Source: Streptomyces sp. SCUT-3 (lineage in GTDB: Bacteria; Actinomycetota; Actinomycetes; Streptomycetales; Streptomycetaceae). From it: a stretch of DNA of 64,000 bases. The DNA is taken from the NCBI RefSeq assembly GCF_014083985.1, contig NZ_CP046907.1, positions 4,626,501 to 4,690,500 on the forward strand. The letters are read 5' to 3'. Of this stretch, positions 1 through 64,000 are shown one piece after another. A program made the position numbers and the translations under genes. Every line of letters begins with the position of its first letter. Position 1 is the first letter of the stretch. The notes under the pieces were generated by a model. The model saw only the letters and a list, made by a program, of their open reading frames with translations, had not been told where the DNA came from and ran no database searches.

Positions 1-2
1 AC

Positions 3-797
3 CAGGCCGAGCCGATGCTGCGCGGCAGCTACGGCGAGGAGACCGGCCGCAGGCTGTTCGCCGCCGTCGCCGACCTGACCCGGCTGGCCGGCTGGACCTC
101 CTACGACATGGGCGCGCACGGCCTCGCCCAGCGGTACTTCGTGCAGGCGCTGCGCCTGTCCCAGGCCGCCGGCGACCGGGTCTTCGGGGCGTACGTGCTG
201 GTGACGATGAGCCGGCAGGCCGTCTACCTCGGCCACGGCAGGGAGGCCGTGCAACTGGCCCGCGTCGCGCAGCAGGGCGTGGGCACCACCGTGCCCCCCG
301 TGGTGCGCGCCCTGCTGCACGCGGCCGAGGCCCGCGGCCACGGGCTGCTGGCCGACGCCCGGTCCTGCACGGCCGCCCTGCTGCGGGCGGAGCGGGCGCT
401 GGAGGAGTCCGGCCCCGGCGACGAGGTGCCCGCCTGGGCCCGGTTCTTCGACGAGGCGCAGCTCGCCGACGAGTTCGGCCACTGCCACCGCGACCTGGAG
501 CAGTACCGGGCCGCCGCGCAGCACGCCGAGCGCTCCCTGCAACTGCGCGACCCCGGCTACGCCCGCAGCCGGGTCTTCTGCCGCACCGTGCTGGCCTCGG
601 CCCGCCTGGGGCTGGGCGAGGTCGACCGGGCCTGCGCCCTCGCCTCGGAGGCGATGCAGCAGGCGTGCGAGATGCGCTCCACCCGCGCCCTGGAGTACGT
701 CCGCGGCTTCGCCCAGCGCCTGGAGCCGCACCGCGGCGTCCCCGCCGTCCGCGCCTTCCACGAACGCGCCGCCGCCCTGGGCGTCCCGGTGGGGTGA
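3..797 (+). CDS. NsdA-like TPR regulator, C-terminal part (5' truncated by window)
   Basis: The frame is open from the window edge, so the N-terminus lies outside. About 264 residues are visible. They are helical, Ala/Leu/Arg-rich and arranged as degenerate tetratricopeptide-like pairs (for example GLAQRYFVQALRLSQAAGD and the later RAAAQHAERSLQL). This matches the C-terminal half of Streptomyces regulators of the NsdA type, which carry an N-terminal DNA-binding part followed by TPR repeats. Seen: open frame and repeat-like helices. Known: such proteins influence sporulation and antibiotic production. The DNA-binding half cannot be checked here, so the family call rests on the TPR half alone. 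The gene converges on the GNAT gene to its right. Confidence 0.6.
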   Translation, partial: QAEPMLRGSYGEETGRRLFAAVADLTRLAGWTSYDMGAHGLAQRYFVQALRLSQAAGDRVFGAYVLVTMSRQAVYLGHGREAVQLARVAQQGVGTTVPPVVRALLHAAEARGHGLLADARSCTAALLRAERALEESGPGDEVPAWARFFDEAQLADEFGHCHRDLEQYRAAAQHAERSLQLRDPGYARSRVFCRTVLASARLGLGEVDRACALASEAMQQACEMRSTRALEYVRGFAQRLEPHRGVPAVRAFHERAAALGVPVG

Positions 798-852
798 GGC
801 CGCGGGCCGCGGGCCGTGGGTGCGGTGTACGGGGTGCGGGGCGCGGGGCCCG

Positions 853-1719
853 CTATTCGGCGGGCTCGGCGATCAGGGCGGTGGCCGCGCGTCGGAAGCC
901 GAGCCGGGCGTAGATCCGGGCGACGTCGTCGTCGCCGGCGGACAGGAGCACGGTCCCGGCGCCCCGTGACCGGGCGTCGGCGGCCAGGGCCGCGGTGACC
1001 GCGAGCCCGAGGCCGCGGCGGCGCGCGGCCGGCAGGGTCCCCACCCCGACGATCTCGCTGACCCCGTCCACGGGCTGGTGCTGGCCCGCACACAGCGCGA
1101 CCCCGCCCTCCACCGCGGCGGCGACCCGGCTCAGACCGGCGCGGATGCGCTGCGCCACCGCCTCCACCGACCCGTCGCCGGCACTGTTCCGCACGGCTTC
1201 GTCCAGCTCCGCCCTTCCGGCCGCGCCCACCCGGGTCCCGGCGTCGGCGAAGGCCAGGTGGGGGACGGCCAGCGCGCTCGGCAGCACCGGGTCGTCCGGG
1301 CCGACGATCCGCACCGCCACGCCGTCGGCCCGCCCGGTCGCCCCGGGCAGCGGCACGTCGGGGAGCGGTGCGTCCGGACCGAGCACCATCAGGGGGTGCT
1401 CGTGCACCACGAGTCCCGCCCGCTCGGCCGCGTCCCTCAGCGCGGGCGCGTTCTCGGCCACCCACTCGAAGCTCTCCGGAACGCCGAGTTCCCGCTGCCG
1501 TGCGCGCACCCGGGCCACGTCGTCGGCGCTCACCGCGCCGGAGTGCCCCAGGGTCGGGCGCGCGTAGTAGGGCCACCCCTCTCCCTCGCGGACGAACAGG
1601 GTCAGCGGCCCGAAGTCCTCGGCCCGGGCCCCGGAGCGGGGCACCGCGTCGTAGTACCGCTCGAGCCGGTCCAGCAGGTCGCGGGAGTCGCTGTGATGAG
1701 TAGGAGTCACGCCGCGCAT
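853..1719 (-). CDS. GNAT family N-acetyltransferase
   Basis: A protein of 288 residues whose last 70 residues form the acetyl-CoA fold: VGVGTLPAARRRGLG is motif A (the R/Q-x-x-G-x-G/A pyrophosphate loop), and DDDVARIYARLGFRR is the usual helix and strand after it. The N-terminal 200 residues look like a second, degenerate GNAT-like or substrate-recognition domain. The substrate is unknown. The ATG at 1719 has only a weak ribosome-binding site, and a GTG four codons inside is an alternative. It is divergent from the TetR gene at 1870, and the operator at 1815-1852 lies between them, so the TetR protein may control both genes (inference). Confidence 0.8.
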   Translation of the reverse strand: MRGVTPTHHSDSRDLLDRLERYYDAVPRSGARAEDFGPLTLFVREGEGWPYYARPTLGHSGAVSADDVARVRARQRELGVPESFEWVAENAPALRDAAERAGLVVHEHPLMVLGPDAPLPDVPLPGATGRADGVAVRIVGPDDPVLPSALAVPHLAFADAGTRVGAAGRAELDEAVRNSAGDGSVEAVAQRIRAGLSRVAAAVEGGVALCAGQHQPVDGVSEIVGVGTLPAARRRGLGLAVTAALAADARSRGAGTVLLSAGDDDVARIYARLGFRRAATALIAEPAE

Positions 1720-1814
1720 CCAAGCAGCGGGTCGCCGGCCACCGCCACCGAATTGAACCCGGGCGCGGGCGGGCCCGGCGCGGCGTGCGGGGCGGGGGGA
1801 GCGTCTCCGGAGCG

Positions 1815-1852
1815 GTTAAAGAACGCTCGTTCTTGACTGATTGTTCTTTAAC
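1815..1852. promoter_or_regulatory. Nested inverted repeats overlapping the TetR promoter (candidate operator)
   Basis: Two palindromes are visible. AAGAACG-ct-CGTTCTT (1819-1834) has 7-bp perfect arms. A wider pair, GTTAAAGAAC (1815-1824) and GTTCTTTAAC (1843-1852), has 10-bp perfect arms. The shared GAAC/GTTC half-sites fall on a plausible -35 hexamer TTGACT (1833-1838), which is 18 bp from TACGGT (1857-1862). A TetR dimer bound here would block its own promoter. The site also lies upstream of the divergent GNAT gene. Confidence 0.7.
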
Positions 1853-1869
1853 TCTGTACGGTCATGGAC

Positions 1870-2355
1870 ATGGGACGACCACGCGCCTTCGACACCGATC
1901 GGGCCGTCAGTGCCGCGGCTGCCCTCTTCGCCGACCGCGGCTACGAGGGCACTTCGGTGGACGACCTGGTCACCGCCACCGGTGTCCACCGGGGCAGCCT
2001 CTACAAGGTCTTCGGCTCCAAACGGGGCCTGCACCTGGCCGCCCTCCGCAACCACCTCGACCACGAGATCCACCCGCTCACCACCGCGGTCGCGACCATC
2101 ACCGACCCCGCGCAGGCGCTGGCAGCGGCCATCGCCTCGTACGACAACGGCCCGGCCCCCGGGCTCCTCCTCCTGGCCGCCGCCGAACGCGCCCCCCACG
2201 ACCCGGAGGTCGCCGCACTGGTCGCGGAAGGCATCGCCGCGCTGGAAGCCGCCCTGCGTCCCTCCCACGGCGACGAGGCCCCCCGACTCGCCTCCACCGT
2301 CCTCGGCACCCGCCTGCGCATGCGCGCCCGGCCGACCACCCCCAAGGAGCACTGA
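1870..2355 (+). CDS. TetR/AcrR family transcriptional regulator
   Basis: A protein of 161 residues. The N-terminal 50 residues form a clear TetR helix-turn-helix: GRPRAFDTDRAVSAAAALFA, then TSVDDLVTATGVHRGSLYKVFGSK. The C-terminal ligand domain is short (about 110 residues against the usual 130-150). Two ATGs are possible, at 1864 and 1870. The second is preferred because the family usually begins MGRP/MARP and because the promoter at 1833-1862 would start transcription at about 1868-1870 with no Shine-Dalgarno sequence, which implies a leaderless mRNA. The operator at 1815-1852 suggests autorepression. The stop is one base from the ATG of the next gene, so the two are probably cotranscribed. 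Confidence 0.88.
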   Translation: MGRPRAFDTDRAVSAAAALFADRGYEGTSVDDLVTATGVHRGSLYKVFGSKRGLHLAALRNHLDHEIHPLTTAVATITDPAQALAAAIASYDNGPAPGLLLLAAAERAPHDPEVAALVAEGIAALEAALRPSHGDEAPRLASTVLGTRLRMRARPTTPKEH

Positions 2356-2356
2356 C

Positions 2357-2716
2357 ATGGCGCTGATCTCGATCGACCGCGAACGCGGCCTGCTGATCGC
2401 CGAATTCCAGGGACTCGACAAGCTCTGGAGCCTCAAGAGCCGTCTGGAAATCCCCCTCGCCCACGTGCGCGGCGCCACCCACGACCCCGGCATCGCCCGC
2501 GAACCGAAGGGCATCCGGGTCGGCGGCACGTACCTCCCCGGGGTGATCACCGCCGGCCGCTTCCGCCGCGACGGTGAACGCCTCTTCTGGGACGTGAAGA
2601 ACCCGGACAAGGCGGTCGTCGTCGAACTCGCCGACGCCGAGAGCTACGACCGCCTCGTCATCGAGGTCGACGATCCCCGCGCCACCGTGGCCCTGATCGA
2701 ACGGTCCCTCGCCTGA
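2357..2716 (+). CDS. Conserved small PH-like protein paired with TetR
   Basis: A protein of 119 residues beginning MALISIDRERGLLIAEF. It is rich in beta-strand, with the pattern SRLEIPLAHVRGA ... GTYLPGVITAGRF ... LFWDVKNPDKAVVVEL. That resembles the small bacterial PH-like domains found as orphan proteins in many Streptomyces and other actinomycetes. There is no signal peptide or membrane segment. The start codon lies one base after the TetR stop, so expression is probably coupled to and controlled by that regulator. The function is unknown; a role in binding a small molecule or lipid is only a guess from the fold. Confidence 0.7.
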   Translation: MALISIDRERGLLIAEFQGLDKLWSLKSRLEIPLAHVRGATHDPGIAREPKGIRVGGTYLPGVITAGRFRRDGERLFWDVKNPDKAVVVELADAESYDRLVIEVDDPRATVALIERSLA

Positions 2717-2790
2717 GGCCGAAGCGCGGCTCCCGGCCCGGACGCCCCTCCGGGCGGTCCCGTACGCATCCGCCGGCGAACGGCCGCGTG

Positions 2791-2836
2791 CCGGGGGACC
2801 GCGCGCCGGGGGACCGCGCGTGTCGGCCCCCGGCGC
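2791..2836. repeat. 15-bp tandem duplication and GC hairpin (possible terminator)
   Basis: The 15-bp unit CCGGGGGACCGCGCG occurs twice back to back (2791-2805 and 2806-2820). The second copy contributes to a hairpin, GCGCCGGGGG (2803-2812) with CCCCCGGCGC (2827-2836) and a 14-nt loop. It lies 90 bp after the PH-like gene and could end that transcript. Confidence 0.45.
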
Positions 2837-2952
2837 ACGGCGGCCCGGGGTGAAGGTGGTCCCGGCACCCAGGACCCAAGCACCGGGACGGGAGCGTGCC
2901 GTTCCGTCCCCCCGACCGCCCCGTGTGCGGGGCACCCAGGAGGTTCGGACCC

Positions 2953-3918
2953 ATGCAGCACGCACGCGCCCGGCGCGCCGTACTCGGCCTGTCCGCCGCC
3001 CTCGCCCTCGCCCCCGTCGCGGCCTGCGGGCAGAGTGGCCCCCCGGCCCCGGAAACCCCGGCCGCGAAGGCGCCGGCCGCGAAGGCCCCGGCCTCCCCGT
3101 CCGCGGGGGCGGCGGGCCGGGAAGCGGCCGCGGAACCGTTCGTCCGCGAACTCGAGGACCTGGAGCGGAAGTTCGACGCGCGGCTGGGCGTGTACGCCGT
3201 CGACACCGGCACCGGGCGCGAGGTGGCCCACAACGACGGCGAGCGGTTCCCCTACGCCTCCACGTTCAAGGCGCTGGCCGCCGGCGCCGTGCTCGACAAG
3301 CACTCTCTGAAAGGCATGGACAAGGTCGTCACGTACTCCCGGGACGACCTGGTCGCGCACTCGCCGGTGACCGAGAAGCACGTCGGGACCGGGATGACCC
3401 TGGACGAGCTGTGCGAGGCCGCCGTCCGCTTCAGCGACAACACCGCGGCCAACCTGCTGCTCGACGAACTCGGCGGCCCCCGGGGCCTGGACGCCGTCCT
3501 GGAGGAGATCGGCGACGACGTCACCCGGGCGGAGCGCCGCGAGCCGGAACTGAGCCGATGGGTCCCGGGCGAGACGCGGGACACCACCACCCCGCGGGCG
3601 CTGGCCGGGGACCTGCGCGCGTTCGTCCTGGGGGACGTCCTCGGCAAGGACGAGCGGGCACGGCTCACGAAGTGGCTGCGGACCAACGTCACCGGGGACG
3701 ACCTCATCAGGGCCGGGGTGCCCGGGGACTGGGTGGTGGGCGACAAGACCGGGACCGGCAGCTTCTACGGCGCCCGCAACGACATCGCCGTGGTGTGGCG
3801 GCCCGGTGCCGCCCCCGTCGTCATGGCGATCATGTCGAACCGCAAGGAGCGGGGGGCCGAGCCCGACGACCGGCTGATCGCGGAAGCGGCGTCCGTGGTG
3901 GCCGACGCCCTGTCCTGA
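2953..3918 (+). CDS. bla: Class A beta-lactamase, lipoprotein
   Basis: A protein of 321 residues with the full class A signature: S103-T-F-K106 (the Ser70/Lys73 pair), S161-D-N163, E197 in EPELS (Glu166) and K265-T-G. The residue equivalent to Asn170 is Ser here. The N-terminus is a lipoprotein signal ending VAAC, with Cys25 as the likely lipidation site, followed by an Ala/Pro/Lys linker. The enzyme would therefore be anchored on the outer face of the membrane and hydrolyse penicillins or cephalosporins by acyl-enzyme attack. ATG 2953 is chosen because AGGAGG (2938-2943) sits 9 bases upstream; an upstream in-frame extension has no such site. The gene appears to stand alone, with no BlaI/BlaR partner nearby. 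Confidence 0.93.
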
Positions 3919-3975
3919 CGGGCGGGCGGGCCCTGTCCGGGCGGGCGGCGTCACGGGCGGGGTGGCGGGTCGGGG

Positions 3976-4251
3976 TCAGCGGTCCCGGGCGTACCGGCAC
4001 AGGTACGCCCACACCAGCTCGCCGAGCCGCCGGTCGCACGGCCCGCACAGGTACATCGGGGCGTGCGAGCCGTGCGCCTGCACCGGGCCGGCCCACGCCA
4101 CCGGCCGGTCGACCGCCTCGCACCGCCAGCACAGGCCGGTGGTCCAGCCGGGCCGGCCGGCGGGGTGCTGCCGGGAACGGGCGCGCGGCGGTGCGGGGCG
4201 GCGGGGGCCGGTCGTGCCGGTCGTGCCGGTCGGGTCAGTCGGGTCAGTCAA
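3976..4251 (-). CDS. Small Cys-rich (CxxC) protein
   Basis: A protein of 91 residues with a Pro/Thr/Arg-rich N-terminus and two spaced CxxC pairs, CWRCE and CGPCD, that look like one zinc-ribbon site. The only in-frame start is TTG at 4251, overlapping the last codons and stop of the ATP-binding gene, so translation would be coupled. Small Cys-rich proteins in this position are common beside Streptomyces ATP-binding/XRE/DUF397 clusters. The function is unknown. The TTG start and low-complexity N-terminus keep confidence moderate. Confidence 0.5.
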   Translation of the reverse strand: MTDPTDPTGTTGTTGPRRPAPPRARSRQHPAGRPGWTTGLCWRCEAVDRPVAWAGPVQAHGSHAPMYLCGPCDRRLGELVWAYLCRYARDR

Positions 4252-4780
4252 GGGAGAACTCCGCCCACACGGTCTTGCCGGGAGCGCCCCGGCGCGGCGC
4301 GACCGCCCAGCGGGTGGCGAGGCAGGAGACGAGGACCAGGCCGCGGCCCGACTCGGCCTCGGGGCAAGGCGCGGCGGGGGCCGTCGGGGAGGCCGCCCTC
4401 TCGGCCCGGCCGTCGCTCACCTCGACGCGGACGGCGGCCGGGGACGCGGTCAGGAGCAGGTGGAAGCCTCGTCCGGGCACGTGCCCGTGGCGCACCGCGT
4501 TCGCGGCCAGTTCGGCGGTCACCAGCGTCACCGCGTCATTGGTGCCGGAACCGTACGGGAACCCCCAGCCGTCCAGCCGGTGCGACACCAGCCGCCGCGC
4601 CAGGCGCGCCCCGCGCGGGGTGGAGGTGAACCGCATCGCGAACTCGCGGACGGGGGAAGGCGCGGAAGCGGGGGAGGGGGAGGGCGCGGGCTCCGGCGCG
4701 GGGGGCGCGGCGGCGGCCGTGCGCGTCCGCCCGTACGGGGGGATCTCGGTCGGCATGCGTACGAGCCTGGCGGCGCACAC
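4244..4780 (-). CDS. ATP-binding (HATPase, anti-sigma-like) protein
   Basis: Up to 178 residues. The C-terminal 130 residues carry a GHKL/HATPase fold of the SpoIIAB/RsbW type: VTAELAANAVRHGH is the N-box helix, VRVEVSDG the G1 strand, and ESGRGLVLVSCLA the G2 loop. Such single-domain proteins bind ATP and act as anti-sigma-like switches; in Streptomyces they sit in whiJ- or abaA-like clusters with XRE and DUF397 genes, as here. The start may be GTG 4780 or ATG 4756 (MPTEIPPYG), and neither has a strong ribosome-binding site. The gene is divergent from the XRE gene at 4938 with a 157-bp shared control region. Confidence 0.82.
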   Translation of the reverse strand: MCAARLVRMPTEIPPYGRTRTAAAAPPAPEPAPSPSPASAPSPVREFAMRFTSTPRGARLARRLVSHRLDGWGFPYGSGTNDAVTLVTAELAANAVRHGHVPGRGFHLLLTASPAAVRVEVSDGRAERAASPTAPAAPCPEAESGRGLVLVSCLATRWAVAPRRGAPGKTVWAEFSLD

Positions 4781-4937
4781 CCGCCCTGACCAGCGGATCC
4801 GCTGCTACGGATCATGACTGTAGGAGCGCCTTCGGTGTGTTGTCGGGTCCGTCGGCCGTGTCCGTCGGCCGGGCGCTCGTTGAACCGTCGGGGGCCGCAC
4901 GGGGACGCGGCCCGGGCACGACGGAGGTGTGGGGGTC

Positions 4938-5774
4938 ATGACCGGTACGGCACGGCCGGAGCAGGCGGACGGGGAGGGCTCGGGAGCCTTTCTGAAGTGC
5001 TTCGGCAGGCAGTTGAAGCTCTTCCGGGAACGCGCGGGCCTGACACAGGCGCAGCTGGGTGCGCGGCTGGGGTACGGCGAGGACATGGTGTCCGCGGTCG
5101 AGCAGGCCCGCCGCATCCCGAAGCCGGAACTGGTCGACAGGGCCGACGAGGTGCTGGAGGCGGGCGGCGTCCTGAGCGCGATGAAGGAGGAGGTCGCCCG
5201 GGCCCGGTACCCGTCGTTCTTCCGGGACGCCGCCCGCCTGGAGGCAGAGGCCGTCGAACTGCACGTCTACGACACTCATTTGGTCAACGGGCTGTTGCAG
5301 ACCGCGGAGTACGCACGGGCGATGTTCACGATGCGCCGGCCGATGCTGGACGAAGAGGTCGTCGAGCAGCGGGTGACGGCACGACTGGCCCGCCAGGAAA
5401 TCTTCGACCGGCGGCCCGCACCCGCCTTCAGTTGCGTCATCGAGGAGTCCGTGTTGAGACGCCCGCTCGGCGGGAGCGAGGTCCTGCGGGGACAACTGGA
5501 GCACCTGCTCCTGGTCGGCCGCAGGCGCAACGTGGAGATCCAGGTCATGCCGCTGAGTCGCGAGGACAACGCGGGTATCGACGGTCCGTTCACCGTGCTG
5601 ATTCCCAAGGGGGGAGAGCAGCTTGCCTATGTGGAGGCGCAGGGCCGGAGCGTCATCATCACGGCCCGGGACGAGGTCCGCCGCATCGTCTCCCGGTATG
5701 GAATCATCCGAGCCCAGGCTCTCACTCCTCGGGAGTCGCTGGCCTTCGTCGAGAAGTTGCTGGGAGACCCATGA
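4938..5774 (+). CDS. XRE-family regulator with DUF5753 domain (WhiJ-like)
   Basis: A protein of 278 residues. Residues 20-75 form an XRE helix-turn-helix (FGRQLKLFRERAGLTQAQLG ... EDMVSAVEQARRIP). The remainder is DUF5753, with the recognisable HVYDTHLVNGLLQTAEYARA and the C-terminal YGIIRAQALTPRESLAFVEK. ATG 4938 is chosen because GGAGG (4923-4927) is 10 bases upstream; a GTG at 4929 is too close to that site. The stop overlaps the DUF397 start by ATGA. WhiJ-type proteins of this family control development in Streptomyces together with a DUF397 partner. The target of this paralogue is unknown. Confidence 0.88.
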   Translation: MTGTARPEQADGEGSGAFLKCFGRQLKLFRERAGLTQAQLGARLGYGEDMVSAVEQARRIPKPELVDRADEVLEAGGVLSAMKEEVARARYPSFFRDAARLEAEAVELHVYDTHLVNGLLQTAEYARAMFTMRRPMLDEEVVEQRVTARLARQEIFDRRPAPAFSCVIEESVLRRPLGGSEVLRGQLEHLLLVGRRRNVEIQVMPLSREDNAGIDGPFTVLIPKGGEQLAYVEAQGRSVIITARDEVRRIVSRYGIIRAQALTPRESLAFVEKLLGDP

Positions 5775-5974
5775 ACACCGAAGCGCCCCGGGCACGTACG
5801 GAGCAGGCCTGGTTCAAGAGCAGTTACAGCGGTGGTGAAGGCGGTCAGTGCGTCGAGGTGGCGGCTTCCCCCGGCACCGTCCATGTGCGGGACTCCAAGG
5901 ACAGGACGGGGCCCGTCCTGTCGTTCACGGCGGACGAGTGGGCCGCGTTCGTGGAGTTCGCCGCGCGGGGCTGA
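5771..5974 (+). CDS. DUF397 protein, copy 1 (BldB/WhiJ-partner family)
   Basis: A protein of 67 residues with all of the DUF397 signature: WFKSSYSGGEGGQCVEVA, then VHVRDSKD and the C-terminal FTADEWAAFVEFAARG. It overlaps the XRE stop by ATGA, so the two are translationally coupled and probably form a pair. In Streptomyces these small proteins modulate the partner XRE regulator; BldB belongs to the same family. The last 94 bases around the 3' end are identical to copy 2 at 6196-6402. Confidence 0.9.
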   Translation: MNTEAPRARTEQAWFKSSYSGGEGGQCVEVAASPGTVHVRDSKDRTGPVLSFTADEWAAFVEFAARG

Positions 5975-5998
5975 ACCGTCAGTGAGCGCGACGCCTCG

Positions 5999-6199
5999 GT
6001 GTCGGTGACGAACGGACACCGGGGTGTCGTGTTTCAGTTCGAGCGGACTTCAGGTGAGCATCTTCTCGCCTTCCTCGGCAATTCGGCCGGACGGGAAGAG
6101 ACCCGCGCCATCGCTTCATGGCATGGAATCATCCGGGCACAGGCTCTCGCCCCGCGGGAGTCGTTGGACCTCATTGAAAAGCTGCTGGGAGAGCTATGA
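5999..6199 (+). pseudogene. Remnant of a duplicated XRE/DUF5753 gene (C-terminal tail)
   Basis: A 66-codon open frame whose last 40 codons match the end of the intact XRE/DUF5753 protein: GREETRAIASWHGIIRAQAL against ARDEVRRIVSRYGIIRAQAL, followed by APRESLDLIEKLLGEL. There is no helix-turn-helix and no body of DUF5753. The first 25 codons match nothing in the window. It lies directly before the second DUF397 gene and overlaps it by ATGA, just as the intact pair does. The frame may still be translated to couple the downstream gene, but the protein is a stump. Confidence 0.75.
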
Positions 6200-6402
6200 G
6201 GATCGAGGAATCCATGCAGACCGGACCGATACTGGCGTGGTTCAAGAGCAGCTACAGCGGCGGTGAGGGCGGGGACTGCGTCGAGGTGGCGGCTTCCTCC
6301 GGGGCCGTTCACGTGCGGGACTCCAAGGACAGGACGGGGCCCGTCCTGTCGTTCACGGCGGACGAGTGGGCCGCGTTCGTGGAGTTCGCCGCGCGGGGCT
6401 GA
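6196..6402 (+). CDS. DUF397 protein, copy 2
   Basis: A protein of 68 residues, LAWFKSSYSGGEGGDCVEVA then VHVRDSKD and FTADEWAAFVEFAARG, differing from copy 1 mainly in its first 15 residues. ATG 6196 overlaps the stop of the XRE remnant; an internal ATG at 6214 (MQTGP) is a possible alternative. It has lost its own full XRE partner, so it may now work with the regulator at 4938 or have become independent. Confidence 0.85.
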   Translation: MRIEESMQTGPILAWFKSSYSGGEGGDCVEVAASSGAVHVRDSKDRTGPVLSFTADEWAAFVEFAARG

Positions 6403-6407
6403 ACCGC

Positions 6408-6443
6408 CGGAGCCGCCCGGGGACGGGTCCCCGGGCGGCTCCG
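6408..6443. terminator. Strong hairpin between DUF397 copy 2 and the helicase gene
   Basis: Perfect 16-bp arms (6408-6423 and 6428-6443) with a 4-nt loop CGGG. It lies 6 bases after the DUF397 stop and 27 bases before the end of the convergent helicase gene, so it can act in both directions. Confidence 0.85.
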
Positions 6444-6469
6444 CGCCGCGGTGCGGTCCGGCGGCCGGG

Positions 6470-9400
6470 CTACCGCACCGCGGTGATGCGGCCGGAGGAG
6501 CCGGTGAGCATGCCCCGGTCGTACAGCTCGGCGACGTCGGCCTCCAGGAGGGCGCGGACGTCCTTGGTCAGGCGCTTCCAGCCGAAGAACTCGCAGGTGC
6601 ACCGGACCAGTTCGTCGCGGGACATGCCCGGGCACTCGGCCGCCAGTTCGTGGAGGGCGAGTTGCCGCTCGGCCGGGGCTATGTGGCCGAGCTTGCGCGG
6701 GGTGCCGTCGCCGTGCTGCCTGGCGCGCAGCCCGTCCCCGCCGGCCGCCGCGACGAAGTCGCCGTCGATGCCCACCGCGCCCGCCCGTGCCATGCCGCGC
6801 AGCACGGTTCGGATGTTCTCGCGGATCCTGGGGCCGGCCTTGGCCACGCCCCAGGCCGTGCGGGCCCGCAGCACGAGCAGTTCCTCGTGCACGGGGCCCT
6901 CGGTCCGGACGATCCCGCGCAGGAGGCGCTCCAGGGCGGGCCGCGCCTCCGCGGTGTGCAGTTCGTACGGGGAGGCGACGGTCCCCTCGTACGTTTCGTA
7001 CGGGGTGCTCCACAGGCGTTCCGGTGCGGCCACGGGCACCCGCTCGTGCTGCACCGGCACCTGCACCTGCGCCTGCACCGGGCCGCGCGGCGCGGGGACG
7101 GCGGGCTCCGTGGCGGCCCGGTCCGGCGCGGAGCCGCCGCCCGGTGCGCCCGCCGCGGCCTCCGGCGTCTCCGCCGCGGCCCCCGCGTCCGCCGTTCCCG
7201 GTGCGGCTGCCGGGGGAGCCGTCGCGGCGGTCGGCGGGCCGGCGGCGATCGCCTGCTCCACTGCCTCGCGCAGCCGCTGCTCGGCCGCCTCCCGGCCGCG
7301 GTACCAGTCGGTGCCCCAGATGCGGTGCAGCCGCCAGCCGAGGCCGACCAGGACCTGCTCGCGGAGCCGGTCGCGGTCGCGGGCGGCCTTGGAGGAGTGG
7401 TACATCGCCCCGTCGCACTCGATGCCCAGGGCGTAGGCGCCGGGGGCGGCCGGGTGCCGCAGGCCGATGTCGATGCGGTACCCCGCGACGCCGACCTGCG
7501 GCTGGACCCGGTGGCCCCAGCCCTTCAGCACCTCGATCACGGACTCCTCGAAGGGGCTGTCCGGTTCGGCGTCGCCCTGGACGAGGTCCCGGGCGAGGAC
7601 GGCGGGGCCGTTCTCCGCGTACTCCAGGTACCGCTTGAGGTGCTGGACGCTCTCGTTGGTGCTGTCGGCGAGGCCGTTGCCGTGGAAGGAGGCGACGACC
7701 TCCATGCGGTAGCGGGCCCGGGTGACGGCCACGTTCAGGCGGCGCCAGCCGCCTCCCTTGTTGATGGGGCCGAAGTTGAGGCCGAGCCTGCCGTGCTCGT
7801 CGGGGCCGTAGCCGATCGACATGATCATCACGTCGCGCTCGTCGCCCTGCACCGATTCGAGGTTCTTGACGAAGAAGCCGTCGAGCCGGTCCTCGGTGAA
7901 GCAGTGGTTGAGGTCGGGGCGGCGCAGCCGGGCCTGTTGGACGGCCTGGTCGATGGCCGAGGCCTGGGCCTGGGAGAGCGCGACGACGCCGAGGGTGCGG
8001 CCGGGGCGGGTGTCGAAGTGGTGGATGACGCGCTCGGCGACGAACTCCGCCTCGGCCCGGTTGTCGCGGCGGCCGCCCCGGTCGTAGACGCCGTCGGCCT
8101 TGAGGAAGGCGACGCCGACGTCGTTGCCCTCGTCAAGGGCGCCGGGGAAGGTCACCATGGAGTTGCCGTAGAACGAGCGGTTGCTGAAGGTGATCAGGTC
8201 CTCGTGGCGGCTGCGGTAGTGCCACAGCAGTTGCAGCTCCCGCAGCGCGCCGGCCTTGCAGGCGTTCAGCAGCGACTCGAAGGAGTCGGGGACCGCCTCG
8301 TCGTAGGAGTCGGAGTCGTCCTCGACGGAGGAGTCGAAGAACGAGGTGGGCGGCAGCTGCTTGTCGTCGCCCGCCACGACGAGGGAACGGCCGCGGTAGA
8401 TGCAGTTGACCGCGTCGGCGGGGCGCACCTGCGAGGCCTCGTCGAAGATCACCACGTCGAACTCGTAGTCCGCGGGGAGGAACTGGCTGACGGTCAGCGG
8501 GCTCATCATGAAGCACGGTTTGACCGCCTGCACGGCCCCGCGGGTGCGGCCGAGCAGTTCGCGCACCGGCATGTGCCGGGTCTTCTTCTCCGCCTCCCGG
8601 GTGATCACCCTGACGTCCCCGCCGCCGGAGCCGCGGGGCCTGCGGCTGTTGCACGCCTCGATGACGGCCCGGTGCGCGGCGTCGACCAGGTGGCGGTCGG
8701 CCTCCTGGAATTCCTCGACGCGGGCGTCGAGGTCGGCGGAGCGGGTGGTGCGCAGCCTGTCGTCGGTGGCGAGCAGGTCCTCCGCCCACGCCTTGAGCAG
8801 CGCCTGCTCGACGACGTCGGGGAGGCACCGCGGGTCGACGCCGCGCTCGGCCGCCCGGGGCACCAGCTCGTCGGCGGCGTGGCGGGCCAGCACGGCGAGA
8901 CCGTCGCGGTGGGCCTGCCACTCCTCCGGGCCCCGGCGGTCGGCGAGGAGGCCGTCGACGACCTGCTGGGCCTGCTCGAAGCCGCCCAGCAGCAGGGGGG
9001 ACAGCCGGGTCCTGCGGGCGGTGTCGAACAGCCCGCCCAGCGCGGTGGCGGCCTCGGACCAGCGGGCGGCCCGCTTCTCCGCCGCGCCGCACCAGGCCGC
9101 CAGGCTCTCCCGGGCGCTGCGGGCGAGCAGGGCCGGCAGGCCGTCGGAGTCGGTGCCGTCGGCCAGGTGGGCGGCCTGCCGCTCCCGGTCCCCGGCGCCG
9201 CGGGTCAGCTGCGCGATGCGGTCGGCGGTGGCCAGAGCCTCGTCCAGGGCGGGCAGGTCGTCCTGGGACCGCGGGGTCCAGCGGTCCAGCAGGGGCGCGT
9301 GCTCCTGCGCCAGGCGCGCCACCTCGGCGGCGGCCTCCTGCCAGGCCAGGGCCTGCTCCAGCCGCCCGGGCAGCGACTTGTGCCAGGCCCCGTCACGGGC

Positions 9401-11449
9401 CAGCGCGGCCACGGCCGCCCGGTCGGTCTTGAACTGTGCGGAGAACCGGGCCATCAGGCCGCGGTGCTGCTCGGCGAAGCGCCGGACCAGCCCGGGCAGG
9501 CCGTCGGCGGTGAGGACCTGCTCGCCGAAGGCGTCCCCGGCCGCGGCCCGCGCGCCGGCCTCGGCGTCGAGGGCCCCGCGCATCTCCTGCGCCGCCCGGT
9601 GGGCCCGGTCCAGGGCTCCGGCGCCGAACCACGCCGCCGGAGGACGCCGGACGGCCGAGGCCAGGTCGGCCAGTTCGAGGAGCGCGAACGCATCCTCGGG
9701 GGCCTCCGGTTTCGGCATGCCGAGCAGGTCGGCGAGCTGGGCCAGGGCCCCGGACAGGTCCTCCGGCAGGGCGGTGTCCGGCGCGGGGACGTCGTCCGGC
9801 AGCCCGGCGCGCAGGGTCCGGACGAGCTGCTCGACCTCCTTGGCCGTGCGCGGTTCGCCCAGCGCCGCGGGGAAGGGGCGCCGCCCGGCGGCGGTCCGCA
9901 CGGCCTCCAGCGCGTCGGCCGCCTCCTCCGCCACGGAGATCGCCGAGGCGCCCGTCAGGCCGCGCCAGGCGAACCCCTCGCCCTCGGCCGCCGGACGCCA
10001 GGCACGGGCGACGGCCCCGGCGGCGGTCAGCAGCTCCTGCAGCACCCCGGCGCTCAGGCCGCGTGCCGCCTTCGCGTTCCCGGCGCTCAGCGTCAGCTGC
10101 GGCGTGCCCTTCTGCTCCAGGAGCACCAGCCGGCCCAGGACGTCGTGCAGGGTGCGTCCGAGCGGTTCGCGGACCGCGTTCATCGCGGCGGAGTAGGCGG
10201 ACAGTTCCTCGCGCAGCCTGCGGGCCCGGTCCAGCTCGTGCTCGGCCGCGCCGGTCACCGGGACCTCGGTGGTCAGCACCCGGGCCAGTTCCGTGGCGAC
10301 GCCCTTCTTGGAGGTGTTGCCGCTGTGCAGGGCCATGACGAAGTCGCCCAGGCCCACGCCGTGCAGGCGGTTGCGGACCACGTCCAGCGCCGCCGCCTTC
10401 TCGCTGACGAACAGCACGCTGCGGCCCGCGTGCATCAGGGCGGCGATCATGTTGGTGATCGTCTGGCTCTTGCCGGTGCCGGGCGGGCCGCTCATCACGA
10501 ACGAACGCCCGTCCAGGGCGGCGGCCGTGCACTGGCGTTGCGAGGCGTCCGCGTCCAGGACCAGCGGCGTGCGCTCGGGCAGCTGGACCTCGTCGATCAG
10601 CTCCGGCGCCACCGGCTCGAAGCCGATCAGGTCCTCGGGCAGGCCCGCGTCGGGGCCCAGCGCGACGGCCCGCACCAGCGGGTGCGCCAGGATCCTCTCC
10701 TCGTTCTGCTGCAGGTCCTGGTACATCGCCTCCTTGTGGGAGGCGAACAGGCCGAGCACCACCCGCTCGTCGACCGACCAGCCGGCCCTGGCCGCGGCGA
10801 CCCCGCGGGCGGCGGCGAGCACGGCGCGCGGATCGGCCGCGTCCGCGCCGGCGACCGGCGACCAGTCGACGTCCAGCCGCTCCAGCTTCACCGCCAGCGC
10901 CGGGTTGAGGATCCGGTCCTGGCCCTCGGCCGGGTGCAGCCGGGTGCGCCCGCGGCCGTCCCGCCGCAGCTCGACGGGGACGAGCAGCAACGGGGCGGAG
11001 CTGCACTCGTGGGCGCCCTCCTCGCGCCAGTCCAGCATGCCGACGCCCAGCCACAGCACCCACAGGCCGTAGTCGTTGAACATCTGCCCGGACTTCTGCC
11101 GCAACTGGTACACGGCCGCGTCCAGCGACGCCCGGGTGGTCTTCTGCGTCACCAGCCCGGACTGCCGTTCCCGGGGCTTCTTGTCGAGGCGGACGCCCCC
11201 GTCCTCCTCCGGCTCCTCCTCGACCGGGGCGAAGTCCCAGCCCCTGGCCAGGCCGGAGAGCACGGCCGCCGCGTCCGGGGACCTGAACTCCAGCGTGGAG
11301 GTCCTGGTGTGCTGGAAGTTCAGCAGACGGTTGCGCCCGCCCATGTCGAGCAGGGAGTTGCGCCAGTCGGCCAGGACGGCCTTCAGCCGGTCGAGACCGG
11401 GATCGCTGGTGCCGGGGCGCGCGGTGCCGGTCGTCGGCCGGTTGGGCAT
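6470..11449 (-). CDS. DUF4011 / SF1 helicase / Vsr-like nuclease / DUF3320 protein
   Basis: A protein of 1659 residues, one of the longest in the window. Order of parts: N-terminal DUF4011-like region (WRNSLLDMGGRNRLLNFQ, about residues 25-300); UPF1/DNA2-type superfamily-1 helicase with Walker A GPPGTGKS near 320, Walker B FDEAS near 1000, then GDDKQLPPT and the late motif VAVTRARYR near 1240; a PD-(D/E)xK nuclease of the Vsr/MTES_1575 kind near 1290-1400 with YRIDIGL and ECDG; and a C-terminal DUF3320-like region (about 1520-1655). All key motifs look intact. ATG 11449 has GGAGGT 10 bases upstream. From memory, this architecture has been reported among single-protein anti-phage systems. Duplex unwinding coupled to cleavage of foreign DNA is inferred. 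Confidence 0.9.
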   Translation of the reverse strand: MPNRPTTGTARPGTSDPGLDRLKAVLADWRNSLLDMGGRNRLLNFQHTRTSTLEFRSPDAAAVLSGLARGWDFAPVEEEPEEDGGVRLDKKPRERQSGLVTQKTTRASLDAAVYQLRQKSGQMFNDYGLWVLWLGVGMLDWREEGAHECSSAPLLLVPVELRRDGRGRTRLHPAEGQDRILNPALAVKLERLDVDWSPVAGADAADPRAVLAAARGVAAARAGWSVDERVVLGLFASHKEAMYQDLQQNEERILAHPLVRAVALGPDAGLPEDLIGFEPVAPELIDEVQLPERTPLVLDADASQRQCTAAALDGRSFVMSGPPGTGKSQTITNMIAALMHAGRSVLFVSEKAAALDVVRNRLHGVGLGDFVMALHSGNTSKKGVATELARVLTTEVPVTGAAEHELDRARRLREELSAYSAAMNAVREPLGRTLHDVLGRLVLLEQKGTPQLTLSAGNAKAARGLSAGVLQELLTAAGAVARAWRPAAEGEGFAWRGLTGASAISVAEEAADALEAVRTAAGRRPFPAALGEPRTAKEVEQLVRTLRAGLPDDVPAPDTALPEDLSGALAQLADLLGMPKPEAPEDAFALLELADLASAVRRPPAAWFGAGALDRAHRAAQEMRGALDAEAGARAAAGDAFGEQVLTADGLPGLVRRFAEQHRGLMARFSAQFKTDRAAVAALARDGAWHKSLPGRLEQALAWQEAAAEVARLAQEHAPLLDRWTPRSQDDLPALDEALATADRIAQLTRGAGDRERQAAHLADGTDSDGLPALLARSARESLAAWCGAAEKRAARWSEAATALGGLFDTARRTRLSPLLLGGFEQAQQVVDGLLADRRGPEEWQAHRDGLAVLARHAADELVPRAAERGVDPRCLPDVVEQALLKAWAEDLLATDDRLRTTRSADLDARVEEFQEADRHLVDAAHRAVIEACNSRRPRGSGGGDVRVITREAEKKTRHMPVRELLGRTRGAVQAVKPCFMMSPLTVSQFLPADYEFDVVIFDEASQVRPADAVNCIYRGRSLVVAGDDKQLPPTSFFDSSVEDDSDSYDEAVPDSFESLLNACKAGALRELQLLWHYRSRHEDLITFSNRSFYGNSMVTFPGALDEGNDVGVAFLKADGVYDRGGRRDNRAEAEFVAERVIHHFDTRPGRTLGVVALSQAQASAIDQAVQQARLRRPDLNHCFTEDRLDGFFVKNLESVQGDERDVMIMSIGYGPDEHGRLGLNFGPINKGGGWRRLNVAVTRARYRMEVVASFHGNGLADSTNESVQHLKRYLEYAENGPAVLARDLVQGDAEPDSPFEESVIEVLKGWGHRVQPQVGVAGYRIDIGLRHPAAPGAYALGIECDGAMYHSSKAARDRDRLREQVLVGLGWRLHRIWGTDWYRGREAAEQRLREAVEQAIAAGPPTAATAPPAAAPGTADAGAAAETPEAAAGAPGGGSAPDRAATEPAVPAPRGPVQAQVQVPVQHERVPVAAPERLWSTPYETYEGTVASPYELHTAEARPALERLLRGIVRTEGPVHEELLVLRARTAWGVAKAGPRIRENIRTVLRGMARAGAVGIDGDFVAAAGGDGLRARQHGDGTPRKLGHIAPAERQLALHELAAECPGMSRDELVRCTCEFFGWKRLTKDVRALLEADVAELYDRGMLTGSSGRITAVR

Positions 11450-11514
11450 GCGGGTGTTACCTCCACGGGGCGGAACGTGCCACGGGGTGGTCCGTCCTGA
11501 AGGTCCCCCCGCAC

Positions 11515-11527
11515 GCTGATTATCAGC
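11515..11527. promoter_or_regulatory. Small inverted repeat upstream of the helicase gene
   Basis: GCTGAT-T-ATCAGC is a 13-bp palindrome 66 bases upstream of the helicase start, in an AT-richer patch (11510-11580) that probably holds its promoter. No regulator can be assigned. Confidence 0.35.
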
Positions 11528-11656
11528 AGAAGTCGCCCGCTGCGTCGTGAACTTAGTCTACCGATACCACTTCGTTGTCACGGGCCGCCTGCCGCGCCGA
11601 CCGACGTGCAGGCGTGCGTGCCGGTCGGTCGGGTGCGGCGAGTGCTGTTCGGTGGT

Positions 11657-12199
11657 TCAGCGCAGAAGGTCGTCCGGCCCACGGGAGATGCGGTGCAGGT
11701 GACGGCCGCCCTCCGCCATCGCGTGCAGCAGCCGGTGCCCTTCCGCGGCTGTGACCAGGCCTCCGACGACCGCCTCGCCCATGAGGTCGAAGGTCTCCCG
11801 GGTGGTGATGTACCGCCGCCGCGCGAAGGCACCTGCCGACCTGTCGTCCGTGATCCACACGGAGTCCCGGAACTCCGCCCGTAACGTGATCAGCACACAG
11901 GTCTCCGCCTCGCCGAGATGCTGGGTCGGTGCGGCCGCGCTGCCGCCGAAGACCGCCCGGCGGACCCGGTCGACCTCTGCCACCTCCGCCTCGTCGCTGA
12001 TCTCGACCGGCTCGCCCAGCCAGCCTGCTTCGGGGACGCCGCGCAGCCGCGGGTGGTAGGCGGCCGACCGCCCGGCCTCGTGGGCGACTGCCTGGGTCCA
12101 GCGGCCCCGGCCGTCGAGCACCTTCTCCAGAAGGGGGAGGCGGTCGACGGCCGCGAAGTTGCACAGCGCGGTGTTGTCGGGGAACCACCATGTCCTCAT
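11657..12199 (-). CDS. PIN-like nuclease, probable toxin, with a TTA codon
   Basis: A protein of 180 residues. MRTWWFPDNTALCNF opens like a PIN ribonuclease strand with Asp8. Further acidic residues sit at Glu41 (AVAHEAG), Glu99 (AETC) and Asp118/Asp119 (ITDDRSAG), the spacing expected of a PIN metal site. The ATG at 12199 overlaps the stop of the ImmA/IrrE gene (ATGA), so the two form one operon. Codon 106 (11882-11884 on the plus strand) is TTA, which in Streptomyces is read by the developmentally regulated bldA tRNA. PIN proteins next to XRE-ImmA peptidases occur as toxin-antitoxin-like pairs; toxicity here is inferred. Confidence 0.7.
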   Translation of the reverse strand: MRTWWFPDNTALCNFAAVDRLPLLEKVLDGRGRWTQAVAHEAGRSAAYHPRLRGVPEAGWLGEPVEISDEAEVAEVDRVRRAVFGGSAAAPTQHLGEAETCVLITLRAEFRDSVWITDDRSAGAFARRRYITTRETFDLMGEAVVGGLVTAAEGHRLLHAMAEGGRHLHRISRGPDDLLR

Positions 12200-13389
12200 G
12201 GCTGGAAGACCAGGTCGCCTTCTTCGAGTTCCTCGAGGCCGACCGCCGAGGCCGGGCCCGTCGGCCCGGCCGGATCCAGCAGGTCGTGCAGCCGGTCCAC
12301 CTCCACGTCGAGCAGGGCGGCGAGCGGGCGCAGCGTCGTGTCGCCCTGCCGGTACGCCTCGAACAGCTCGGACGCGACGCGGACCGGGAAACGCTTCGCG
12401 CAGGCCCACGACTCCTGCCGCTGGTACTCGGTCCACGAGCCTGTAAGCATGTGGCAGCTCTCGGTGCTCATGCGCCGGTAGCGGTTCCGCTCCACCGGGC
12501 CGACGAGGCCGAGCTGATGGAGACGGGCGGCCAGCGCGCTCGGCGACACCTTGAATTGCACGACCATCTCCTGGAACGCCTCGTCCGACAGAGCCCCTCC
12601 ACCGTCCGCCGCGGCCCGGAAACGCTCCTCGACCTCGTCGGCGGACATCAGCAGGTGGGAGGCGAAGACGTTCGCCCGGATCTCGGTCAGGCCCTTCTGG
12701 CGGCCCGGCGCGAGGTGCGCCTCGGCGAGCAGGTCCTGGGCGTCCCGGGCCAGGATGTGTCCGATCTCGTGCGCCAGGGTGAACCGCTGCCTGGTCCACG
12801 TGCGTGTGGGCCGCAGCAGTACGAGCCTGAACCTCCCGGTCTGCCAGGCGAGACCGTCCGCTCCGCGCGGCAGCTCCTCGGTCGCGATGTCGACCCCGAA
12901 GCACTTCTCGAGGGCGGTGACCAGCATGTCGCTGCTCTGCTCCGCGGGCGAGCCGAGGCCGGCCCGGCGCAGTCGTGCGAGCGCCTCCGTGGCGAGCCTG
13001 TCGCCCTGGTCGACGAAACGGGGGAGGTCTTCCCGCGCTCCGGGCACCTCGGGCAGTTCCCGGGAGCGTCCCAGCAGCTCCAGCACTTCGTACGCGTCGG
13101 TGAACCGGCGGGCCACGGCCTCCAGAGTCACCCTGTCCGGTGCCGGGGCGGAGCGGGTGCGGGCGGCCACCGCGGGTCGAAGCGGTTCACGACCTGTGAG
13201 GATCCAGTCCACGGTCGTGCCGCCCGCCTCAGCGATCAGCGCCAGGTCGAGAGAGGTGAAGCGACGCACGCCCTTGAGCGACTTGGAGAGTTTGTCGGGG
13301 GTCAGGCCGACCCTCCCGGCGAAGACGGCCTGGCTCACCGAAGCCGTGTCGATGACTCTTCGTACACGGTCGATCACGGAGTCGTCCAT
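12196..13389 (-). CDS. XRE regulator fused to ImmA/IrrE metallopeptidase
   Basis: A protein of 397 residues. Residues 5-65 form an XRE helix-turn-helix (VSQAVFAGRVGLTPDKLSKSLKGVRRFT). The middle carries the gluzincin motif HEIGH (207-211) in RFTLAHEIGHILARD, with ANVFASHLLM supplying the usual downstream helix of COG2856/ImmA peptidases. A C-terminal region of about 100 residues follows. ImmA/IrrE proteases cleave repressors or sense metal and stress to relieve repression. ATG 13389 is chosen because GGTGGGG lies just upstream and the family starts right before the helix-turn-helix. It is the first gene of the operon with the PIN gene and is preceded by the palindrome at 13410-13424. Confidence 0.85.
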   Translation of the reverse strand: MDDSVIDRVRRVIDTASVSQAVFAGRVGLTPDKLSKSLKGVRRFTSLDLALIAEAGGTTVDWILTGREPLRPAVAARTRSAPAPDRVTLEAVARRFTDAYEVLELLGRSRELPEVPGAREDLPRFVDQGDRLATEALARLRRAGLGSPAEQSSDMLVTALEKCFGVDIATEELPRGADGLAWQTGRFRLVLLRPTRTWTRQRFTLAHEIGHILARDAQDLLAEAHLAPGRQKGLTEIRANVFASHLLMSADEVEERFRAAADGGGALSDEAFQEMVVQFKVSPSALAARLHQLGLVGPVERNRYRRMSTESCHMLTGSWTEYQRQESWACAKRFPVRVASELFEAYRQGDTTLRPLAALLDVEVDRLHDLLDPAGPTGPASAVGLEELEEGDLVFQP

Positions 13390-13409
13390 GGCCCCACCAT
13401 AGGCGGGGC

Positions 13410-13424
13410 TTGCGAATATCGCAA
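13410..13424. promoter_or_regulatory. Palindrome TTGCGA-ATA-TCGCAA, candidate operator of the XRE-ImmA/PIN operon
   Basis: Perfect 6-bp arms with a 3-bp centre, 21 bases upstream of the start codon, inside a stretch (13400-13460) clearly richer in A/T than its surroundings. The symmetry and size suit an XRE dimer, so autorepression by the adjacent XRE-ImmA protein is the simplest reading. Confidence 0.6.
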
Positions 13425-13553
13425 TACTGGGGATGTTGGGAATGTTCTGTCCGGGATTGTTCAAAGAGGTCCAGGAACACCGGGCGGTGCTGTCCGCGGC
13501 GATTCGGGGGCGGACCTGAGGGTGGGGCACGAGAGGCCGGGCGCTCGCCCGGA

Positions 13554-13590
13554 CGCCCCGGCGGCCGGTGGTGAACCGGCCGCCGGGGCG
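13554..13590 (-). terminator. Hairpin downstream of the FAD oxidoreductase gene
   Basis: Perfect 16-bp arms (13554-13569 and 13575-13590) around a 5-nt loop. It lies 39 bases beyond the stop of the minus-strand gene that ends at 13629 and also shields the XRE-ImmA promoter region from read-through. Confidence 0.8.
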
Positions 13591-13628
13591 CCGTGCGTCC
13601 GACGTGCGCCGGGCCGTGCCGGGCGGGG

Positions 13629-14906
13629 TCAGGCCGCGGTGGGGACGGGGCGGGGGAGGGCCGGGAGGGGCGGGGTGACGCCCAGGTCGCGCAGGACCTG
13701 TTCGGCCGCGCGCCGGCCGGAGTCCAGCGCGCCCTGCGCGCTGCTGGTGTCGCGGTGGTCGCCGCACACGTACAGGCCGGCCAGCAGCCGCACCGGGCGG
13801 TGCATGTCGTGCGGTGCGCTCATCGACGGGAGTGCGAACGGGTCGTGACGCACCGACAGCAGCTGCCAGTCCCGGGTGGAGACGCCGTACAGGGCGGCGA
13901 GCCGGTCGCGCACCGTCCGGTCGAGCTCGGCGTCGCCGGTGTCGCCGCGGGGGCCGAGGAGGGTGGTGGTGACCAGGGTGCCGCCGCCGGGCGGCACCCT
14001 GGACGGATCGACCTCGCCGGCCGCCAGGGTGCGGCCGACCGGCCCCCGGCGGGCGGCCTCCAGGACCAGCGCGGGACCGTACGGCGGCGGGGAGCCGGCG
14101 GCGTGGTGCACCACGGTGACCGGGAGGAACTCCGGCACCCGCAGTCCCGGCAGCAGCCGTGCCGCCGCCCGTGCGTCGGTGGCGACGACCACCGCGCGGC
14201 AGGAGATGCGCCCGTGCTCCGCGGTGGTCACCGAGTCGGTGGCGACGGCCGTGGCGCACACCCCGAGCCGAATCGTTCCTGCGGGCAGCCCGGACGCCAG
14301 GAGCTCGGGCACCGTCGCGGCGCCCCCGGAGGGCATGCACAGGCGGCCGCGCGCGTAGCGGCGCAGGGCCAGGTCCGCGCAGCGGCTCGAGGTGGTCAGG
14401 TCGGGGTCGTGCAGCAGGGCGGTCAGCAACGGACGCAGGTAGCCGTCGGCCGTCCGGGGCGAGAGGCCGCGGGCCAGCGGGACCCGGGCGGCGGTCGTCT
14501 CCGGGCGGGCCAGCAGCCGGTGCTCGGGGACGGCGGTGATCCGCCCGAGCACGGCGTTCAGCCGCGCCCGGTCGATGGCGTCGCCGATGCGCCGGCCCGC
14601 CCTCCCCCCGCCGTCCCCCGCGCTGTCGCTGCTGCGGACGACCGGCCCGGCGGCCAGTGGCAGCAGCCGCAGCTTCTCCAGTCCCGACGGCTGTTCCGCC
14701 CCGGCGAAGGAGGCGTCGAGCAACTGGCCGCCCCGGTCCAGGCGGTAGCCGTCGACGGTGTCCGTGGCCATCCGGCCGCCCACCTCCTGCGAGGCCTCCA
14801 CGACGATGACCGAGACACCGGCGGCCACGAGATGGTGGGCCGTGCGGAGGCCGGCGAGACCTGCGCCCACGACGACGACGTCCGTGTGCCGTGCAGATAA
14901 GAGCAC
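13629..14906 (-). CDS. FAD-dependent oxidoreductase (amine oxidase/phytoene desaturase-like), TTA codon 3
   Basis: A protein of 425 residues. Residues 8-40 are a Rossmann FAD site (VVVVGAGLAGLRTAHHLV ... VVEASQEVGGR), and the C-terminal LAGLYVCGDHRDTSSAQGALDSGRRAAEQ is the second FAD-contact motif of the amine oxidase/protoporphyrinogen oxidase superfamily. The substrate is unknown. GTG 14906 is chosen because GGAGGAG ends 4 bases upstream; the upstream in-frame extension is low-complexity. The third codon (14898-14900 on the plus strand) is TTA, so full expression should need bldA tRNA, tying the gene to development or late growth. A 17-bp palindrome lies 33 bases upstream. Confidence 0.82.
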   Translation of the reverse strand: MLLSARHTDVVVVGAGLAGLRTAHHLVAAGVSVIVVEASQEVGGRMATDTVDGYRLDRGGQLLDASFAGAEQPSGLEKLRLLPLAAGPVVRSSDSAGDGGGRAGRRIGDAIDRARLNAVLGRITAVPEHRLLARPETTAARVPLARGLSPRTADGYLRPLLTALLHDPDLTTSSRCADLALRRYARGRLCMPSGGAATVPELLASGLPAGTIRLGVCATAVATDSVTTAEHGRISCRAVVVATDARAAARLLPGLRVPEFLPVTVVHHAAGSPPPYGPALVLEAARRGPVGRTLAAGEVDPSRVPPGGGTLVTTTLLGPRGDTGDAELDRTVRDRLAALYGVSTRDWQLLSVRHDPFALPSMSAPHDMHRPVRLLAGLYVCGDHRDTSSAQGALDSGRRAAEQVLRDLGVTPPLPALPRPVPTAA

Positions 14907-14938
14907 GTTTCTCCTCCGAGGTCTGCTCCGTCCCCGCT

Positions 14939-14955
14939 GGGGAATTGCATTCCCC
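14939..14955. promoter_or_regulatory. Inverted repeat GGGGAAT-TGC-ATTCCCC upstream of the FAD gene
   Basis: Perfect 7-bp arms with a 3-bp centre, 33 bases upstream of the GTG start at 14906. It looks like an operator for a dimeric regulator; no cognate regulator gene is adjacent. Confidence 0.5.
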
Positions 14956-15171
14956 CCGCGGAAGGCGCCGATGCCTCGGGCCGAAGCCTTGACCCTGGCA
15001 CGGGACGGGGGCATCGGGGCGCGGACGGCCGGGCCCGCCCCCGGGCCGGGCACGGGGAGAACGGGGACGGGCGCCGGACAGGGCGGAAGGAGCCGGGGCA
15101 GGCCAGGATTGGGGGCCTGGGCGGGGGAGTCGGAGCGGGGGAGGGAGTCGGAGGGGCGTGCCGGCCGGGCG

Positions 15172-16059
15172 TCAGAGGGCGGCGCGGATCGCCTCGTCGA
15201 TCGCGGGGTGGGCGAAGGCGAAGCCGGAGTCCAGCAGCCGGCGCGGCAGCACCCGCTGACTGCCCAGCACGTCGGAGGAGAAGTCGCCGAGCGCCGCCCG
15301 CAGCACCGGCGCGGGCACGTGCAGCAGCGTCGGCCGCTTCAGCACGCGGCCCATGGCGGCGGTCACCTCGGCGTTCGTCACCGGCTCGGGGGCGGTCAGG
15401 TTCACCGGGCCGGACAGGTCGGAGCGTTCCAGGAGGTGTCTCAGGGCCGCGATCTCGTCGTGCATGGAGATGAAGCTCCAGTACTGGCGGCCGTCGCCGA
15501 GCCGGCCGCCCAGCCCCATGGAGAACAGCGGGAACAGCCGGCCCCACGCCCCGCCCTTCCTGGACACCACCAGTCCGGTGCGGGCGTGCACCACGCGGAT
15601 CCCGGCCTCCTCCGCGGGGGCGGTGGCGCCCTCCCACTCCCGGCAGACGTCGGCGAGGAAGCCCTCGCCGGGCGGGGTGCCCTCGTCCACCGGCCGGCTC
15701 CCGGTGTCGCCGTAGATGCCGATGGCCGAACCGGAGACGAGGACCCGCGGCGGGGCGTCCATGCCGGCGAGGGCCTTCGCCACGGCACCGGTGCCGAGCA
15801 CCCGGCTGTCCCGGATCTCCTTCTTGTACGCGGCGGTCCACCGGTGGTCGCCGACCCCGGCGCCGGCCAGGTGCACGACGGCCTCCGTGCCGGCCAGCCG
15901 TCCGGTGTCCACCTCCTGCCGGGCCGGGTCCCACCGCACCTCGTCCTCGCCGCGCGGCGGCCGGCGCACCAGCCGCAGCACGGTGTGCCCGTCGGAGAGC
16001 AGGGAGCGGACCAGGGCCGAACCGATCAGACCGGACGCGCCGGTGACAGCGATGCGCAT
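15172..16059 (-). CDS. TIGR01777 family epimerase-like NAD(P)-binding protein
   Basis: A protein of 295 residues. MRIAVTGASGLIGSALVRSL is the N-terminal Rossmann site; AVVHLAGAGVGDHRWTAAYK and SGSAIGIYGDTG are conserved in the TIGR01777 (SDR39U) atypical short-chain dehydrogenases, and HDEIAALRHLLER marks the middle domain. C-terminal DUF1731-like residues (VLGSQRVLPRRLLDSGFAF) complete the family. The reaction is not known for certain; members are annotated as nucleotide-sugar epimerase-like. ATG 16059 begins exactly at the Rossmann strand. It is divergent from the GNAT gene at 16156. Confidence 0.9.
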   Translation of the reverse strand: MRIAVTGASGLIGSALVRSLLSDGHTVLRLVRRPPRGEDEVRWDPARQEVDTGRLAGTEAVVHLAGAGVGDHRWTAAYKKEIRDSRVLGTGAVAKALAGMDAPPRVLVSGSAIGIYGDTGSRPVDEGTPPGEGFLADVCREWEGATAPAEEAGIRVVHARTGLVVSRKGGAWGRLFPLFSMGLGGRLGDGRQYWSFISMHDEIAALRHLLERSDLSGPVNLTAPEPVTNAEVTAAMGRVLKRPTLLHVPAPVLRAALGDFSSDVLGSQRVLPRRLLDSGFAFAHPAIDEAIRAAL

Positions 16060-16155
16060 GCGGCCATCCTGCCCCGTACCGGCGGGTCCGCACCCACCGG
16101 CCCGCCGTGCGCGATCGGATACCGGCGGAGGAACGGGCCGTGGCAGGGTGGGCGT

Positions 16156-16656
16156 ATGAACGACGAGGTGATCATCCGGCCTGCGCGGGCCGAGGACGAC
16201 CGGGAACTGGCCGAACTGGACCGCCGCTGCTGGTCCTGGCTGCACGCGGTGCTGCCCCCGTCCCCCGAGGGCAGCCCCTTCTTCCGCAACCCCGGGGACC
16301 ACGAGGACTTCCTGGTGGCCGAGGCGGACGGCAGGCCGGCGGGCTACCTCAAACTGGTGCCGCCCACCCCGCTGGAGTGCAACCGGCACGTCCTGCAGAT
16401 CCAGGGACTGGCAGTCGACACCGCCGTGCGCGGACGGGGCGTCGGACGCGCCCTGCTGGACGCGGCCGCCCGGCGGGCCCGCGAGCGCGGGGCGGTGCGC
16501 CTGACCCTGCGCGTGCTGGGGCACAACGCGCCCGCGCGGCGGCTGTACGAGGCCGCCGGCCTCGTAGTGGAGGGCGTGCTCCCGGGGGAGTTCCTCCTGG
16601 ACGGGAAGTACGTGGACGACGTGCTCATGGGGCGGCGGCTGGACGGGGACGGCTGA
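16156..16656 (+). CDS. GNAT family N-acetyltransferase
   Basis: A protein of 166 residues with a single complete GNAT domain: IIRPARAEDDRELAELD at the start, then IQGLAVDTAVRGRGVGRALLDAA (motif A, acetyl-CoA pyrophosphate loop RGRGVG), then LGHNAPARRLYEAAGLV (motif B). The C-terminal GEFLLDGKYVDDVLMGRRL is the usual last strand of RimI-like members. The substrate cannot be told from sequence; an N-terminal amine of a protein or a small molecule are both possible. Confidence 0.87.
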   Translation: MNDEVIIRPARAEDDRELAELDRRCWSWLHAVLPPSPEGSPFFRNPGDHEDFLVAEADGRPAGYLKLVPPTPLECNRHVLQIQGLAVDTAVRGRGVGRALLDAAARRARERGAVRLTLRVLGHNAPARRLYEAAGLVVEGVLPGEFLLDGKYVDDVLMGRRLDGDG

Positions 16657-16732
16657 CGCAGCGGGCGGAACGGCAGGCCGCAGGCCGCCGGGGGCCGGGG
16701 CCGGGGTCGGGGGCCGGGGGAGCGGGCGGCGG

Positions 16733-17248
16733 TCAGCCGCTGAACCGCTCCCACAGGCGGGGGAAGCGGTCGGCCAGGGCGATCTCGTCCTCGAAGTCCA
16801 CGACCTCGCCCTCGGGTTCCTCGGGCTCCCGGTCGCCGGTGTCGGGCAGCGGCTCGCCGGTCAGCTGCTCGTACGCCTCGTCGGCGGCGTAGCCGAACTC
16901 CTCGGCCTCGCCGTCGGTCTCGGGGTCGAAGTCCGGCACCAGCTCGGCCAGCCGGTCCGGCTCGTGCACGGCGCCCTCGTAGACGCGGCGCCCGCGCGAG
17001 ACGAGCCAGCTGCGGAAGGAGTCGAAGGCGTCGTCGCTGGCCCCGTCGAGCATCACCGCCGCCGCCCCCCACAGGTCCCAGGTGTACGCCCGGCGGTAGC
17101 GGACGGCGAACTGCCGGGCGAAGTCGAGGACGGACTCCGGGTCCAGCTTCAGCAGGCGCCCGACCAGCAGGTCCGTCTGCTCCTCGGGGTCGCCGCCCGC
17201 GGCCTCCCGGGTGCTGTCGACGATCTCCCAGAACTCCGTCTCGTCCAT
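16733..17248 (-). CDS. DUF4240 domain protein
   Basis: A protein of 171 residues. MDETEFWEIVDSTREAAGG opens the DUF4240 domain and DDAFDSFRSWLVSRGRRVYEGAV is its most conserved part. The C-terminal third is strongly acidic (many Glu/Asp). It is probably cytoplasmic and has no catalytic motif. The function is unknown. ATG 17248 is taken because the domain begins at residue 1. It is divergent from the SDR gene; the palindrome at 17345-17375 lies in the 142-bp shared region. Confidence 0.85.
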   Translation of the reverse strand: MDETEFWEIVDSTREAAGGDPEEQTDLLVGRLLKLDPESVLDFARQFAVRYRRAYTWDLWGAAAVMLDGASDDAFDSFRSWLVSRGRRVYEGAVHEPDRLAELVPDFDPETDGEAEEFGYAADEAYEQLTGEPLPDTGDREPEEPEGEVVDFEDEIALADRFPRLWERFSG

Positions 17249-17343
17249 CACCGCTCCAGCATCGGCCCTGGGACGGGTCGCCGCACGTCGTCCGCGCCGC
17301 ACGGGGCCCTCCGGCGCCCCTTCCGCCGCCGCCCGGAATCCTT

Positions 17344-17376
17344 CGGGAAACCCGACAGAAGATGTCGGGTTTCCCG
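17344..17376. promoter_or_regulatory. 33-bp near-perfect palindrome upstream of the SDR gene
   Basis: Arms CGGGAAACCCGACA (17344-17357) and TGTCGGGTTTCCCG (17363-17376) match at all 14 positions around a 5-nt centre. It ends 14 bases before the ATG at 17391. Its length and position suit an operator for a TetR-type repressor of the SDR gene; it could also form a hairpin in the leader RNA. No TetR gene is adjacent. Confidence 0.65.
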
Positions 17377-17390
17377 GGGATCCTCGTCCC

Positions 17391-18317
17391 ATGAACACCA
17401 GCGACACCACCAGTACGCCGCGCGTCGCCCTGGTCGCCGGAGCGACCCGCGGCGGCGGCCGGGCCATCGCCGTGGAGCTCGGCGCCCTCGGCTCGGTCGT
17501 CTACGTCACCGGACGCACCACCGCCGCACGCCGCTCGGAGATGAACCGCCCCGAGACCGTCGAGGAGACCGCCGACCTGGTCACCGCCGCCGGCGGGCAG
17601 GGCATCGCCGTGCCCACCGACCACCTCGACCCCGCGCAGGTGCGCGCCCTCGTCGAACGGATCGACCGCGACCACGGACGCCTGGACGTCCTGGTCAACG
17701 ACATCTGGGGCGGGGACCCGCTCACCGAGTGGGACAAGCCCCTGTGGGAGCACGACCTCGCCAAGGGCCTGCGCTCCCTGCGCCTGGGCGTCGAGACCCA
17801 CCTCGTCACCAGCCACGCGGCCCTGCCGCTGCTGATCCGCCGCCCCGGCGGCCTGGTCGTGGAGATGACCGACGGCACCGCGGAGTACAACGGCACCCGC
17901 TACCGCAAGCCCTTCTTCTACGACCTGGCCAAGAACGCGCCGATCCGCATGGCCTTCGGCCTGGCCGAGGAACTCAAGGAGTACGGCTGCACCGCCGTCG
18001 CCCTCACCCCCGGCTGGATGCGCTCGGAAGCCATGCTGGAGGAGGCGTTCCACGTCACCGAGGAGAACTGGCGCGAGGCCACGAAGCAGGAACCGCACTT
18101 CTGCAGCTCCGAGTCCCCGGCCTACGTCGGACGCGCCGTCGCGGCCCTGGCCGCCGACCCCGACCGCGCCCGCTGGAACGGGCAGTCCCTGTCCAGCGGC
18201 GGACTGGCGCAGGTCTACGGTTTCACCGACACCGACGGCACCCGCCCCGACGCCTGGCGCTACATGGTCGAGGTCACCGAGGCGGGCAAGCCCGCGGACG
18301 ACACCGGCTACCGGTAG
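17391..18317 (+). CDS. Short-chain dehydrogenase/reductase
   Basis: A protein of 308 residues. VALVAGATRGGGRAIAVELGALG is the NAD(P) Rossmann motif (variant GATRGGG for TGxxxGxG). LDVLVNDIWGGD replaces the usual NNAG. The catalytic Tyr/Lys region reads FFYDLAKNAPIRMAFGLAEEL, and a Ser/Thr-type residue precedes it in VEMTDGTAEYNG. The C-terminal part is longer than in classic SDRs. The substrate is unknown. The gene is probably controlled through the palindrome just upstream. It converges on a WYL regulator at 18408. Confidence 0.87.
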   Translation: MNTSDTTSTPRVALVAGATRGGGRAIAVELGALGSVVYVTGRTTAARRSEMNRPETVEETADLVTAAGGQGIAVPTDHLDPAQVRALVERIDRDHGRLDVLVNDIWGGDPLTEWDKPLWEHDLAKGLRSLRLGVETHLVTSHAALPLLIRRPGGLVVEMTDGTAEYNGTRYRKPFFYDLAKNAPIRMAFGLAEELKEYGCTAVALTPGWMRSEAMLEEAFHVTEENWREATKQEPHFCSSESPAYVGRAVAALAADPDRARWNGQSLSSGGLAQVYGFTDTDGTRPDAWRYMVEVTEAGKPADDTGYR

Positions 18318-18407
18318 ACCCCGCGCCGGGCCCCGGCCCGGTTCCCCGCCCGGGCTGCGGCGGCGCGCCGCGCAGTGCGCATCGCGCACCGCCGCGGCCC
18401 GGGCCGC

Positions 18408-19373
18408 TCAGCGGTAGTTCTCCCGCATGCGGTCGGCCGCCCGGGCGAACCGCTCGCGCAGCCCGGCCGGCTCCAGAACCTCTGCCTCCGGGCCCAGCCC
18501 CAGCAGCTGGGAGAACGCCACCTCCTCGCTCTCGACGGGCAGGTCCACGGTCACCCGGCCCCGCCCGTCCGGGTCGCCCGCCTCCGCCAGCGCCTCGTGT
18601 GCCGCCGCCCGGTCGGTGACGTACGGCAGCAGGCGGGCCCCCTCGGCGGTCAGCCGCACCACCACCCGCTCCCTCAGCAGCGACCGGTTGAACTCCTCCG
18701 CCCGCTGCGCCCAGAACTCCGGCAGGTCGAAGTCCGGGTCCCTCACGAACGGCTCCCCGTACGCCGTCACGGCGGTGAACCGGTCCACCCGGTACACCCG
18801 CCACTGCACCGCGCGGCGCGCCACCAGGTACCACACCCCGGCCTTGAGGACGAGCCCGTACGGCTCCAGGTCCCGCACCACCTCGCGCCCGCCGCTCCGG
18901 TAGGAGGCCGACACGCACCGGTCGTCCCACACGGCCCGCGCCAGCGCCGGCAGCAGCTCGGGCGTGCGGGGCTCGTTGAACCAGCCGGGGGCGTCCAGGT
19001 GGAACCGCCGGGCCGCGCTCGACGGGGCGTCGCGCAGGTCCGGCAGCAGCGCGGCCGTCACCTTCAGCCGGGCCGCCGAGGCGACGTCGGCCAGGCCCAT
19101 CTCCCGCAGCGCCTGCGGCACCCCGGACAGGAACAGCGCCTCCGCCTCGGTCCTGCCCAGCCCGGTCAGCCGGGTGCGGTAGCCGTCCACGAGCCGGTAG
19201 CCGCCGGCGCGGCCCCGCTCCGCGTACACCGGCACCCCGGCCTCGGACAGGGCCGCCGCGTCCCGGGCGACGGTGCGCTCGGACACCTCCAGCTCCCTGG
19301 CCAGCTCGGTGCCCGTCATGGAGCCCCGTGCCTGGAGCAGCAGGACGAGGTGGATCAGCCGCGCAGCGCGCAT
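18408..19373 (-). CDS. YafY-type HTH/WYL transcriptional regulator
   Basis: A protein of 321 residues. Residues 1-60 are a winged helix-turn-helix of the DeoR/HTH_11 type (TGTELARELEVSERTVARDAAALSEAG, then YAERGRAGGYRLVDGYR). The middle holds the WYL domain (GLVLKAGVWYLVARR ... WRVYRVDRF), followed by the C-terminal WCX region. WYL domains sense ligands, often nucleic-acid-derived, and such regulators are very common in Streptomyces. A neighbour SDR and a YafY regulator often go together, so control of the SDR gene is possible. Confidence 0.9.
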   Translation of the reverse strand: MRAARLIHLVLLLQARGSMTGTELARELEVSERTVARDAAALSEAGVPVYAERGRAGGYRLVDGYRTRLTGLGRTEAEALFLSGVPQALREMGLADVASAARLKVTAALLPDLRDAPSSAARRFHLDAPGWFNEPRTPELLPALARAVWDDRCVSASYRSGGREVVRDLEPYGLVLKAGVWYLVARRAVQWRVYRVDRFTAVTAYGEPFVRDPDFDLPEFWAQRAEEFNRSLLRERVVVRLTAEGARLLPYVTDRAAAHEALAEAGDPDGRGRVTVDLPVESEEVAFSQLLGLGPEAEVLEPAGLRERFARAADRMRENYR

Positions 19374-19398
19374 ACGGGGCCTCCTGCGGTGGATACGG

Positions 19399-19444
19399 CA
19401 GCGCCCCCGGCCGCCGGCTCAGGAAGCCGGAACCGGGGGCGCTG
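19399..19444 (-). terminator. Hairpin downstream of sucB
   Basis: Outer 12-bp perfect arms CAGCGCCCCCGG (19399-19410) and CCGGGGGCGCTG (19433-19444), with a nested CCGGCT/AGCCGG hairpin inside. It lies 35 bases past the sucB stop and before the WYL gene start. Confidence 0.8.
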
Positions 19445-19478
19445 TGCTGTGCCCTTGGGTGTGCGTACCCTACAGGCC

Positions 19479-21302
19479 CTACAGGCCGAGGTCGCCCTCG
19501 AAGGCGCCCTCCTCCAGGCGGGCCTTGACGGTGCCCAGGAAGCGGGCCGCGTCGGCGCCGTCCACGATGCGGTGGTCGTAGGTCAGGGCCAGGTAGACCA
19601 TGTCGCGGATCGCGATGGTCTCGCCCAGCTCCGGGTGGGTGACCACGACCGGACGCTTGACCGTCGCCCCGATGCCCAGCATGCCGACCTGCGGCTGGTT
19701 GAGGATCGGGGTGTCGAACAGCGCGCCGCGCGAACCGGTGTTGGTCACCGTGAAGGTGCCGCCCGCCAGCTCGTCCGGCTTGAGGCCGCCGTCGCGGGTG
19801 CGGGCCGCCAGGTCCGCGGTCTTCTTGGCGATGCCGGCGAGGTTGAGGTCGCCCGCGCCGTGGATGACCGGGACGAACAGGCCCTTGTCCGTGTCCACCG
19901 CGATGCCGATGTTCTCGACGTCGTGGTAGGTGATCGTGTCGTCGTCGTTGACCTTGGCGTTGACGATCGGGTGGACCTTCAGCGCCTCGGCCGCGGCCTT
20001 GACGAAGAACGGCATCGGGGAGAGCTTGACGCCCTCGCGCGCCAGGAAGCCGGCCTTGGCCTGCTCCCGCAGCCGCATGACGCGGGTGACGTCCACCTCG
20101 ATCACGGTGGTCAGCTGCGCCGACACCTTCAGCGACTCGACCATGTGCTTGGCGATGGCCTTGCGCACACGGGTCATCTTCACCGTCTGGCCGCGCAGCG
20201 GCGACGGGGTGACCGGCGCCGGCTGCTTGGCCGCGGGGGCGGCGGCCGGGGCCTGGGCCGCGGCCCTGGCGGCCTCGGCGGCGGCGAGCACGTCCTGCTT
20301 GCGGATCCGGCCGCCGACGCCCGAGCCCTTGACCGTGGACAGGTCCACGTTGTTCTCGGCGGCGAGCTTGCGCACCAGCGGGGTCACGTACGCGCCCTCG
20401 CCCGCACCGGCGGCGGGGGCCGCCGGGGCCTGCGCGGGAGCGGCCGGGGCCGGCACCGGCTCGGAGGGGACCGGGTACGAGGCGGGCGCGGACTCCTGCT
20501 GCGGAGCCGGGACGGTCGGCGCCTGCGGGGCCGGGGTGGTGGCCGGAGCGGGGGCGGGAGCCTCCTGCTTCGGCGCCTCCTTCGGTGCCTCCGGGGCCGG
20601 GGCCGGGGCCGGGGCCGGGGCCGGGGCCGGGGCCGCAGCCGGAGCCGGGGCGGCGGGCGCCTCGGCCGCGGCCGGCGCGGCACCGGCGGCACCGATGACG
20701 GCGAGCCTGGCGCCGACCTCGGCCGTCTCGTCCTCGTTGACCAGGATCTCCAGCAGGGTGCCGGAGGCCGGGGCCGGGATCTCGGTGTCGACCTTGTCGG
20801 TGGAGACCTCGAGCAGCGGCTCGTCGGCCGACACCTCCTCGCCGACCTGCTTCAGCCAGCGGGTGACAGTGCCCTCGGTGACCGACTCGCCCAGAGCCGG
20901 GAGGAGGACGTCGGTGCCCTCGGCGGAACCGCCGGAGGCATCCGGGGCCGGGGCCTCGGCCCGGGCGGCCGGCGCCTCGGCGGGGGCCGCCTCGGCCTGC
21001 GCGGGCTCGGGCTCGGCGGCGGCCGGGGCCGCCTCCTGGGCCGGGGCCTCGGCGGGGGCGCCGGAGCCGTCGTCGATGACGGCCAGCTCTGCGCCGACCT
21101 CCACCGTCTCGTCCTCGGCGACCTTGATCGAGGCCAGCACGCCGGAGGCGGGGGCCGGGATCTCGGTGTCGACCTTGTCGGTCGACACCTCGAGCAGCGG
21201 CTCGTCGGCCTCGACGCGCTCGCCCTCGGCCTTCAGCCAGCGGGTGACAGTGCCCTCGGACACGCTCTCGCCGAGCGCCGGCAGGGTTACGGAAACCGCC
21301 AT
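19479..21302 (-). CDS. sucB: Dihydrolipoamide succinyltransferase, E2 of 2-oxoglutarate dehydrogenase
   Basis: A protein of 607 residues. Two N-terminal lipoyl domains carry the lipoylated lysine in [15 protein letters not shown] (about residues 30-50 and 160-180). A long Ala/Pro linker follows, then the peripheral subunit-binding domain ([20 protein letters not shown]) and the C-terminal catalytic acyltransferase domain with [19 protein letters not shown] (active His and Asp). It transfers succinyl groups from E1 to CoA in the TCA cycle. It lies 53 bases after lpd in the same direction, so E3 and E2 are coexpressed. The linker is encoded by a pure hexanucleotide repeat (20591-20632). Confidence 0.95.
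20591..20632. repeat. Seven tandem CCGGGG hexanucleotides inside sucB
   Basis: The plus strand holds seven uninterrupted CCGGGG units; on the coding strand they give the Ala-Pro dipeptide repeat of the E2 linker. Such a pure repeat is liable to slip by whole units, which would lengthen or shorten the linker without a frameshift, and the G-rich strand has G-quadruplex potential. Confidence 0.9.
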
Positions 21303-21355
21303 TGCTTCAGTTGCTCCTCTGGTTGCTCATCTTCGATGCGTCTGCGTGTCGTCGG

Positions 21356-22744
21356 TCAGTCGTGGGCGTGCAGCGGCTTGCCCGCGAGCGCCAGGTGCGC
21401 CTCGCCCATCGCCTCGTTCTGGGTCGGGTGGGCGTGGATGAGCTGCGCGACCTCGGCGGGCAGCGCCTCCCAGTTGTAGATCAGCTGGGCCTCGCCCACC
21501 TGCTCGCCCATCCGGTCGCCGACCATGTGGACGCCGACCACGGCGCCGTCCTTGACCTGGACCAGCTTGATCTCGCCCGCGGTCTTGAGGATCTGGCTCT
21601 TGCCGTTGCCGCCGAGGTTGTACTTGTAGGTGACGACCTTGTCCGCGCCGTACACCTCCTTGGCCTTGGCCTCGGTGATGCCGACGGAGGCGACCTCGGG
21701 GTTGCAGTAGGTCACGCGCGGCACGCCGTCGTAGTCGATCGGCACCGGCTTGAGGCCGGCCAGCCGCTCGGCGACCAGGATGCCCTCGCCGAAGCCGACG
21801 TGGGCCAGCTGGAGGGTCGGGACGAGGTCGCCGACGGCGGAGATCGTCGGCACGTTGGTCTGCATGTACTCGTCGACCAGGACGTAGCCGCGGTCCATGG
21901 CGACCCCGGCCTCCTCGTAGCCCAGGCCCTGGGAGACCGGGCCGCGGCCGACGGCCACGAGCAGCAGTTCGGCCTCGAAGGTCTTGCCGTTCTCCAGGGA
22001 GACCTTCACGCCGGAGTCGGTGTACTCGACGCCGGAGAAGCGGGAGCCCAGGGAGAAGTTGATGCCGCGCTTGCGGAAGGCGCGCTCGAGGAGCTTGGAG
22101 CTGTTCTCGTCCTCGACCGGGACCAGGTGCGGCAGCGCCTCGACGATGGTCACGTCCACGCCGAAGGACTTCCAGGCGGAGGCGAACTCCACGCCGATCA
22201 CGCCGCCGCCGAGCACCACGGCCGACTTCGGCACGCGGTCCATGACCAGGGCGTGGTCGGAGGAGATGACGCGGTCGCCGTCGATGGCCAGGCCCGGCAG
22301 GGACTTGGGCACCGAGCCGGTCGCCAGCAGGACGTGGCGGCCGGTGTAGCGCTGGCCGTTGACGTCCACCGACGTCGGGGAGGACAGGCGGCCCTCGCCG
22401 GTCACGTAGGTGATCTTGCGGCTGGAGACCAGGCCCTGGAGGCCCTTGTACAGGCGGGAGACGACCCCGTCCTTGTACTTGTTGACCCCGGCCATGTCGA
22501 TGCCCTGCAGCGAGGTCATCACGCCGAACTCGGAGCCCTCGCGGGCGGTGTCGGCGACCTCGCCCGCGTGCAGCAGGGCCTTGGTGGGGATGCAGCCGCG
22601 GTGCAGGCAGGTGCCGCCGAGCTTGTCCTTCTCGATCAGGGCGACGTCCAGGCCGAGCTGAGCGGCACGCAGGGCAGCGGCATAGCCGCCGCTACCGCCT
22701 CCGAGGATCACTAGGTCGAAAACGGTGTTGGCGTCGTTCGCCAC
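21356..22744 (-). CDS. lpdA: Dihydrolipoyl dehydrogenase (E3)
   Basis: A protein of 462 residues. FDLVILGGGSGGYAAALRA is the FAD site, GGTCLHRGCIPTKALL holds the redox disulfide Cys46/Cys51, SAVVLGGGVIGVEFA is the NAD site, and the C-terminal HAHPTQNEAMGEAHLA gives the catalytic His-Glu pair. It reoxidises dihydrolipoamide of the 2-keto acid dehydrogenase complexes with NAD+. GTG 22744 is chosen because GGAGG lies 7-8 bases upstream and the family starts just before the FAD strand. It is upstream of sucB in one operon. Confidence 0.95.
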   Translation of the reverse strand: MANDANTVFDLVILGGGSGGYAAALRAAQLGLDVALIEKDKLGGTCLHRGCIPTKALLHAGEVADTAREGSEFGVMTSLQGIDMAGVNKYKDGVVSRLYKGLQGLVSSRKITYVTGEGRLSSPTSVDVNGQRYTGRHVLLATGSVPKSLPGLAIDGDRVISSDHALVMDRVPKSAVVLGGGVIGVEFASAWKSFGVDVTIVEALPHLVPVEDENSSKLLERAFRKRGINFSLGSRFSGVEYTDSGVKVSLENGKTFEAELLLVAVGRGPVSQGLGYEEAGVAMDRGYVLVDEYMQTNVPTISAVGDLVPTLQLAHVGFGEGILVAERLAGLKPVPIDYDGVPRVTYCNPEVASVGITEAKAKEVYGADKVVTYKYNLGGNGKSQILKTAGEIKLVQVKDGAVVGVHMVGDRMGEQVGEAQLIYNWEALPAEVAQLIHAHPTQNEAMGEAHLALAGKPLHAHD

Positions 22745-23036
22745 GTCACGTCCTCCATGCATGGGTACGCCGGAGCCGGTCTTGCGTTGACCGGGCGGCG
22801 GCTTCGATTCGGCCGCTTGTGCTTGCGCTTTTGTAAAGGTGGCCCTGTCGTGCCGAGACAACATCTTCGCACTTGTCGGAGGCGGACGGGACGCCGGGCC
22901 GGTCCGCGGCGAATCCGTTCTACGCCCCCGGAGGGTTACGCGCGAGTAGGAAATCGGGGCCCTCCGGCGGCGACCCCGGAGTGTCCGCAGGTCCTCGTAG
23001 AGTGGCGCGGTCACGGATGACCAGGGGGAGGGACCA

Positions 23037-23378
23037 ATGGGACTGTTCCGGCGGATCAGGGGAGGCGGGGGTTCGCGGCCGGGCCGCGCCGGGCGCGGGG
23101 ATCTCGCTGAGGGCGAACGCCACCTCACCGACTTCGCCCGCTCGCGGCGGGGAGTGGAGGCCTACGTCGAACCGCAGACCACTGTGACAGCGGTCACAGT
23201 TCTGCTGGTCGCGGGGGACGGGGAGTGGACCAGGCGCCGGGTCCCCGGCGTGCGGGCCGCCCACACCCTGGCCGGGAAGCTCGGCATACCCGCCTACGAC
23301 GCGGCCGTCGTCGGCTACCCGCAGCGGATGCGGGACTACAACCGGCGGCAGAAGGAGCAGGGGGAGCAGAAGGGCTGA
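23037..23378 (+). CDS. Conserved actinobacterial protein of unknown function
   Basis: A protein of 113 residues with a basic, Gly/Arg-rich first 25 residues and then a compact domain: HLTDFARSRRGVEAYVEPQTTVTAVTVLLVAGDGEWTRR, followed by GVRAAHTLAGKLGIPAYDAAVVGYPQRMRDYNRR. There is no signal peptide. Orthologues occur beside pepA and lpd in Streptomyces. The function is unknown; the basic ends could bind nucleic acid, which is only a guess. It is divergent from lpd with a 292-bp intergenic region in which no further gene is seen. Confidence 0.75.
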   Translation: MGLFRRIRGGGGSRPGRAGRGDLAEGERHLTDFARSRRGVEAYVEPQTTVTAVTVLLVAGDGEWTRRRVPGVRAAHTLAGKLGIPAYDAAVVGYPQRMRDYNRRQKEQGEQKG

Positions 23379-23382
23379 CCGG

Positions 23383-23426
23383 CCGGCGCGGCGCGCGGCC
23401 CGGGAGCCGGGACCGCGCCGCGCCGG
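23383..23426. terminator. Convergent hairpin before the pepA 3' end
   Basis: Perfect 13-bp arms CCGGCGCGGCGCG (23383-23395) and CGCGCCGCGCCGG (23414-23426) with an 18-nt loop, between the plus-strand 113-residue gene and the end of pepA. Confidence 0.65.
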
Positions 23427-23475
23427 GCAGTGCGGCGGCCGGACGGTGTGCCCCGCCGGCCGCCGCGACCGGGGG

Positions 23476-25026
23476 TCAGACCAGCTCGCCGCCCGCGGCC
23501 TGCTCGGCCAGCGCCACCAGGGTGCGCACCGCGGATCCGGTGCCGCCCTTGGGGGTGTAGCCGAACGGCGCCGACTCGTTGAACGCCGGGCCCGCGATGT
23601 CCAGGTGGGCCCAGGTGATGCCCTCGCCGACGAACTCCTTCAGGAACAGGCCGGCGACCAGGCCGCCGCCCATCCGCTCGCCCATGTTGGCGATGTCGGC
23701 CACCTCGGAGTCCATGCCCTTGCGCAGGTCGGCCGGCAGCGGCATCGGCCACGCCTGCTCGCCGACGCTGCCCGCGATCTCGTGGACCGCGGCGCGGAAG
23801 TCGTCGTCGTTGGCCATGATGCCGAAGGTGCGGTGGCCCAGCGCCAGCACCATCGCGCCGGTCAGCGTCGCCACGTCGACGATCGCGTCCGGCTTCTCCT
23901 CGCTCGCCCGGGTCAGCGCGTCCGCCAGCACCAGTCGGCCCTCGGCGTCGGTGTTGAGCACCTCCACCGTCTTGCCGCTGTACATGCGCAGCACGTCACC
24001 GGGGCGGGTCGCCGAGCCGGAGGGCATGTTCTCGGCCAGCGCCAGCCAGCCGGTGACGTTGACCGGAAGGCCCAGGCGGGCGGCGGCCACGACCGCGGAG
24101 AAGACCGCCGCGGCACCGCTCATGTCGCACTTCATGGTCTCGTTGTGACCGGCCGGCTTGAGCGAGATGCCGCCCGAGTCGTAGGTGATGCCCTTGCCGA
24201 CGTAGGCCAGCGACGGCTTGTTCTTCCCCGCCGTGTAGGAGACCCGCACCAGCCGCGGCTGCCTGGCCGACCCGCCGCCGACGCCCATGAGGCCGCCGTA
24301 GCCGCCCTTGACCAGTGCCTTCTCGTCCAGCACCTCGACCTTCAGGCCGTACTCCTTGCCCGCCGCCTGCACCTTCTCGGCGAAGGTGGCCGGGTACAGG
24401 TCGTTGGGCGGGGTGTTGATCAGGTCGCGGGCGCGGTTGACCTCCTCGCCCAGGACCGTGGCGCGCTCGACGGCTGCCTTGCAGGCGGCGTCGCGCGACT
24501 TGCCGCCCAGTACGACGGCCTCGGCCAGGGGGGCCTTGACAAAGTCCCCGGCGGCCTTGTCCTTCTTCTTCCCGTTCCCGCCGTTGCCCGCGGTGCGGTA
24601 CTCGGTGAAGACGTACGAGCCCAGCAGCACGCCCGTGCCGACGGCCTCGACCGCGGCGGCGTCGGCGACGGGGAGGGCGAACGCGGCCTTCTTGGTGCCG
24701 CGGAGAGAGCGGGCCGCGACACCGGCGGCACGGCGCAGCGCCTCGGCCTCGTAGGCCTCGCCGTCGGCCGGGACGGGGCCGAGACCGACCGCGAGCACCA
24801 CCGGGGCCTTGACGCCCGCCGGTGCGGGCAGCTTGGTGACCTCGCCCTCACCGCCGCCCGCCCCCAGGGTCTCCAGGACGGCGGCCAGCCCCCCGTCGAC
24901 GGCCTGGTCCACGCTCTCGGCGCCGGGAGCCACGACCGGGCCCTTGTCGCCCTTGGCCACGCCCACGACGACGATGTCCGCGCGCAGCGTCGCGGCGGAG
25001 GAGGTGCTGAGTGTCAGTGCTGTCAC
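23476..25026 (-). CDS. pepA: Leucyl aminopeptidase (M17)
   Basis: A protein of 516 residues. The C-terminal catalytic domain holds the two-metal site: VGKGITYDSGGISLKP, MKCDMSGAAAV and the signature NTDAEGRLVLADAL with its Asp and Glu ligands. The N-terminal 170 residues are the alpha/beta accessory domain. It removes N-terminal Leu and similar residues in the cytoplasm, and hexameric M17 enzymes can also bind DNA. The GTG start at 25026 begins directly at the conserved first strand. No operon partner: the next gene upstream (cobS) ends 315 bases away. Confidence 0.94.
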   Translation of the reverse strand: MTALTLSTSSAATLRADIVVVGVAKGDKGPVVAPGAESVDQAVDGGLAAVLETLGAGGGEGEVTKLPAPAGVKAPVVLAVGLGPVPADGEAYEAEALRRAAGVAARSLRGTKKAAFALPVADAAAVEAVGTGVLLGSYVFTEYRTAGNGGNGKKKDKAAGDFVKAPLAEAVVLGGKSRDAACKAAVERATVLGEEVNRARDLINTPPNDLYPATFAEKVQAAGKEYGLKVEVLDEKALVKGGYGGLMGVGGGSARQPRLVRVSYTAGKNKPSLAYVGKGITYDSGGISLKPAGHNETMKCDMSGAAAVFSAVVAAARLGLPVNVTGWLALAENMPSGSATRPGDVLRMYSGKTVEVLNTDAEGRLVLADALTRASEEKPDAIVDVATLTGAMVLALGHRTFGIMANDDDFRAAVHEIAGSVGEQAWPMPLPADLRKGMDSEVADIANMGERMGGGLVAGLFLKEFVGEGITWAHLDIAGPAFNESAPFGYTPKGGTGSAVRTLVALAEQAAGGELV

Positions 25027-25341
25027 GTTTATTGGTCCTGTTCCGTTGCGGTTCTCGACCGCGGGGCGAAGCCCGCGGCCGCCGGTGGCAGCGCTGCCTC
25101 CGGACGCGGGGCGGCTTCGGGCGCGCCCCGTGCATGGTATTCCGCCCCCGCAGGCAGGGCGGCGGCCCCTGTCGGAGGCAGCGGCCGTGCCGCCATTGTC
25201 CTGCGGGAGCGCGGACGACGCCCCTTCGGTGACCCCCCGACGCTCCGCCGGACCGGTCTTTTTCCGACGAAGCGTCAGAAGCTTTGTGAATCAACGCAGT
25301 TGGAGGAGGAGCGGTGGCGGGGCGGTCGCGGCGGGGCGCCG
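25027..25341. other. 315-bp intergenic region between cobS and pepA
   Basis: No supported gene is seen. The part next to pepA (25027-25060) is richer in A/T and should hold the pepA promoter. Near 25255-25300 there is a further A/T-richer stretch, about 40-85 bases from the cobS stop. No clear hairpin terminator or riboswitch was recognised. Confidence 0.5.
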
Positions 25342-26229
25342 TCAGCCCAGGGCGGAGACGACCAGGGCGGCGGTGGCGGCCGTCTCGCACACCGCCCCGA
25401 AAACGTCACCGGTGACCCCGCCCAGCCGTGCGCGGCAGCGCCGCAGCAGCAGTTCACCGGCGGCCAGGGCCGCCGCCACCGCCAGCACCCCCCGCACCGC
25501 ACCTGTCAGTGCACCCGGCAGCACACCCGGCAGCACACCCGGCAGTGCGCCCACGGCGCCCACGGCGTCCGCGGCGCCCGCCGCACCCGCCGCGGCGGCG
25601 AGGACGGCCACGGCCGCGGCGACGGCCGCCGCGGCCCCGGCCGGGACACCGCCGGCCACCACCGCGCCCAGCCCGTCCCGGCGGGCGGGCGGCACGCCGG
25701 TACGGCAGGCCAGCGTCATGGCCAGCCGCGAGGCCGCCCCCGCGACCACGGCGGCCGACGCCCCGGCGAGCAGCCCCCGGCCGTACAGCCCGGCCAGCGC
25801 GGCGACCTGGGCGAGGAGGACGAGGACGACGGTCAGCACGCCGAACGGGCCGATGTCGGACGCCTTCATGATCCGCAGCGCCTCGTCCGCGGGCTTGTTG
25901 CTCCCCAGGCCGTCGGCCGTGTCGGCCAGCCCGTCCAGGTGCAGTCCCCGGGTGAGCGCCGCGGGCACGGCCGTGCTCGCCACGGCGGCCAGCAGCGGAC
26001 CCGACCCCAGGAGCAGCAGGGCCGAGCCGAGGGCGGCGGACGCGGCACCCACGGCGACCCCCACGGCCGGTGCGCACAGCATCCCGGCCCGCCCGGCCGC
26101 CCGGTCCCAGCGGGTGAGCCGCACCCGGAGCACCGTCAGCGTCCCGAAGGCGAACCGCATCCCCTCACCCGCCGAGGCCCTTCCCGCACCCTCGCCGGCC
26201 GAGGCCCGCGCCGTACCCTCACTGTCCAT
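25342..26229 (-). CDS. cobS: Adenosylcobinamide-GDP ribazoletransferase (cobalamin synthase)
   Basis: Up to 295 residues, an integral membrane enzyme of many Ala/Val/Leu-rich segments. The conserved cytoplasmic motif LHLDGLADTADGLGSNKPADEALRIMKASDIGPFG binds Mg2+ and nucleotide-loop substrates. It joins adenosylcobinamide-GDP and alpha-ribazole, the last step of the nucleotide loop. The family usually starts near MRFAFGTLT, so ATG 26160 is a likely alternative to ATG 26229, whose extra 23 residues are a repeated Ala/Ser/Gly/Glu stretch. A 12-bp unit repeats three times in frame at 25512-25547. It is last in the order cobU, cobT, cobS. Confidence 0.92.
   Translation of the reverse strand: MDSEGTARASAGEGAGRASAGEGMRFAFGTLTVLRVRLTRWDRAAGRAGMLCAPAVGVAVGAASAALGSALLLLGSGPLLAAVASTAVPAALTRGLHLDGLADTADGLGSNKPADEALRIMKASDIGPFGVLTVVLVLLAQVAALAGLYGRGLLAGASAAVVAGAASRLAMTLACRTGVPPARRDGLGAVVAGGVPAGAAAAVAAAVAVLAAAAGAAGAADAVGAVGALPGVLPGVLPGALTGAVRGVLAVAAALAAGELLLRRCRARLGGVTGDVFGAVCETAATAALVVSALG
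25512..25547. repeat. Three 12-bp tandem units inside cobS
   Basis: Unit CACCCGGCAGCA occurs at 25512-25523 and 25524-25535 and with two changes at 25536-25547. Being a multiple of three it keeps frame and gives a short GVLP-type repeat between membrane segments. Confidence 0.8.
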
Positions 26230-26406
26230 CCGCGCAGGCTACCGGCCCCGTCGCAGGGGCCGTCCGGGGGCTGTCGCGGGGGCCGGAGCGATGCCCTCCG
26301 GTGCCGTGGCACCGTGGCCCGCGGGAGCGCAGGAGGGGCGGCCGGAGCGGGTGGGGCGGCCGTGGCGGGTGGTGGCGCGATGGTCGGGCGGTGGCCAGAC
26401 GGTGGG

Positions 26407-27558
26407 TCAGTGCGGCGACGCCTCCGCGGGACCGGCGTCCTCCGCCGGCTCCCCCGGGGCTTCCGGCGTCCCGGGAGATTCCGGTCCCTCCGGCGTTTCC
26501 GGCGTCTCCGGTTCCTCCGGGCGCTCGGGCAGTTCCGCGGCCAGGGCCGCGGCGGCCCTGAGCATCGGCAGTGCCAGCAGTGCGCCGGTGGCCTCGCCCA
26601 GCCGCACGCCGTGGTCCAGCAGCGGGTCCAGTGCCAGCCGGTCCAGCGCCTTGGCCTGCGCCGGTTCGCCCGTGGACTGGCCGGCCAGCCACCAGTCGGG
26701 CGCGCGGAACGCCACCCGCTGGGCGACCAGCGCGCAGGCGGACGAGACCACTCCGTCCAGCACCACGGGCAGTCTGCGCACCGCGGCCTGCAGCAGGAAG
26801 CCGGTCGTCGCCGCGAAGTCCGCACCGCCGACGGCCGCCAGCAGCTGCAACTGGTCGCCGAGGACCGGACGGGCCCGGCGCAGCGCGTCGCGGATCGCCG
26901 CGCACTTGCGCATCCAGGCCAGGTCGTCGATGCCGGAGCCGCGTCCGGTGACCACCGAGGCGTCGGTCCCGCACAGCGCGGCGGTCAGCACGCCGGCCAC
27001 GGTGGTGCCGCCCACGCTGAGGTCCCCCAGCAGGACCAGGTCGGTGCCCGAGTCCGCCTCCTCGTCGGCGACCGCCATGCCGGCGCGGAACGCCTGCTCG
27101 GCCTCCCGGGGCGTGAGGGCGTCCTCGACGTCGATGCGGCCGGAACCGCGCCGCACGTGGTGGCGGGTGACGGCCGGGGGGAAGGCGCCCTCGTCGGCGT
27201 CCACCGACAGGTCCAGCACCCTGACGCGGGCACCGAACTGGCGGGCCATCACGTTCACCGCGGCCGAACCGTCCAGGACCGCGCGCACCATGGCGGCGGT
27301 GGACCCGGCCGGGCGTGCGGAGACACCCAGCCGCGCCACCCCGTGGTCCCCGGCGACGAGCAGGACCTTCACCCGCTCCAACGGCCTTGCCGGGCAGCGC
27401 CCCTGGGCGGCGGCGAGCCAGTCGCCCAGCTCCTCCAGCCTGCCGAGCGACCCGGCGGGCGGTACCAGGCGCTGCCGGCGCTCCTCGGAGTCGCGCTGGA
27501 CACCCGCGTCGGGGCGTTCGACCAGGGAGGCGAAGTCGTCGAGATTCAGGTCGCTCAT
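26407..27558 (-). CDS. cobT: Nicotinate-nucleotide-dimethylbenzimidazole phosphoribosyltransferase
   Basis: A protein of 383 residues. Conserved parts are RQRLVPPAGSLGRLEELGDWLAAAQG at the start, VLLVAGDHGVARLGVS, LLGDLSVGGTTVAGVL and the C-terminal LDPLLDHGVRLGEATGALLALPMLRAAAAL, whose Glu is the catalytic base. It makes alpha-ribazole phosphate from nicotinate mononucleotide and dimethylbenzimidazole. The last 45 residues are an added low-complexity Glu/Pro/Thr tail. It lies 87 bases after cobU in the same direction. Confidence 0.94.
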   Translation of the reverse strand: MSDLNLDDFASLVERPDAGVQRDSEERRQRLVPPAGSLGRLEELGDWLAAAQGRCPARPLERVKVLLVAGDHGVARLGVSARPAGSTAAMVRAVLDGSAAVNVMARQFGARVRVLDLSVDADEGAFPPAVTRHHVRRGSGRIDVEDALTPREAEQAFRAGMAVADEEADSGTDLVLLGDLSVGGTTVAGVLTAALCGTDASVVTGRGSGIDDLAWMRKCAAIRDALRRARPVLGDQLQLLAAVGGADFAATTGFLLQAAVRRLPVVLDGVVSSACALVAQRVAFRAPDWWLAGQSTGEPAQAKALDRLALDPLLDHGVRLGEATGALLALPMLRAAAALAAELPERPEEPETPETPEGPESPGTPEAPGEPAEDAGPAEASPH

Positions 27559-27645
27559 CGGCGGAAGGCTACCGCGTCACCGCCGCCCGGCAGCGTCCGC
27601 CACCGCACTCGGCCGACCGCGCTCCGCCGGCGGCGGCCGGTCGGC

Positions 27646-28845
27646 TCAACGCAGCGTCAGCACCTGGCCCGCCACCACCAGCAGCACCCGCTCCGACTCG
27701 GCGGCGACGGCCGCGTTGAGCCGGCCCAGCTCGTCGCGGAACCGGCGGCCGGACGAGGTCGCCGGGACGACCCCGCCGCCCACCTCGTTGCTCACGGCCA
27801 CCACCGTCCGGCGGGTGCCGCGCCAGGCCGAGACCAGCGAATCGGTCCGGGAGCGCAGTTCGCGCTCCCCGCCGGAGAACCACACCTCGTCGTCCCACGC
27901 CCCGCACTCGTCCATGGCGCGGGTCAGCCACAGCGCCAGGCAGTCGACGAGCAGCGGCGGGCCGTCCCCCTCGGCGAGCAGCGGCAGCAGGTCGCAGGTC
28001 TCCACGGTCCGCCAGGACGCCGGGCGGCGCTCGCGGTGCACCACGACCCGCCGGTCCCACTCCGAGTCGCCGTCGCGCCGCCCGGCCGTGGCGACGTAGA
28101 CCACGGAGGGGAAGGCGGACAGCCGGCGCTCGGCCTCCACCGACTTGCCCGAGCGGGCCCCGCCCAGCACCAGGGTGCGGCGCGGCAGGTCGGGCACGGC
28201 GTGGTACTCGCCGACCCGCAGCGTGGCGCCGTCCGCGACGGCGCGCGCCCCCAGGGCGGCCAGGCGCCGGTGCAGCTCCGCGCCGGGCTGCACGTCGTGG
28301 TCGATGTGCACGGCCACCACGTCGGTGGTCGCGGTGACCGCCCCGGCCCCGCGCAGCCGGGCCAACGCGTCGGGACGCCCTGGGACGTCGAGCAGCACCA
28401 GGTCGTACGGGTCCCCGCCGGCCGCGTCCCCGGCGGGCCCCGCGCCCGGAGGCAGGTACAGCAGGGTGTGCCCGTCCGGCCCGGTCACCCGGTAGCCGGT
28501 GCCCGGGGCGTCGACGGCCACCGCGCGCACCCGGTGCCCGCTGACCAGCACCAGCGACTCGCCGTCCGGGGTTCGGCCGGGCGCGGGCAGCCCCGGGGGC
28601 AGGTCGACCGGAGGCCCGGACTGCGGGTGGGACAGCAGGACGTGCCGCACGCCGCCGAGCGAGCGGCCCGCCCGTGCCGCGGCGAACGCCGGCCCCGGCG
28701 TCAGGTCCAGCAGCAGGGCGTCGTCCACCAGCAGGGACGCGGGGGCGCGCACGCCCTCCGAGGCGGCGGACGCGCACGCGGCGCAGGGGCAGCCGTGGCG
28801 GGGCAGCCCCTCGGGGCCTCCGGTGCCGAGCAGAGTCAGTTCCAC
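27646..28845 (-). CDS. cobU: MBL-like domain fused to CobU (adenosylcobinamide kinase/guanylyltransferase)
   Basis: A protein of 399 residues made of two parts. Residues 225-399 are CobU: RRTLVLGGARSGKSVEAERRL is the P-loop, VVYVATAGRRDGDSEWDRRV and LLVDCLALWLTRAM follow, and SNEVGGGVVPATSSGRRFRDELGRLN closes the domain. It phosphorylates adenosylcobinamide and then adds GMP. Residues 1-220 resemble a PhnP-like metallo-beta-lactamase fold (MELTLLGTGGPEGLP, CPCAAC), but the metal motif HxHxDH reads HVLLSHPQSGP, so the zinc site is probably lost. A GTG start at 28845. First gene of the cobU-cobT-cobS run. Confidence 0.9.
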   Translation of the reverse strand: MELTLLGTGGPEGLPRHGCPCAACASAASEGVRAPASLLVDDALLLDLTPGPAFAAARAGRSLGGVRHVLLSHPQSGPPVDLPPGLPAPGRTPDGESLVLVSGHRVRAVAVDAPGTGYRVTGPDGHTLLYLPPGAGPAGDAAGGDPYDLVLLDVPGRPDALARLRGAGAVTATTDVVAVHIDHDVQPGAELHRRLAALGARAVADGATLRVGEYHAVPDLPRRTLVLGGARSGKSVEAERRLSAFPSVVYVATAGRRDGDSEWDRRVVVHRERRPASWRTVETCDLLPLLAEGDGPPLLVDCLALWLTRAMDECGAWDDEVWFSGGERELRSRTDSLVSAWRGTRRTVVAVSNEVGGGVVPATSSGRRFRDELGRLNAAVAAESERVLLVVAGQVLTLR

Positions 28846-28941
28846 ACGTCAGATCGTCTCGCGTCCCGGCGCCCGGGTCTCGCCGGGGCCCACTACGCTG
28901 CGGACGTCAGGCAGACCAACGGGTGCTCGAGGGAGACGGAC

Positions 28942-29148
28942 ATGGCGTGGACGTGGCGGTTCGAGAAGGCCGACGGCACGGAGGTGGCCCCGGCGGTGCG
29001 GCCGGAGGAGTTCACCACGCAGGGTGACGCGGAGTCCTGGATCGGGGAGGTCTGGAAGGAGCTGCTCGAGGGCGGCGTCGACCAGGTGCACCTCTACGAC
29101 GGCGACACGAAGGTGTACGGCCCGATGAGCATGCACGCCGAGCAGTAG
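28942..29148 (+). CDS. Small conserved actinobacterial protein
   Basis: A protein of 68 residues, MAWTWRFEKADGTEVAPAV then FTTQGDAESWIGEVWKELLEGG and VDQVHLYDGDTKVYGPM. It is acidic, soluble and without a signal. Very similar short proteins are found across Streptomyces at this spot. Good ribosome-binding site (GGGAGACGG before the ATG at 28942). The function is unknown. It is divergent from cobU with 96 bases between the starts. Confidence 0.8.
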   Translation: MAWTWRFEKADGTEVAPAVRPEEFTTQGDAESWIGEVWKELLEGGVDQVHLYDGDTKVYGPMSMHAEQ

Positions 29149-29263
29149 CGGCCCGCCGCACGGGCGGGGGCGGGCGGCGTGCGGCCCCTGGCCGCCGCCC
29201 CGCGCCCGCGCCCGGGGCGGGGCGGCGGCCAGGTCCTGCTCCTGGTCCGGGGCCGAGTCCGGG

Positions 29264-30268
29264 TCAGGGACGCTGCTTCGGCGTCTGCGCCCGGGTCTTG
29301 GCCGGGTCGGTGACGGCGACCGGCTCCAGGATCTCGTCCGCCTTCGCCACCAGGGCGGGGTCCAGCCGCACGCCCGCGGCCTTGGCGTTCTCCGCCACCT
29401 GCTCGGGCCGGGAGGCGCCGACGATCGCCGCGGAGACGTTGCTGTTGTTCAGCACCCACGCCACGGCGAACTGGGCCATGGTCAGCCCGGCCTCGTCGGC
29501 CAGCGGCTTCAGCAGCTGGACGCGCTCGAGGACCTCGTCGCGCAGGAAACCGCCGATCATCCCGGCGCCGCCCTTGTCGTCGGTGGCCCGGGACCCGGCC
29601 GGCAGCTGCCCGCCGGGCAGGTACTTGCCGCTCAGCACGCCCTGCGCGATCGGCGACCACACGATCTGCCCGATGCCCAGCTCCTCGCAGGTCGGCACGA
29701 CCTCGCCCTCGATGACCCGCCACAGCATCGAGTACTGCGGCTGGCTGGACACCAGCGGGATCCGCAGCTCGCGGGCGAGCCGGTGCGCGGCCCGGATCTG
29801 GTCGGCGCTCCACTCCGAGACGCCGATGTAGTGGGCCTTGCCCGAGTGCACCACGTCGGCGAACGCCTCCATGGTCTCCTCCAGCGGAGTGAAGGAGTCG
29901 AACCGGTGGGCCTGGTAGAGGTCGACGTAGTCGGTCTGCAGGCGGCGCAGGGAGTTGTCGATCGACTCCATGATGTGCTTGCGGGACAGGCCGCGGTCGT
30001 TCTTCCCCGGGCCGGTCGGCCAGTAGACCTTGGTGAAGATCTCCAGGCCCTCCCGCCGCTCGCCCTTGAGGGCGCGGCCGAGCACGGACTCGGCGCGGGT
30101 CTTGGCGTAGACGTCCGCCGTGTCGAAGCTGGTGATCCCGGCGTCCAGGGCGGCGCGCACGCACTCCAGCGCGGCGTCCTCCTCCACCTGGGAGCCGTGG
30201 GTGAGCCAGTTGCCGTAGGCGATTTCACTGATGACGAGGCCGCTGCGGCCGAGGTGTCGGTACTCCAT
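29264..30268 (-). CDS. Aldo/keto reductase
   Basis: A protein of 334 residues with the AKR (beta/alpha)8 signature: MEYRHLGRSGLVISEIAYG, then TSFDTADVYAKTRAESVLGRAL, with catalytic Asp and Tyr in DTADVY, Lys in IFTKVYW, and His in DLYQAHRFD. SAAIVGASRPEQVAENAKA is the NADPH-binding C-terminal motif. It resembles the potassium-channel-beta-like/YghZ group. The substrate is unknown. The 161-bp upstream region holds three tandem CGCCACTGAC-like units near 30374-30402. Confidence 0.92.
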   Translation of the reverse strand: MEYRHLGRSGLVISEIAYGNWLTHGSQVEEDAALECVRAALDAGITSFDTADVYAKTRAESVLGRALKGERREGLEIFTKVYWPTGPGKNDRGLSRKHIMESIDNSLRRLQTDYVDLYQAHRFDSFTPLEETMEAFADVVHSGKAHYIGVSEWSADQIRAAHRLARELRIPLVSSQPQYSMLWRVIEGEVVPTCEELGIGQIVWSPIAQGVLSGKYLPGGQLPAGSRATDDKGGAGMIGGFLRDEVLERVQLLKPLADEAGLTMAQFAVAWVLNNSNVSAAIVGASRPEQVAENAKAAGVRLDPALVAKADEILEPVAVTDPAKTRAQTPKQRP

Positions 30269-30429
30269 GATCCCGAGGGTAGGGCGCGCCGCGCCCCGCA
30301 CTCGAAGTCCCGCCGGGAGCGGGGCGGCAAAACGCAGAGAACCTGTCCGTTTCACCCTTTTGTTTCTACGGTTTGCCGCCACTGACCGCCACTGACCGCC
30401 ACGGGCCGCCTGCCGCGGTGGCCCGGACG

Positions 30430-31287
30430 TCAGTCGCGGACGCCGAACAGGTGCAGCAGGCCGGCCACCTGCCGGTAGGGGTCCCGCCGTCCGGCCTCCT
30501 CCTCGGCCGTCAGCATCCGCTCCCGGACGGCCTCCGGGGCCGGCCCGGCGTCGCAGTCGGGGAGGCGGTCGGTGAAGACCTGCACGCCGTACCACTCGTG
30601 GAGCGGCACGCCGATGCCGCGCAGCGTCCCGGCCAGCGCCTCGCGGCGCGGGGCGGCGTGTTCCGTGCCGCCCGGCGGTCCGTACCGCTCGGGGTCGAGC
30701 GCGGCCAGCGCGCCGTCCCAGTCCCCGCACAGGCCCGCCCGCATCGCGGGCGCGTCCGCGTTGGGCACCAGCAGCGACAGCAGTCCGCCCGGGGCGAGCA
30801 CCCGGGCCAGCGACGCCAGCAGCGCCTCGGTCCCGGTCGGCTCCGCCTCCGGGCCCGTCAGGGCGCCGTGGCACAGCACCACGTCGAAACTGCCCGCGCC
30901 GAAGCGCCGCCCGGCCTCCCCGGGGGCGGCGTCGAGGAACCGGACCCGCTCGCGGATGCCCTCCGGCTCCGCCGACAGGGCCGCGCACGCGGCCTCGAGC
31001 GCGTCGCCGCGGGACTCGGTGCCGGTCACCTCGTGGCCGGCGCGGGCCAGCCGCAGGGCGAGCCCGCCCCGCCCGCACCCGGCGTCCAGGACCTTCAGCC
31101 GCCGTCCGACCGGGAAACGCGCGTGGATCTGCTCGTCGAGCCTGCGGGCCAGCAGTTCCTCGCGCACGCCCCCGTTCGGCGCCTCCCCCGCCGGGGCGGG
31201 CGGCACCGGTGCCGCGGGCGCGGCGGTCCCCCCGTCGGCGTCCGGCTCCTGCGGCCCCTCGGCCGCGACCTCCCCCAAAGCCGCCAC
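30430..31287 (-). CDS. Class I SAM-dependent methyltransferase
   Basis: A protein of 285 residues from GTG 31287. The first 35 residues are Ala/Pro/Glu-rich. LKVLDAGCGRGGLALRLARAGHEVTGTE is motif I and the acidic loop; SFDVVLCHGALTG and LAPGGLLSLLVPN are motifs IV and V. The C-terminal WYGVQVFTDRLPD is similar to CmoM/SmtA-type tRNA methyltransferases, which suggests but does not prove an RNA substrate. The start lies two bases after the DUF3043 stop on the same strand, so the two genes form an operon. Confidence 0.85.
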   Translation of the reverse strand: MAALGEVAAEGPQEPDADGGTAAPAAPVPPAPAGEAPNGGVREELLARRLDEQIHARFPVGRRLKVLDAGCGRGGLALRLARAGHEVTGTESRGDALEAACAALSAEPEGIRERVRFLDAAPGEAGRRFGAGSFDVVLCHGALTGPEAEPTGTEALLASLARVLAPGGLLSLLVPNADAPAMRAGLCGDWDGALAALDPERYGPPGGTEHAAPRREALAGTLRGIGVPLHEWYGVQVFTDRLPDCDAGPAPEAVRERMLTAEEEAGRRDPYRQVAGLLHLFGVRD

Positions 31288-31289
31288 GG

Positions 31290-31886
31290 TCAGATCTTCG
31301 CCCCGCGCTCGACCTGCGGCTTGGGCAGGCGCAGGCGGCGCATCTGGAGCGTGCGCATCAGGGCGTAGGGCACCGCGCCGCGCAGGTTCTCGTTCGGGAA
31401 ACGGGTCCGCAGCAGCTTCTTGAGGCGGAAACCGGAGACGATCGAGTCCAGCACGATCAGCACGATCACCACCATCCACAGCAGCAGCGAGACGTTCTTG
31501 ACCGCGAGGCTGGGGAACAGGCTCAGGACCAGGATGACCACGGCCATCGGCAGGAAGAACTCCGCGACCGACCACTTGGCGTCGACGAAGTCCCGGGCGA
31601 ACCTGCGCACCGGGCCCTTGTCGCGCACCGGCAGGTAGCGCTCGTCGCCGCTGGCCAGCGCCTCGCGCTGCCTGGTCAGCTCGGCCCGGCGGCGCTCACG
31701 CGCCTGCTTGGCGGCCTCCTTGCGGTTGGCCGGAGTCACCGCACGGGCCCGGCGCAGCGACTCTGCCTCGCTGCGCTTGGGGGTCGGGCGGCCCTTGGGG
31801 GCCTGGGGGTCACGGGTCTGCTGGAGCTGCTCGGCTACCACCGTGGTGGTTGCGGCCTGCTCGTCCTTGGAACGACGTCGGAACAC
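31290..31886 (-). CDS. DUF3043 membrane protein
   Basis: A protein of 198 residues from GTG 31886 (VFRRRSKDEQ, the usual start of the family). A long basic N-terminal stretch full of Arg/Lys (GRPTPKRSEAESLRRARAV, RKEAAKQARERRRAELTRQ) is followed by LPVRDKGPVRRFARDFVD, then two membrane helices near residues 115-135 and 140-160, and the conserved FRLKKLLRTRFP. It is an inner-membrane protein of unknown function, conserved in actinobacteria. A longer frame to 31967 exists but lacks a better start. Confidence 0.85.
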   Translation of the reverse strand: MFRRRSKDEQAATTTVVAEQLQQTRDPQAPKGRPTPKRSEAESLRRARAVTPANRKEAAKQARERRRAELTRQREALASGDERYLPVRDKGPVRRFARDFVDAKWSVAEFFLPMAVVILVLSLFPSLAVKNVSLLLWMVVIVLIVLDSIVSGFRLKKLLRTRFPNENLRGAVPYALMRTLQMRRLRLPKPQVERGAKI

Positions 31887-32116
31887 ACAGCAAAGATTAC
31901 GTCGTGCGCGGGCATGGCCCCCAGTCCGGCAGGGAACGATCCCGCATCGGAGCCGGTCCGCCCTCATCCCTGGGCCGGATGCGGGGCCGCACCGGTCGTC
32001 CCGGAGGAGGAGGGCGTCGGCACCCGATCGGTGGGGTAATGGAACCGGGGCCCGTACTGTGGGGTCTGTAAGGGTGCTGGAGCAGGAAACCCGGACGAAG
32101 GGGGCGCGCGAGGCCC

Positions 32117-32917
32117 ATGAGCGGTGTCATGAAGCGTATGGGGATGATCTTCCGCGCGAAGGCCAACAAGGCCCTGGACCGGGCCGAGGACCCGCGTGAA
32201 ACCCTCGACTACTCGTACCAGAAGCAGCTGGAGCTGCTGCAGAAGGTGCGCCGCGGGGTGGCGGACGTCGCCACCTCCCGCAAGCGGCTCGAACTGCAGC
32301 TGCAGCAGCTGCAGAAGGAGGCCGACAAGCGCGAGGACCAGGGCCGCAAGGCGCTGGCGCTCGGTCGCGAGGACCTGGCCCGCGAGGCCCTGCAGCGCAG
32401 GGCCAACCTGCAGCAGCAGGTGGCGGACCTGGAGACCCAGCACCGGACGCTGCAGGCCGAGGAGGAGAAGCTCACCCTCGCCTCGCAGCGCCTGCAGGCC
32501 AAGGTGGACGCCTTCCGCACCAGGAAGGAGACCATCAAGGCCACCTACACCGCGGCCCAGGCGCAGACCCGCATCGCGGAGTCCTTCACCGGCATCTCCG
32601 AGGAGATGAGCGACGTGGGCCTGGCGATCCAGCGGGCCGAGGACAGGACCGCGCAGCTCCAGGCCCGCGCCGGTGCGATCGACGAACTGCTGGCCTCCGG
32701 AGCGCTGGAGGACCCCACTGGCACCCACAAGGACGACATCACCGCCGAGCTGGACCGCCTCTCCGGCGGCACGGACGTGGAGCTGGAACTGCAGCGGATG
32801 AAGGCCGAGCTGTCCGGCGGCACCCCCCAGCAGGCCATCGAGGGCGGAGAGCAGGGCGGGGCCCAGCAGTCCAGGGGCACCACCGCCGGGCAGGACGCCC
32901 CGCGGTTCGAGAAGTAG
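32117..32917 (+). CDS. pspA: PspA/IM30 family protein
   Basis: A protein of 266 residues, nearly all coiled coil. MSGVMKRMGMIFRAKANKALDRAEDPRETLDYSYQK is the amphipathic membrane-binding helix and first repeat of PspA/Vipp1, followed by Gln/Leu/Arg heptads (LQQLQKEADKREDQGRKAL). The C-terminal 45 residues are Gly/Gln-rich and disordered. These ESCRT-III-like proteins coat and protect the cytoplasmic membrane under stress. In Streptomyces PspA is induced by cell-envelope stress. It is followed by pspAA. Confidence 0.93.
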   Translation: MSGVMKRMGMIFRAKANKALDRAEDPRETLDYSYQKQLELLQKVRRGVADVATSRKRLELQLQQLQKEADKREDQGRKALALGREDLAREALQRRANLQQQVADLETQHRTLQAEEEKLTLASQRLQAKVDAFRTRKETIKATYTAAQAQTRIAESFTGISEEMSDVGLAIQRAEDRTAQLQARAGAIDELLASGALEDPTGTHKDDITAELDRLSGGTDVELELQRMKAELSGGTPQQAIEGGEQGGAQQSRGTTAGQDAPRFEK

Positions 32918-32978
32918 CGGCCCGTCACCCGGGGGACGGCCGTTCCCCGGGCCCGCGGACAGCGAGAGGAAGGCCCCG

Positions 32979-33257
32979 ATGATCGTCCGGATCATGGAAG
33001 AGGGACAGCGCAGGATCGCAGACAGCGCCTTCCCGCGGCTCGAGGAGCTCGACGAGGCACTGCTCGCAGCCGTGGAGAAGGGCGACGAGCAGGCCTTCCG
33101 CACCACCTTCGGCGCCCTGCTGGCCGCGATCCGCGAGCTGGGCGAGCCCCTGCCGGACGACTCCCTGGAGCCGTCCGACCTGATCCTCCCCGAGGAGGGG
33201 GCCTCCCTGGAGGAGGTCCGGGGGCTGCTCACCGAGAACGGCCTCCTGCCCAACTGA
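32979..33257 (+). CDS. pspAA: PspA-associated protein PspAA
   Basis: A protein of 92 residues, MIVRIMEEGQRRIADSAFPRLEELDEALLAAVEKGDEQAF, ending with LPEEGASLEEVRGLLTENGLLP. This is the small PspAA domain that in actinobacteria sits beside PspA, as here, 61 bases downstream in the same operon. It is thought to tune PspA. ATG 32979 has GAGAGGAAGG just upstream. Confidence 0.9.
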   Translation: MIVRIMEEGQRRIADSAFPRLEELDEALLAAVEKGDEQAFRTTFGALLAAIRELGEPLPDDSLEPSDLILPEEGASLEEVRGLLTENGLLPN

Positions 33258-33378
33258 GCCGCGGCGGCCGCCTGCCCGCCCGGCCCCCTCGGCCCGGTCC
33301 CGGGCCGGCCCCGCCCCGTCCCCGGGCGTCACCCCCGCGCTCCGGGGCCCGCCCGCGCCCGCTGTACGGTTTCGTGCC

Positions 33379-34653
33379 GTGGACCGCCTGCACTCCTGGC
33401 GCCGCCGAGCGCGGTCGCACCCCCACCTGCTGGACGGCGCCCTGGCGGCGGCGTTCCTGGCGCTCGTGCTGGTGACGGCCACGATCAGGCCGCACCGCCC
33501 GCCGCCCGTGCCGGTGTCCGTCGGCGCCTCCGGGCTGCACGCGTCCACCGTCGTCCTGGCCCTGGTGGCCTGCGCGGCGCTGGCGCTGCGCCGCCGACGG
33601 CCCCGCGCGGTGCTCGCCGTCACCGCGGCGGCCGGGGTCGCCGACCTGGCGCTGGCCCCCGACACCGCGCGCGCCCCGGTGATGATGACGGCGGTGGTGG
33701 CGCTGTACACGGTCGCCTCCCGCACCGACCGGCCCACCGCCCGGCGCATCACCGCGCTCACCGCCGGGGTCACGGCCGCCGCCGCCATGCTGCTGGGGCC
33801 CGGCCCGTGGATGTCCGCGGAGAACCTCGGCCTGCTCGCCTGGACGGGGCTGGCCGCCGCCGCGGGCGACGCGGTGCGCAGCCGCCGCGCGTACGTCGCC
33901 GCGGTCGAGGAGCGGGCCGAGAGGGCCGAGCGCACCCGCGAGGAGGAGGCCCGCAGACGGGTCACCGAGGAGCGGATGCGGATCGCCCGCGAGCTGCACG
34001 ACGTGGTGGCGCACCACATCGCGCTGGTCAACGTGCAGGCCGGGGTGGCGGCCCACCTGATGGACTCGCGCCCCGACCAGGCCCGGCAGGCCCTGGCGCA
34101 CGTGCGGGAGGGGGGCCGCTCGGCGCTGGAGGAGCTGCGGGCCACCGTGGGGCTGCTGCGCCAGAGCGGGGACGACGAGGCGCCCACGGAACCGGTCCCC
34201 GGCCTGTCCGACCTGGACCGGCTGGTGGAGTCCTTCGCCCGGGCCGGACTGCCGGTGTCGGTCACCCTCACCGGCGCCGCGCCCGCCGGTGCCGCGCCCG
34301 TCGGCAGCGCCGTCCCCGCCGGGCCGGCTGCTCCCGCCGCGCGGCCGGCGCCCCTGCCCGCCGCGGTCGGCCTGGCCGCCTACCGCGTGGTGCAGGAGTC
34401 GCTGACGAACGTGCACAAGCACGCCGGACCGCACGCCTCGGCGCAGGTGTCCGTGCGGCGCGGCCCCGAGGAACTGGAGATCACCGTGCTCGACGACGGG
34501 GTCGCGTCCGCACCGCACAAAGGGGCCGGGGGCCACGGGCTGGTGGGCATGCGCGAGCGGGCCGCCGCCCTGGGCGGCTCCTGCGAGGCGGGCCCGCGCC
34601 CGGGCGGCGGCTACCGCGTGCGGGTCGTCCTGCCGCTGGAGGAGGGGCGGTGA
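33379..34653 (+). CDS. Two-component sensor histidine kinase (HisKA_3)
   Basis: A protein of 424 residues. Four or five membrane helices in the first 170 residues (HLLDGALAAAFLALVLVTA and following) form the sensor. The dimerisation helix ERMRIARELHDVVAHHIALV carries phospho-accepting His207. The HATPase has LAAYRVVQESLTNVHKHA (N-box) and the G-box GGHGLVGMRERAAALGG. It overlaps the response regulator gene by GTGA, so the two are one pair of the NarL/DesK type. The position after pspA/pspAA suggests envelope stress as input, but similar pairs are common in the genus. Confidence 0.92.
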   Translation: MDRLHSWRRRARSHPHLLDGALAAAFLALVLVTATIRPHRPPPVPVSVGASGLHASTVVLALVACAALALRRRRPRAVLAVTAAAGVADLALAPDTARAPVMMTAVVALYTVASRTDRPTARRITALTAGVTAAAAMLLGPGPWMSAENLGLLAWTGLAAAAGDAVRSRRAYVAAVEERAERAERTREEEARRRVTEERMRIARELHDVVAHHIALVNVQAGVAAHLMDSRPDQARQALAHVREGGRSALEELRATVGLLRQSGDDEAPTEPVPGLSDLDRLVESFARAGLPVSVTLTGAAPAGAAPVGSAVPAGPAAPAARPAPLPAAVGLAAYRVVQESLTNVHKHAGPHASAQVSVRRGPEELEITVLDDGVASAPHKGAGGHGLVGMRERAAALGGSCEAGPRPGGGYRVRVVLPLEEGR

Positions 34654-35324
34654 CGATCAGGGTCCTGCTCGCCGACGACCAGGCGCTGCTGCGCGGCGCG
34701 TTCCGGATGCTGGTGGAGTCCGAACCGGACATGGAGGTCGTGGGCGAGGCGTGCGACGGCGCGCAGGCCGTCGAACTGGCCCGCCGGGAGCGCGCCGACG
34801 TGGTCCTGATGGACATCCGCATGCCGGGCACCGACGGGCTGGCGGCCACCCGTGCGATCTGCGCCGACGAGGAGCTGGCGGGCGTGCGGGTGCTGATCCT
34901 GACCACCTTCGAGGTGGACGAGTACGTGGTGGAGGCCCTGCGGGCGGGGGCGAGCGGCTTCCTCGGCAAGGGCGTCGAGCCCGGGGACCTGCTGACGGCG
35001 GTCCGCACCGTCGCCGCGGGCGACGCCCTGCTGTCCCCGGCGGCGACCAAGGGGCTGATCGCCCACGTCGTCGGCCGGCGGGCCGCGTCCGCCACCGGGT
35101 TCCGGCCGCCGTCGCTGGAGGCACTGACCGCCCGTGAGCGCGAGGTGCTCACCGTGGTGGCGGCCGGGCTGTCCAACGACGAGATCGCCGCACGGCTGGA
35201 GGTCAGCCCGCTGACGGTGAAGACGCACGTGAACCGGGCGATGGCCAAGCTCGGCGCGCGGGACCGGGCCCAGCTGGTCGTCATCGCCTACGAGTCGGGC
35301 CTGGTGCGGCCGCAGGGACTGTGA
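34650..35324 (+). CDS. NarL/LuxR-type response regulator
   Basis: A protein of 224 residues. The receiver domain has the acidic pair in LLADDQALLRG, phospho-acceptor Asp55 in VVLMDIRMPG, and Lys in FLGKGVEPGDLL. The C-terminal LuxR helix-turn-helix reads LTAREREVLTVVAAGLSNDEIAARLEVSPLTVKTHVNRAMAKL with all usual residues. GTG 34650 overlaps the kinase stop, and GGAGGAGGGG lies just before it. Confidence 0.94.
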   Translation: MTIRVLLADDQALLRGAFRMLVESEPDMEVVGEACDGAQAVELARRERADVVLMDIRMPGTDGLAATRAICADEELAGVRVLILTTFEVDEYVVEALRAGASGFLGKGVEPGDLLTAVRTVAAGDALLSPAATKGLIAHVVGRRAASATGFRPPSLEALTAREREVLTVVAAGLSNDEIAARLEVSPLTVKTHVNRAMAKLGARDRAQLVVIAYESGLVRPQGL

Positions 35325-35414
35325 GCCGGCGGCGTACTGCGTTCGCTGTACGCCGCGGGGGCAAGGGCATGCCTGGGGTGGACGAGAGCGGTCCGGCCGC
35401 CGGGAGACACTGGA

Positions 35415-35444
35415 CCGGCACACCGGCACACCGGCACACCGGCC
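35415..35444. repeat. 8-bp tandem repeat in the leader of the efflux gene
   Basis: Unit CCGGCACA occurs three times in a row (35415-35438) plus a partial fourth copy, inside the 272-bp region between the response regulator and the RND gene. No function is apparent. Confidence 0.75.
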
Positions 35445-35596
35445 TGCCGGGGCGGAGCCCCGTGCTCCCTTCCGCACGGCCCGGCGGACCGCCCGGTCCC
35501 GGTGGACCGTGCGGCCCGGGCAGCACGCACGGCCGCCCCGCGGCCGGCCCCGGCACCACGCACCCACCCGCAGACAAGAGAAGAGACCTCACCACG

Positions 35597-38500
35597 ATGT
35601 CCTGGCTGTCCCGAATCAGCCTCGTACAGCGGGGCCTGATCGCGTTGATGGCGATCGTCGCCGTCGTCTTCGGCACGATCGCGATACCCCAGCTGAAGCA
35701 GCAGCTGCTGCCGTCCATCGACCTGCCCATGGTCTCCGTGGTCGCCCCCTACCCGGGCGCGGCGCCGGACGTGGTGGAGAAGCAGGTCGTCGAGCCGCTG
35801 GAGAACGCCGTCAAGGCCGTCGACGGCATCACCGGCGTGACCTCCACCGCGAGCGAGGGCTCCGCGGCCGTCGTGGCGCAGTTCGAGTACGGCAACGGCG
35901 GGGACCGGCTGATCACGGACGTCCAGCAGGCCGTCAACCGGGTGCGGGCCACGCTGCCCGACGGCGTCGACCCCCAGGTGCTCTCCGGCGGCACCGACGA
36001 CCTGCCCACGGTCGTGCTCGCCGCGACCTCGCCGCGGGACCAGCAGGCGCTCGCGGACGCCGTCGACCGCACGGTGGTCCCGGTGCTCGACGACATCGAC
36101 GGAGTGGGCCGGGTCACGGTCACCGGCGTGCGGGAGCGGGTCGTCACCGTCACCCCGGACGCGAAGAAGCTGGCGAGGGCGGGCCTGTCGTCCGCCTCCG
36201 TCGTCCAGGCGCTGTCCGCGGGCGGCAAGCAGGTGCCGGCGGGCTCCTTCTCCGAGGACGGCCGCAGCCTGACCGTCCAGACCGGGAGCGAGTACGGCTC
36301 GCTGGAGCAGATCGAGGACCTGCGGCTGGCTCCGGCCCCCGCACCCGCCTCCGCGGGTGCGGGTGCGCGCGCCGGCGCCCCCGCCGCGAAGCCGGTACGC
36401 CTCGGCGACGTCGCCGAGGTGAAGGAGTCGGACGCCAAGGCGGCCTCGCTGACCCGCACCAACGGCGAGCCGAGCCTGGGCATCAGCCTGACCCTGGACC
36501 GCGACGGCAGCGCCGTCACGGTCTCGGAGGAGGTCGCGGCGCAGCTGGCCGACCTGGAGCGCTCCCTGGGCGCCGGTGCCGAGCTGACCGTGGTCAGTGA
36601 CCAGGGCCCGGCGGTGTCGAAGGCCGTCGAGGGACTGACCACCGAGGGCATGCTCGGCCTGGTGATGGCCGTCGTGGTGATCCTGGTCTTCCTCGCCTCG
36701 CTGCGCTCCACCGTGGTCACCGCGGTGTCCATCCCGCTGTCGGTGCTGCTGACGCTGATCGTGCTGTGGACCCGTGACCTGTCGCTCAACATGCTCACCC
36801 TGGGCGCGCTGACCATCGCCGTCGGCCGGGTCGTGGACGACTCGATCGTGGTCCTGGAGAACATCAAGCGCCACCTCGGCTACGGCGAGGAGCGCACGGC
36901 GGCGATCCTGACCGCGGTGCGCGAGGTCGCCGGTGCGGTGACCTCCTCGACGCTGACCACCGTCGCCGTCTTCCTGCCGATCGGGCTGGTCGGCGGCATG
37001 GTCGGCGAGCTGTTCGGCTCGTTCTCGATCACCGTCACCGTCGCGCTGCTGGCCTCGCTGCTGGTGTCGCTGACCATCGTGCCGGTGCTGTCGTACTGGT
37101 TCCTCAAGGCGCCGCGGCCGGCGGACACCGCCGAGGCCGAGGCGCTTCGCCGCGAGGCGGAGGAGAAGGAGGCCCGCAGCCTGCTCCAGCGCGCCTACCT
37201 GCCGGTGCTGGAGTTCGCCACCCGCCGGCGGGTCGTCAGCCTGCTGCTCGCGGCCGCGGTCTTCGCCGGCACGATCGCCCTGGTGCCCCTGCTGAAGACC
37301 AACTTCTTCGCCAACGGCGACCAGGACGCCGTCTCGATCCGGCAGGAGCTGGAGCCGGGCACCTCCCTGGAGACGACCGACGCGGCCGCGAAGAAGGTCG
37401 AGGCGATGCTCGAGGACCTCGACGGGGTGGCCGCCTACCAGGCCAACGTCGGGTCGGCCGGCATGATGGCCGCCTTCGGCGGCGGCAGCGGCACCAACCA
37501 GGTCAGCTACTCGGTGCGCCTGGAGGACTCCTCGCGCAGCCAGGAGATGGTGGAGGACCTGCGCGAGGGCCTGGAGGCCCTGGAGGGCACCGGCACCACC
37601 ACGGTCTCCGCCGACGGCGGCTTCGGCGGCCAGGACCTGTCGGTCGTGGTCAAGGCCCCGGACGCGAAGACCCTGCGCACCGCGTCGGAGGCCGTGCGCG
37701 AGGCGGTCGCAGGGATGGACGACGTCACCGACGTCACCAGCGACCTCTCGCAGAGCGTGCCGCGCGTGAAGGTGAGCGCGAAGCCGGCCGAGGCCGCCCG
37801 CCTCGGGCTGACCGAGACCGCGATCGGGCAGGCTGTCGCCCAGGCGGTCGACGGCACCCGGGCCGCCACCGCGGTGCTCGACGACACCCAGCGCGACGTC
37901 CTGGTGCGCACCCAGGACGCCCCGCGGACGGTGGAGGAGCTGAAGGACCTGAAGCTGGCCACCGCGGCGGGCGAGGTCCGGCTGGAGAAGGTCGCGAAGG
38001 TCGCCGAGGTCCCCGGGCCGGTGCAGCTGACCCGGATCGACGGGGCCCGCAGTGCGACCGTCACCGCCACCCCGACCGGTGAGAACGTCGGCGCGGCCAG
38101 TACCGAGCTGCAGTCGGTGATCGCCGGCCTGGACCTGCCCGAGGGCGCCACCGCCGAGATCGGCGGTGTCTCCTCCGACCAGGACGAGGCGTTCACCAAC
38201 CTCTTCCTGGCCATGCTGGCCGCGGTCGCGATCGTCTTCCTGCTGCTGGTGGGGACCTTCCGCAGCCTGGTGCAGCCGCTGATCCTGCTGGTCTCGATCC
38301 CGTTCGCGGCCACCGGCGCGATCGGCCTGCTGCTGGTCACCGGCATCCCGCTGGGCGTGCCGTCGCTGATCGGCATGCTGATGCTCATCGGCATCGTGGT
38401 CACCAACGCGATCGTGCTGATCGACCTGATCAACCAGTACCGGGACCAGGGCCTGGGCATCCACGAGGCGGTGGTCGAGGGCGGACGGCACCGTCTGCGG

Positions 38501-38776
38501 CCGATCCTGATGACCGCCCTGGCGACGATCTTCGCGCTGGTCCCCATGGCGATGGGCGTCACCGGCGGCGGGGGCTTCATCGCGCAGCCGCTGGCCGTGG
38601 TGGTCATCGGCGGCCTGGTCAGCTCCACGGTGCTCACCCTGGTGCTGGTCCCGACCCTCTACACGATGGTCGAGACCCGCAGGGAGAAGCGGCACGCGAA
38701 GAAGGAGGCCGCGCGGGCGAAGGCCGGCGCGGGAGCCGGCGAGCGCGAGCGCGACCCGGAGCCCGCCGGGGTGTGA
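35597..38776 (+). CDS. RND family efflux transporter (HAE1/AcrB-like)
   Basis: A protein of 1059 residues. MSWLSRISLVQRGLIALMAIVAVVFG is the first membrane helix. Two repeats each have a periplasmic-type porter domain and a six-helix block: LGLVMAVVVILVFLASLRS ... GALTIAVGRVVDDSIVVLENI in the first, LFLAMLAAVAIVFLLLVGTFRS ... MLMLIGIVVTNAIVLIDLI in the second. The relay residues Asp-Asp in VVDDSIVV fit a proton-driven pump of the SwrC/AcrB type. In a Gram-positive cell no outer-membrane partner is expected. A lone gene: no membrane-fusion protein neighbour. ATG 35597 begins at the first helix. Confidence 0.92.
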   Translation: MSWLSRISLVQRGLIALMAIVAVVFGTIAIPQLKQQLLPSIDLPMVSVVAPYPGAAPDVVEKQVVEPLENAVKAVDGITGVTSTASEGSAAVVAQFEYGNGGDRLITDVQQAVNRVRATLPDGVDPQVLSGGTDDLPTVVLAATSPRDQQALADAVDRTVVPVLDDIDGVGRVTVTGVRERVVTVTPDAKKLARAGLSSASVVQALSAGGKQVPAGSFSEDGRSLTVQTGSEYGSLEQIEDLRLAPAPAPASAGAGARAGAPAAKPVRLGDVAEVKESDAKAASLTRTNGEPSLGISLTLDRDGSAVTVSEEVAAQLADLERSLGAGAELTVVSDQGPAVSKAVEGLTTEGMLGLVMAVVVILVFLASLRSTVVTAVSIPLSVLLTLIVLWTRDLSLNMLTLGALTIAVGRVVDDSIVVLENIKRHLGYGEERTAAILTAVREVAGAVTSSTLTTVAVFLPIGLVGGMVGELFGSFSITVTVALLASLLVSLTIVPVLSYWFLKAPRPADTAEAEALRREAEEKEARSLLQRAYLPVLEFATRRRVVSLLLAAAVFAGTIALVPLLKTNFFANGDQDAVSIRQELEPGTSLETTDAAAKKVEAMLEDLDGVAAYQANVGSAGMMAAFGGGSGTNQVSYSVRLEDSSRSQEMVEDLREGLEALEGTGTTTVSADGGFGGQDLSVVVKAPDAKTLRTASEAVREAVAGMDDVTDVTSDLSQSVPRVKVSAKPAEAARLGLTETAIGQAVAQAVDGTRAATAVLDDTQRDVLVRTQDAPRTVEELKDLKLATAAGEVRLEKVAKVAEVPGPVQLTRIDGARSATVTATPTGENVGAASTELQSVIAGLDLPEGATAEIGGVSSDQDEAFTNLFLAMLAAVAIVFLLLVGTFRSLVQPLILLVSIPFAATGAIGLLLVTGIPLGVPSLIGMLMLIGIVVTNAIVLIDLINQYRDQGLGIHEAVVEGGRHRLRPILMTALATIFALVPMAMGVTGGGGFIAQPLAVVVIGGLVSSTVLTLVLVPTLYTMVETRREKRHAKKEAARAKAGAGAGERERDPEPAGV

Positions 38777-38807
38777 CCCGGTAGGCGCCGCAGGAAACAG
38801 GTACGGG

Positions 38808-38868
38808 GACGGGACCGCCCCGTCGGCAGTCCGGCAGCAGTGCCGGCGGCCGACGGGGCGGTCCCGTC
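38808..38868. terminator. Bidirectional terminator with 20-bp perfect arms between RND and nadA
   Basis: Perfect 20-bp arms at 38808-38827 and 38849-38868. The 21-nt loop holds a second small hairpin, CCGGCA (38831-38836) with TGCCGG (38841-38846). It sits between two convergent genes. Confidence 0.92.
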
Positions 38869-38882
38869 GTTTCCGCTCCCCG

Positions 38883-40070
38883 CTACGGCAGGGCCAGCAT
38901 GCGCTCCAGGGCGAGCTTGGCGAAGTGCTCGGTCTCCTCGTCGACCCGGATGCGGTTGACCACGTTGCCCTCGGCGAGGGACTCCAGAGCCCACACCAGG
39001 TGCGGCAGGTCGATGCGGTTCATCGTCGAGCAGAAGCAGACGGTCTTGTCGAGGAAGACGATCTGCTTGTCCGGGTGCGCGTTGGCCAGCCGGCGCACCA
39101 GGTTCAGCTCGGTGCCGATGGCCCAGGCCGAGCCGGCCGGGGCGGCGTCGAGGGTCTTGATGATGTACTCGGTGGACCCCACGTGGTCCGCCGCGGCCAC
39201 CACCTCGTGCTTGCACTCGGGGTGGACCAGCACGTTGACGCCGGGGATGCGCTCGCGCACGTCGGCGACCGAGTCGAGGCCGAAGCGGCCGTGCACCGAG
39301 CAGTGGCCGCGCCACAGGATCATTTTCGCGTTCCGCAGCTGCTCGGCGGTGAGACCGCCGCCGGGCTTGTGCGGGTTGTAGACGACGCAGTCGTCCAGGG
39401 ACATCCCGAGGTCGCGCACGGCGGTGTTGCGGCCGAGGTGCTGGTCGGGGAGGAAGAGGACCTTCTCGCCCTGCCCGAAGGCCCACTCCAGGGCCCGCTT
39501 CGCGTTGGAGGAGGTGCATATGGTGCCGCCGTGGCGCCCGGTGAAGGCCTTGATGTCGGCGGAGGAGTTCATGTACGAGACGGGCACGGTGTCCTGCGCC
39601 ACGCCCGCCTCGGTCAGCACGTCCCAGCACTCGGCGACCTGCTCGGCGGTGGCCATGTCGGCCATCGAACAGCCGGCGGCCAGGTCGGGCAGGACGACCT
39701 GCTGGTCGTCGCGGGTGAGGATGTCGGCGGACTCGGCCATGAAGTGCACGCCGCAGAAGACGATGTACTCGGCCTGCGGGCGGGCCGCGGCGTCCCGGGC
39801 GAGCTTGAACGAGTCGCCGGTGACGTCCGCGAACTGGATCACCTCGTCCCGCTGGTAGTGGTGGCCCAGCACGAAGACCTTGTCGCCGAGCTTCGCCTTG
39901 GCGGCGCGGGCGCGCTCGACCAGGTCCGGGTCGGAGGCGGCGGGCAGGTCGCCGGGACACTCCACCCCGCGCTCGCTCTTCGGGTCGGCCTCGCGGCCGA
40001 GGAGAAGCAGGGCGAGCGGCGTCGGCTGGACGTCGAGGGGGGTGGCGGTCACGTCATGCACCTTCTTCAT
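38883..40070 (-). CDS. nadA: Quinolinate synthase (4Fe-4S)
   Basis: A protein of 395 residues. VLGHHYQRDEVIQFADVTGDSF and YIVFCGVHFMAESADIL open the catalytic repeats. Conserved cysteines for the [4Fe-4S] cluster lie in FCGVHFM, HPECKHE and CFCSTMNR. It condenses iminoaspartate with dihydroxyacetone phosphate to give quinolinate for NAD. No nadB or nadC is beside it here. ATG 40070 has GGAGATC upstream weakly. The 5' region (40091-40160) carries several GTCA/TGAC inverted pairs that may bind an NAD-pathway repressor. Confidence 0.95.
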   Translation of the reverse strand: MKKVHDVTATPLDVQPTPLALLLLGREADPKSERGVECPGDLPAASDPDLVERARAAKAKLGDKVFVLGHHYQRDEVIQFADVTGDSFKLARDAAARPQAEYIVFCGVHFMAESADILTRDDQQVVLPDLAAGCSMADMATAEQVAECWDVLTEAGVAQDTVPVSYMNSSADIKAFTGRHGGTICTSSNAKRALEWAFGQGEKVLFLPDQHLGRNTAVRDLGMSLDDCVVYNPHKPGGGLTAEQLRNAKMILWRGHCSVHGRFGLDSVADVRERIPGVNVLVHPECKHEVVAAADHVGSTEYIIKTLDAAPAGSAWAIGTELNLVRRLANAHPDKQIVFLDKTVCFCSTMNRIDLPHLVWALESLAEGNVVNRIRVDEETEHFAKLALERMLALP

Positions 40071-40090
40071 GGAGATCAGGCACCGCTTTT

Positions 40091-40160
40091 CGTCTAAATG
40101 ACGTTATCTATGATAACCGCTTTGCGTCATGCTGACGATGCCCCTCGTGTCAATGTGACG
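40091..40160. promoter_or_regulatory. Cluster of CGTC/GACG and GTTATC/GATAAC inverted pairs upstream of nadA
   Basis: Four small palindromes lie within 70 bp: CGTC-taaat-GACG (40091-40103), GTTATC-tat-GATAAC (40103-40117), CGTCA-tgc-TGACG (40125-40137) and TGTCA-atg-TGACG (40148-40160). The last two have centres 23 bp apart. The stretch is distinctly A/T-rich for this genome and starts 21 bases before the nadA ATG, so promoter and operator probably coincide. Confidence 0.55.
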
Positions 40161-40313
40161 CATCGCCCTGCGGGACCGCCCTCGCGGGCATGACCGGGCC
40201 CGGCAGGGTGTGCGAGCATGAGGACAGGAACATGCTTCTGCCCGGAATGAATCCGGGGCGCCGCGAGTTGAAGCCCGCGGCAGCAGTCCGTACAACCCGG
40301 GAGTGAAACCGAG

Positions 40314-40666
40314 ATGACCGTTCAGGACGAGACGACCACCAACGACGGCATCATCCTGTCCGATGCGGCCGCGGCCAAGGTCAAGAGCCTGCTCGAGCAG
40401 GAGGGCCGCGAGGACCTGGCACTGCGGGTGGCCGTCCAGCCCGGCGGATGCTCCGGTCTGCGCTACCAGCTGTTCTTCGACGAGCGCTCCCTCGACGGCG
40501 ACGTCGTCAAGGACTTCGACGGCGTCCGCGTGGTGACCGACCGGATGAGCGCCCCTACCTCGGCGGCGCCTCGATCGACTTCGTCGACACCATCGAGAAG
40601 CAGGGCTTCACCATCGACAACCCCAACGCCACCGGCTCCTGCGCCTGCGGCGACTCCTTCAGCTGA
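40314..40666 (+). pseudogene. erpA: erpA-like Fe-S cluster insertion protein with a frameshift at 40552-40555
   Basis: Reading from ATG 40314, the protein matches the HesB/ErpA family through RVVTDRMSAP, with the first cluster cysteine in QPGGCSGLRYQ. Here the frame is lost. The missing half lies one base out of phase: YLGGASIDFVDTIEKQGFTI and the C-terminal GSCACGDSF with two more cluster cysteines, to the stop at 40666. One extra C in the C-run at 40552-40555 (Pro codon) restores a 117-residue protein of normal length. It delivers Fe-S clusters to target enzymes. Because the protein is widely conserved and both halves are pristine, a sequencing or assembly error is more likely than a recent mutation. 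Confidence 0.9.
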
Positions 40667-40709
40667 CCCCGCCGCCCGGCGCCTTGCCGGGCACGCCCGC
40701 GCAGCACGC

Positions 40710-40747
40710 GCGAAGGGCGGCCGTCCCCCGGGGCGGCCGCCCTTCGC
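40710..40747. terminator. Bidirectional hairpin between erpA and the convergent membrane-protein gene
   Basis: Perfect 14-bp arms GCGAAGGGCGGCCG (40710-40723) and CGGCCGCCCTTCGC (40734-40747) with a 10-nt loop, between the erpA stop at 40666 and the minus-strand gene ending at 40779. Confidence 0.88.
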
Positions 40748-40778
40748 ACGCCCCGGCCCCACCGGCCGGGGCGCCCCG

Positions 40779-42335
40779 TCAGCGGGCGTCCTCCCCCTGC
40801 TCCTTCGCGGCCCCGCCCGAACGGGCCGGGACCGGGTCGCCGCTGCCGGCCTCCACCACGGCCCGGTCGCCCAGCGGCTCGTCCAGCCGGACCTCCACCG
40901 AGGTGCGCTCGGCGATCATGATGCAGGCCCGGTCGGGACGGTCGGGCCTCCCGGAGATCTCCACCGTCACCCGGTCGGCCGACTCCTCGGCGACGGCCCG
41001 GTAGGTGTTGCACACCCCGCCCCAGAAGTACAGGGTCAGCGTCCGCCCGTCCGCGCTGTACGACAGCGGCTCCGGGGACGTGCCCGCACCGGCGCCGACG
41101 TCCCCGCCGGCCGGGGCCGAGGGGTCCTCCTGCGGCGGGACGTCGAGGTACCGCGGGTCCACTGCGATCTGCGCCACCGGGTGGGTCCGCTCCACCCCGG
41201 GCTGGGCCACGTCGAACAGCCAGGACGGCACCAGCGCCTGGCGCCCCTCCACGGACTGCGCCGACAGGCCGAACCTGGCGCCCCGCACCTCCTGCACCGG
41301 CGCCTTCGAGGGCACGCACGGTGCGACCTCGCCGGGCCCGGGCGCCTCCTTCTTCGGGTCGGAGGGCGGCGGCACGGGGGCCGAGGGACAGGAGGCGATC
41401 CCCAGGTCGTCACCGGGTGCGCCGGCGTTCAGCAGCTCCAGGGCCTTCTTCGCACTGATCACCGGGTAGGCGCCGGGCTTCTCCTGCAGCGCGGCCAGCA
41501 TCCCGTGGGCGCTGACGACCTCCCCGTCCGGGCCGATCTGGGCCCCGGCCTCCCGGCCCTCGGTGGGCAGCCCGCCCACCTCGGGGGAGGCGGTCACCGT
41601 GCGCACCGCGCCAGAGGTGGCGGACGCGTCGACCTCCGGGTCCTGAAGTCCGAGGGCCTTCCACAGCGGGGCTGCCGCCCGCTCCGCCCGCTCGGCGGAG
41701 ACCGGGTCGCCGCCGGTGGCGCCCGGCCGGGAGAACGTCCAGTTGCCGGGCGACCCCTCGGTCACCTGCAGGGAGGGGCCCTCGCCCGGGTCCCCGGGCA
41801 ACGACCACGTGCCGTCGGCCAGCCGGGGGGAGCCCTTCAGGCCCAGGGCCTTCGCGAGCCGCACCACGTCCTGGCGCGGCACCTTCCCCGCGGTGGTGTA
41901 CACGTGCGCGCTGTCCGGGCCCTCGGGCAGCTTGCCGGTGGCCCGGTAGACGGCCCCGTTCGGGTCGGGCTCGCCCGGGGCGATCTGCCCGGGCGGCCCC
42001 CCGGCCCCGGGCGGGCCGTCGATCCGCAGCGGCTCGGGCCGCTCCCCGCCCGCGGCGGGGGAGGAGGACCCGGCCGGGCCGCCGTCCGCCGTCGCCGCCC
42101 AGTAGGCGCTGCCCCCGCCGGCCAGCAGCACCGCCGCCGCGACGGCGGCCACCGTCGCCCGGCTCCGGCGGCGCCGGGGCGGGCCGGAGGCGGTGGCGGC
42201 GGCGGAAGAGGGCGAGGTGACGTCGTCGGTGCCGCTGCCGGCAGCCTCGGGGGCGGTGCCGGCGTCACCGGGGGCGGCGCCGGTGTCGGCGGGGGCCTCG
42301 TCCGGCCGGTCCTGGGGCGTCTGCTCGCTGGCCAC
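40779..42335 (-). CDS. Membrane-anchored extracytoplasmic protein of unknown function
   Basis: A protein of 518 residues from GTG 42335, chosen because AAGGAG lies 8-9 bases upstream. An acidic, Ala/Pro/Asp-rich cytoplasmic N-terminus of about 50 residues is followed by RRRRSRATVAAVAAAVLLAGGGSAYWAA, a basic stop and a single membrane helix, then about 420 residues outside. There is a Ser/Pro-rich spacer, then a domain with AKKALELLNAG, and a C-terminal part RTLTLYFWGGVCNTYRAVAEES with paired cysteines. Such proteins are widespread in Streptomyces with no known role. Confidence 0.75.
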   Translation of the reverse strand: MASEQTPQDRPDEAPADTGAAPGDAGTAPEAAGSGTDDVTSPSSAAATASGPPRRRRSRATVAAVAAAVLLAGGGSAYWAATADGGPAGSSSPAAGGERPEPLRIDGPPGAGGPPGQIAPGEPDPNGAVYRATGKLPEGPDSAHVYTTAGKVPRQDVVRLAKALGLKGSPRLADGTWSLPGDPGEGPSLQVTEGSPGNWTFSRPGATGGDPVSAERAERAAAPLWKALGLQDPEVDASATSGAVRTVTASPEVGGLPTEGREAGAQIGPDGEVVSAHGMLAALQEKPGAYPVISAKKALELLNAGAPGDDLGIASCPSAPVPPPSDPKKEAPGPGEVAPCVPSKAPVQEVRGARFGLSAQSVEGRQALVPSWLFDVAQPGVERTHPVAQIAVDPRYLDVPPQEDPSAPAGGDVGAGAGTSPEPLSYSADGRTLTLYFWGGVCNTYRAVAEESADRVTVEISGRPDRPDRACIMIAERTSVEVRLDEPLGDRAVVEAGSGDPVPARSGGAAKEQGEDAR

Positions 42336-42488
42336 AGTGGTGCTCCTTCGGTTCCGCGTCGATCCCGTCGGCTTCGTTCCCCTTGCCCGGGGCACGGGTT
42401 GGACGGGACGGCGGACCGGTCGGTTCCACCCGGACGGAGCAAGACGCCGGGAACGGACCGGAAGGCACCGGGGGCGGACCGGGAGGCG

Positions 42489-42701
42489 TCAGTCGCCGTA
42501 GTCGGACATGCCGTCCAGCAGGTGCGCGGACTTCTCCGGAACGGTGACCCCGTGGATGTGCGAGGGCGGGGAGTGCACGGGGCGCACGGGGGCGTGGGAG
42601 GTCCAGCGGGGAGCCATCCGGCGGCAGTCGCCGACCAGTTCGTCGAGGGACTCGGGATCGTCCGGAGCGGGGAACGAGGAGGACGTCACGTGCTGGGCCA
42701 T
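42489..42701 (-). CDS. Small hypothetical protein
   Basis: A protein of 70 residues, MAQHVTSSSFPAPDDPESLDELVGDCRRMAPRW, ending VPEKSAHLLDGMSDYGD. It has a GGGAG ribosome-binding site in front of ATG 42701. No motif or signal is seen. A short protein at this place upstream of a PfkB kinase and beside a membrane protein is conserved in Streptomyces as far as I recall; the function is unknown. It is divergent from the kinase gene. Confidence 0.55.
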   Translation of the reverse strand: MAQHVTSSSFPAPDDPESLDELVGDCRRMAPRWTSHAPVRPVHSPPSHIHGVTVPEKSAHLLDGMSDYGD

Positions 42702-42863
42702 GCGGAACTCCCACAGGGATCGGGGGTGATGTTCGTGACCCTACGCACACCCCATCCCCGAAGAAAGCCCTACTTTCGGGTAGTTTCGCAGGGTCGGAGC
42801 GGGTGGCGCCTGCGGGTAGCGTTGACCGGTCAGTCAGCCGCCCCGTCCCAGGAGCATCCCGTC

Positions 42864-43838
42864 GTGCGCATAGCAGTCACCGGCTCCATCGCCACCGACC
42901 ACCTGATGACCTTCCCCGGCCGCTTCTCCGAGCAGCTGGTCGCCGACCAGCTGCACACGGTCTCCCTCTCCTTCCTGGTCGACACCCTGGACGTGCGGCG
43001 CGGCGGGGTGGGGCCCAACATCGCGTTCGGCATGGGGCTGCTCGGCCTGCGGCCGGTCCTGGTGGGCGCGGCCGGCGCGGACTTCGCCGAGTACCGCTCC
43101 TGGCTGGAGCGGCACGGCGTCGACACCGCCTCGGTGCACATCTCCGAGGTCCACCACACCGCCCGCTTCGTGTGCACCACCGACGACGACCACAACCAGA
43201 TCGCGTCCTTCTACACCGGCGCGATGAGCGAGGCCCGCTCCATCGAGCTCCAGCCGGTCGCCGACCGGATCGGCGGCCTGGACATGGTGATCGTCGGGGC
43301 CAACGACCCCGAGGCGATGCTCCGCCACACCGAGGAGTGCCGCTCGCGCGGGATCCCCTTCGCCGCCGACCCCTCCCAGCAGCTCGCCCGCATGAGCGGC
43401 GACGACATCCGGCAGCTGGTCGAGGGCGCCGAGTACCTGTTCACCAACGAGTACGAGAGCGCGCTCATCGAGAACAAGACCGGCTGGACGAACGAGGAGA
43501 TCCTCGGCCGCGTCGGCACCCGGGTCACCACGCTCGGCAGCAGGGGGGCGCGCGTGGAGCGGGCGGGCGAGGCCCCGGTGCTCGTCGGGTGCCCCGAGGA
43601 GGAGCGCAAGGTCGACCCCACGGGCGTCGGCGACGCCTTCCGGGCCGGATACCTGGCGGGCCTGTCCTGGAAGCTGGGCGCGGAGCGCTCGGCCCAGCTC
43701 GGCTGCATGCTGGCCACCCTGGTGATCGAGACCCTGGGCACCCAGGAGTACGAGCTGCGCCGCGGGCACTTCATGGAGCGCTTCGCCAAGGCGTACGGCG
43801 ACGAGGCCGCCGCCGAGGTCCGGGAGCACCTGGGCTGA
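42864..43838 (+). CDS. PfkB-family carbohydrate/adenosine kinase
   Basis: A protein of 324 residues from GTG 42864 (GGAG 11 bases upstream). RGGVGPNIAFGMGLLGLRPVLVG is the first PfkB signature. DPTGVGDAFRAGYLAGLSWKLG is the second, with anion hole Gly-Val-Gly-Asp and the catalytic Asp. IAVTGSIATDHLMTFPGRFSE and HNQIASFYTGAMSEA resemble the adenosine-kinase branch found in actinobacteria, so adenosine or a related nucleoside is a plausible substrate (inference). It lies 21 bases before the convergent cysteine desulfurase stop. Confidence 0.88.
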   Translation: MRIAVTGSIATDHLMTFPGRFSEQLVADQLHTVSLSFLVDTLDVRRGGVGPNIAFGMGLLGLRPVLVGAAGADFAEYRSWLERHGVDTASVHISEVHHTARFVCTTDDDHNQIASFYTGAMSEARSIELQPVADRIGGLDMVIVGANDPEAMLRHTEECRSRGIPFAADPSQQLARMSGDDIRQLVEGAEYLFTNEYESALIENKTGWTNEEILGRVGTRVTTLGSRGARVERAGEAPVLVGCPEEERKVDPTGVGDAFRAGYLAGLSWKLGAERSAQLGCMLATLVIETLGTQEYELRRGHFMERFAKAYGDEAAAEVREHLG

Positions 43839-43859
43839 CCGGGACGGCGCGCCCCGGGG

Positions 43860-45344
43860 TCACCCGTGGGCGCGCCGCACCAGGTAGGCGGTGCCCCCGC
43901 CCTCGGCGGGGGTCTCGCCCACGTACTCGTGGCCCAGCATCCGGCACCACTCGGGGACGTCCAGGCGGGCGGCCTCGTCGTCGGACAGCACGGCGACCAC
44001 CCGGCCCGGCGGGACGTCCCCGATCCTGCGGGCCAGCTCGATCACCGGGATCGGGCACCGCTTCCCCCGGGAGTCGACGACCGCCGCGGCGCCGCCCGGT
44101 GCCCGCCCGCCCCCCTCCGGCGGTCCCTCCTGCTCCTGCGTCTCTTCCTGATCCGGCGACCCCTCCGGTGCCTCCGGTGCCTGCGGCGGGGCCTGCTCCC
44201 GCGGCCCGCCCGCGACGGGGGCGGAGAGGGCGGACCGGACCCCGGCCACGATCCCGGGCAGGACGCCGAGGAAGCGCTCGACGTCCTCCTCGGAGGTGCC
44301 GCGCGGCAGCGACACCCTGACGTTCCCCTCGGACAGCACCCCCATGGCCTTCAGCACGTGGCTGGGGACCAGGGTGTCGGAGGTGCACGACGACCCCGAG
44401 GAGACGGAGAACCCGGCCCGGTCCAGCTCCGTCAGCAGCGCCTCGCCGTCGACGTACAGGCAGGAGAAGGTCACCAGGTGGGGGAGGCGCCGGCCGGGGT
44501 GGCCGACCACCTCCGTGTCCGGCACGAGGGCGGGGACGCGGGCCCGCAGCCGGTCCACCAGTGCCCGCAGCCGGGCCGCCTCGTCCGCCGCCTCCTGCCG
44601 GACGGCCCGCAGCGACGCGGCCGCCGCCACCGCCGCGGGCAGGTTGGGGAAGCCCGGGAAGCGGCCCGACTCGCGCTCGTCCACCGGGCGGGCGGGGGAG
44701 AAGCGGGTGCCCTTGCGCACGGCCAGCAGCCCGATCCCCGGGGGGCCTCCCCACTTGTGCGCGGAGGCGGTGAGCAGCGACCAGCCTCCGGGCGGGGCCT
44801 CCCAGCCCAGCGACTGGGCGGCGTCGACCAGCAGGGGCACCCCCTCCTCCCGGCAGGCCGCCGCGGCCTCGGCCACCGGCTGCACCGTGCCCGTCTCGTG
44901 GTTGGCCGACTGCACGCAGGCCAGCGCGGTGCCGGGGCTCAGCAGGGAGCGGAAGGCGGGCAGGTCGAGCAGGCCGGTGCGGTCCACCGGGGCGAGGTGG
45001 AACTCTCCCCCCGCCTCCTCGTGGGCCTCGGCCGCGTGCAGCACGCACGAGTGCTCGACGGACGAGACGACCAGCCGGCGGCCGACCCGCCGCCGGCCGG
45101 CGAGGGCCCCTGCCATGCCCGAGTGCACCGCGGCCGTACCCGAAGGGGTGAAGACCAGCTCGTCGGGGCGGCAGCCGACCGCCTCGGCGGCGGTCTCCCG
45201 CGCCGCGTCCAGCAGCAGCCGGGCGCGGCGGCCCTCGCGGTGGAGCCTGGCGGGGTCGGCCCAGCCCTCGTCCAGCGCGGCGAGCAGGGCCTGCCGGGCT
45301 ACCGGGTGCAGGGGGGCGGCGGAGGCGGCGTCGAAGTAGGGCAC
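43860..45344 (-). CDS. Cysteine desulfurase fused to a TusA-like sulfur carrier domain
   Basis: A protein of 494 residues from GTG 45344 (VPYFDAASAAPLHPVARQAL, the usual N-terminus). Residues 1-375 form a NifS/IscS-type PLP enzyme: SSVEHSCVLHAAEA, DAAQSLGWEA, the PLP lysine in LTASAHKWGGPPG, and a catalytic Cys in SVSSGSSCTSDTLVPSHVL. After an acidic Gln/Glu/Pro linker, residues 420-494 are TusA-like with RGKRCPIPVIELARRIGD (CPxP persulfide motif). It would take sulfur from cysteine and hand it to its own carrier domain. It is divergent from ctaC. Which thio-pathway it feeds is unknown. Confidence 0.9.
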   Translation of the reverse strand: MPYFDAASAAPLHPVARQALLAALDEGWADPARLHREGRRARLLLDAARETAAEAVGCRPDELVFTPSGTAAVHSGMAGALAGRRRVGRRLVVSSVEHSCVLHAAEAHEEAGGEFHLAPVDRTGLLDLPAFRSLLSPGTALACVQSANHETGTVQPVAEAAAACREEGVPLLVDAAQSLGWEAPPGGWSLLTASAHKWGGPPGIGLLAVRKGTRFSPARPVDERESGRFPGFPNLPAAVAAAASLRAVRQEAADEAARLRALVDRLRARVPALVPDTEVVGHPGRRLPHLVTFSCLYVDGEALLTELDRAGFSVSSGSSCTSDTLVPSHVLKAMGVLSEGNVRVSLPRGTSEEDVERFLGVLPGIVAGVRSALSAPVAGGPREQAPPQAPEAPEGSPDQEETQEQEGPPEGGGRAPGGAAAVVDSRGKRCPIPVIELARRIGDVPPGRVVAVLSDDEAARLDVPEWCRMLGHEYVGETPAEGGGTAYLVRRAHG

Positions 45345-45595
45345 GTCGAGGAACGGTAGCCGAGGACTCCGGCGGGCTGTCAGAACTCCCCGCGGGGCGG
45401 GCACTCCACTCCTTCGAGGGGCCCGGAGAAGGCCGCCCGGCGCGTTAGCCCCACCTGCCCGCGCACCCTCAAATCGAGTCCAGTAGGGTTTGGTCCGCAT
45501 AAACATCCACACCCTGCTCGCGCCCGGTACGGAACGTCAGCCCAACAGCCGGCGGCCGCCCCCGAACGCGGGCGAGACTCTCGGGAAGGCGCTAC

Positions 45596-46570
45596 GTGAG
45601 TCCCTACGGCTCCGACCGCTCGTCGCGGCGCCCGATGCGGCGGAAGCTGCCGCAGGCGCTTGCCGCGGGCCTGGTCCTTGCGACCGCAACCGGTTGCACA
45701 TACGAGGACTTCCCCCGCCTCGGAATGCCCAGCCCCGCCACGGAGCAGGCGCCTCGGATCCTGTCCCTGTGGCAGGGGTCCTGGGCGGCTGCCTTCGCTG
45801 TCGGCGCTCTGGTCATCGGCCTGATCCTGTGGAGCGTCTTCTTCCACAGGCGCAGCCGCACCAAGATCGAGATCCCCCAGCAGACCCGGTACAACATGCC
45901 CATCGAGGCGCTGTACACGGTCGTGCCGATCATCATCATCGCGGTCCTCTTCTACTTCACCGCGCGTGACGAGAACGAACTGCTCAAGACCTCCGAGAAG
46001 CCGCAGCACGTGGTCAACGTGGTCGGCTACCAGTGGAGCTGGGCGTTCAACTACATGGAGGACGTGGACGGGGACCCGGCCACGCCGGCCAAGACGCCCA
46101 GCCAGGTCGCCATGCTCCCGAAGACGATGCTCGACAACGCCCCGAAGGGCGCCGAGGGTGTCTACGACGCGGGCATCCCCGCCACCAAGGTGAAGGGCGC
46201 CCCGAGCCCCGGGCCGGTCCTGTACCTGCCCAAGGGCGAGACCGTCCAGTTCATCCTCAGCTCGCGGGACGTCATCCACTCCTTCTGGGTGCCGAACTTC
46301 CTGTTCAAGATGGACGTCATCCCCGGCAAGACCAACGTCTTCGAGGTGACCCCCAACAAGGAGGGCACCTTCGTCGGCAAGTGTGCCGAGCTCTGCGGCG
46401 TGGACCACGCCCGGATGCTCTTCAACGTCAAGGTGGTCTCCCCGGAGGAGTACCGGGCGCACCTGAAGACGCTGAAGGACAAGGGCCAGACCGGGTACGT
46501 CCCGGCGGGCATCGAGACCGTGGGTGCCGCGGAGGAGTCTGGCACCCAGCGGACGGAGAGTGAGCAGTGA
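45596..46570 (+). CDS. ctaC: Cytochrome c oxidase subunit II
   Basis: A protein of 324 residues. An N-terminal lipoprotein-type signal ([13 protein letters not shown]) and two membrane helices ([38 protein letters not shown]) precede the cupredoxin domain. The CuA site is visible in [18 protein letters not shown] and the late [16 protein letters not shown] (two Cys, His, Met). It accepts electrons from the bcc complex in the supercomplex. The GTG start at 45596 has GGAAGG before it, and its stop overlaps the ctaD start. Confidence 0.95.
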
Positions 46571-48369
46571 GCATCCTCAAGGAATCCCAGGGTGCCGTCG
46601 CGGCCGAACCGGCCGCGCCCGCACCCCCGGTGCGGCGAAAGCAGCCCGGCAGCGCGGTCGTGAAGTGGATCACCACCACCGACCACAAGACCATCGGCAC
46701 GCTGTACCTGGTCACCTCGTTCGCGTTCTTCTGCATCGGCGGCGTCATGGCGCTGCTGATGCGCGCCGAGCTCGCCCGCCCGGGCACGCAGGTGATGACG
46801 AACGAGCAGTTCAACCAGGCATTCACCATGCACGGCACGGTGATGCTGCTGATGTTCGCCACCCCGCTGTTCGCCGGCTTCGCCAACTGGATCATGCCGC
46901 TGCAGATCGGCGCGCCCGACGTGGCGTTCCCGCGGCTGAACATGTTCGCCTACTGGCTGTACCTGTTCGGCTCGCTGATCGCGCTGGGCGGCTTCCTCAC
47001 CCCGCAGGGTGCGGCCGACTTCGGCTGGTTCGCCTACACCCCGCTGTCCGACGCCATCCGCTCGCCGGGCCTGGGCGCCGACCTGTGGATCATGGGTCTG
47101 GGCATGTCCGGCTTCGGAACGATCCTCGGCTCGGTCAACTTCATCACCACGATCATCTGCATGCGGGCCCCCGGCCTGACCATGTTCCGCATGTCGATCT
47201 TCACCTGGAACGTCCTGCTCACCAGCGTGCTGGTGCTGCTGGCCTTCCCGGTCCTGGCCGCCGCGCTGTTCGCCCTCGAGGCCGACCGCAAGTTCGGTTC
47301 GCACATCTTCGACCCGGCCAACGGCGGGGCGCTGCTGTGGCAGCACCTGTTCTGGTTCTTCGGGCACCCCGAGGTCTACATCATCGCGCTGCCGTTCTTC
47401 GGCATCATCAGCGAGGTCGTCCCGGTCTTCTCCCGGAAGCCGATGTTCGGCTACATCGGCCTGATCGCGGCCACCGTCTCGATCGCCGGCCTGTCGGTCA
47501 CGGTGTGGGCGCACCACATGTACGTCACCGGCGGCGTGCTGCTGCCGTTCTTCTCCTTCATGACGTTCCTGATCGCGGTGCCCACCGGTGTGAAGTTCTT
47601 CAACTGGATCGGCACGATGTGGAAGGGGTCGCTGAGCTTCGAGACCCCGATGCTGTGGGCGATCGGCTTCCTGATCACCTTCACCTTCGGCGGTCTGACC
47701 GGCGTCATCCTGGCCTCGCCGCCGCTGGACTTCCACATCTCCGACTCGTACTTCGTGGTGGCCCACTTCCACTACGTGGTCTTCGGAACCGTGGTCTTCG
47801 CGATGTTCTCCGGCTTCCACTTCTGGTGGCCGAAGTTCACCGGCAAGATGCTCGACGAGCGCCTGGGCAAGATCACCTTCTGGACCCTGTTCGTCGGCTT
47901 CCACGGCACCTTCCTGGTGCAGCACTGGCTGGGTGTCGAGGGCATGCCCCGCCGCTACTCCGACTACCTGGCCGCGGACGGGTTCACCACCCTGAACGGC
48001 CTGTCGACCATCTTCTCCTTCGTGCTCGGCCTGTCGATGCTGCCGTTCTTCTACAACGTGTGGAAGACCGCCAAGTACGCGCCGAAGATCGAGGTCGACG
48101 ACCCCTGGGGCTACGGCCGCTCCCTCGAATGGGCGACCTCCTGCCCGCCGCCGCGGCACAACTTCCTCACCCTGCCGCGGATCCGCTCCGAATCGCCGGC
48201 CTTCGACCTCCACCACCCGGAGATCGCGGCGATGGAGCTGGAGCAGAACTCCGACAGGGACGCACTCCGCCACCCGGAGACCGCCGCGCTGGAGCTCGAG
48301 GAGAAGGCCGACGGCGACAGCGGCACCCGTGCCGCCGGTGCCGCTGAGCGCAAGGAGGACCGGAAGTGA
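46567..48369 (+). CDS. ctaD: Cytochrome c oxidase subunit I
   Basis: A protein of 600 residues with twelve membrane helices. Haem and copper ligands are seen: the first haem His in [27 protein letters not shown] with CuB His and the cross-linked Tyr, [11 protein letters not shown] with two more CuB His, and [11 protein letters not shown] with the two axial His. The C-terminal 60 residues are charged and cytoplasmic (Glu/Ala/Asp-rich). GTG 46567 overlaps the ctaC stop (GTGA). It is the catalytic core of the aa3 oxidase. Confidence 0.97.
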
Positions 48370-48764
48370 AGATCCAGGGCCGCATGTTCCTGTGGCTGTC
48401 CCTCTTCCTCCTGGCGATGGCCATCGTCTACGGACTGTGGTCCAAGGAGCCGGTGGGCACCACCGCCCTGTTCCTGTCGTTCGGCCTGAGCGTGATGATC
48501 GGCTACTACCTGGCGTTCACCGCGCGCCGGGTGGACACCGGCGCCCAGGACCGCGAGAACGCCGAGGTCTCGGACGACGCCGGCGAGCTGGGCTTCTTCA
48601 GCCCGCACAGCTGGCAGCCGCTCGCCCTGGCGCTCGGCGGGGCGTTCATCTTCCTGTCCGTCGCGGTCGGCTGGTGGCTGGCGTTCTTCTCGGCGCCCCT
48701 GCTGCTGATCGGCCTCTTCGGCTGGGTCTTCGAGTACTACCGCGGAGCCGACCAGCGCTACTGA
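48366..48764 (+). CDS. ctaF: Cytochrome c oxidase subunit IV (actinobacterial)
   Basis: A protein of 132 residues with four membrane helices in two pairs ([38 protein letters not shown], then [18 protein letters not shown] and [19 protein letters not shown]). This matches the small CtaF subunit of actinobacterial bcc-aa3 oxidases. GTG 48366 overlaps the ctaD stop by GTGA, so ctaC-ctaD-ctaF is one tightly coupled operon. It ends at the hairpin 48783-48834. Confidence 0.94.
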
Positions 48765-48782
48765 GCAGGTCTTCCGCAGCAC

Positions 48783-48834
48783 ACGGGCCGGGGCCCGGGT
48801 CACCGCAGTCGCGGCGGCCCGGGCCCCGGCCCGT
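48783..48834 (+). terminator. Terminator of the ctaCDF operon
   Basis: Perfect 17-bp arms (48783-48799 and 48818-48834) with an 18-nt loop, 18 bases after the ctaF stop, followed by a TTGT stretch. Confidence 0.92.
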
Positions 48835-48878
48835 TGTCATGGTCATCTGATGCCGAAATGCCCTTCTGTTCCTAGCAT

Positions 48879-50081
48879 GTGCCCATGGAACACGGATTCC
48901 GTCGCCGCACGGCGATCTGCTGCGCATTACTGGTGCCGTCCCTCGCCCTGGCGGCCGCGGGCTGCACCGGCCGCACCTCCACCGAACTGCGGGACGCCTC
49001 GGGCCTGGTCTCCTACAACGTCTCCGGCGACGGCGTCGACCCCGGCGAGACCGTACGGGTGACGGTGCGGAAGGAGGCCGGCGACAGGATCACCGGCGTG
49101 AGGGCCACCGACGGCTCAGGACGCCCCGTGGAGGGCGAACTGACCGGCGACGGCACCGCGTGGCGCAGCACGTCCGCCCTGGCCTCACAGGCGCGCTACA
49201 CCCTCCGGGTGACCACCGTCGACGCCTCCGGCGCCCGGGGCGCGGCCGTCCACGAGTTCCGCACGGCCCGGGCCGGCAACCTCCTGGACATCGCCCTGGG
49301 CCCGGCCGAGGGGCTGTACGGGGTCGGGCAGCCCGTCACCGCGCAACTCAGCGCGCCCGTGGAGGACCGCCGGGCCAGGGCCGTGGTCGAGCGGGGCCTG
49401 GAGGTGACCTCGCGGCCGGCCGCCGCACAGGGCTCCTGGCACTGGGTCGACGACCGGACCCTGCACTACCGCCCCCGCACCTACTGGCCCGCGCACGCCA
49501 CCGTCCGGGTGCGCGCGCAACTGGACGGCGCCCGCGTGGCCGGGGACCTGTACGCGGGGCCGGACCCGGAGCTGGAGTTCCGCACCGGGGCGAGGACGGA
49601 GGCGGTGATCGACGCCGCCTCGCACACCATGAAGGTCGTCCGCGACGGGAAGGTGCTGCGCACCTTCCCGGTGACCACCGGCAAACCCGGCTTCGAGACC
49701 CGCAACGGCGTCAAGGTCGTCCTCGCCCAGGAGCCGTTCGTGCGGATGACCGGCGCCAGCATCGGCATCCCCGAGGGCAGCCCGGAGAGCTACGACCTGC
49801 CCGTCGAATGGGCGGTCCGGGTCACCTGGAGCGGCGAGTACGTGCACGCGGCCCCCTGGTCGGTGGCCGCCCAGGGCGTGGCGAACGTCAGCCACGGCTG
49901 CACCGGGATGAGCACCGAGGACGCCCGCTGGTACTTCCACGAGACCAGGCCCGGCGACATCGTCCGGGTGGTCAACAGCGGGGGCGGCGAGATGGAGCCG
50001 TTCGGCAACGGCTTCGGCGACTGGAACCTGGAGTGGCAGCAGTGGCTCGCGGGCAGCGCGCTCGGCGGCGCCGACGCCTGA
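48879..50081 (+). CDS. L,D-transpeptidase (YkuD) lipoprotein with Ig-like domain
   Basis: Up to 400 residues. A lipoprotein signal ends LALAAAGC (Cys about 29). Residues 40-240 contain two beta-sandwich Ig-like domains (VSYNVSGDGVDPGETVRVTVRKE, and LYGVGQPVTAQLSAPVEDR). The YkuD catalytic domain follows: EAVIDAASHTMKVVRDGKVL, and the His/Cys active site in NVSHGCTGMSTEDARWY. It makes 3-3 crosslinks in peptidoglycan, as in other actinobacterial Ldts. GTG 48879 and ATG 48885 are both possible; no strong ribosome-binding site decides. It lies between the two halves of the respiratory locus. Confidence 0.93.
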   Translation: MPMEHGFRRRTAICCALLVPSLALAAAGCTGRTSTELRDASGLVSYNVSGDGVDPGETVRVTVRKEAGDRITGVRATDGSGRPVEGELTGDGTAWRSTSALASQARYTLRVTTVDASGARGAAVHEFRTARAGNLLDIALGPAEGLYGVGQPVTAQLSAPVEDRRARAVVERGLEVTSRPAAAQGSWHWVDDRTLHYRPRTYWPAHATVRVRAQLDGARVAGDLYAGPDPELEFRTGARTEAVIDAASHTMKVVRDGKVLRTFPVTTGKPGFETRNGVKVVLAQEPFVRMTGASIGIPEGSPESYDLPVEWAVRVTWSGEYVHAAPWSVAAQGVANVSHGCTGMSTEDARWYFHETRPGDIVRVVNSGGGEMEPFGNGFGDWNLEWQQWLAGSALGGADA

Positions 50082-50088
50082 CGGCCGG

Positions 50089-50119
50089 GCGGCGCGCCGG
50101 GAACCACCCGGCGCGCCGC
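50089..50119. terminator. Bidirectional hairpin between the L,D-transpeptidase and receiver genes
   Basis: Perfect 13-bp arms GCGGCGCGCCGGG (50089-50101) and CCCGGCGCGCCGC (50107-50119) with a 5-nt loop; ACGGCC (50081-50086) and GGCCGT (50122-50127) extend the stem across a small bulge. Confidence 0.85.
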
Positions 50120-50148
50120 GGGGCCGTCCTGGGCGCCGCCCGGGTCCC

Positions 50149-50553
50149 TCAGCCGACGGCGGGCGCCAGTCGGGCGCGCAGCAGCCCGGCGAGGGAGCGC
50201 GCCAGCGCCACCGGGTCCACCGGGAGGACCGCGGTGGCGTCCGCCCGGCTCCAGGTGGCCAGCCACGCGTCCTGCGGGCGTCCGATCAGCAGCAGCACCG
50301 GCGGGCAGCGGTAGATCTCGTCCTTGATCTGCCGGCAGACGCCCATCCCGCCGGCCGGGACGGCCTCGCCGTCGAGCACGCAGGCGTCCACGCCGCCCTG
50401 CTCCAGGGCCGTCAGAACGGCCGGCAGCGTCGCGCACTCCAGGATCTCCACCCGGGGCAGGTCCGCGGCCGGCCTGCGGCCGATCGCGAGCCGGACCTGT
50501 TGGCGGGTGTTCGCGTCGTGGCTGTAGACCAGCACCGTGGCGGTCGGCTCCAT
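50149..50553 (-). CDS. Single-domain, degenerate response-regulator receiver
   Basis: A protein of 134 residues with the receiver fold and no output domain. TVLVYSHDANTRQQVRLAIG replaces the usual acidic pocket (only one Asp), CVLDGEAVPAGGMGVCRQIK keeps an Asp at the phosphorylation strand, but AVLPVDPVAL lacks the conserved Lys. It is therefore an atypical receiver that may bind without normal phosphorylation. A minus-strand gene between the plus-strand ctaCDF and ctaE-qcrCAB operons, with ATG at 50553; the same arrangement is known from other Streptomyces. Its target is unknown. Confidence 0.8.
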   Translation of the reverse strand: MEPTATVLVYSHDANTRQQVRLAIGRRPAADLPRVEILECATLPAVLTALEQGGVDACVLDGEAVPAGGMGVCRQIKDEIYRCPPVLLLIGRPQDAWLATWSRADATAVLPVDPVALARSLAGLLRARLAPAVG

Positions 50554-50797
50554 GGGACTGCGCCCCCTGATCGCTTCGTCGGGATCGGACCGGACGCTGC
50601 GGATGCTACTCCGGCGGAGCCACCCAGGAGGAGGGTTCGGGGGCCGCGGGTTCTCCCGCGGGGCCCGTCGCCACTGCTCAAGGCGCCCGGTTCGCTCCTT
50701 CGGGTGACCGCCGGAGGCCGCGGCGCGCGGTGCGCCGCACCCCCTTGACACTCCGAACGGGACCCCCGAAGTGAGAGCGGGATAAGGGACCGACATA

Positions 50798-51418
50798 ATG
50801 TCGAGCGTGGCGACAGCAACTGCAGTAGAAACCGGGCACGCGCACCCGTCGGTCAACCGACCGAACCTCGTCAGTGTCGGAACCATCATCTGGCTGAGTT
50901 CCGAGCTGATGTTCTTCGCGGCCCTCTTCGCGATGTACTTCACCCTCCGATCGGTGACCGGCGCCGAGTACTGGAAGGAACACGCCGACGCGTTGAACTT
51001 CCCGTTCTCCGCGACCAACACCACGATCCTGGTGCTCTCCTCCGTGACCTGCCAGCTCGGCGTGTTCGCCGCCGAGCGCGGTGACGTGCGGAAGCTGCGC
51101 CTGTGGTTCGTGATCACCTTCATCATGGGAGCCGTCTTCATCGGGGGCCAGGTCTTCGAGTACTCGGAGCTGGTCAAGCACGAGGGGCTGACGATCTCGT
51201 CCGACCCCTACGGCTCGGCCTTCTACCTGACCACCGGCTTCCACGGGCTGCACGTGACGGGCGGCCTGATCGCCTTCCTGCTGGTCCTCGGCAGGACGTA
51301 CGCGGCCAGGCGCTTCACTCACGAACAGGCCACGTCGGCCATCGTCGTGTCCTACTACTGGCACTTCGTCGACGTCGTCTGGATCGGCCTCTTCGCCACG
51401 ATCTACATGATCAAGTAA
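50798..51418 (+). CDS. ctaE: Cytochrome c oxidase subunit III
   Basis: A protein of 206 residues with five membrane helices ([24 protein letters not shown] to [17 protein letters not shown]). The motif [22 protein letters not shown] and [12 protein letters not shown] are hallmarks of subunit III; the Glu in SSELMFF is the conserved lipid/proton residue. It starts the second respiratory operon, ctaE-qcrC-qcrA-qcrB. A TTGACA hexamer lies at 50745-50750 upstream, but no matching -10 at normal spacing was found. Confidence 0.95.
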
Positions 51419-51474
51419 TAGCGAAGACCCGCCAGAAGACATTGACGCTGAAGATCCTGACACCGGGGTAATCC

Positions 51475-52284
51475 GTGAAAAAGCTCTCCGCACGACGGCG
51501 CCACCCGCTGGCGGCGCTGGTCGTCCTAATCTTCGCGCTCGCGGCCACCGGGGGGCTGTACGCCGCGTTCGCCCCCGCCGAGAAGGCGCAGGCCGACGAG
51601 ACCTCCCAGTCCCTCGCCATCGAAGAGGGCAAGAAGCTGTACACCGTGGGCTGCTCCAGCTGCCACGGCACCGGCGGACAGGGGACCAGCGACGGTCCGT
51701 CGCTGGTCGGCGTGGGCGCGGCCAACGTCGACTTCCAGGTCATGACCGGTCGCATGCCGGCCCAGCAGCCGGGCGCGCAGGTGCCGCGCAAGAAGGTGGT
51801 CTACACCCAGGCCGAGTCCGACCAGCTCGGGGCCTACATCGCCTCCCTCGGCCCGGGCCCCTCCGTGCCGGAGGAGGAGCAGTACGACCCGGCCGGCGCC
51901 GACATCGCCAACGGCGGAGAGCTCTTCCGCACCAACTGCGCCCAGTGCCACAACTTCACCGGCAAGGGCGGCGCGCTGACCAACGGCAAGTACGCCCCCG
52001 CTCTCGATGGCGTGTCGAACAAGCACATCTACGAGGCCATGCTGGTCGGCCCGCAGAACATGCCCTCCTTCCCCGACGGCGTCATGCCCCCGGAGGACAA
52101 GCGGGACATCGTCGCGTACGTTGACGAGATGAACGGCAAGGAGGCCACCAACCCCGGCGGCCTCTCGCTGGGTGGGTTCGGCCCCGTCTCCGAGGGCCTG
52201 TTCGGCTGGATCTTCGGGCTCGGAGCCCTCATCGTCGTCGCCATCTGGGTCGCGGCCCGGACCACAAAGGCAAAGAAGTCATGA
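51475..52284 (+). CDS. qcrC: Dihaem cytochrome c subunit of the bcc complex
   Basis: A protein of 269 residues. An N-terminal helix (HPLAALVVLIFALAATGGLYAAF) targets it to the membrane. Two haem motifs CSSCHG and CAQCHN lie in tandem cytochrome c domains, and a C-terminal anchor FGWIFGLGALIVVAIWVA follows. In actinobacteria this fused dihaem subunit shuttles electrons directly to the oxidase without soluble cytochrome c. The stop overlaps qcrA (ATGA). Confidence 0.96.
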   Translation: MKKLSARRRHPLAALVVLIFALAATGGLYAAFAPAEKAQADETSQSLAIEEGKKLYTVGCSSCHGTGGQGTSDGPSLVGVGAANVDFQVMTGRMPAQQPGAQVPRKKVVYTQAESDQLGAYIASLGPGPSVPEEEQYDPAGADIANGGELFRTNCAQCHNFTGKGGALTNGKYAPALDGVSNKHIYEAMLVGPQNMPSFPDGVMPPEDKRDIVAYVDEMNGKEATNPGGLSLGGFGPVSEGLFGWIFGLGALIVVAIWVAARTTKAKKS

Positions 52285-53345
52285 GCAGCGAGACTGGACC
52301 CAGTAAAGACGTGTCAGAAGAACACCTGCCGAGCGAGCGGGTCTCCCACGGCGCGGTGGAGCCTGCCGGCGACCCGTTCGCCGATCCGGGCCTCCCGCCC
52401 CACGAACACCGCCGCCAGGACGTCGACGAGCGGGCGGCCAAGTCGTCCGAGCGCACCGTGGCGCTGCTGTTCGTCGTGTCCATGCTGGCGACGATCGGCT
52501 TCATCGCCTCCTTCGTGGCCATCCCGGTCGACCGGATCACCTACATCTGGCCGATGGGGAACATCAGCGCGCTCAACTTCGCGCTGGGCATGACCCTGGG
52601 CATCTCCCTGTTCTGCATCGGGGCGGGCGCGGTCCACTGGGCCCGCACCCTGATGTCGGACGAGGAGCACATCCAGGAGCGGCACCCGATCGAGGCCACT
52701 CCGGAGACCAAGGCCCAGGTCCTGTCCGACTTCCGGATGGGTGCGGCGGAGAGCCAGTTCGGCCGCCGCAAGCTGATCCGCAACACGATGTTCGGCGCGC
52801 TGGCCCTGGTGCCGCTCTCCGGCGTCGTGCTGCTGCGCGACCTCGGCCCCCTGCCCGAGGACAAGCTGCGGCACACCCCCTGGGAGAAGGGCAAGCTGCT
52901 CATCAACCAGAACACCCACGAGCCGCTGCGCGCCGAGGACGTCACCGTCGGCTCGCTGACCTTCGCGGTGCCCGAGGGCCTGGAGCACGACGACCCCCAC
53001 TACATGGAGGAGCTCGCCAAGGCCGCCCTGATGCTCGTCCGGCTGGAGCCGGAGGACATCAAGGACAAGCGTGAGCTGGACTGGTCCCACGAGGGCATCG
53101 TCGCCTTCTCCAAGATCTGCACGCACGTCGGCTGCCCGATCAGCCTGTACGAGCAGCAGACCCACCACGTCCTGTGCCCGTGCCACCAGTCGACCTTCGA
53201 CCTGGCCGACGGTGCCCGGGTGATCTTCGGCCCGGCAGGCCACCCCCTGCCGCAGCTGCGGATCGGTGTCAACAGTGAGGGCTACCTCGAGGCGCTCGAC
53301 GACTTCAAGGAGCCGGTCGGCCCGAGTTTCTGGGAGCGCGGATGA
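52281..53345 (+). CDS. qcrA: Rieske iron-sulfur protein of the bcc complex
   Basis: A protein of 354 residues. Three N-terminal membrane helices (VALLFVVSMLATIGFIASFVA, ISALNFALGMTLGISLFCIG, MFGALALVPLSGVVLL) are typical of actinobacteria. The Rieske cluster site is CTHVGCPI and CPCHQSTFD (two Cys, two His), with GPAGHPLPQLRIGV as the Pro loop. It overlaps qcrC upstream and qcrB downstream by 4 bases each. Confidence 0.96.
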   Translation: MSSETGPSKDVSEEHLPSERVSHGAVEPAGDPFADPGLPPHEHRRQDVDERAAKSSERTVALLFVVSMLATIGFIASFVAIPVDRITYIWPMGNISALNFALGMTLGISLFCIGAGAVHWARTLMSDEEHIQERHPIEATPETKAQVLSDFRMGAAESQFGRRKLIRNTMFGALALVPLSGVVLLRDLGPLPEDKLRHTPWEKGKLLINQNTHEPLRAEDVTVGSLTFAVPEGLEHDDPHYMEELAKAALMLVRLEPEDIKDKRELDWSHEGIVAFSKICTHVGCPISLYEQQTHHVLCPCHQSTFDLADGARVIFGPAGHPLPQLRIGVNSEGYLEALDDFKEPVGPSFWERG

Positions 53346-54979
53346 GTACTACGACCGCAGCCGACGACAAGCGTCAGCCGGCCGGCAAGGGCGAGAAGCT
53401 CGCCGACTGGGCCGACGGTCGCCTGGGCATCTACACGATCGCCAAGGCCAACCTGCGCAAGATCTTCCCGGACCACTGGTCCTTCATGCTGGGTGAGGTC
53501 GCGCTCTACAGCTTCATCATCATCATCCTCACGGGTGTGTACCTGACGCTGTTCTTCAAGCCGAGCATGCAGGAAGTCGTCTACGACGGCTCCTACGTGC
53601 CGCTGCAGGGCATCCCGATGTCCGAGGCCTTCGCCTCCACGGTGGAGATCAGCTTCGACGTCCGCGGCGGCCTGCTGATGCGTCAGGTCCACCACTGGGC
53701 GGCCATCGTCTTCGTGGCCTCGATGCTGGTGCACATGTTCCGCGTGTTCTTCACCGGAGCGTTCCGCAAGCCGCGCGAGATCAACTGGGTCTTCGGATTC
53801 CTGCTGCTCGTGATGGGCATGTTCGACGGCTTCCTGGGCTACTCCCTGCCGGACGACCTGCTCTCCGGCACCGGTGTCCGGTTCATGGAGGGCGCGGTCC
53901 TGTCGGTGCCGCTCGTCGGTACCTACCTGCAGATGTTCCTGTTCGGCGGCGAGTTCCCGGGCACCGACGTCATCCCGCGCTTCTACACGATCCACGTGCT
54001 GCTGCTGCCGGGCATCATGCTGGGCCTGCTGGTGGCCCACCTGTTCCTGGTCTTCTACCACAAGCACACCCAGTTCCCCGGCCCCGGCCGGACGAACAAC
54101 AACGTGGTCGGCATGCCCCTGATGCCGGTCTACATGGCCAAGGCCGGCGGCTTCTTCTTCCTGGTCTTCGGCGTCATCGCCGCCATGTCGGCGATCGCCA
54201 CGATCAACCCCATCTGGTCCCTCGGCCCCTACCGGCCCGACCAGGTGTCGACCAACGCGCAGCCCGACTGGTACATGGGCTTCTCCGAGGGCCTGATCCG
54301 CATCATGCCGGGCTGGGAGTTCGTCATCCCGGGCGGCTACACGCTCAACCTGGGCGTGTTCATCCCGCTGATGCTGTTCGGCCTGATCCTCACCGCCCCG
54401 ATGTTCTACCCGTTCATCGAGGCGTGGGTCACCGGTGACAAGCGCGAGCACCACCTGCTCGACCGCCCGCGCAACCGGCCGGTGCGCACCGGTATCGGTG
54501 CCGCCTACATCAGCCTCTACCTGCTGCTCCTGGTCGGTGGTGGCAACGACCTGTGGGCGACCCACTTCCACCTGTCGATCAACGCGATCACCTGGACGAT
54601 CCGGATCGGGTTCTTCGTCCTGCCGGTGATCACGTTCATCGTGACCAAGCGGATCTGCATGGCGCTGCAGCGCCGTGACCGGGACAAGGTCCTGCACGGC
54701 CGCGAGACCGGTGTGATCAAGCGACTGCCGCACGGCGAGTTCATCGAGGTGCACGCGCCGCTGTCGCAGGAGGAGCTGTTCACGCTCACCTCGCACGAGC
54801 AGCCCAAGCCCGTCGAGCTGGAGGCCGGCACCGACGAGAACGGTGTCGTCCGCAAGGCAGGCATGGCCCAGAAGCTGCGGGCGAAGCTGTCCCGCGGTTT
54901 CTACGGGGAGGACAACCAGATCCCCAAGCCCACGGCGGACGAGTACAAGGAGATCACCAGCGGCCACGGCCACCACTGA
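53342..54979 (+). CDS. qcrB: Cytochrome b subunit of the bcc complex
   Basis: A protein of 545 residues. Haem-ligating His pairs lie in the helices with LLMRQVHHWAAIVFVASMLVHMFRVF and FYTIHVLLLPGIMLGLLVAHLFLVF. The quinol site has NPIWSLGPYRPDQ, the actinobacterial form of the PEWY region. About eight membrane helices are followed by a charged C-terminal 130 residues that extends past the canonical cytochrome b. ATG 53342 overlaps qcrA. The operon ends at the hairpin 55008-55042. Confidence 0.97.
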   Translation: MSTTTAADDKRQPAGKGEKLADWADGRLGIYTIAKANLRKIFPDHWSFMLGEVALYSFIIIILTGVYLTLFFKPSMQEVVYDGSYVPLQGIPMSEAFASTVEISFDVRGGLLMRQVHHWAAIVFVASMLVHMFRVFFTGAFRKPREINWVFGFLLLVMGMFDGFLGYSLPDDLLSGTGVRFMEGAVLSVPLVGTYLQMFLFGGEFPGTDVIPRFYTIHVLLLPGIMLGLLVAHLFLVFYHKHTQFPGPGRTNNNVVGMPLMPVYMAKAGGFFFLVFGVIAAMSAIATINPIWSLGPYRPDQVSTNAQPDWYMGFSEGLIRIMPGWEFVIPGGYTLNLGVFIPLMLFGLILTAPMFYPFIEAWVTGDKREHHLLDRPRNRPVRTGIGAAYISLYLLLLVGGGNDLWATHFHLSINAITWTIRIGFFVLPVITFIVTKRICMALQRRDRDKVLHGRETGVIKRLPHGEFIEVHAPLSQEELFTLTSHEQPKPVELEAGTDENGVVRKAGMAQKLRAKLSRGFYGEDNQIPKPTADEYKEITSGHGHH

Positions 54980-55007
54980 TCCCACGCCGATCGACTGATC
55001 GCCACAG

Positions 55008-55042
55008 CCGAGGGCCCCGGTGCACCGCACCGGGGCCCTCGG
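55008..55042 (+). terminator. Terminator of the ctaE-qcrCAB operon
   Basis: Perfect 16-bp arms (55008-55023 and 55027-55042) with a tight 3-nt loop ACC, 29 bases after the qcrB stop. Confidence 0.93.
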
Positions 55043-55115
55043 TGTCTCTGGTAGAACCTTGGGGACCCGGCCGCACCGGTCGGCGCCGGGGGAACGGGGA
55101 GACGGGGAGACGGGG

Positions 55116-56120
55116 ATGCACGGGCAACGGGGACCGGCCGCCGGCCGGAGGAACGCCACGGGCGCGGGCGGGGACGACGGAACGCCCCTGCTGCCGGTGT
55201 CGGGCGCGGTGCTGCGCGGCGATCCGCGGCTGGCGGAGAGCGTGCGGCGGATCGGCGCCGCGCACGGGGTGGACTACTTCGACGACGCGGCGGTCGCGCG
55301 GATGCTGGAGAAGCACCGCAGGACCGTGGGGAAGGCGCAGGAGGGCCCCGTGGTGTGGCTCGGTGCGCTGGTCCTGGCCGTCGGGCTGGTGTGGCTGCTC
55401 TGGGTGGGGCTCGGCGGGGCCGGCCGGACCGCCTTCGAGGACCCGGGAGCCGTCGCCGCCCGGTTCGGCCCCCCGACGGGAGTGCTGCTGCTGGGCGTCG
55501 CGGGCACGGTCGTGTTCCACCGGCGGGGGATGCGGGCGCTGCGGCACCCGGTGCTCGTCGGATACCGGCAGGTGCTGGCCACGGCGAAGGCGCACGGCGT
55601 GCCCCTGGTGTACGTCCCCGGTTGGCTGACCGGCAGCACCGGCACCCGGTCGGCGGTACCGCTGCCGGACGTGTCCGGCCCGGACGTGCCCGCTCCGGAC
55701 GTGCCCGGCCCGGACGGGACGCCCCTGCCGGCCGGGGCTCCGGGGCACGCGGGGCACGCGGGGCACGCGCGGTCCGGCGTGGTGCCTGCCGTGCCCCCGA
55801 AGCCGGCCGAGGTGGCCGAGTACGAGCGGCTCGCCTCCGGCGGCGGATGGCACGACGAAGCGGGCTGGGTCCTGCTCGCCGCGGGTGCGGTTGCGGTCGG
55901 CTGGGCGGTGCTGGAGCGGGAGCCCGTCGGGTACGCGGGCGTCCTGCTCGGTGTCCTCGGCGTGTGGGTCTGGCTGGCGGGCGCCGCGCGGGGACGCAGG
56001 GAGCGGCGCCTGCGCGAGCACGCGGTCGCGTACGTCCGGCGGTTGTGGGAGGCGCAGCGGGTCGGGGCGGCGGTGCCGGAACTGTCCGCGCCGCTGCTGG
56101 AGCTCCTGCGGGAGGGGTGA
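55116..56120 (+). CDS. Membrane protein of unknown function
   Basis: A protein of 334 residues. A Gly/Arg-rich N-terminus is followed by a soluble stretch (RLAESVRRIGAAHGVDYFDDAAVARMLEKHRRTVGK), two membrane helices near 90-140 (VVWLGALVLAVGLVWLLWVGL, TGVLLLGVAGTVVFHRRGM), a Pro/Asp/Gly-rich loop of repeated VPxPDVPGPD type, and two more helices near 255-300. The C-terminus is basic. No family is recognised with certainty; orthologues sit between qcrB and trpD in Streptomyces. ATG 55116 is preceded by GGGGAGACGGGG. Confidence 0.7.
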   Translation: MHGQRGPAAGRRNATGAGGDDGTPLLPVSGAVLRGDPRLAESVRRIGAAHGVDYFDDAAVARMLEKHRRTVGKAQEGPVVWLGALVLAVGLVWLLWVGLGGAGRTAFEDPGAVAARFGPPTGVLLLGVAGTVVFHRRGMRALRHPVLVGYRQVLATAKAHGVPLVYVPGWLTGSTGTRSAVPLPDVSGPDVPAPDVPGPDGTPLPAGAPGHAGHAGHARSGVVPAVPPKPAEVAEYERLASGGGWHDEAGWVLLAAGAVAVGWAVLEREPVGYAGVLLGVLGVWVWLAGAARGRRERRLREHAVAYVRRLWEAQRVGAAVPELSAPLLELLREG

Positions 56121-56167
56121 CGGCGCCCTGCCGCGGCGGCGCCCCGCGGGGACGGGGCGCCGTCACC
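56116..56167 (+). terminator. Hairpin overlapping the stop of the membrane-protein gene
   Basis: Perfect 13-bp arms GGTGACGGCGCCC (56116-56128) and GGGCGCCGTCACC (56155-56167); the left arm includes the TGA stop. A nested CCCCGCGGGG lies in the loop. It separates this gene from trpD. Confidence 0.75.
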
Positions 56168-56315
56168 GGGCGTCTCCGTCGTGCTGCGGACCGTCGGCCG
56201 TCGGTGCCGCGGCCGTCCGCACTGCGGTCGGCCGCCGCACGGTCGGCGGGCGCCCCGATACCCTGGCTGTGGGCGAGGAGAGCCCTTCGCGCGTACCGAT
56301 TCCCAGGAGTGGACC

Positions 56316-57380
56316 ATGAGCGTTGAGACCCCGGCAGGCGTCGGCAGCGTGGCGGCCCGCACCTGGCCGGACGTGCTGACGACCCTGCTGCGCGGCGAGC
56401 ACCTGAGCGCGGACGACTCCGCGTGGGCGATGGACCGGATCATGCGGGGCGAGGCGTCGGACGCCCAGATCGCCGGGTTCGCGATGGCGCTGCGGGCCAA
56501 GGGCGAGACCGTCGGCGAGGTGTCCGGCATGGTGCGCGCGATGTACGGGCACGCCAACACCATCGAGGTGCCCGGCCCGAGCGTGGACATCGTGGGCACC
56601 GGCGGCGACCGGGCGCGCACCGTGAACATCTCCACCATGTCGTCGATCGTGGTGGCCGGCACCGGCGCGAAGGTGGTCAAGCACGGCAACCGGGCGGCCT
56701 CCTCCGCCAGCGGCGCCTCCGACGTGCTGGAGAAGCTCGGCGTCAACCTGGAGCTGACCCCGCAGCGGGTGGCCGAGGTGGCCGGCGAGGCGGGCATCAC
56801 CTTCTGCTTCGCGGTGAAGTTCCACCCCTCCCTGCGGCACGTGGCGGCGGCCCGCCGGGAGCTGGGGGTGGCGACCACCTTCAACTTCCTCGGCCCGCTG
56901 ACCAACCCGGCGCGGGTGAAGTCCCAGGCCACCGGTGTCGCGGACGCCCGCATGGCCCCGATCGTCGCCGGGGTGCTCGCCGAGCGGGGCACCTCCGCGC
57001 TGGTCTTCCGCGGCGACGACGGCCTGGACGAGCTGACCACCACCGCCACCTCCCGGGTGTGGGTGGTCCGCGACGGGTCGGTCACCGAGACGGGGTTCGA
57101 CCCGCGCGACGTGGGCCTGGAACTGGTGCCGGTGGAGGCCCTGCGGGGTGCGGACGCCTCGTACAACGCGGACGTGGCGCGCCGCCTGCTGGAGGGCGAG
57201 CGGGGCCCGGTGCGGGACGCGGTGCTGCTGAACTCCGCGGCGGCCCTGACGGCCCTGGACCCGGGGAGCGGCACCCTGGAGGAGCAGATCCGGGCCGGCA
57301 TGGAGCGGGCGGCGGAGTCGCTGGACTCCGGTGCGGCGCTGGCGGTCCTGGAGCGCTGGATCGCGGCCAGCAACGCCTGA
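56316..57380 (+). CDS. trpD: Anthranilate phosphoribosyltransferase
   Basis: A protein of 354 residues. [25 protein letters not shown] is the phosphoribosyl pyrophosphate loop, [24 protein letters not shown] binds anthranilate, and [20 protein letters not shown] completes the site. It transfers phosphoribose to anthranilate, the second step of tryptophan synthesis. It stands away from other trp genes, as is usual in Streptomyces. ATG 56316 has CAGGAG 6-7 bases upstream. No leader peptide with Trp codons was seen. Confidence 0.95.
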
Positions 57381-57398
57381 ACCGGCGGGGAGTGCGGC

Positions 57399-57427
57399 GG
57401 GGCGCCCGTCCGGCGGACGGGCGCCCC
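57399..57427. terminator. Bidirectional hairpin between trpD and the Lrp-type gene
   Basis: Perfect 13-bp arms GGGGCGCCCGTCC (57399-57411) and GGACGGGCGCCCC (57415-57427) with a 3-nt loop, 18 bases after the trpD stop. Confidence 0.92.
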
Positions 57428-57488
57428 TGCCGGGCCCGGCGCGTTCCCGCTGCCGGCCCGGGCGCCCGGGCCGGCGCCTCCCGGGGGC

Positions 57489-57770
57489 CTAGGCGTCCAG
57501 GCCGATGGCGAACGCGGCCTCGAGGTCGTGCTGGGAGTAGGTGCGGAAGGCGATGTGGGTCTCGGTGAACTCCACGCCCTCCACCTTGCTGATCCGGCCG
57601 GGGATCACCTCGGCCAGGTCCTCGTGCCGGGCCACCCGGACCAGCGCGATCAGGTCGTAGGTGCCGGTGACCGAGTACACCTCGCTGACCCCGTCCAGGG
57701 CGGCGACGGTCTCCGCGATCTCCGGGATCCTGTCGACGCTGGTCTTGATGAGCACGATCGCGGTGATCAC
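57489..57770 (-). CDS. Stand-alone Lrp/AsnC ligand-binding (RAM) domain protein
   Basis: A protein of 93 residues that is only the RAM/AsnC effector domain: MITAIVLIKTSVDRIPEIAETVAALDGVSEVYSVTGTYDLIALVRV, then the conserved late strand VEGVEFTETHIAFRTYS. There is no helix-turn-helix. Such small proteins bind amino acids and form rings, and may tune full Lrp regulators. It converges on trpD, which hints at sensing an amino acid in that pathway, but this is only positional. The start is GTG 57770. Confidence 0.88.
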   Translation of the reverse strand: MITAIVLIKTSVDRIPEIAETVAALDGVSEVYSVTGTYDLIALVRVARHEDLAEVIPGRISKVEGVEFTETHIAFRTYSQHDLEAAFAIGLDA

Positions 57771-58018
57771 GACGGACTGTCTCCTCGGGTCGGGCCGGTT
57801 GCGTGTTTCAGACTATCCGCTCGCCCGGGGCGTGCCACGGCCCGGACGGGCCCCGGCCGCCCGTGCGGGTGCGCGGACGGGAGGGGCGCGCCCGCGCCGG
57901 GAGGCCCCGGTGGCACGGGGCGGTCATTTCGGGCACGGCGGGACTCGCTGTGATCCCGGCGGGCCCCAGGCCGTAGGGTTGCGGGTGAGTGCACCAGCCG
58001 AAAGAGAGGCACAGCCAG

Positions 58019-58273
58019 ATGCCGGTTCCCCTGCCGACGGCAACCACCCGCTGGCGCTGCACCCTGTGCGGCAACCTGACCCGGTTCGACGTCACCCGCT
58101 CCACCAAGGCGGTCGAGTACGTCCACCTCGACCTGGCCGGCGAGCCGACGGTGGAGGAGCGCGAGGTCGTCAGCGAGACCGTGGAGTCCGTGCGCTGCCG
58201 CTGGTGCAACGCGGTGGACCAGGTCGAGCTGGTGGACCGGCCCGACGCACGTACGGAGACCGGGCAGGCCTGA
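58019..58273 (+). CDS. Small zinc-ribbon protein
   Basis: A protein of 84 residues. WRCTLCGNLTRFDVTRS and VRCRWCNAVDQVEL give two CxxC pairs about 45 residues apart, a likely single zinc site. ATG 58019 is chosen because AGAGAGG lies 10 bases upstream; an upstream GTG at 57989 would add ten residues without such a site. Conserved in Streptomyces ahead of the NYN-domain gene, so the two may be cotranscribed (71 bases apart). The function is unknown; nucleic-acid or protein binding is likely. Confidence 0.78.
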   Translation: MPVPLPTATTRWRCTLCGNLTRFDVTRSTKAVEYVHLDLAGEPTVEEREVVSETVESVRCRWCNAVDQVELVDRPDARTETGQA

Positions 58274-58343
58274 CGGGGGTCTTGCCACAATGGACGTCAC
58301 CGGACAGGCCCCAGGAGGCGCCGGGCGGGACTGAGGAGCGGAC

Positions 58344-59831
58344 GTGGTGGAGCGGACGGGTGAGCACCCGCCGGCGGACGGCGGCGCGGAGGAACCGCGG
58401 GACCGCCGTCCCGCGGCCGCGCCGTGCGACGGACCGGAATCCCGCGCGGCCGGCGCCCCGGAGGGTGCCGGCGGCCCGGAGGGCGCCGGCGGCCCCGGAG
58501 CGGCGGACTCGCCGGGCCCGCCGGACGTCCTGGAGCGGCCGCTGCCCGAGAGCGTCCGGCGCAAGGTGGTGGCCTTCTCGGCCGCCGAGCTGGGGGCCCT
58601 GCCGGCCGCGGAGCTGCCGTCCCAGCTGAGGCAGTACGCCCGCTTCGCCCCCGCGCGCCGCGCCCGGTTCGCGGCCACCGCGCTGGCCTCCTGCCTGGAG
58701 TCCGACGACGGCTTCCGCCTCCGGATGGCCGAACGGTTCCGTTCCGAGCAGCCCGAGCTGTCCGGGGCCCTGGAGGCCGGCGTGCCCCCGGCCGCGGCCG
58801 ACCCGGTGGACGTGGCCGCGGCCGCGTACCTGCTGCGTCCGTCCGGCTGGGTGAAGCTCGTCGTGGCGGCGGGCGAGGAGGTGGACCGCGCGCAGGCCGA
58901 ACGGGCCGGCGAGGAGACGGCCCGCGAGCTGGCCCGGCTGAAGGAGGAGCTCGCCCAGCAGCGGACCTCCGCCCGCCAGGAGGGCGAGCGGGCCCGGGTC
59001 GAGCTCGAGGCCGCCCGCAAGGAGGCGGACTCCCTCGCCCGCAAGCTGCGCAGCGCCACCAGTGACACCAAGCGCGCCCAGGCCGCCCTGCGCAAGACCG
59101 AGGCGGAGCTGGAGTCGGTGCGGGCCGCCTCGGCCGCGCAGCTCGCCGCGGCCGACAGCGAGGCCCGCCGGCTGCGGGCCCGGCTCGCCGAGACGGAGGC
59201 GGCCCTGGAGGCCGGCAGGAGGGCGGCGCGGGAGGGGCGCAGCATGGAGGACATGCGCCTGCGCCTGCTGCTGGACACCGTGCTGGACGCGGCCCGCGGT
59301 CTGCGCCGCGAACTGGCCCTGCCCCCGTCCCCGGGGCGTCCCGCCGACACCGTCGACGCGGTGGCGCCGGGATCGGTCTCGGTCAAGGACCTGGCCCACC
59401 GGGCGCTGTCCGAGGACGACCCCGCCCTCCTCGACCAGCTCCTCGCGCTTCCCCAGGCCCACTTGGTGGTCGACGGCTACAACGTCACCAAGACCGGCTA
59501 TCCCACGATGCCGCTGGACAAGCAGCGGCTGAGGCTGCTCGGCGGGCTGTCCGCGCTGGCCGCCCAGAGCGGCGCCGAGATCACCTGCGTCTTCGACGGG
59601 GCGGAGCTGGCGGCCCCGGTTCTCCTGGCGCCGCCGCGTGGTGTGCGGGTGCTCTTCAGCAAGCCCGGTGAGACAGCGGACGAGTTGATCCGCCGTCTGG
59701 TGCGGGCCGAGCCGCCGGGCCGCCCGGTGGTCGTGGTCTCCACCGACCGCGAGGTCGCCGAGGGCATCGCCCGGGTCGGCGCCAGGCCCGTCGCCTCCGC
59801 TGTTCTGGTAAAGCGCCTGAACCGTGTCTGA
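58344..59831 (+). CDS. NYN (YacP-like) ribonuclease-fold protein
   Basis: A protein of 495 residues. A Gly/Pro/Ala-rich N-terminal 60 residues is followed by a helical region (LPESVRRKVVAFSAAELGAL ...), a long coiled coil near 190-310 (ARKEADSLARKLRSATSDTKRAQAAL), and a C-terminal NYN domain: HLVVDGYNVTKTGYPTMPLDKQRLRLL with the Asp and Asn of the active site, CVFDGAEL and VVVSTDREVAEGIARVGA. Such proteins are thought to cut structured RNA. GTG 58344 has GAGGAG just upstream. It precedes the NlpC/P60 genes, separated by the riboswitch region. Confidence 0.87.
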   Translation: MVERTGEHPPADGGAEEPRDRRPAAAPCDGPESRAAGAPEGAGGPEGAGGPGAADSPGPPDVLERPLPESVRRKVVAFSAAELGALPAAELPSQLRQYARFAPARRARFAATALASCLESDDGFRLRMAERFRSEQPELSGALEAGVPPAAADPVDVAAAAYLLRPSGWVKLVVAAGEEVDRAQAERAGEETARELARLKEELAQQRTSARQEGERARVELEAARKEADSLARKLRSATSDTKRAQAALRKTEAELESVRAASAAQLAAADSEARRLRARLAETEAALEAGRRAAREGRSMEDMRLRLLLDTVLDAARGLRRELALPPSPGRPADTVDAVAPGSVSVKDLAHRALSEDDPALLDQLLALPQAHLVVDGYNVTKTGYPTMPLDKQRLRLLGGLSALAAQSGAEITCVFDGAELAAPVLLAPPRGVRVLFSKPGETADELIRRLVRAEPPGRPVVVVSTDREVAEGIARVGARPVASAVLVKRLNRV

Positions 59832-60096
59832 CCGCCCCAACAGTCCGTTCTCGCAGAGGAATTCCCTTTTGCCGGGGACAGTCGGGCCGGTGTGACGCGC
59901 GGCACATTTCCGTCCGTGCGGAGCGGGGTTCGGGAACCGAGAGTCGCACGTCCGTCACTGCTGGTGGAATTCGTGCAAAGAATTCCGGGAGGCGACGGTT
60001 TTTTCTGCGAGAGATTTGAACGGAGAGCGGCGCCGTCACTAAGGTCGGGGCCGAGTCTCTGCGCAGTCGACCGTCCATCCCGGACGGCAGCGGGGA

Positions 60097-60240
60097 CTTC
60101 CGCCGAGTCCGACATCGCTCGGAGCCGGGGAACCACATCTCCGGGGTGAATCGGTGCGAGGGCTGCCCTGACGGGTGGTGACGCGTCGTAGGGCAGCTTC
60201 CGGCCCGAACCCGACAGCTCACCCGGTAGGCGGCCGGAGG
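60097..60240 (+). ncRNA. Probable ydaO/yuaA (c-di-AMP) riboswitch
   Basis: Within the 427-bp gap between the NYN gene (end 59831) and the NlpC gene (start 60259) the block carries the conserved strings of the class in order: GGGGAACC near 60127, GGGGTGAATCGG near 60143, and CCCGAACCCGACAGCTCACC near 60203 followed by GGTAGGCGG. The ends CCGCC (60100-60104) and GGCGG (60230-60234) can pair as P1. It sits directly before an NlpC/P60 hydrolase gene, its classic target in actinobacteria, where it turns off expression on binding c-di-AMP. The rest of the gap (59832-60096) should hold the promoter; nothing else is seen in it. Confidence 0.8.
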
Positions 60241-60258
60241 AAGAAGGAGCTCGCCTTC

Positions 60259-61284
60259 GTGGCGTCCCACCGTCGTCCCAAGCAGCCCGGCAGAGCCCGT
60301 GTCACCGTGCTGACCGCCACCGCCGCGGCCGCCGTGGCCCTGACCGCCAACTCCGCCAGTGCGGCCCCTAAGGACTCCAAGACCGAGGTCAAGGAGCAGG
60401 TCGACAAGCTCTACGAGGAAGCGGAACACGCTACCGAGAAGTTCAACGGGGCCCGGGAGAAGCAGGACAAGCTCCAGGACCAGGTCGACGACATCCAGGA
60501 CAAGGTCGCCCGCCAGCAGGCGGAACTGAACGACCTGCAGGACGAACTGGGTTCGCTGGCCAGCGCGCAGTACCGCTCGGGCGGCGTCGACCCGTCGGTC
60601 CAGCTGTTCCTCTCCTCGGACCCGGACGACTACCTCAGCAGGGCCTCCACACTCGACCAGCTGACGGCCAAGCAGGCCGGCGCGCTCGAGGAGATCAAGG
60701 AGCAGAAGCGGGCGCTGGAGCAGCAGCGCACCGAGGCGAGCTCCAAGCTCGCCGAGCTCGAGGAGACCCGCAAGGAACTGGGGGAGCAGAAGAAGGAGGT
60801 CCAGGCCAAGCTCGCCAAGGCCCAGAAGCTCCTCAACACGCTCACCGCCGAGGAGCAGGCCGCCCTCAAGAAGGAGGAGGAGCGCGCCTCCCGCGCCAGC
60901 ACCTCCCGCGCCAGCCTGGGCAACGAGGGGTCCGCCACGCAGCGCGCCGCCTCGGCCTTCGCGGTGGCCCAGGGCAAGGTCGGCTCCCCGTACGTCTACG
61001 GCGCCTCCGGCCCGAGCTCCTTCGACTGCTCCGGCCTGACCTCCTGGTCCTTCGCCCAGGTCGGCGTGGCCATACCCCGGACCTCCCAGCAGCAGGCCAA
61101 CATAGGCACCCGCCTGACGCAGAGCCAGCTCCAGCCGGGCGACCTGGTCTTCTTCTACAGCGACCTGCACCACGTCGGCTTCTACGCCGGCAACGGGCAG
61201 ATCCTGCACGCCCCCAAGCCGGGTGCCGTGGTGCGCTACGAGTCGATCAACAACATGCCGTTCATGTTCGGCGTGCGCGTCTGA
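60259..61284 (+). CDS. NlpC/P60 cell-wall hydrolase, copy 1 (riboswitch-controlled)
   Basis: A protein of 341 residues from GTG 60259, chosen because AAGGAG lies 9 bases upstream. A signal peptide (TVLTATAAAAVALTANSASAA) is followed by a coiled-coil region of about 180 residues (KEQVDKLYEEAEHATEKFN and repeated Lys/Glu/Gln heptads) and the C-terminal NlpC/P60 domain: GSPYVYGASGPSSFDCSGLT with catalytic Cys257, LHHVGFYAG and QILHAPKPG with the His residues. It is a secreted peptidoglycan endopeptidase of the RipA type. The riboswitch upstream links its amount to c-di-AMP. Confidence 0.93.
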   Translation: MASHRRPKQPGRARVTVLTATAAAAVALTANSASAAPKDSKTEVKEQVDKLYEEAEHATEKFNGAREKQDKLQDQVDDIQDKVARQQAELNDLQDELGSLASAQYRSGGVDPSVQLFLSSDPDDYLSRASTLDQLTAKQAGALEEIKEQKRALEQQRTEASSKLAELEETRKELGEQKKEVQAKLAKAQKLLNTLTAEEQAALKKEEERASRASTSRASLGNEGSATQRAASAFAVAQGKVGSPYVYGASGPSSFDCSGLTSWSFAQVGVAIPRTSQQQANIGTRLTQSQLQPGDLVFFYSDLHHVGFYAGNGQILHAPKPGAVVRYESINNMPFMFGVRV

Positions 61285-61303
61285 CCGACCGTCGTCTTCT
61301 CCC

Positions 61304-61336
61304 GAGGGCCCCGCCGGTGCGACCGGCGGGGCCCTC
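61304..61336 (+). terminator. Terminator of NlpC/P60 copy 1
   Basis: Perfect 15-bp arms (61304-61318 and 61322-61336) with a 3-nt loop, 20 bases after the stop. Confidence 0.92.
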
Positions 61337-61497
61337 CGCGTTCCCCGCCGCGGCGTGTTGCCGATTGCCGCGGCCGCCCGGCGCAGTGGCCCGGCGCAAT
61401 GGCCCGTTCGGGGGAACGGTTTCCCCCGCGGCCGGCTGCGCCCCCGCCCCGACCTGCGGTTCCGTCAGGCAGGTCCGCGGTTGTCCACAGGGGCGCT

Positions 61498-61527
61498 TTG
61501 TACTCCTCGTGACGACCCGGCTACTCT
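61498..61527 (+). promoter_or_regulatory. Possible promoter of NlpC/P60 copy 2
   Basis: TTGTAC (61498-61503) and TACTCT (61522-61527) are spaced 18 bp and lie about 80 bases upstream of the start, within the 323-bp gap 61285-61607. The match to the vegetative consensus is fair. Nothing resembling a riboswitch is seen in this gap. Confidence 0.4.
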
Positions 61528-61607
61528 CTGCCCGCGGATCCGCCGGGGTGTCCGCCCTCCCGGGCGGCAGGCGACGGTCCGCCCGGGAAGTGAGGAGGTG
61601 CGGACAG

Positions 61608-62651
61608 GTGGTCTCCCACCGCCCGACCGTGCGGCGAGGGCCCGGCCGTCCGGGCCGGGTCACCGGGATCTCCGCCGCCGCGGCGGCCGCAGCGGCCGTC
61701 CTGGCCCCGGCCGTCACCGCGGAGGCGGCCCCGCGCGACGAGCCGCGCGCGGTGAAGGCCCGCGTCGACAGGCTCCACGAACAGGCCGAGCGGGCCGCCG
61801 AGCGGTACAACGCGGCCAAGGAGCGCGAGGAGGGCCTGGAGGAGCGGATCGACGAGCTCCAGGACGAGGCCGCCCGGGGCCAGGAACGGCTCAACCGGCT
61901 CCGCGAGGGGCTCGGTCCCGTCGCCACGGCCCAGTACCGCTCCGGCGGCATCGATCCGGCGGTGGGCCTCGTCCTCTCCTCGGAGCCCGGCGAGTACCTC
62001 GACCGGGCCGCGACCCTGGAGCGCGTCGCCGGACGCAGGGCCGCGGAACTGCGCGAGGCGGTCGCCGCACAGCGCGAGGTGCGGCAGAAGCGCGCCGAGG
62101 CCACGACCACCCTGGACCGACTGGACGAGACCCGCGCGCAACTGGCGGCGCACCGCAGGGCGGTGCAGTCCCGGCTCGCCGCCGCCCGGCGGCTGCTCGA
62201 CCGCCTCGACCCGGCCGAACGCGCCCGCCTGGGCCTGGGCCCCGGCGACGGGCGGGCCCCGCTCCCGGACCGGTACCAGGAGGGCCTGCGGACCGCGCCC
62301 GCCTCCGGCCGCGCCGCGGCCGCGGTGGCCGCCGCGCAGCGGGCCGTCGGCCTGCCGTACGTCTGGGGGGCCTCCGGCCCGAGCTCCTTCGACTGCTCGG
62401 GGCTCATGGTGTGGTCCTACCGCCAGGCGGGGGTGGCCCTGCCGCGCACCTCGCAGGGGCAGCTGAACGCCGGGAGGCGCATCCCCCTGGAGGAGGCCAG
62501 GCCGGGCGACCTGGTGCTCTACCGCGGCGACGCCTCCCACGTGGCCATGTACGTCGGCGGCGGGCAGGTGGTGCACGCGCCCCGTCCCGGCGCCGCGGTG
62601 CGCTACGACCCGGTCGACATGATGCCGGTCACGGGCGTCACCAGGGTGTGA
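61608..62651 (+). CDS. NlpC/P60 cell-wall hydrolase, copy 2
   Basis: A protein of 347 residues from GTG 61608 with GAGGAGG (61592-61598) before it. Same layout as copy 1: a signal peptide (GISAAAAAAAAVLAPAVTAEA), an Arg/Glu-rich coiled coil and an NlpC/P60 domain with catalytic Cys263 in GASGPSSFDCSGLMVW, ASHVAMYVGG and QVVHAPRPG. The linker is much more Arg/Ala-rich than that of copy 1, so the duplication is old. No ydaO element precedes it, so regulation is probably different. Confidence 0.92.
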   Translation: MVSHRPTVRRGPGRPGRVTGISAAAAAAAAVLAPAVTAEAAPRDEPRAVKARVDRLHEQAERAAERYNAAKEREEGLEERIDELQDEAARGQERLNRLREGLGPVATAQYRSGGIDPAVGLVLSSEPGEYLDRAATLERVAGRRAAELREAVAAQREVRQKRAEATTTLDRLDETRAQLAAHRRAVQSRLAAARRLLDRLDPAERARLGLGPGDGRAPLPDRYQEGLRTAPASGRAAAAVAAAQRAVGLPYVWGASGPSSFDCSGLMVWSYRQAGVALPRTSQGQLNAGRRIPLEEARPGDLVLYRGDASHVAMYVGGGQVVHAPRPGAAVRYDPVDMMPVTGVTRV

Positions 62652-62712
62652 GACCGGTCTCCGGGGCACCGGGCCCGCCCCCGCAAGGGCGCCGGCGCCT
62701 ACGATCGGTCGG

Positions 62713-63996
62713 GTGACGGCTCGGCGTGCGGTGGTGTTCCGCCGGGCCGCGGCGACCGCCGCGGCCCTGGCCTGTGCCGTCGCGCTCCTTCTCCTGCCCG
62801 GGCCCGAGGGCCCGGCTGCGGGCGGGAGCCCGGGCGCAGGCACGGGCGCGGAGGAGCGGGCCGCGGTCCAGCGGCTGCTGGACCGGCGGGCCCGGGCCGT
62901 CCTGGACGGCGACGAGGAGGCGTTCCTGGCCGGCGTCGACCCGGCCGCGCGGGAGTTCCGGAACCTGCAGCGCAGGGAGTTCCGCAACCTGCGGCGCCTC
63001 CCCCTGGCCTCCTGGCGGTACCGGCTGGCCGGGACCGGCACCCGTCCGCTCCCGGGCTCCGGCGCTGCGCGGGGGGTCGCTGCCCGGGTGGTGCTGGAGC
63101 ACCGGATCGAGGGCTTCGACACCGAGCCGGTCGCCTCCACCGAGTACTGGACGTTCACCCGCCGCGGCGGCGGCTGGGTCCTCTCCTCGGACACCGGCGG
63201 GCGCTCCGGGGGCCCGAGGGGCGCGGTCCACCTGTGGGAGCAGGGGGAGATGACGGTCGTCCGCGGGCGGCACAGCCTCGTCCTCGGACTCGGGGACCGC
63301 GACGGGACGAAGGCGTACGCGGACCTGGCCGACGCGGCGGTACCGGCCGTCACCGCCGCCTGGGGCGGGAAGTGGGCGGAGCGTGTCGTGGTCCTGGTGC
63401 CCGGCTCCCCGGAGGGGATGGCGGAACTGCTGGGCGCGGAGCCGGCCGCCTACCGGGACATGGCGGCGGTCACCACCGGGAGGCCGGGCGGCGCGCCGGG
63501 CGCGGCCGCCGACCGGGTCGTGGTCAACCCCGAGGCGTTCGGCGGGCTCGGCCCGCTGGGCCGGCGGGTCGTGACGGTGCACGAGGCCGCGCACGTCGCC
63601 ACCCGCTCCGCGACCACGGACGCCACGCCGCTGTGGCTGTCGGAGGGCTTCGCCGACTGGGCCGGCTACCGCGGGACCGGTACCGCCCCCGCCCGGGCCG
63701 CCCCGGAGCTGCGCGCCGAGGTCGCGGCGGGCCGCCCCCCGGCCCGCCTGCCCGGCGACGAGGCGTTCGGAGGAGGGCGGGAGGGCCTGGCGACCGCCTA
63801 CGAGGCGGCCTGGCTGGCCTGCCGGATGACCGCCGAGAAGTGGGGGGAGGACGCGCTCGTGGACCTCTACCGGGCGGTCGGCGCGGGCACCGGCCGCGCC
63901 GACCCGGTCGACGCCGCGATGCGCGAGGTCCTGGGGGTGGGCCTGGAGGAGTTCACCGAGGACTGGCGCGCCTACACGCTGGAGGAACTGTCGTGA
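62713..63996 (+). CDS. Secreted or membrane-anchored gluzincin-like peptidase
   Basis: A protein of 427 residues from GTG 62713. A signal/anchor (TAAALACAVALLLLPG) is followed by an alpha+beta region of about 200 residues (ERAAVQRLLDRRARAVLDGDEEAFLAGVD, resembling NTF2-like cores), then the metal motif VTVHEAAHVATRS with downstream WLSEGFADWAGY: HExxH plus Glu, the gluzincin pattern of M1/M4-like peptidases. A helical C-terminus ends GVGLEEFTEDWRAY. It overlaps the next gene start (GTGA). The substrate is unknown; outside-facing proteolysis of the envelope is inferred. Confidence 0.8.
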   Translation: MTARRAVVFRRAAATAAALACAVALLLLPGPEGPAAGGSPGAGTGAEERAAVQRLLDRRARAVLDGDEEAFLAGVDPAAREFRNLQRREFRNLRRLPLASWRYRLAGTGTRPLPGSGAARGVAARVVLEHRIEGFDTEPVASTEYWTFTRRGGGWVLSSDTGGRSGGPRGAVHLWEQGEMTVVRGRHSLVLGLGDRDGTKAYADLADAAVPAVTAAWGGKWAERVVVLVPGSPEGMAELLGAEPAAYRDMAAVTTGRPGGAPGAAADRVVVNPEAFGGLGPLGRRVVTVHEAAHVATRSATTDATPLWLSEGFADWAGYRGTGTAPARAAPELRAEVAAGRPPARLPGDEAFGGGREGLATAYEAAWLACRMTAEKWGEDALVDLYRAVGAGTGRADPVDAAMREVLGVGLEEFTEDWRAYTLEELS

Positions 63997-64000
63997 GCGA
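63993..64000 (+). CDS. Start of a further gene (truncated by the window end)
   Basis: GTG 63993 overlaps the stop of the peptidase gene by GTGA, the coupling seen elsewhere in this window. Only two codons are visible (Val/Met, Ser), so no product can be named. Confidence 0.35.

What the first reader, a model, noticed from the sequence alone, without database searches (positions are those of the whole stretch)
6470..11449. Single-protein helicase-nuclease defence candidate in an accessory patch
One 1659-residue frame joins a DUF4011-like region, a complete SF1 (UPF1/DNA2-like) helicase, an intact Vsr/MTES_1575-type PD-(D/E)xK nuclease (YRIDIGL, ECDG) and a DUF3320-like tail. All catalytic motifs are present. 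The gene sits alone between a duplicated developmental regulator cluster and an XRE-ImmA/PIN operon. From memory, proteins of this architecture have been listed among predicted anti-phage systems, so the family is not new, but its linkage here is worth testing.
Basis: partly seen in the sequence, partly recalled or inferred. Interest (0 to 1): 0.6.

Follow-up and report, generated by a model that had tools for sequence, protein, structure and literature searches.

The report
Accessory helicase-nuclease beside Pgl-island regulators
A bacterium of the Streptomyces family carries an intact giant helicase-nuclease of a known candidate phage-defence family, in a 12.8-kb insertion that sampled relatives lack at that spot, next to regulator genes that often accompany the Pgl phage-defence islands.

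Summary
Window 6470-11449 (-) encodes an intact 1659-aa protein: DUF4011, UPF1/DNA2-like SF1 helicase with a long helical insert, Vsr-like MTES_1575 nuclease, DUF3320 tail. PADLOC PDC-S37 scores 1212 bits; NCBIfam anti-phage ProA 1111, below its 1500 cut-off.

It is accessory. A 12.8-kb segment (798-13628) separates two genes that lie 19-266 bp apart in 17 of 20 relatives and 1.5-4 kb apart in 3. A protein of this size class (1629-1764 aa) occurs in 18 of 297 Streptomycetaceae genomes. Catalytic residues are invariant in 69 of 69 aligned homologues. In 2 of 14 sampled orthologue loci the gene sits between pglW and pglX of a type 2 BREX (Pgl) locus.

New point: its DUF397 and WhiJ-like neighbours are recurrent Pgl-island genes. 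A WhiJ-like gene lies in 31 of 40 sampled pglX loci, against 5 of 67 orthologue loci without pglW. PglW is absent from the window genome.

Most likely a stand-alone defence helicase-nuclease carried as island cargo; phage protection is inferred. The kind is known; the linkage is the interest.

The parts
6470..11449 (-). helicase-nuclease gene, 1659 aa (P0002)
10883..11353 (-). DUF4011 domain (res 33-189)
   Evidence: coordinates; modelled with pLDDT mostly above 80 except about res 81-100; Foldseek found no PDB match at E<=0.001
10460..10489 (-). Walker A GPPGTGKSQT (res 321-330)
   Evidence: identical in 69 of 69
8570..10144 (-). central insertion between helicase motifs Ia and II (res ~436-960), predicted all-helical, length-variable in homologues
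8429..8443 (-). Walker B / motif II DEASQ (res 1003-1007)
   Evidence: identical in 69 of 69
7688..8251 (-). AAA_12, second RecA-like half (res 1067-1254)
   Evidence: fold matches Ighmbp2/Upf1/Sen1/Dna2/Aquarius
7262..7552 (-). MTES_1575 Vsr-like nuclease (res 1300-1396); D1327 at 7469-7471, E1344-C-D1346 at 7412-7420
   Evidence: model matches I-Bth0305I catalytic domain 3r3p, Z 12.8, rmsd 2.3 over 95 residues
6818..6964 (-). DUF3320 / winged-helix tail (res 1496-1544)
   Evidence: wHTH assignment from PMC3710099, passages
798..13628 (.). inserted accessory segment between two genes that are near neighbours in relatives
6196..6402 (+). DUF397 gene, 68 aa; Pgl-locus companion
4929..5774 (+). 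WhiJ-like HTH_31-DUF5753 regulator; Pgl-locus companion
4244..4780 (-). HATPase_c_2 anti-sigma-like gene; less constant Pgl-locus companion
11657..12205 (-). PIN-like gene (motif level only; true start about 12200)
12196..13395 (-). XRE-ImmA (Peptidase_M78) gene
15..797 (+). left flanking conserved gene (weak TPR match)
13629..15053 (-). right flanking conserved gene (amine oxidase family)

Best explanation
The gene encodes a single-protein, horizontally moving defence helicase-nuclease of the PDC-S37/ProA-like kind. Proposed working order: the UPF1/DNA2-like motor loads on DNA ends, gaps or replication intermediates and translocates; the long helical insert and the DUF4011 domain act as a clamp or sensor that decides which DNA is accepted; the winged-helix DUF3320 tail holds the DNA; and the Vsr-like nuclease cuts it. 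It needs no methylase of its own and serves as cargo of defence islands, among them Pgl (type 2 BREX) loci, where it would be an extra DNA-degrading effector. In this window it sits with regulator genes typical of such loci but without the Pgl core. Shown: domains, intact catalytic residues, predicted folds of motor and nuclease, empty-site insertion, linkage of orthologues to defence genes. Inferred: anti-phage activity, DNA as substrate, clamp/sensor roles, any control of this gene by the regulators.
For: Domains; PDC-S37 1212 bits, Hhe 583, ProA 1111. Motor fold: Foldseek E 2e-7 for Ighmbp2 and 3e-7 for Dna2; VIA-align Z 13-15 for Aquarius, Ighmbp2, Upf1, Sen1 and Dna2, 302-353 residues, rmsd 6.6-8.1. 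Nuclease fold: I-Bth0305I Z 12.8, rmsd 2.3 over 95. Motif residues identical in 69 of 69. Patchy: 18 of 297 genomes, own one included, with a 1629-1764-aa frame; 39 of 297 with any match at E<=1e-100. Empty site: flanking genes 19-266 bp apart in 17 of 20 relatives and 1529, 1546 and 3980 bp in 3, against 12,831 bp here; no match to this protein at E<=1e-10 in any of the 20 stretches, although 7 of those genomes carry the type elsewhere. Linkage: a BREX gene in 15 of 73 orthologue loci, references confirmed by PADLOC as PglW 1544, PglX 1669, BrxHI 1082, BrxD 673 bits. In G149 and G238 the gene lies between pglW and pglX of loci that also hold PglY/BrxC, PglZ and BrxD; in L001 and L032 it lies there too. 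None of the seven defence references hit 22 control stretches.
Against: No experiment shows protection. Scores are below the NCBIfam cut-offs for ProA (1500) and Hhe (2000). In 12 of 14 sampled orthologue loci none of the seven defence references is nearby, and 11 of the 75 loci sit at a sugar-ABC/opcA-zwf locus (the 10 of them in the tree form one clade), so many copies are not in a recognised island. Genomes with PglW are not enriched for this gene (4 of 18; 3.6 expected from 59 of 297). None of 40 other pglX loci holds it (the two known cases were left out of the 40). The 22 control stretches are 20 copies of one conserved locus plus 2 from the window genome, so they are a weak control. A DUF4011 gene is core in P. 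aeruginosa (PMC10250203, passages), so not every family member is accessory. UPF1-like helicases can act on RNA.
Confidence: 0.7

Rival explanations
1. Genome-integrity sensor that kills the cell (Hachiman-like): the helicase detects damaged or phage-replicating DNA and the nuclease degrades host and phage DNA alike. This is a rival about the outcome, compatible with a defence role.
For: Helicase-plus-nuclease logic as in HamAB, where DNA ends activate the motor and then the nuclease (PMC12278908, passages); no methylase domain among the 20 neighbouring ORFs scanned with Pfam.
Against: Motor and nuclease are one chain here, and the motor is SF1 UPF1-like, while HamB is SF2 (recalled). Nothing in the sequence decides between selective and indiscriminate cutting.
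Confidence: 0.4
2. Housekeeping DNA repair helicase-nuclease (DNA2-like) that happens to lie in a variable region.
For: Fold similarity of the motor to Dna2; a DUF4011 gene is core in P. aeruginosa.
Against: 18 of 297 family genomes carry this type, the site is empty in 20 relatives, and neighbours differ between loci.
Confidence: 0.1
3. RNA-targeting helicase-nuclease: UPF1/Senataxin-like motor plus nuclease acting on phage RNA or R-loops.
For: Top fold matches of the motor include RNA helicases Aquarius, Upf1, Sen1 and Ighmbp2.
Against: The nuclease domain matches a DNA homing endonuclease (I-Bth0305I) and was named a Vsr-family REase, both DNA cutters.
Confidence: 0.1
4. Stripped remnant: a left-over cargo gene of a lost Pgl island, no longer useful.
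For: Pgl-type regulator genes are beside it while no pgl core gene was found in the window and no PglW in the genome at E<=1e-150; another homologue in the same genome is broken up.
Against: The 1659-aa frame is intact with all motifs and gene-like codon positions.
Confidence: 0.12

Closest known systems
PADLOC candidate PDC-S37 (PDLC05009)
   Same: 1212 bits in two stretches, the better one covering profile positions 514-1543 of 1550; best of the 10 families listed
   Different: the listing gives no cut-off or tested function; 0 papers found under that name
NCBIfam anti-phage protein ProA (NF058533)
   Same: 1111 bits; profile positions 353-1903 in the genome scan
   Different: below the 1500-bit cut-off; the model has 244 more positions than this protein has residues; 0 of 297 genomes has a match over the cut-off
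Hhe (DUF4011 anti-phage protein, NF042953 / PDLC02194)
   Same: 771 and 583 bits; plasmid homologues annotated hhe at 39-40% identity over 47% of the protein
   Different: NCBIfam cut-off of 2000 bits not reached
[quoted passage not shown] 2013, PMC3710099
   Same: SF-I helicase, MTES_1575 REase and DUF3320-overlapping wHTH (passages)
   Different: Pfam shows DUF4011 and no HEPN or transglutaminase model here
Auxiliary PD-(D/E)XK nucleases in BREX loci (PMC12839542)
   Same: nuclease cargo inside a BREX locus (section 35, part 1 of 2 read)
   Different: [quoted passage not shown] DUF4011, Vsr, WhiJ, DUF397 and DUF5753 do not occur in the main text (supplements not seen)
Hachiman HamAB
   Same: works alike in outline: helicase sensor plus nuclease effector (passages)
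   Different: two proteins and another helicase superfamily (recalled); no membership claimed

Membership tests
PDC-S37-type helicase-nuclease | score to the PADLOC model above its threshold | tested here: inconclusive
   1212 bits, best of 10 families listed; the tool shows no cut-off for PADLOC models
PDC-S37-type helicase-nuclease | DUF4011 + SF1 helicase + MTES_1575 + DUF3320 in one chain (my description of the type) | tested here: met
   all above Pfam cut-offs
PDC-S37-type helicase-nuclease | catalytic residues of motor and nuclease intact | tested here: met
   69 of 69 aligned homologues
PDC-S37-type helicase-nuclease | anti-phage activity | not testable with these tools
   needs phage challenge
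NCBIfam ProA equivalog | score at or above 1500 bits | tested here: not met
   1110.6 bits; a relative of ProA, not filed as ProA
NCBIfam Hhe equivalog | score at or above 2000 bits | tested here: not met
   770.8 bits
Type 2 BREX (Pgl) component | pglW, pglX, pglY, pglZ alongside | tested here: not met
   no pgl core match in the window; no PglW match at E<=1e-150 in the window genome
Type 2 BREX (Pgl) cargo | some orthologues lie inside Pgl loci | tested here: met
   2 of 14 sampled orthologue loci, plus L001 and L032 of the 75
Vsr-like nuclease fold | structural match to a Vsr-like nuclease | tested here: met
   3r3p Z 12.8, rmsd 2.3 over 95 residues; that I-Bth0305I is Vsr-like is recalled

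The most novel reading that the evidence does not exclude
The helicase-nuclease and the DUF397 / WhiJ-like / HATPase genes form a regulated backup cassette of Pgl (type 2 BREX) islands: the WhiJ-type switch holds the nuclease silent and releases it when phage disturbs Pgl or at a developmental stage, and this window preserves the cassette after loss of the Pgl core. If so, the large WhiJ/DUF397 regulator families of Streptomyces would in part be defence switches rather than only developmental ones.
Probability: 0.2. Interest if true: 0.65.

Novelty: new member of a known kind. Interest (0 to 1): 0.45.

Why it matters
Single-protein DUF4011 helicase-nucleases are listed among anti-phage proteins, but my paper searches turned up no mechanism for them. 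This case gives an intact compact member, a clean empty-site comparison, and a place where orthologues recur as cargo: the pglW-pglX interval, which is itself variable (6-150 bp in 28 of 40 loci, 1.6-7.9 kb in 12). It also points to WhiJ/DUF397 genes, usually seen as developmental regulators, as frequent companions of Pgl defence loci in Streptomycetaceae. That is directly testable and bears on how defence is tied to the Streptomyces life cycle.

Tried and rejected
Opposite-strand ORF of 1745 aa over the same DNA: not taken as the gene, on codon-position G+C and the domain hits of the - strand frame; Pfam was not run on it. A partner gene conserved beside the orthologues: none found shared by all; the commonest neighbours are locus-specific. 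ImmA/PIN as partner: no match in 75 loci or in these plus 14 more at E<=1e-3. Genome-level association with PglW: none, 4 of 18 against 3.6 expected. Direct or inverted repeats of 12 bp or more at the island borders (600-1000 against 13250-13750): none. Phage or viral carriage: 2 partial phage records, no viral contig. Known fold for DUF4011: Foldseek gave no match at E<=0.001, and the VIA-align rows cover mainly residues 285-395, which leaves the DUF4011 fold open. VIA-align alone does not single out UPF1-like motors: flavivirus NS3 helicases score Z 12.5-13.4; the assignment rests on Pfam, phmmer and Foldseek as well. Relative domain placement is not trusted (pTM 0.43 and 0.55). Pgl-located members as one lineage: not supported by the tree (pglW group of 2 rows needs 2 changes). 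DefenseFinder 'Prometheus' as a possible name for ProA: searched, not established. Literature limits: DUF4011+DUF3320 0 papers, PDC-S37 0, DUF4011 3; subscription papers are not held. Pgl regulators in the S. coelicolor Pgl paper PMC4365076: the terms searched do not occur.

Rows dropped: 6 of 75 loci from the motif alignment (L031, L039, L058, L061 too short; L040, L067 no frame found by my picker). Structure alignments used 55 and 54 sequences, not all 70. The empty-site test used 20 of the 26 genomes searched; gaps are between ends of best tblastn matches. In one of the 20 (L130) the TIGR01777 gene lies between the two flanking genes, and in another (L134) the amine-oxidase match is only 37% identical. 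The orthologue sample is 14 of 18 (own genome, G119, G021 and G041 not fetched); several of the 14 have the contig lengths of loci already among the 75. The Pgl test used 40 of 61 listed PglW places; G149 and G238 were left out because they were already known to hold the helicase-nuclease, 19 others were simply not fetched, and one of the 40 was cut to 4.2 kb by a contig end. In one search one 65-residue, 35% hit (L182) was not counted as the helicase-nuclease.

Full report
What is there. The frame at 6470-11449 on the - strand is intact: 1659 residues, gene-like codon positions and five Pfam families in the order DUF4011, AAA_11, AAA_12, MTES_1575, DUF3320. PADLOC's best model is PDC-S37 at 1212 bits. 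NCBIfam gives anti-phage ProA at 1111 bits, below its 1500 cut-off, and Hhe at 771, below 2000. So it belongs with the DUF4011 helicase-nucleases listed as anti-phage proteins, but it is not formally a ProA or a Hhe.

Anatomy. A predicted model of residues 290-1440 (mean pLDDT 80.5, pTM 0.43) matches UPF1-like helicases: Foldseek E 2e-7 for Ighmbp2 and 3e-7 for Dna2; VIA-align Z 13-15 for Aquarius, Ighmbp2, Upf1, Sen1 and Dna2 over 302-353 residues, rmsd 6.6-8.1, with flavivirus NS3 helicases not far below at Z 12.5-13.4. The nuclease part (protein residues 1298-1402) matches the catalytic domain of homing endonuclease I-Bth0305I, Z 12.8, rmsd 2.3 over 95 residues. Between helicase motifs Ia and II lies an all-helical region of about 550 residues, mostly at pLDDT 80-96. 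It is among the less conserved parts, and in the four longest homologues inspected (L042, L057, L066, L070) it carries extra pieces of 141 and 344-357 residues. The DUF4011 region is modelled with good confidence except around residues 81-100 but found no PDB match at E<=0.001. The DUF3320 tail overlaps a winged helix-turn-helix according to Anantharaman et al. 2013 (PMC3710099, passages), who also named the MTES_1575 nuclease a Vsr-family REase and proposed that giants of this kind act without a modification enzyme.

Conservation. In 69 of 69 aligned homologues (38 close, 31 distant) GPPGTGKSQT, DEASQ, HYRS, Asp 1327, ECDG and YH are unchanged. This speaks for a nuclease that is needed.

Accessory status. 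Of 297 Streptomycetaceae genomes, 39 have a ProA-model match at E<=1e-100; 18 of these, the window's own included, have an open frame of 1629-1764 aa, 12 are longer (1880-2310) and 9 shorter (1295-1407) (grouping by frame length is mine). In 20 of 20 relatives the genes on either side of the segment, the amine-oxidase gene (13629-15053) and the gene at 15-797, lie near each other: 19-266 bp apart in 17, and 1529, 1546 and 3980 bp in 3 (one of these rearranged, one with a 37% amine-oxidase match). Here they are 12,831 bp apart. None of the 20 stretches holds a match to this protein at E<=1e-10, though 7 of the 20 genomes carry the type elsewhere. That is an empty-site comparison for the segment 798-13628. 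No integrase was seen among the 20 ORFs scanned and no border repeat of 12 bp or more, so how it entered, and in how many steps, is unknown.

Where orthologues live. 75 loci came from one capped scan of species genomes (358 stretches encode a relative, the best 80 were kept). None shows the amine-oxidase side of the window. Eleven of the 75 sit at a sugar-ABC/opcA-zwf locus, and the ten of them in the tree form one clade. Fifteen of 73 have a BREX gene among PglW, PglX, BrxHI, BrxD; PADLOC confirms those references. In the sample of 14 orthologue loci from the 297 genomes, two (G149, G238) have the gene between pglW and pglX and the other 12 have none of the seven references. The G149 and G238 loci also hold PglY/BrxC, PglZ and BrxD, with BrxHI shown in G149. 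In 26 of the 30 best-scoring pglW loci pglX begins within the 1.5-kb flank; in one (G149) the helicase-nuclease does, and in 3 neither. Across 40 loci fetched for the next test (most of them among those 30 or the next-ranked) the pglW-pglX interval is 6-150 bp in 28 and 1.6-7.9 kb in 12, none of them holding the helicase-nuclease: the interval is a variable slot, and this gene is one of the things that can fill it. At genome level there is no association with PglW (4 of 18, 3.6 expected).

The regulators next door. The window gene is followed, 67 bp away and convergent, by a DUF397 gene, then a WhiJ-like DUF5753 regulator, then an HATPase gene. The DUF397 and WhiJ-like pair lies downstream in the same relative orientation in pgl-linked loci L001, L032, L053, L146 and L151 and in L022, the sister of this protein in the tree (support 99), at 57-70% identity; the HATPase is seen in L032, L151 and L022. 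I then fetched 40 pglX loci: a WhiJ-like gene (half or more of its length, any identity) is present in 31, within 1 kb of pglX in 24; DUF397 is in 30, the HATPase in 21; at 50% identity or more the WhiJ-like gene is in 13. For comparison, a WhiJ-like match by a looser E-value limit occurs in 5 of the 67 orthologue loci that have no pglW match (L003, L022, L028, L040, L064), in none of the 12 sampled orthologue loci without pgl genes, and in none of 22 control stretches, 20 of which are copies of one conserved locus. Among the 8 orthologue loci with a pglW match, 4 have it. So these regulators go with Pgl loci in general, and their place here, beside the gene but with no pgl core gene in the window and no PglW in the genome, suggests that this segment descends from, or exchanged parts with, a Pgl island. 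Against this: in L022 unrelated genes fill the space between gene and regulators, L003 has a similar WhiJ gene about 8 kb away on the other side, and the regulators clearly do not need the helicase-nuclease. A genome-wide background was not measured.

What it does. Family, intact motor and nuclease, patchiness, and position in Pgl loci of some orthologues point to phage defence by DNA cutting. PMC12839542 reports PD-(D/E)XK nucleases as the commonest auxiliary nucleases in BREX loci (section 35, part 1) and proposes that PglZ nicks may signal auxiliary effectors to degrade phage DNA further (passage); that fits this gene as cargo. Whether cutting is selective or kills the cell (as in Hachiman, PMC12278908, passages) cannot be told from sequence.

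Verdict. A new, intact member of a known kind in an accessory segment, with a testable link between Pgl loci and WhiJ/DUF397 regulators.

Noticed in passing
L124 (window genome C1:922000-932000), 2506-7489: A diverged homologue (29-40% identity) spread over three frames; pieces match parts of residues 22-1025 and 1432-1655, and no nuclease piece or ECDG motif was found on its strand.
   Followed up: partly
L125 (window genome C1:1870000-1884000), 4486-9063 (-): A 1525-aa intact distant relative with GPPGTGK, DEASQ and VECDG motifs, 27% identical over residues 974-1382.
   Followed up: partly
L194-L233 (40 Pgl loci): The pglW-pglX interval is filled with 1.6-7.9 kb of other DNA in 12 of 40 loci; what fills it was not examined.
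   Followed up: no
window 2896-3918 (+): Class A beta-lactamase gene inside the inserted segment.
   Followed up: no
window 20975-21048 (+): ARAGORN reports a tRNA-Pro(CGG) antisense within the sucB-like ORF 19479-21302; the ORF start or the tRNA call is doubtful.
   Followed up: no
window 45600-48800 and 50800-55000: Two stretches with G+C near 0.66-0.68 against 0.74 for the window; five proteins from them hit no PADLOC model.
   Followed up: partly
L008, L009, L012, L013, L015, L019, L020, L025, L031, L037, L038: A second landing place of the gene, between sugar-ABC transporter genes and opcA-zwf-tal.
   Followed up: partly
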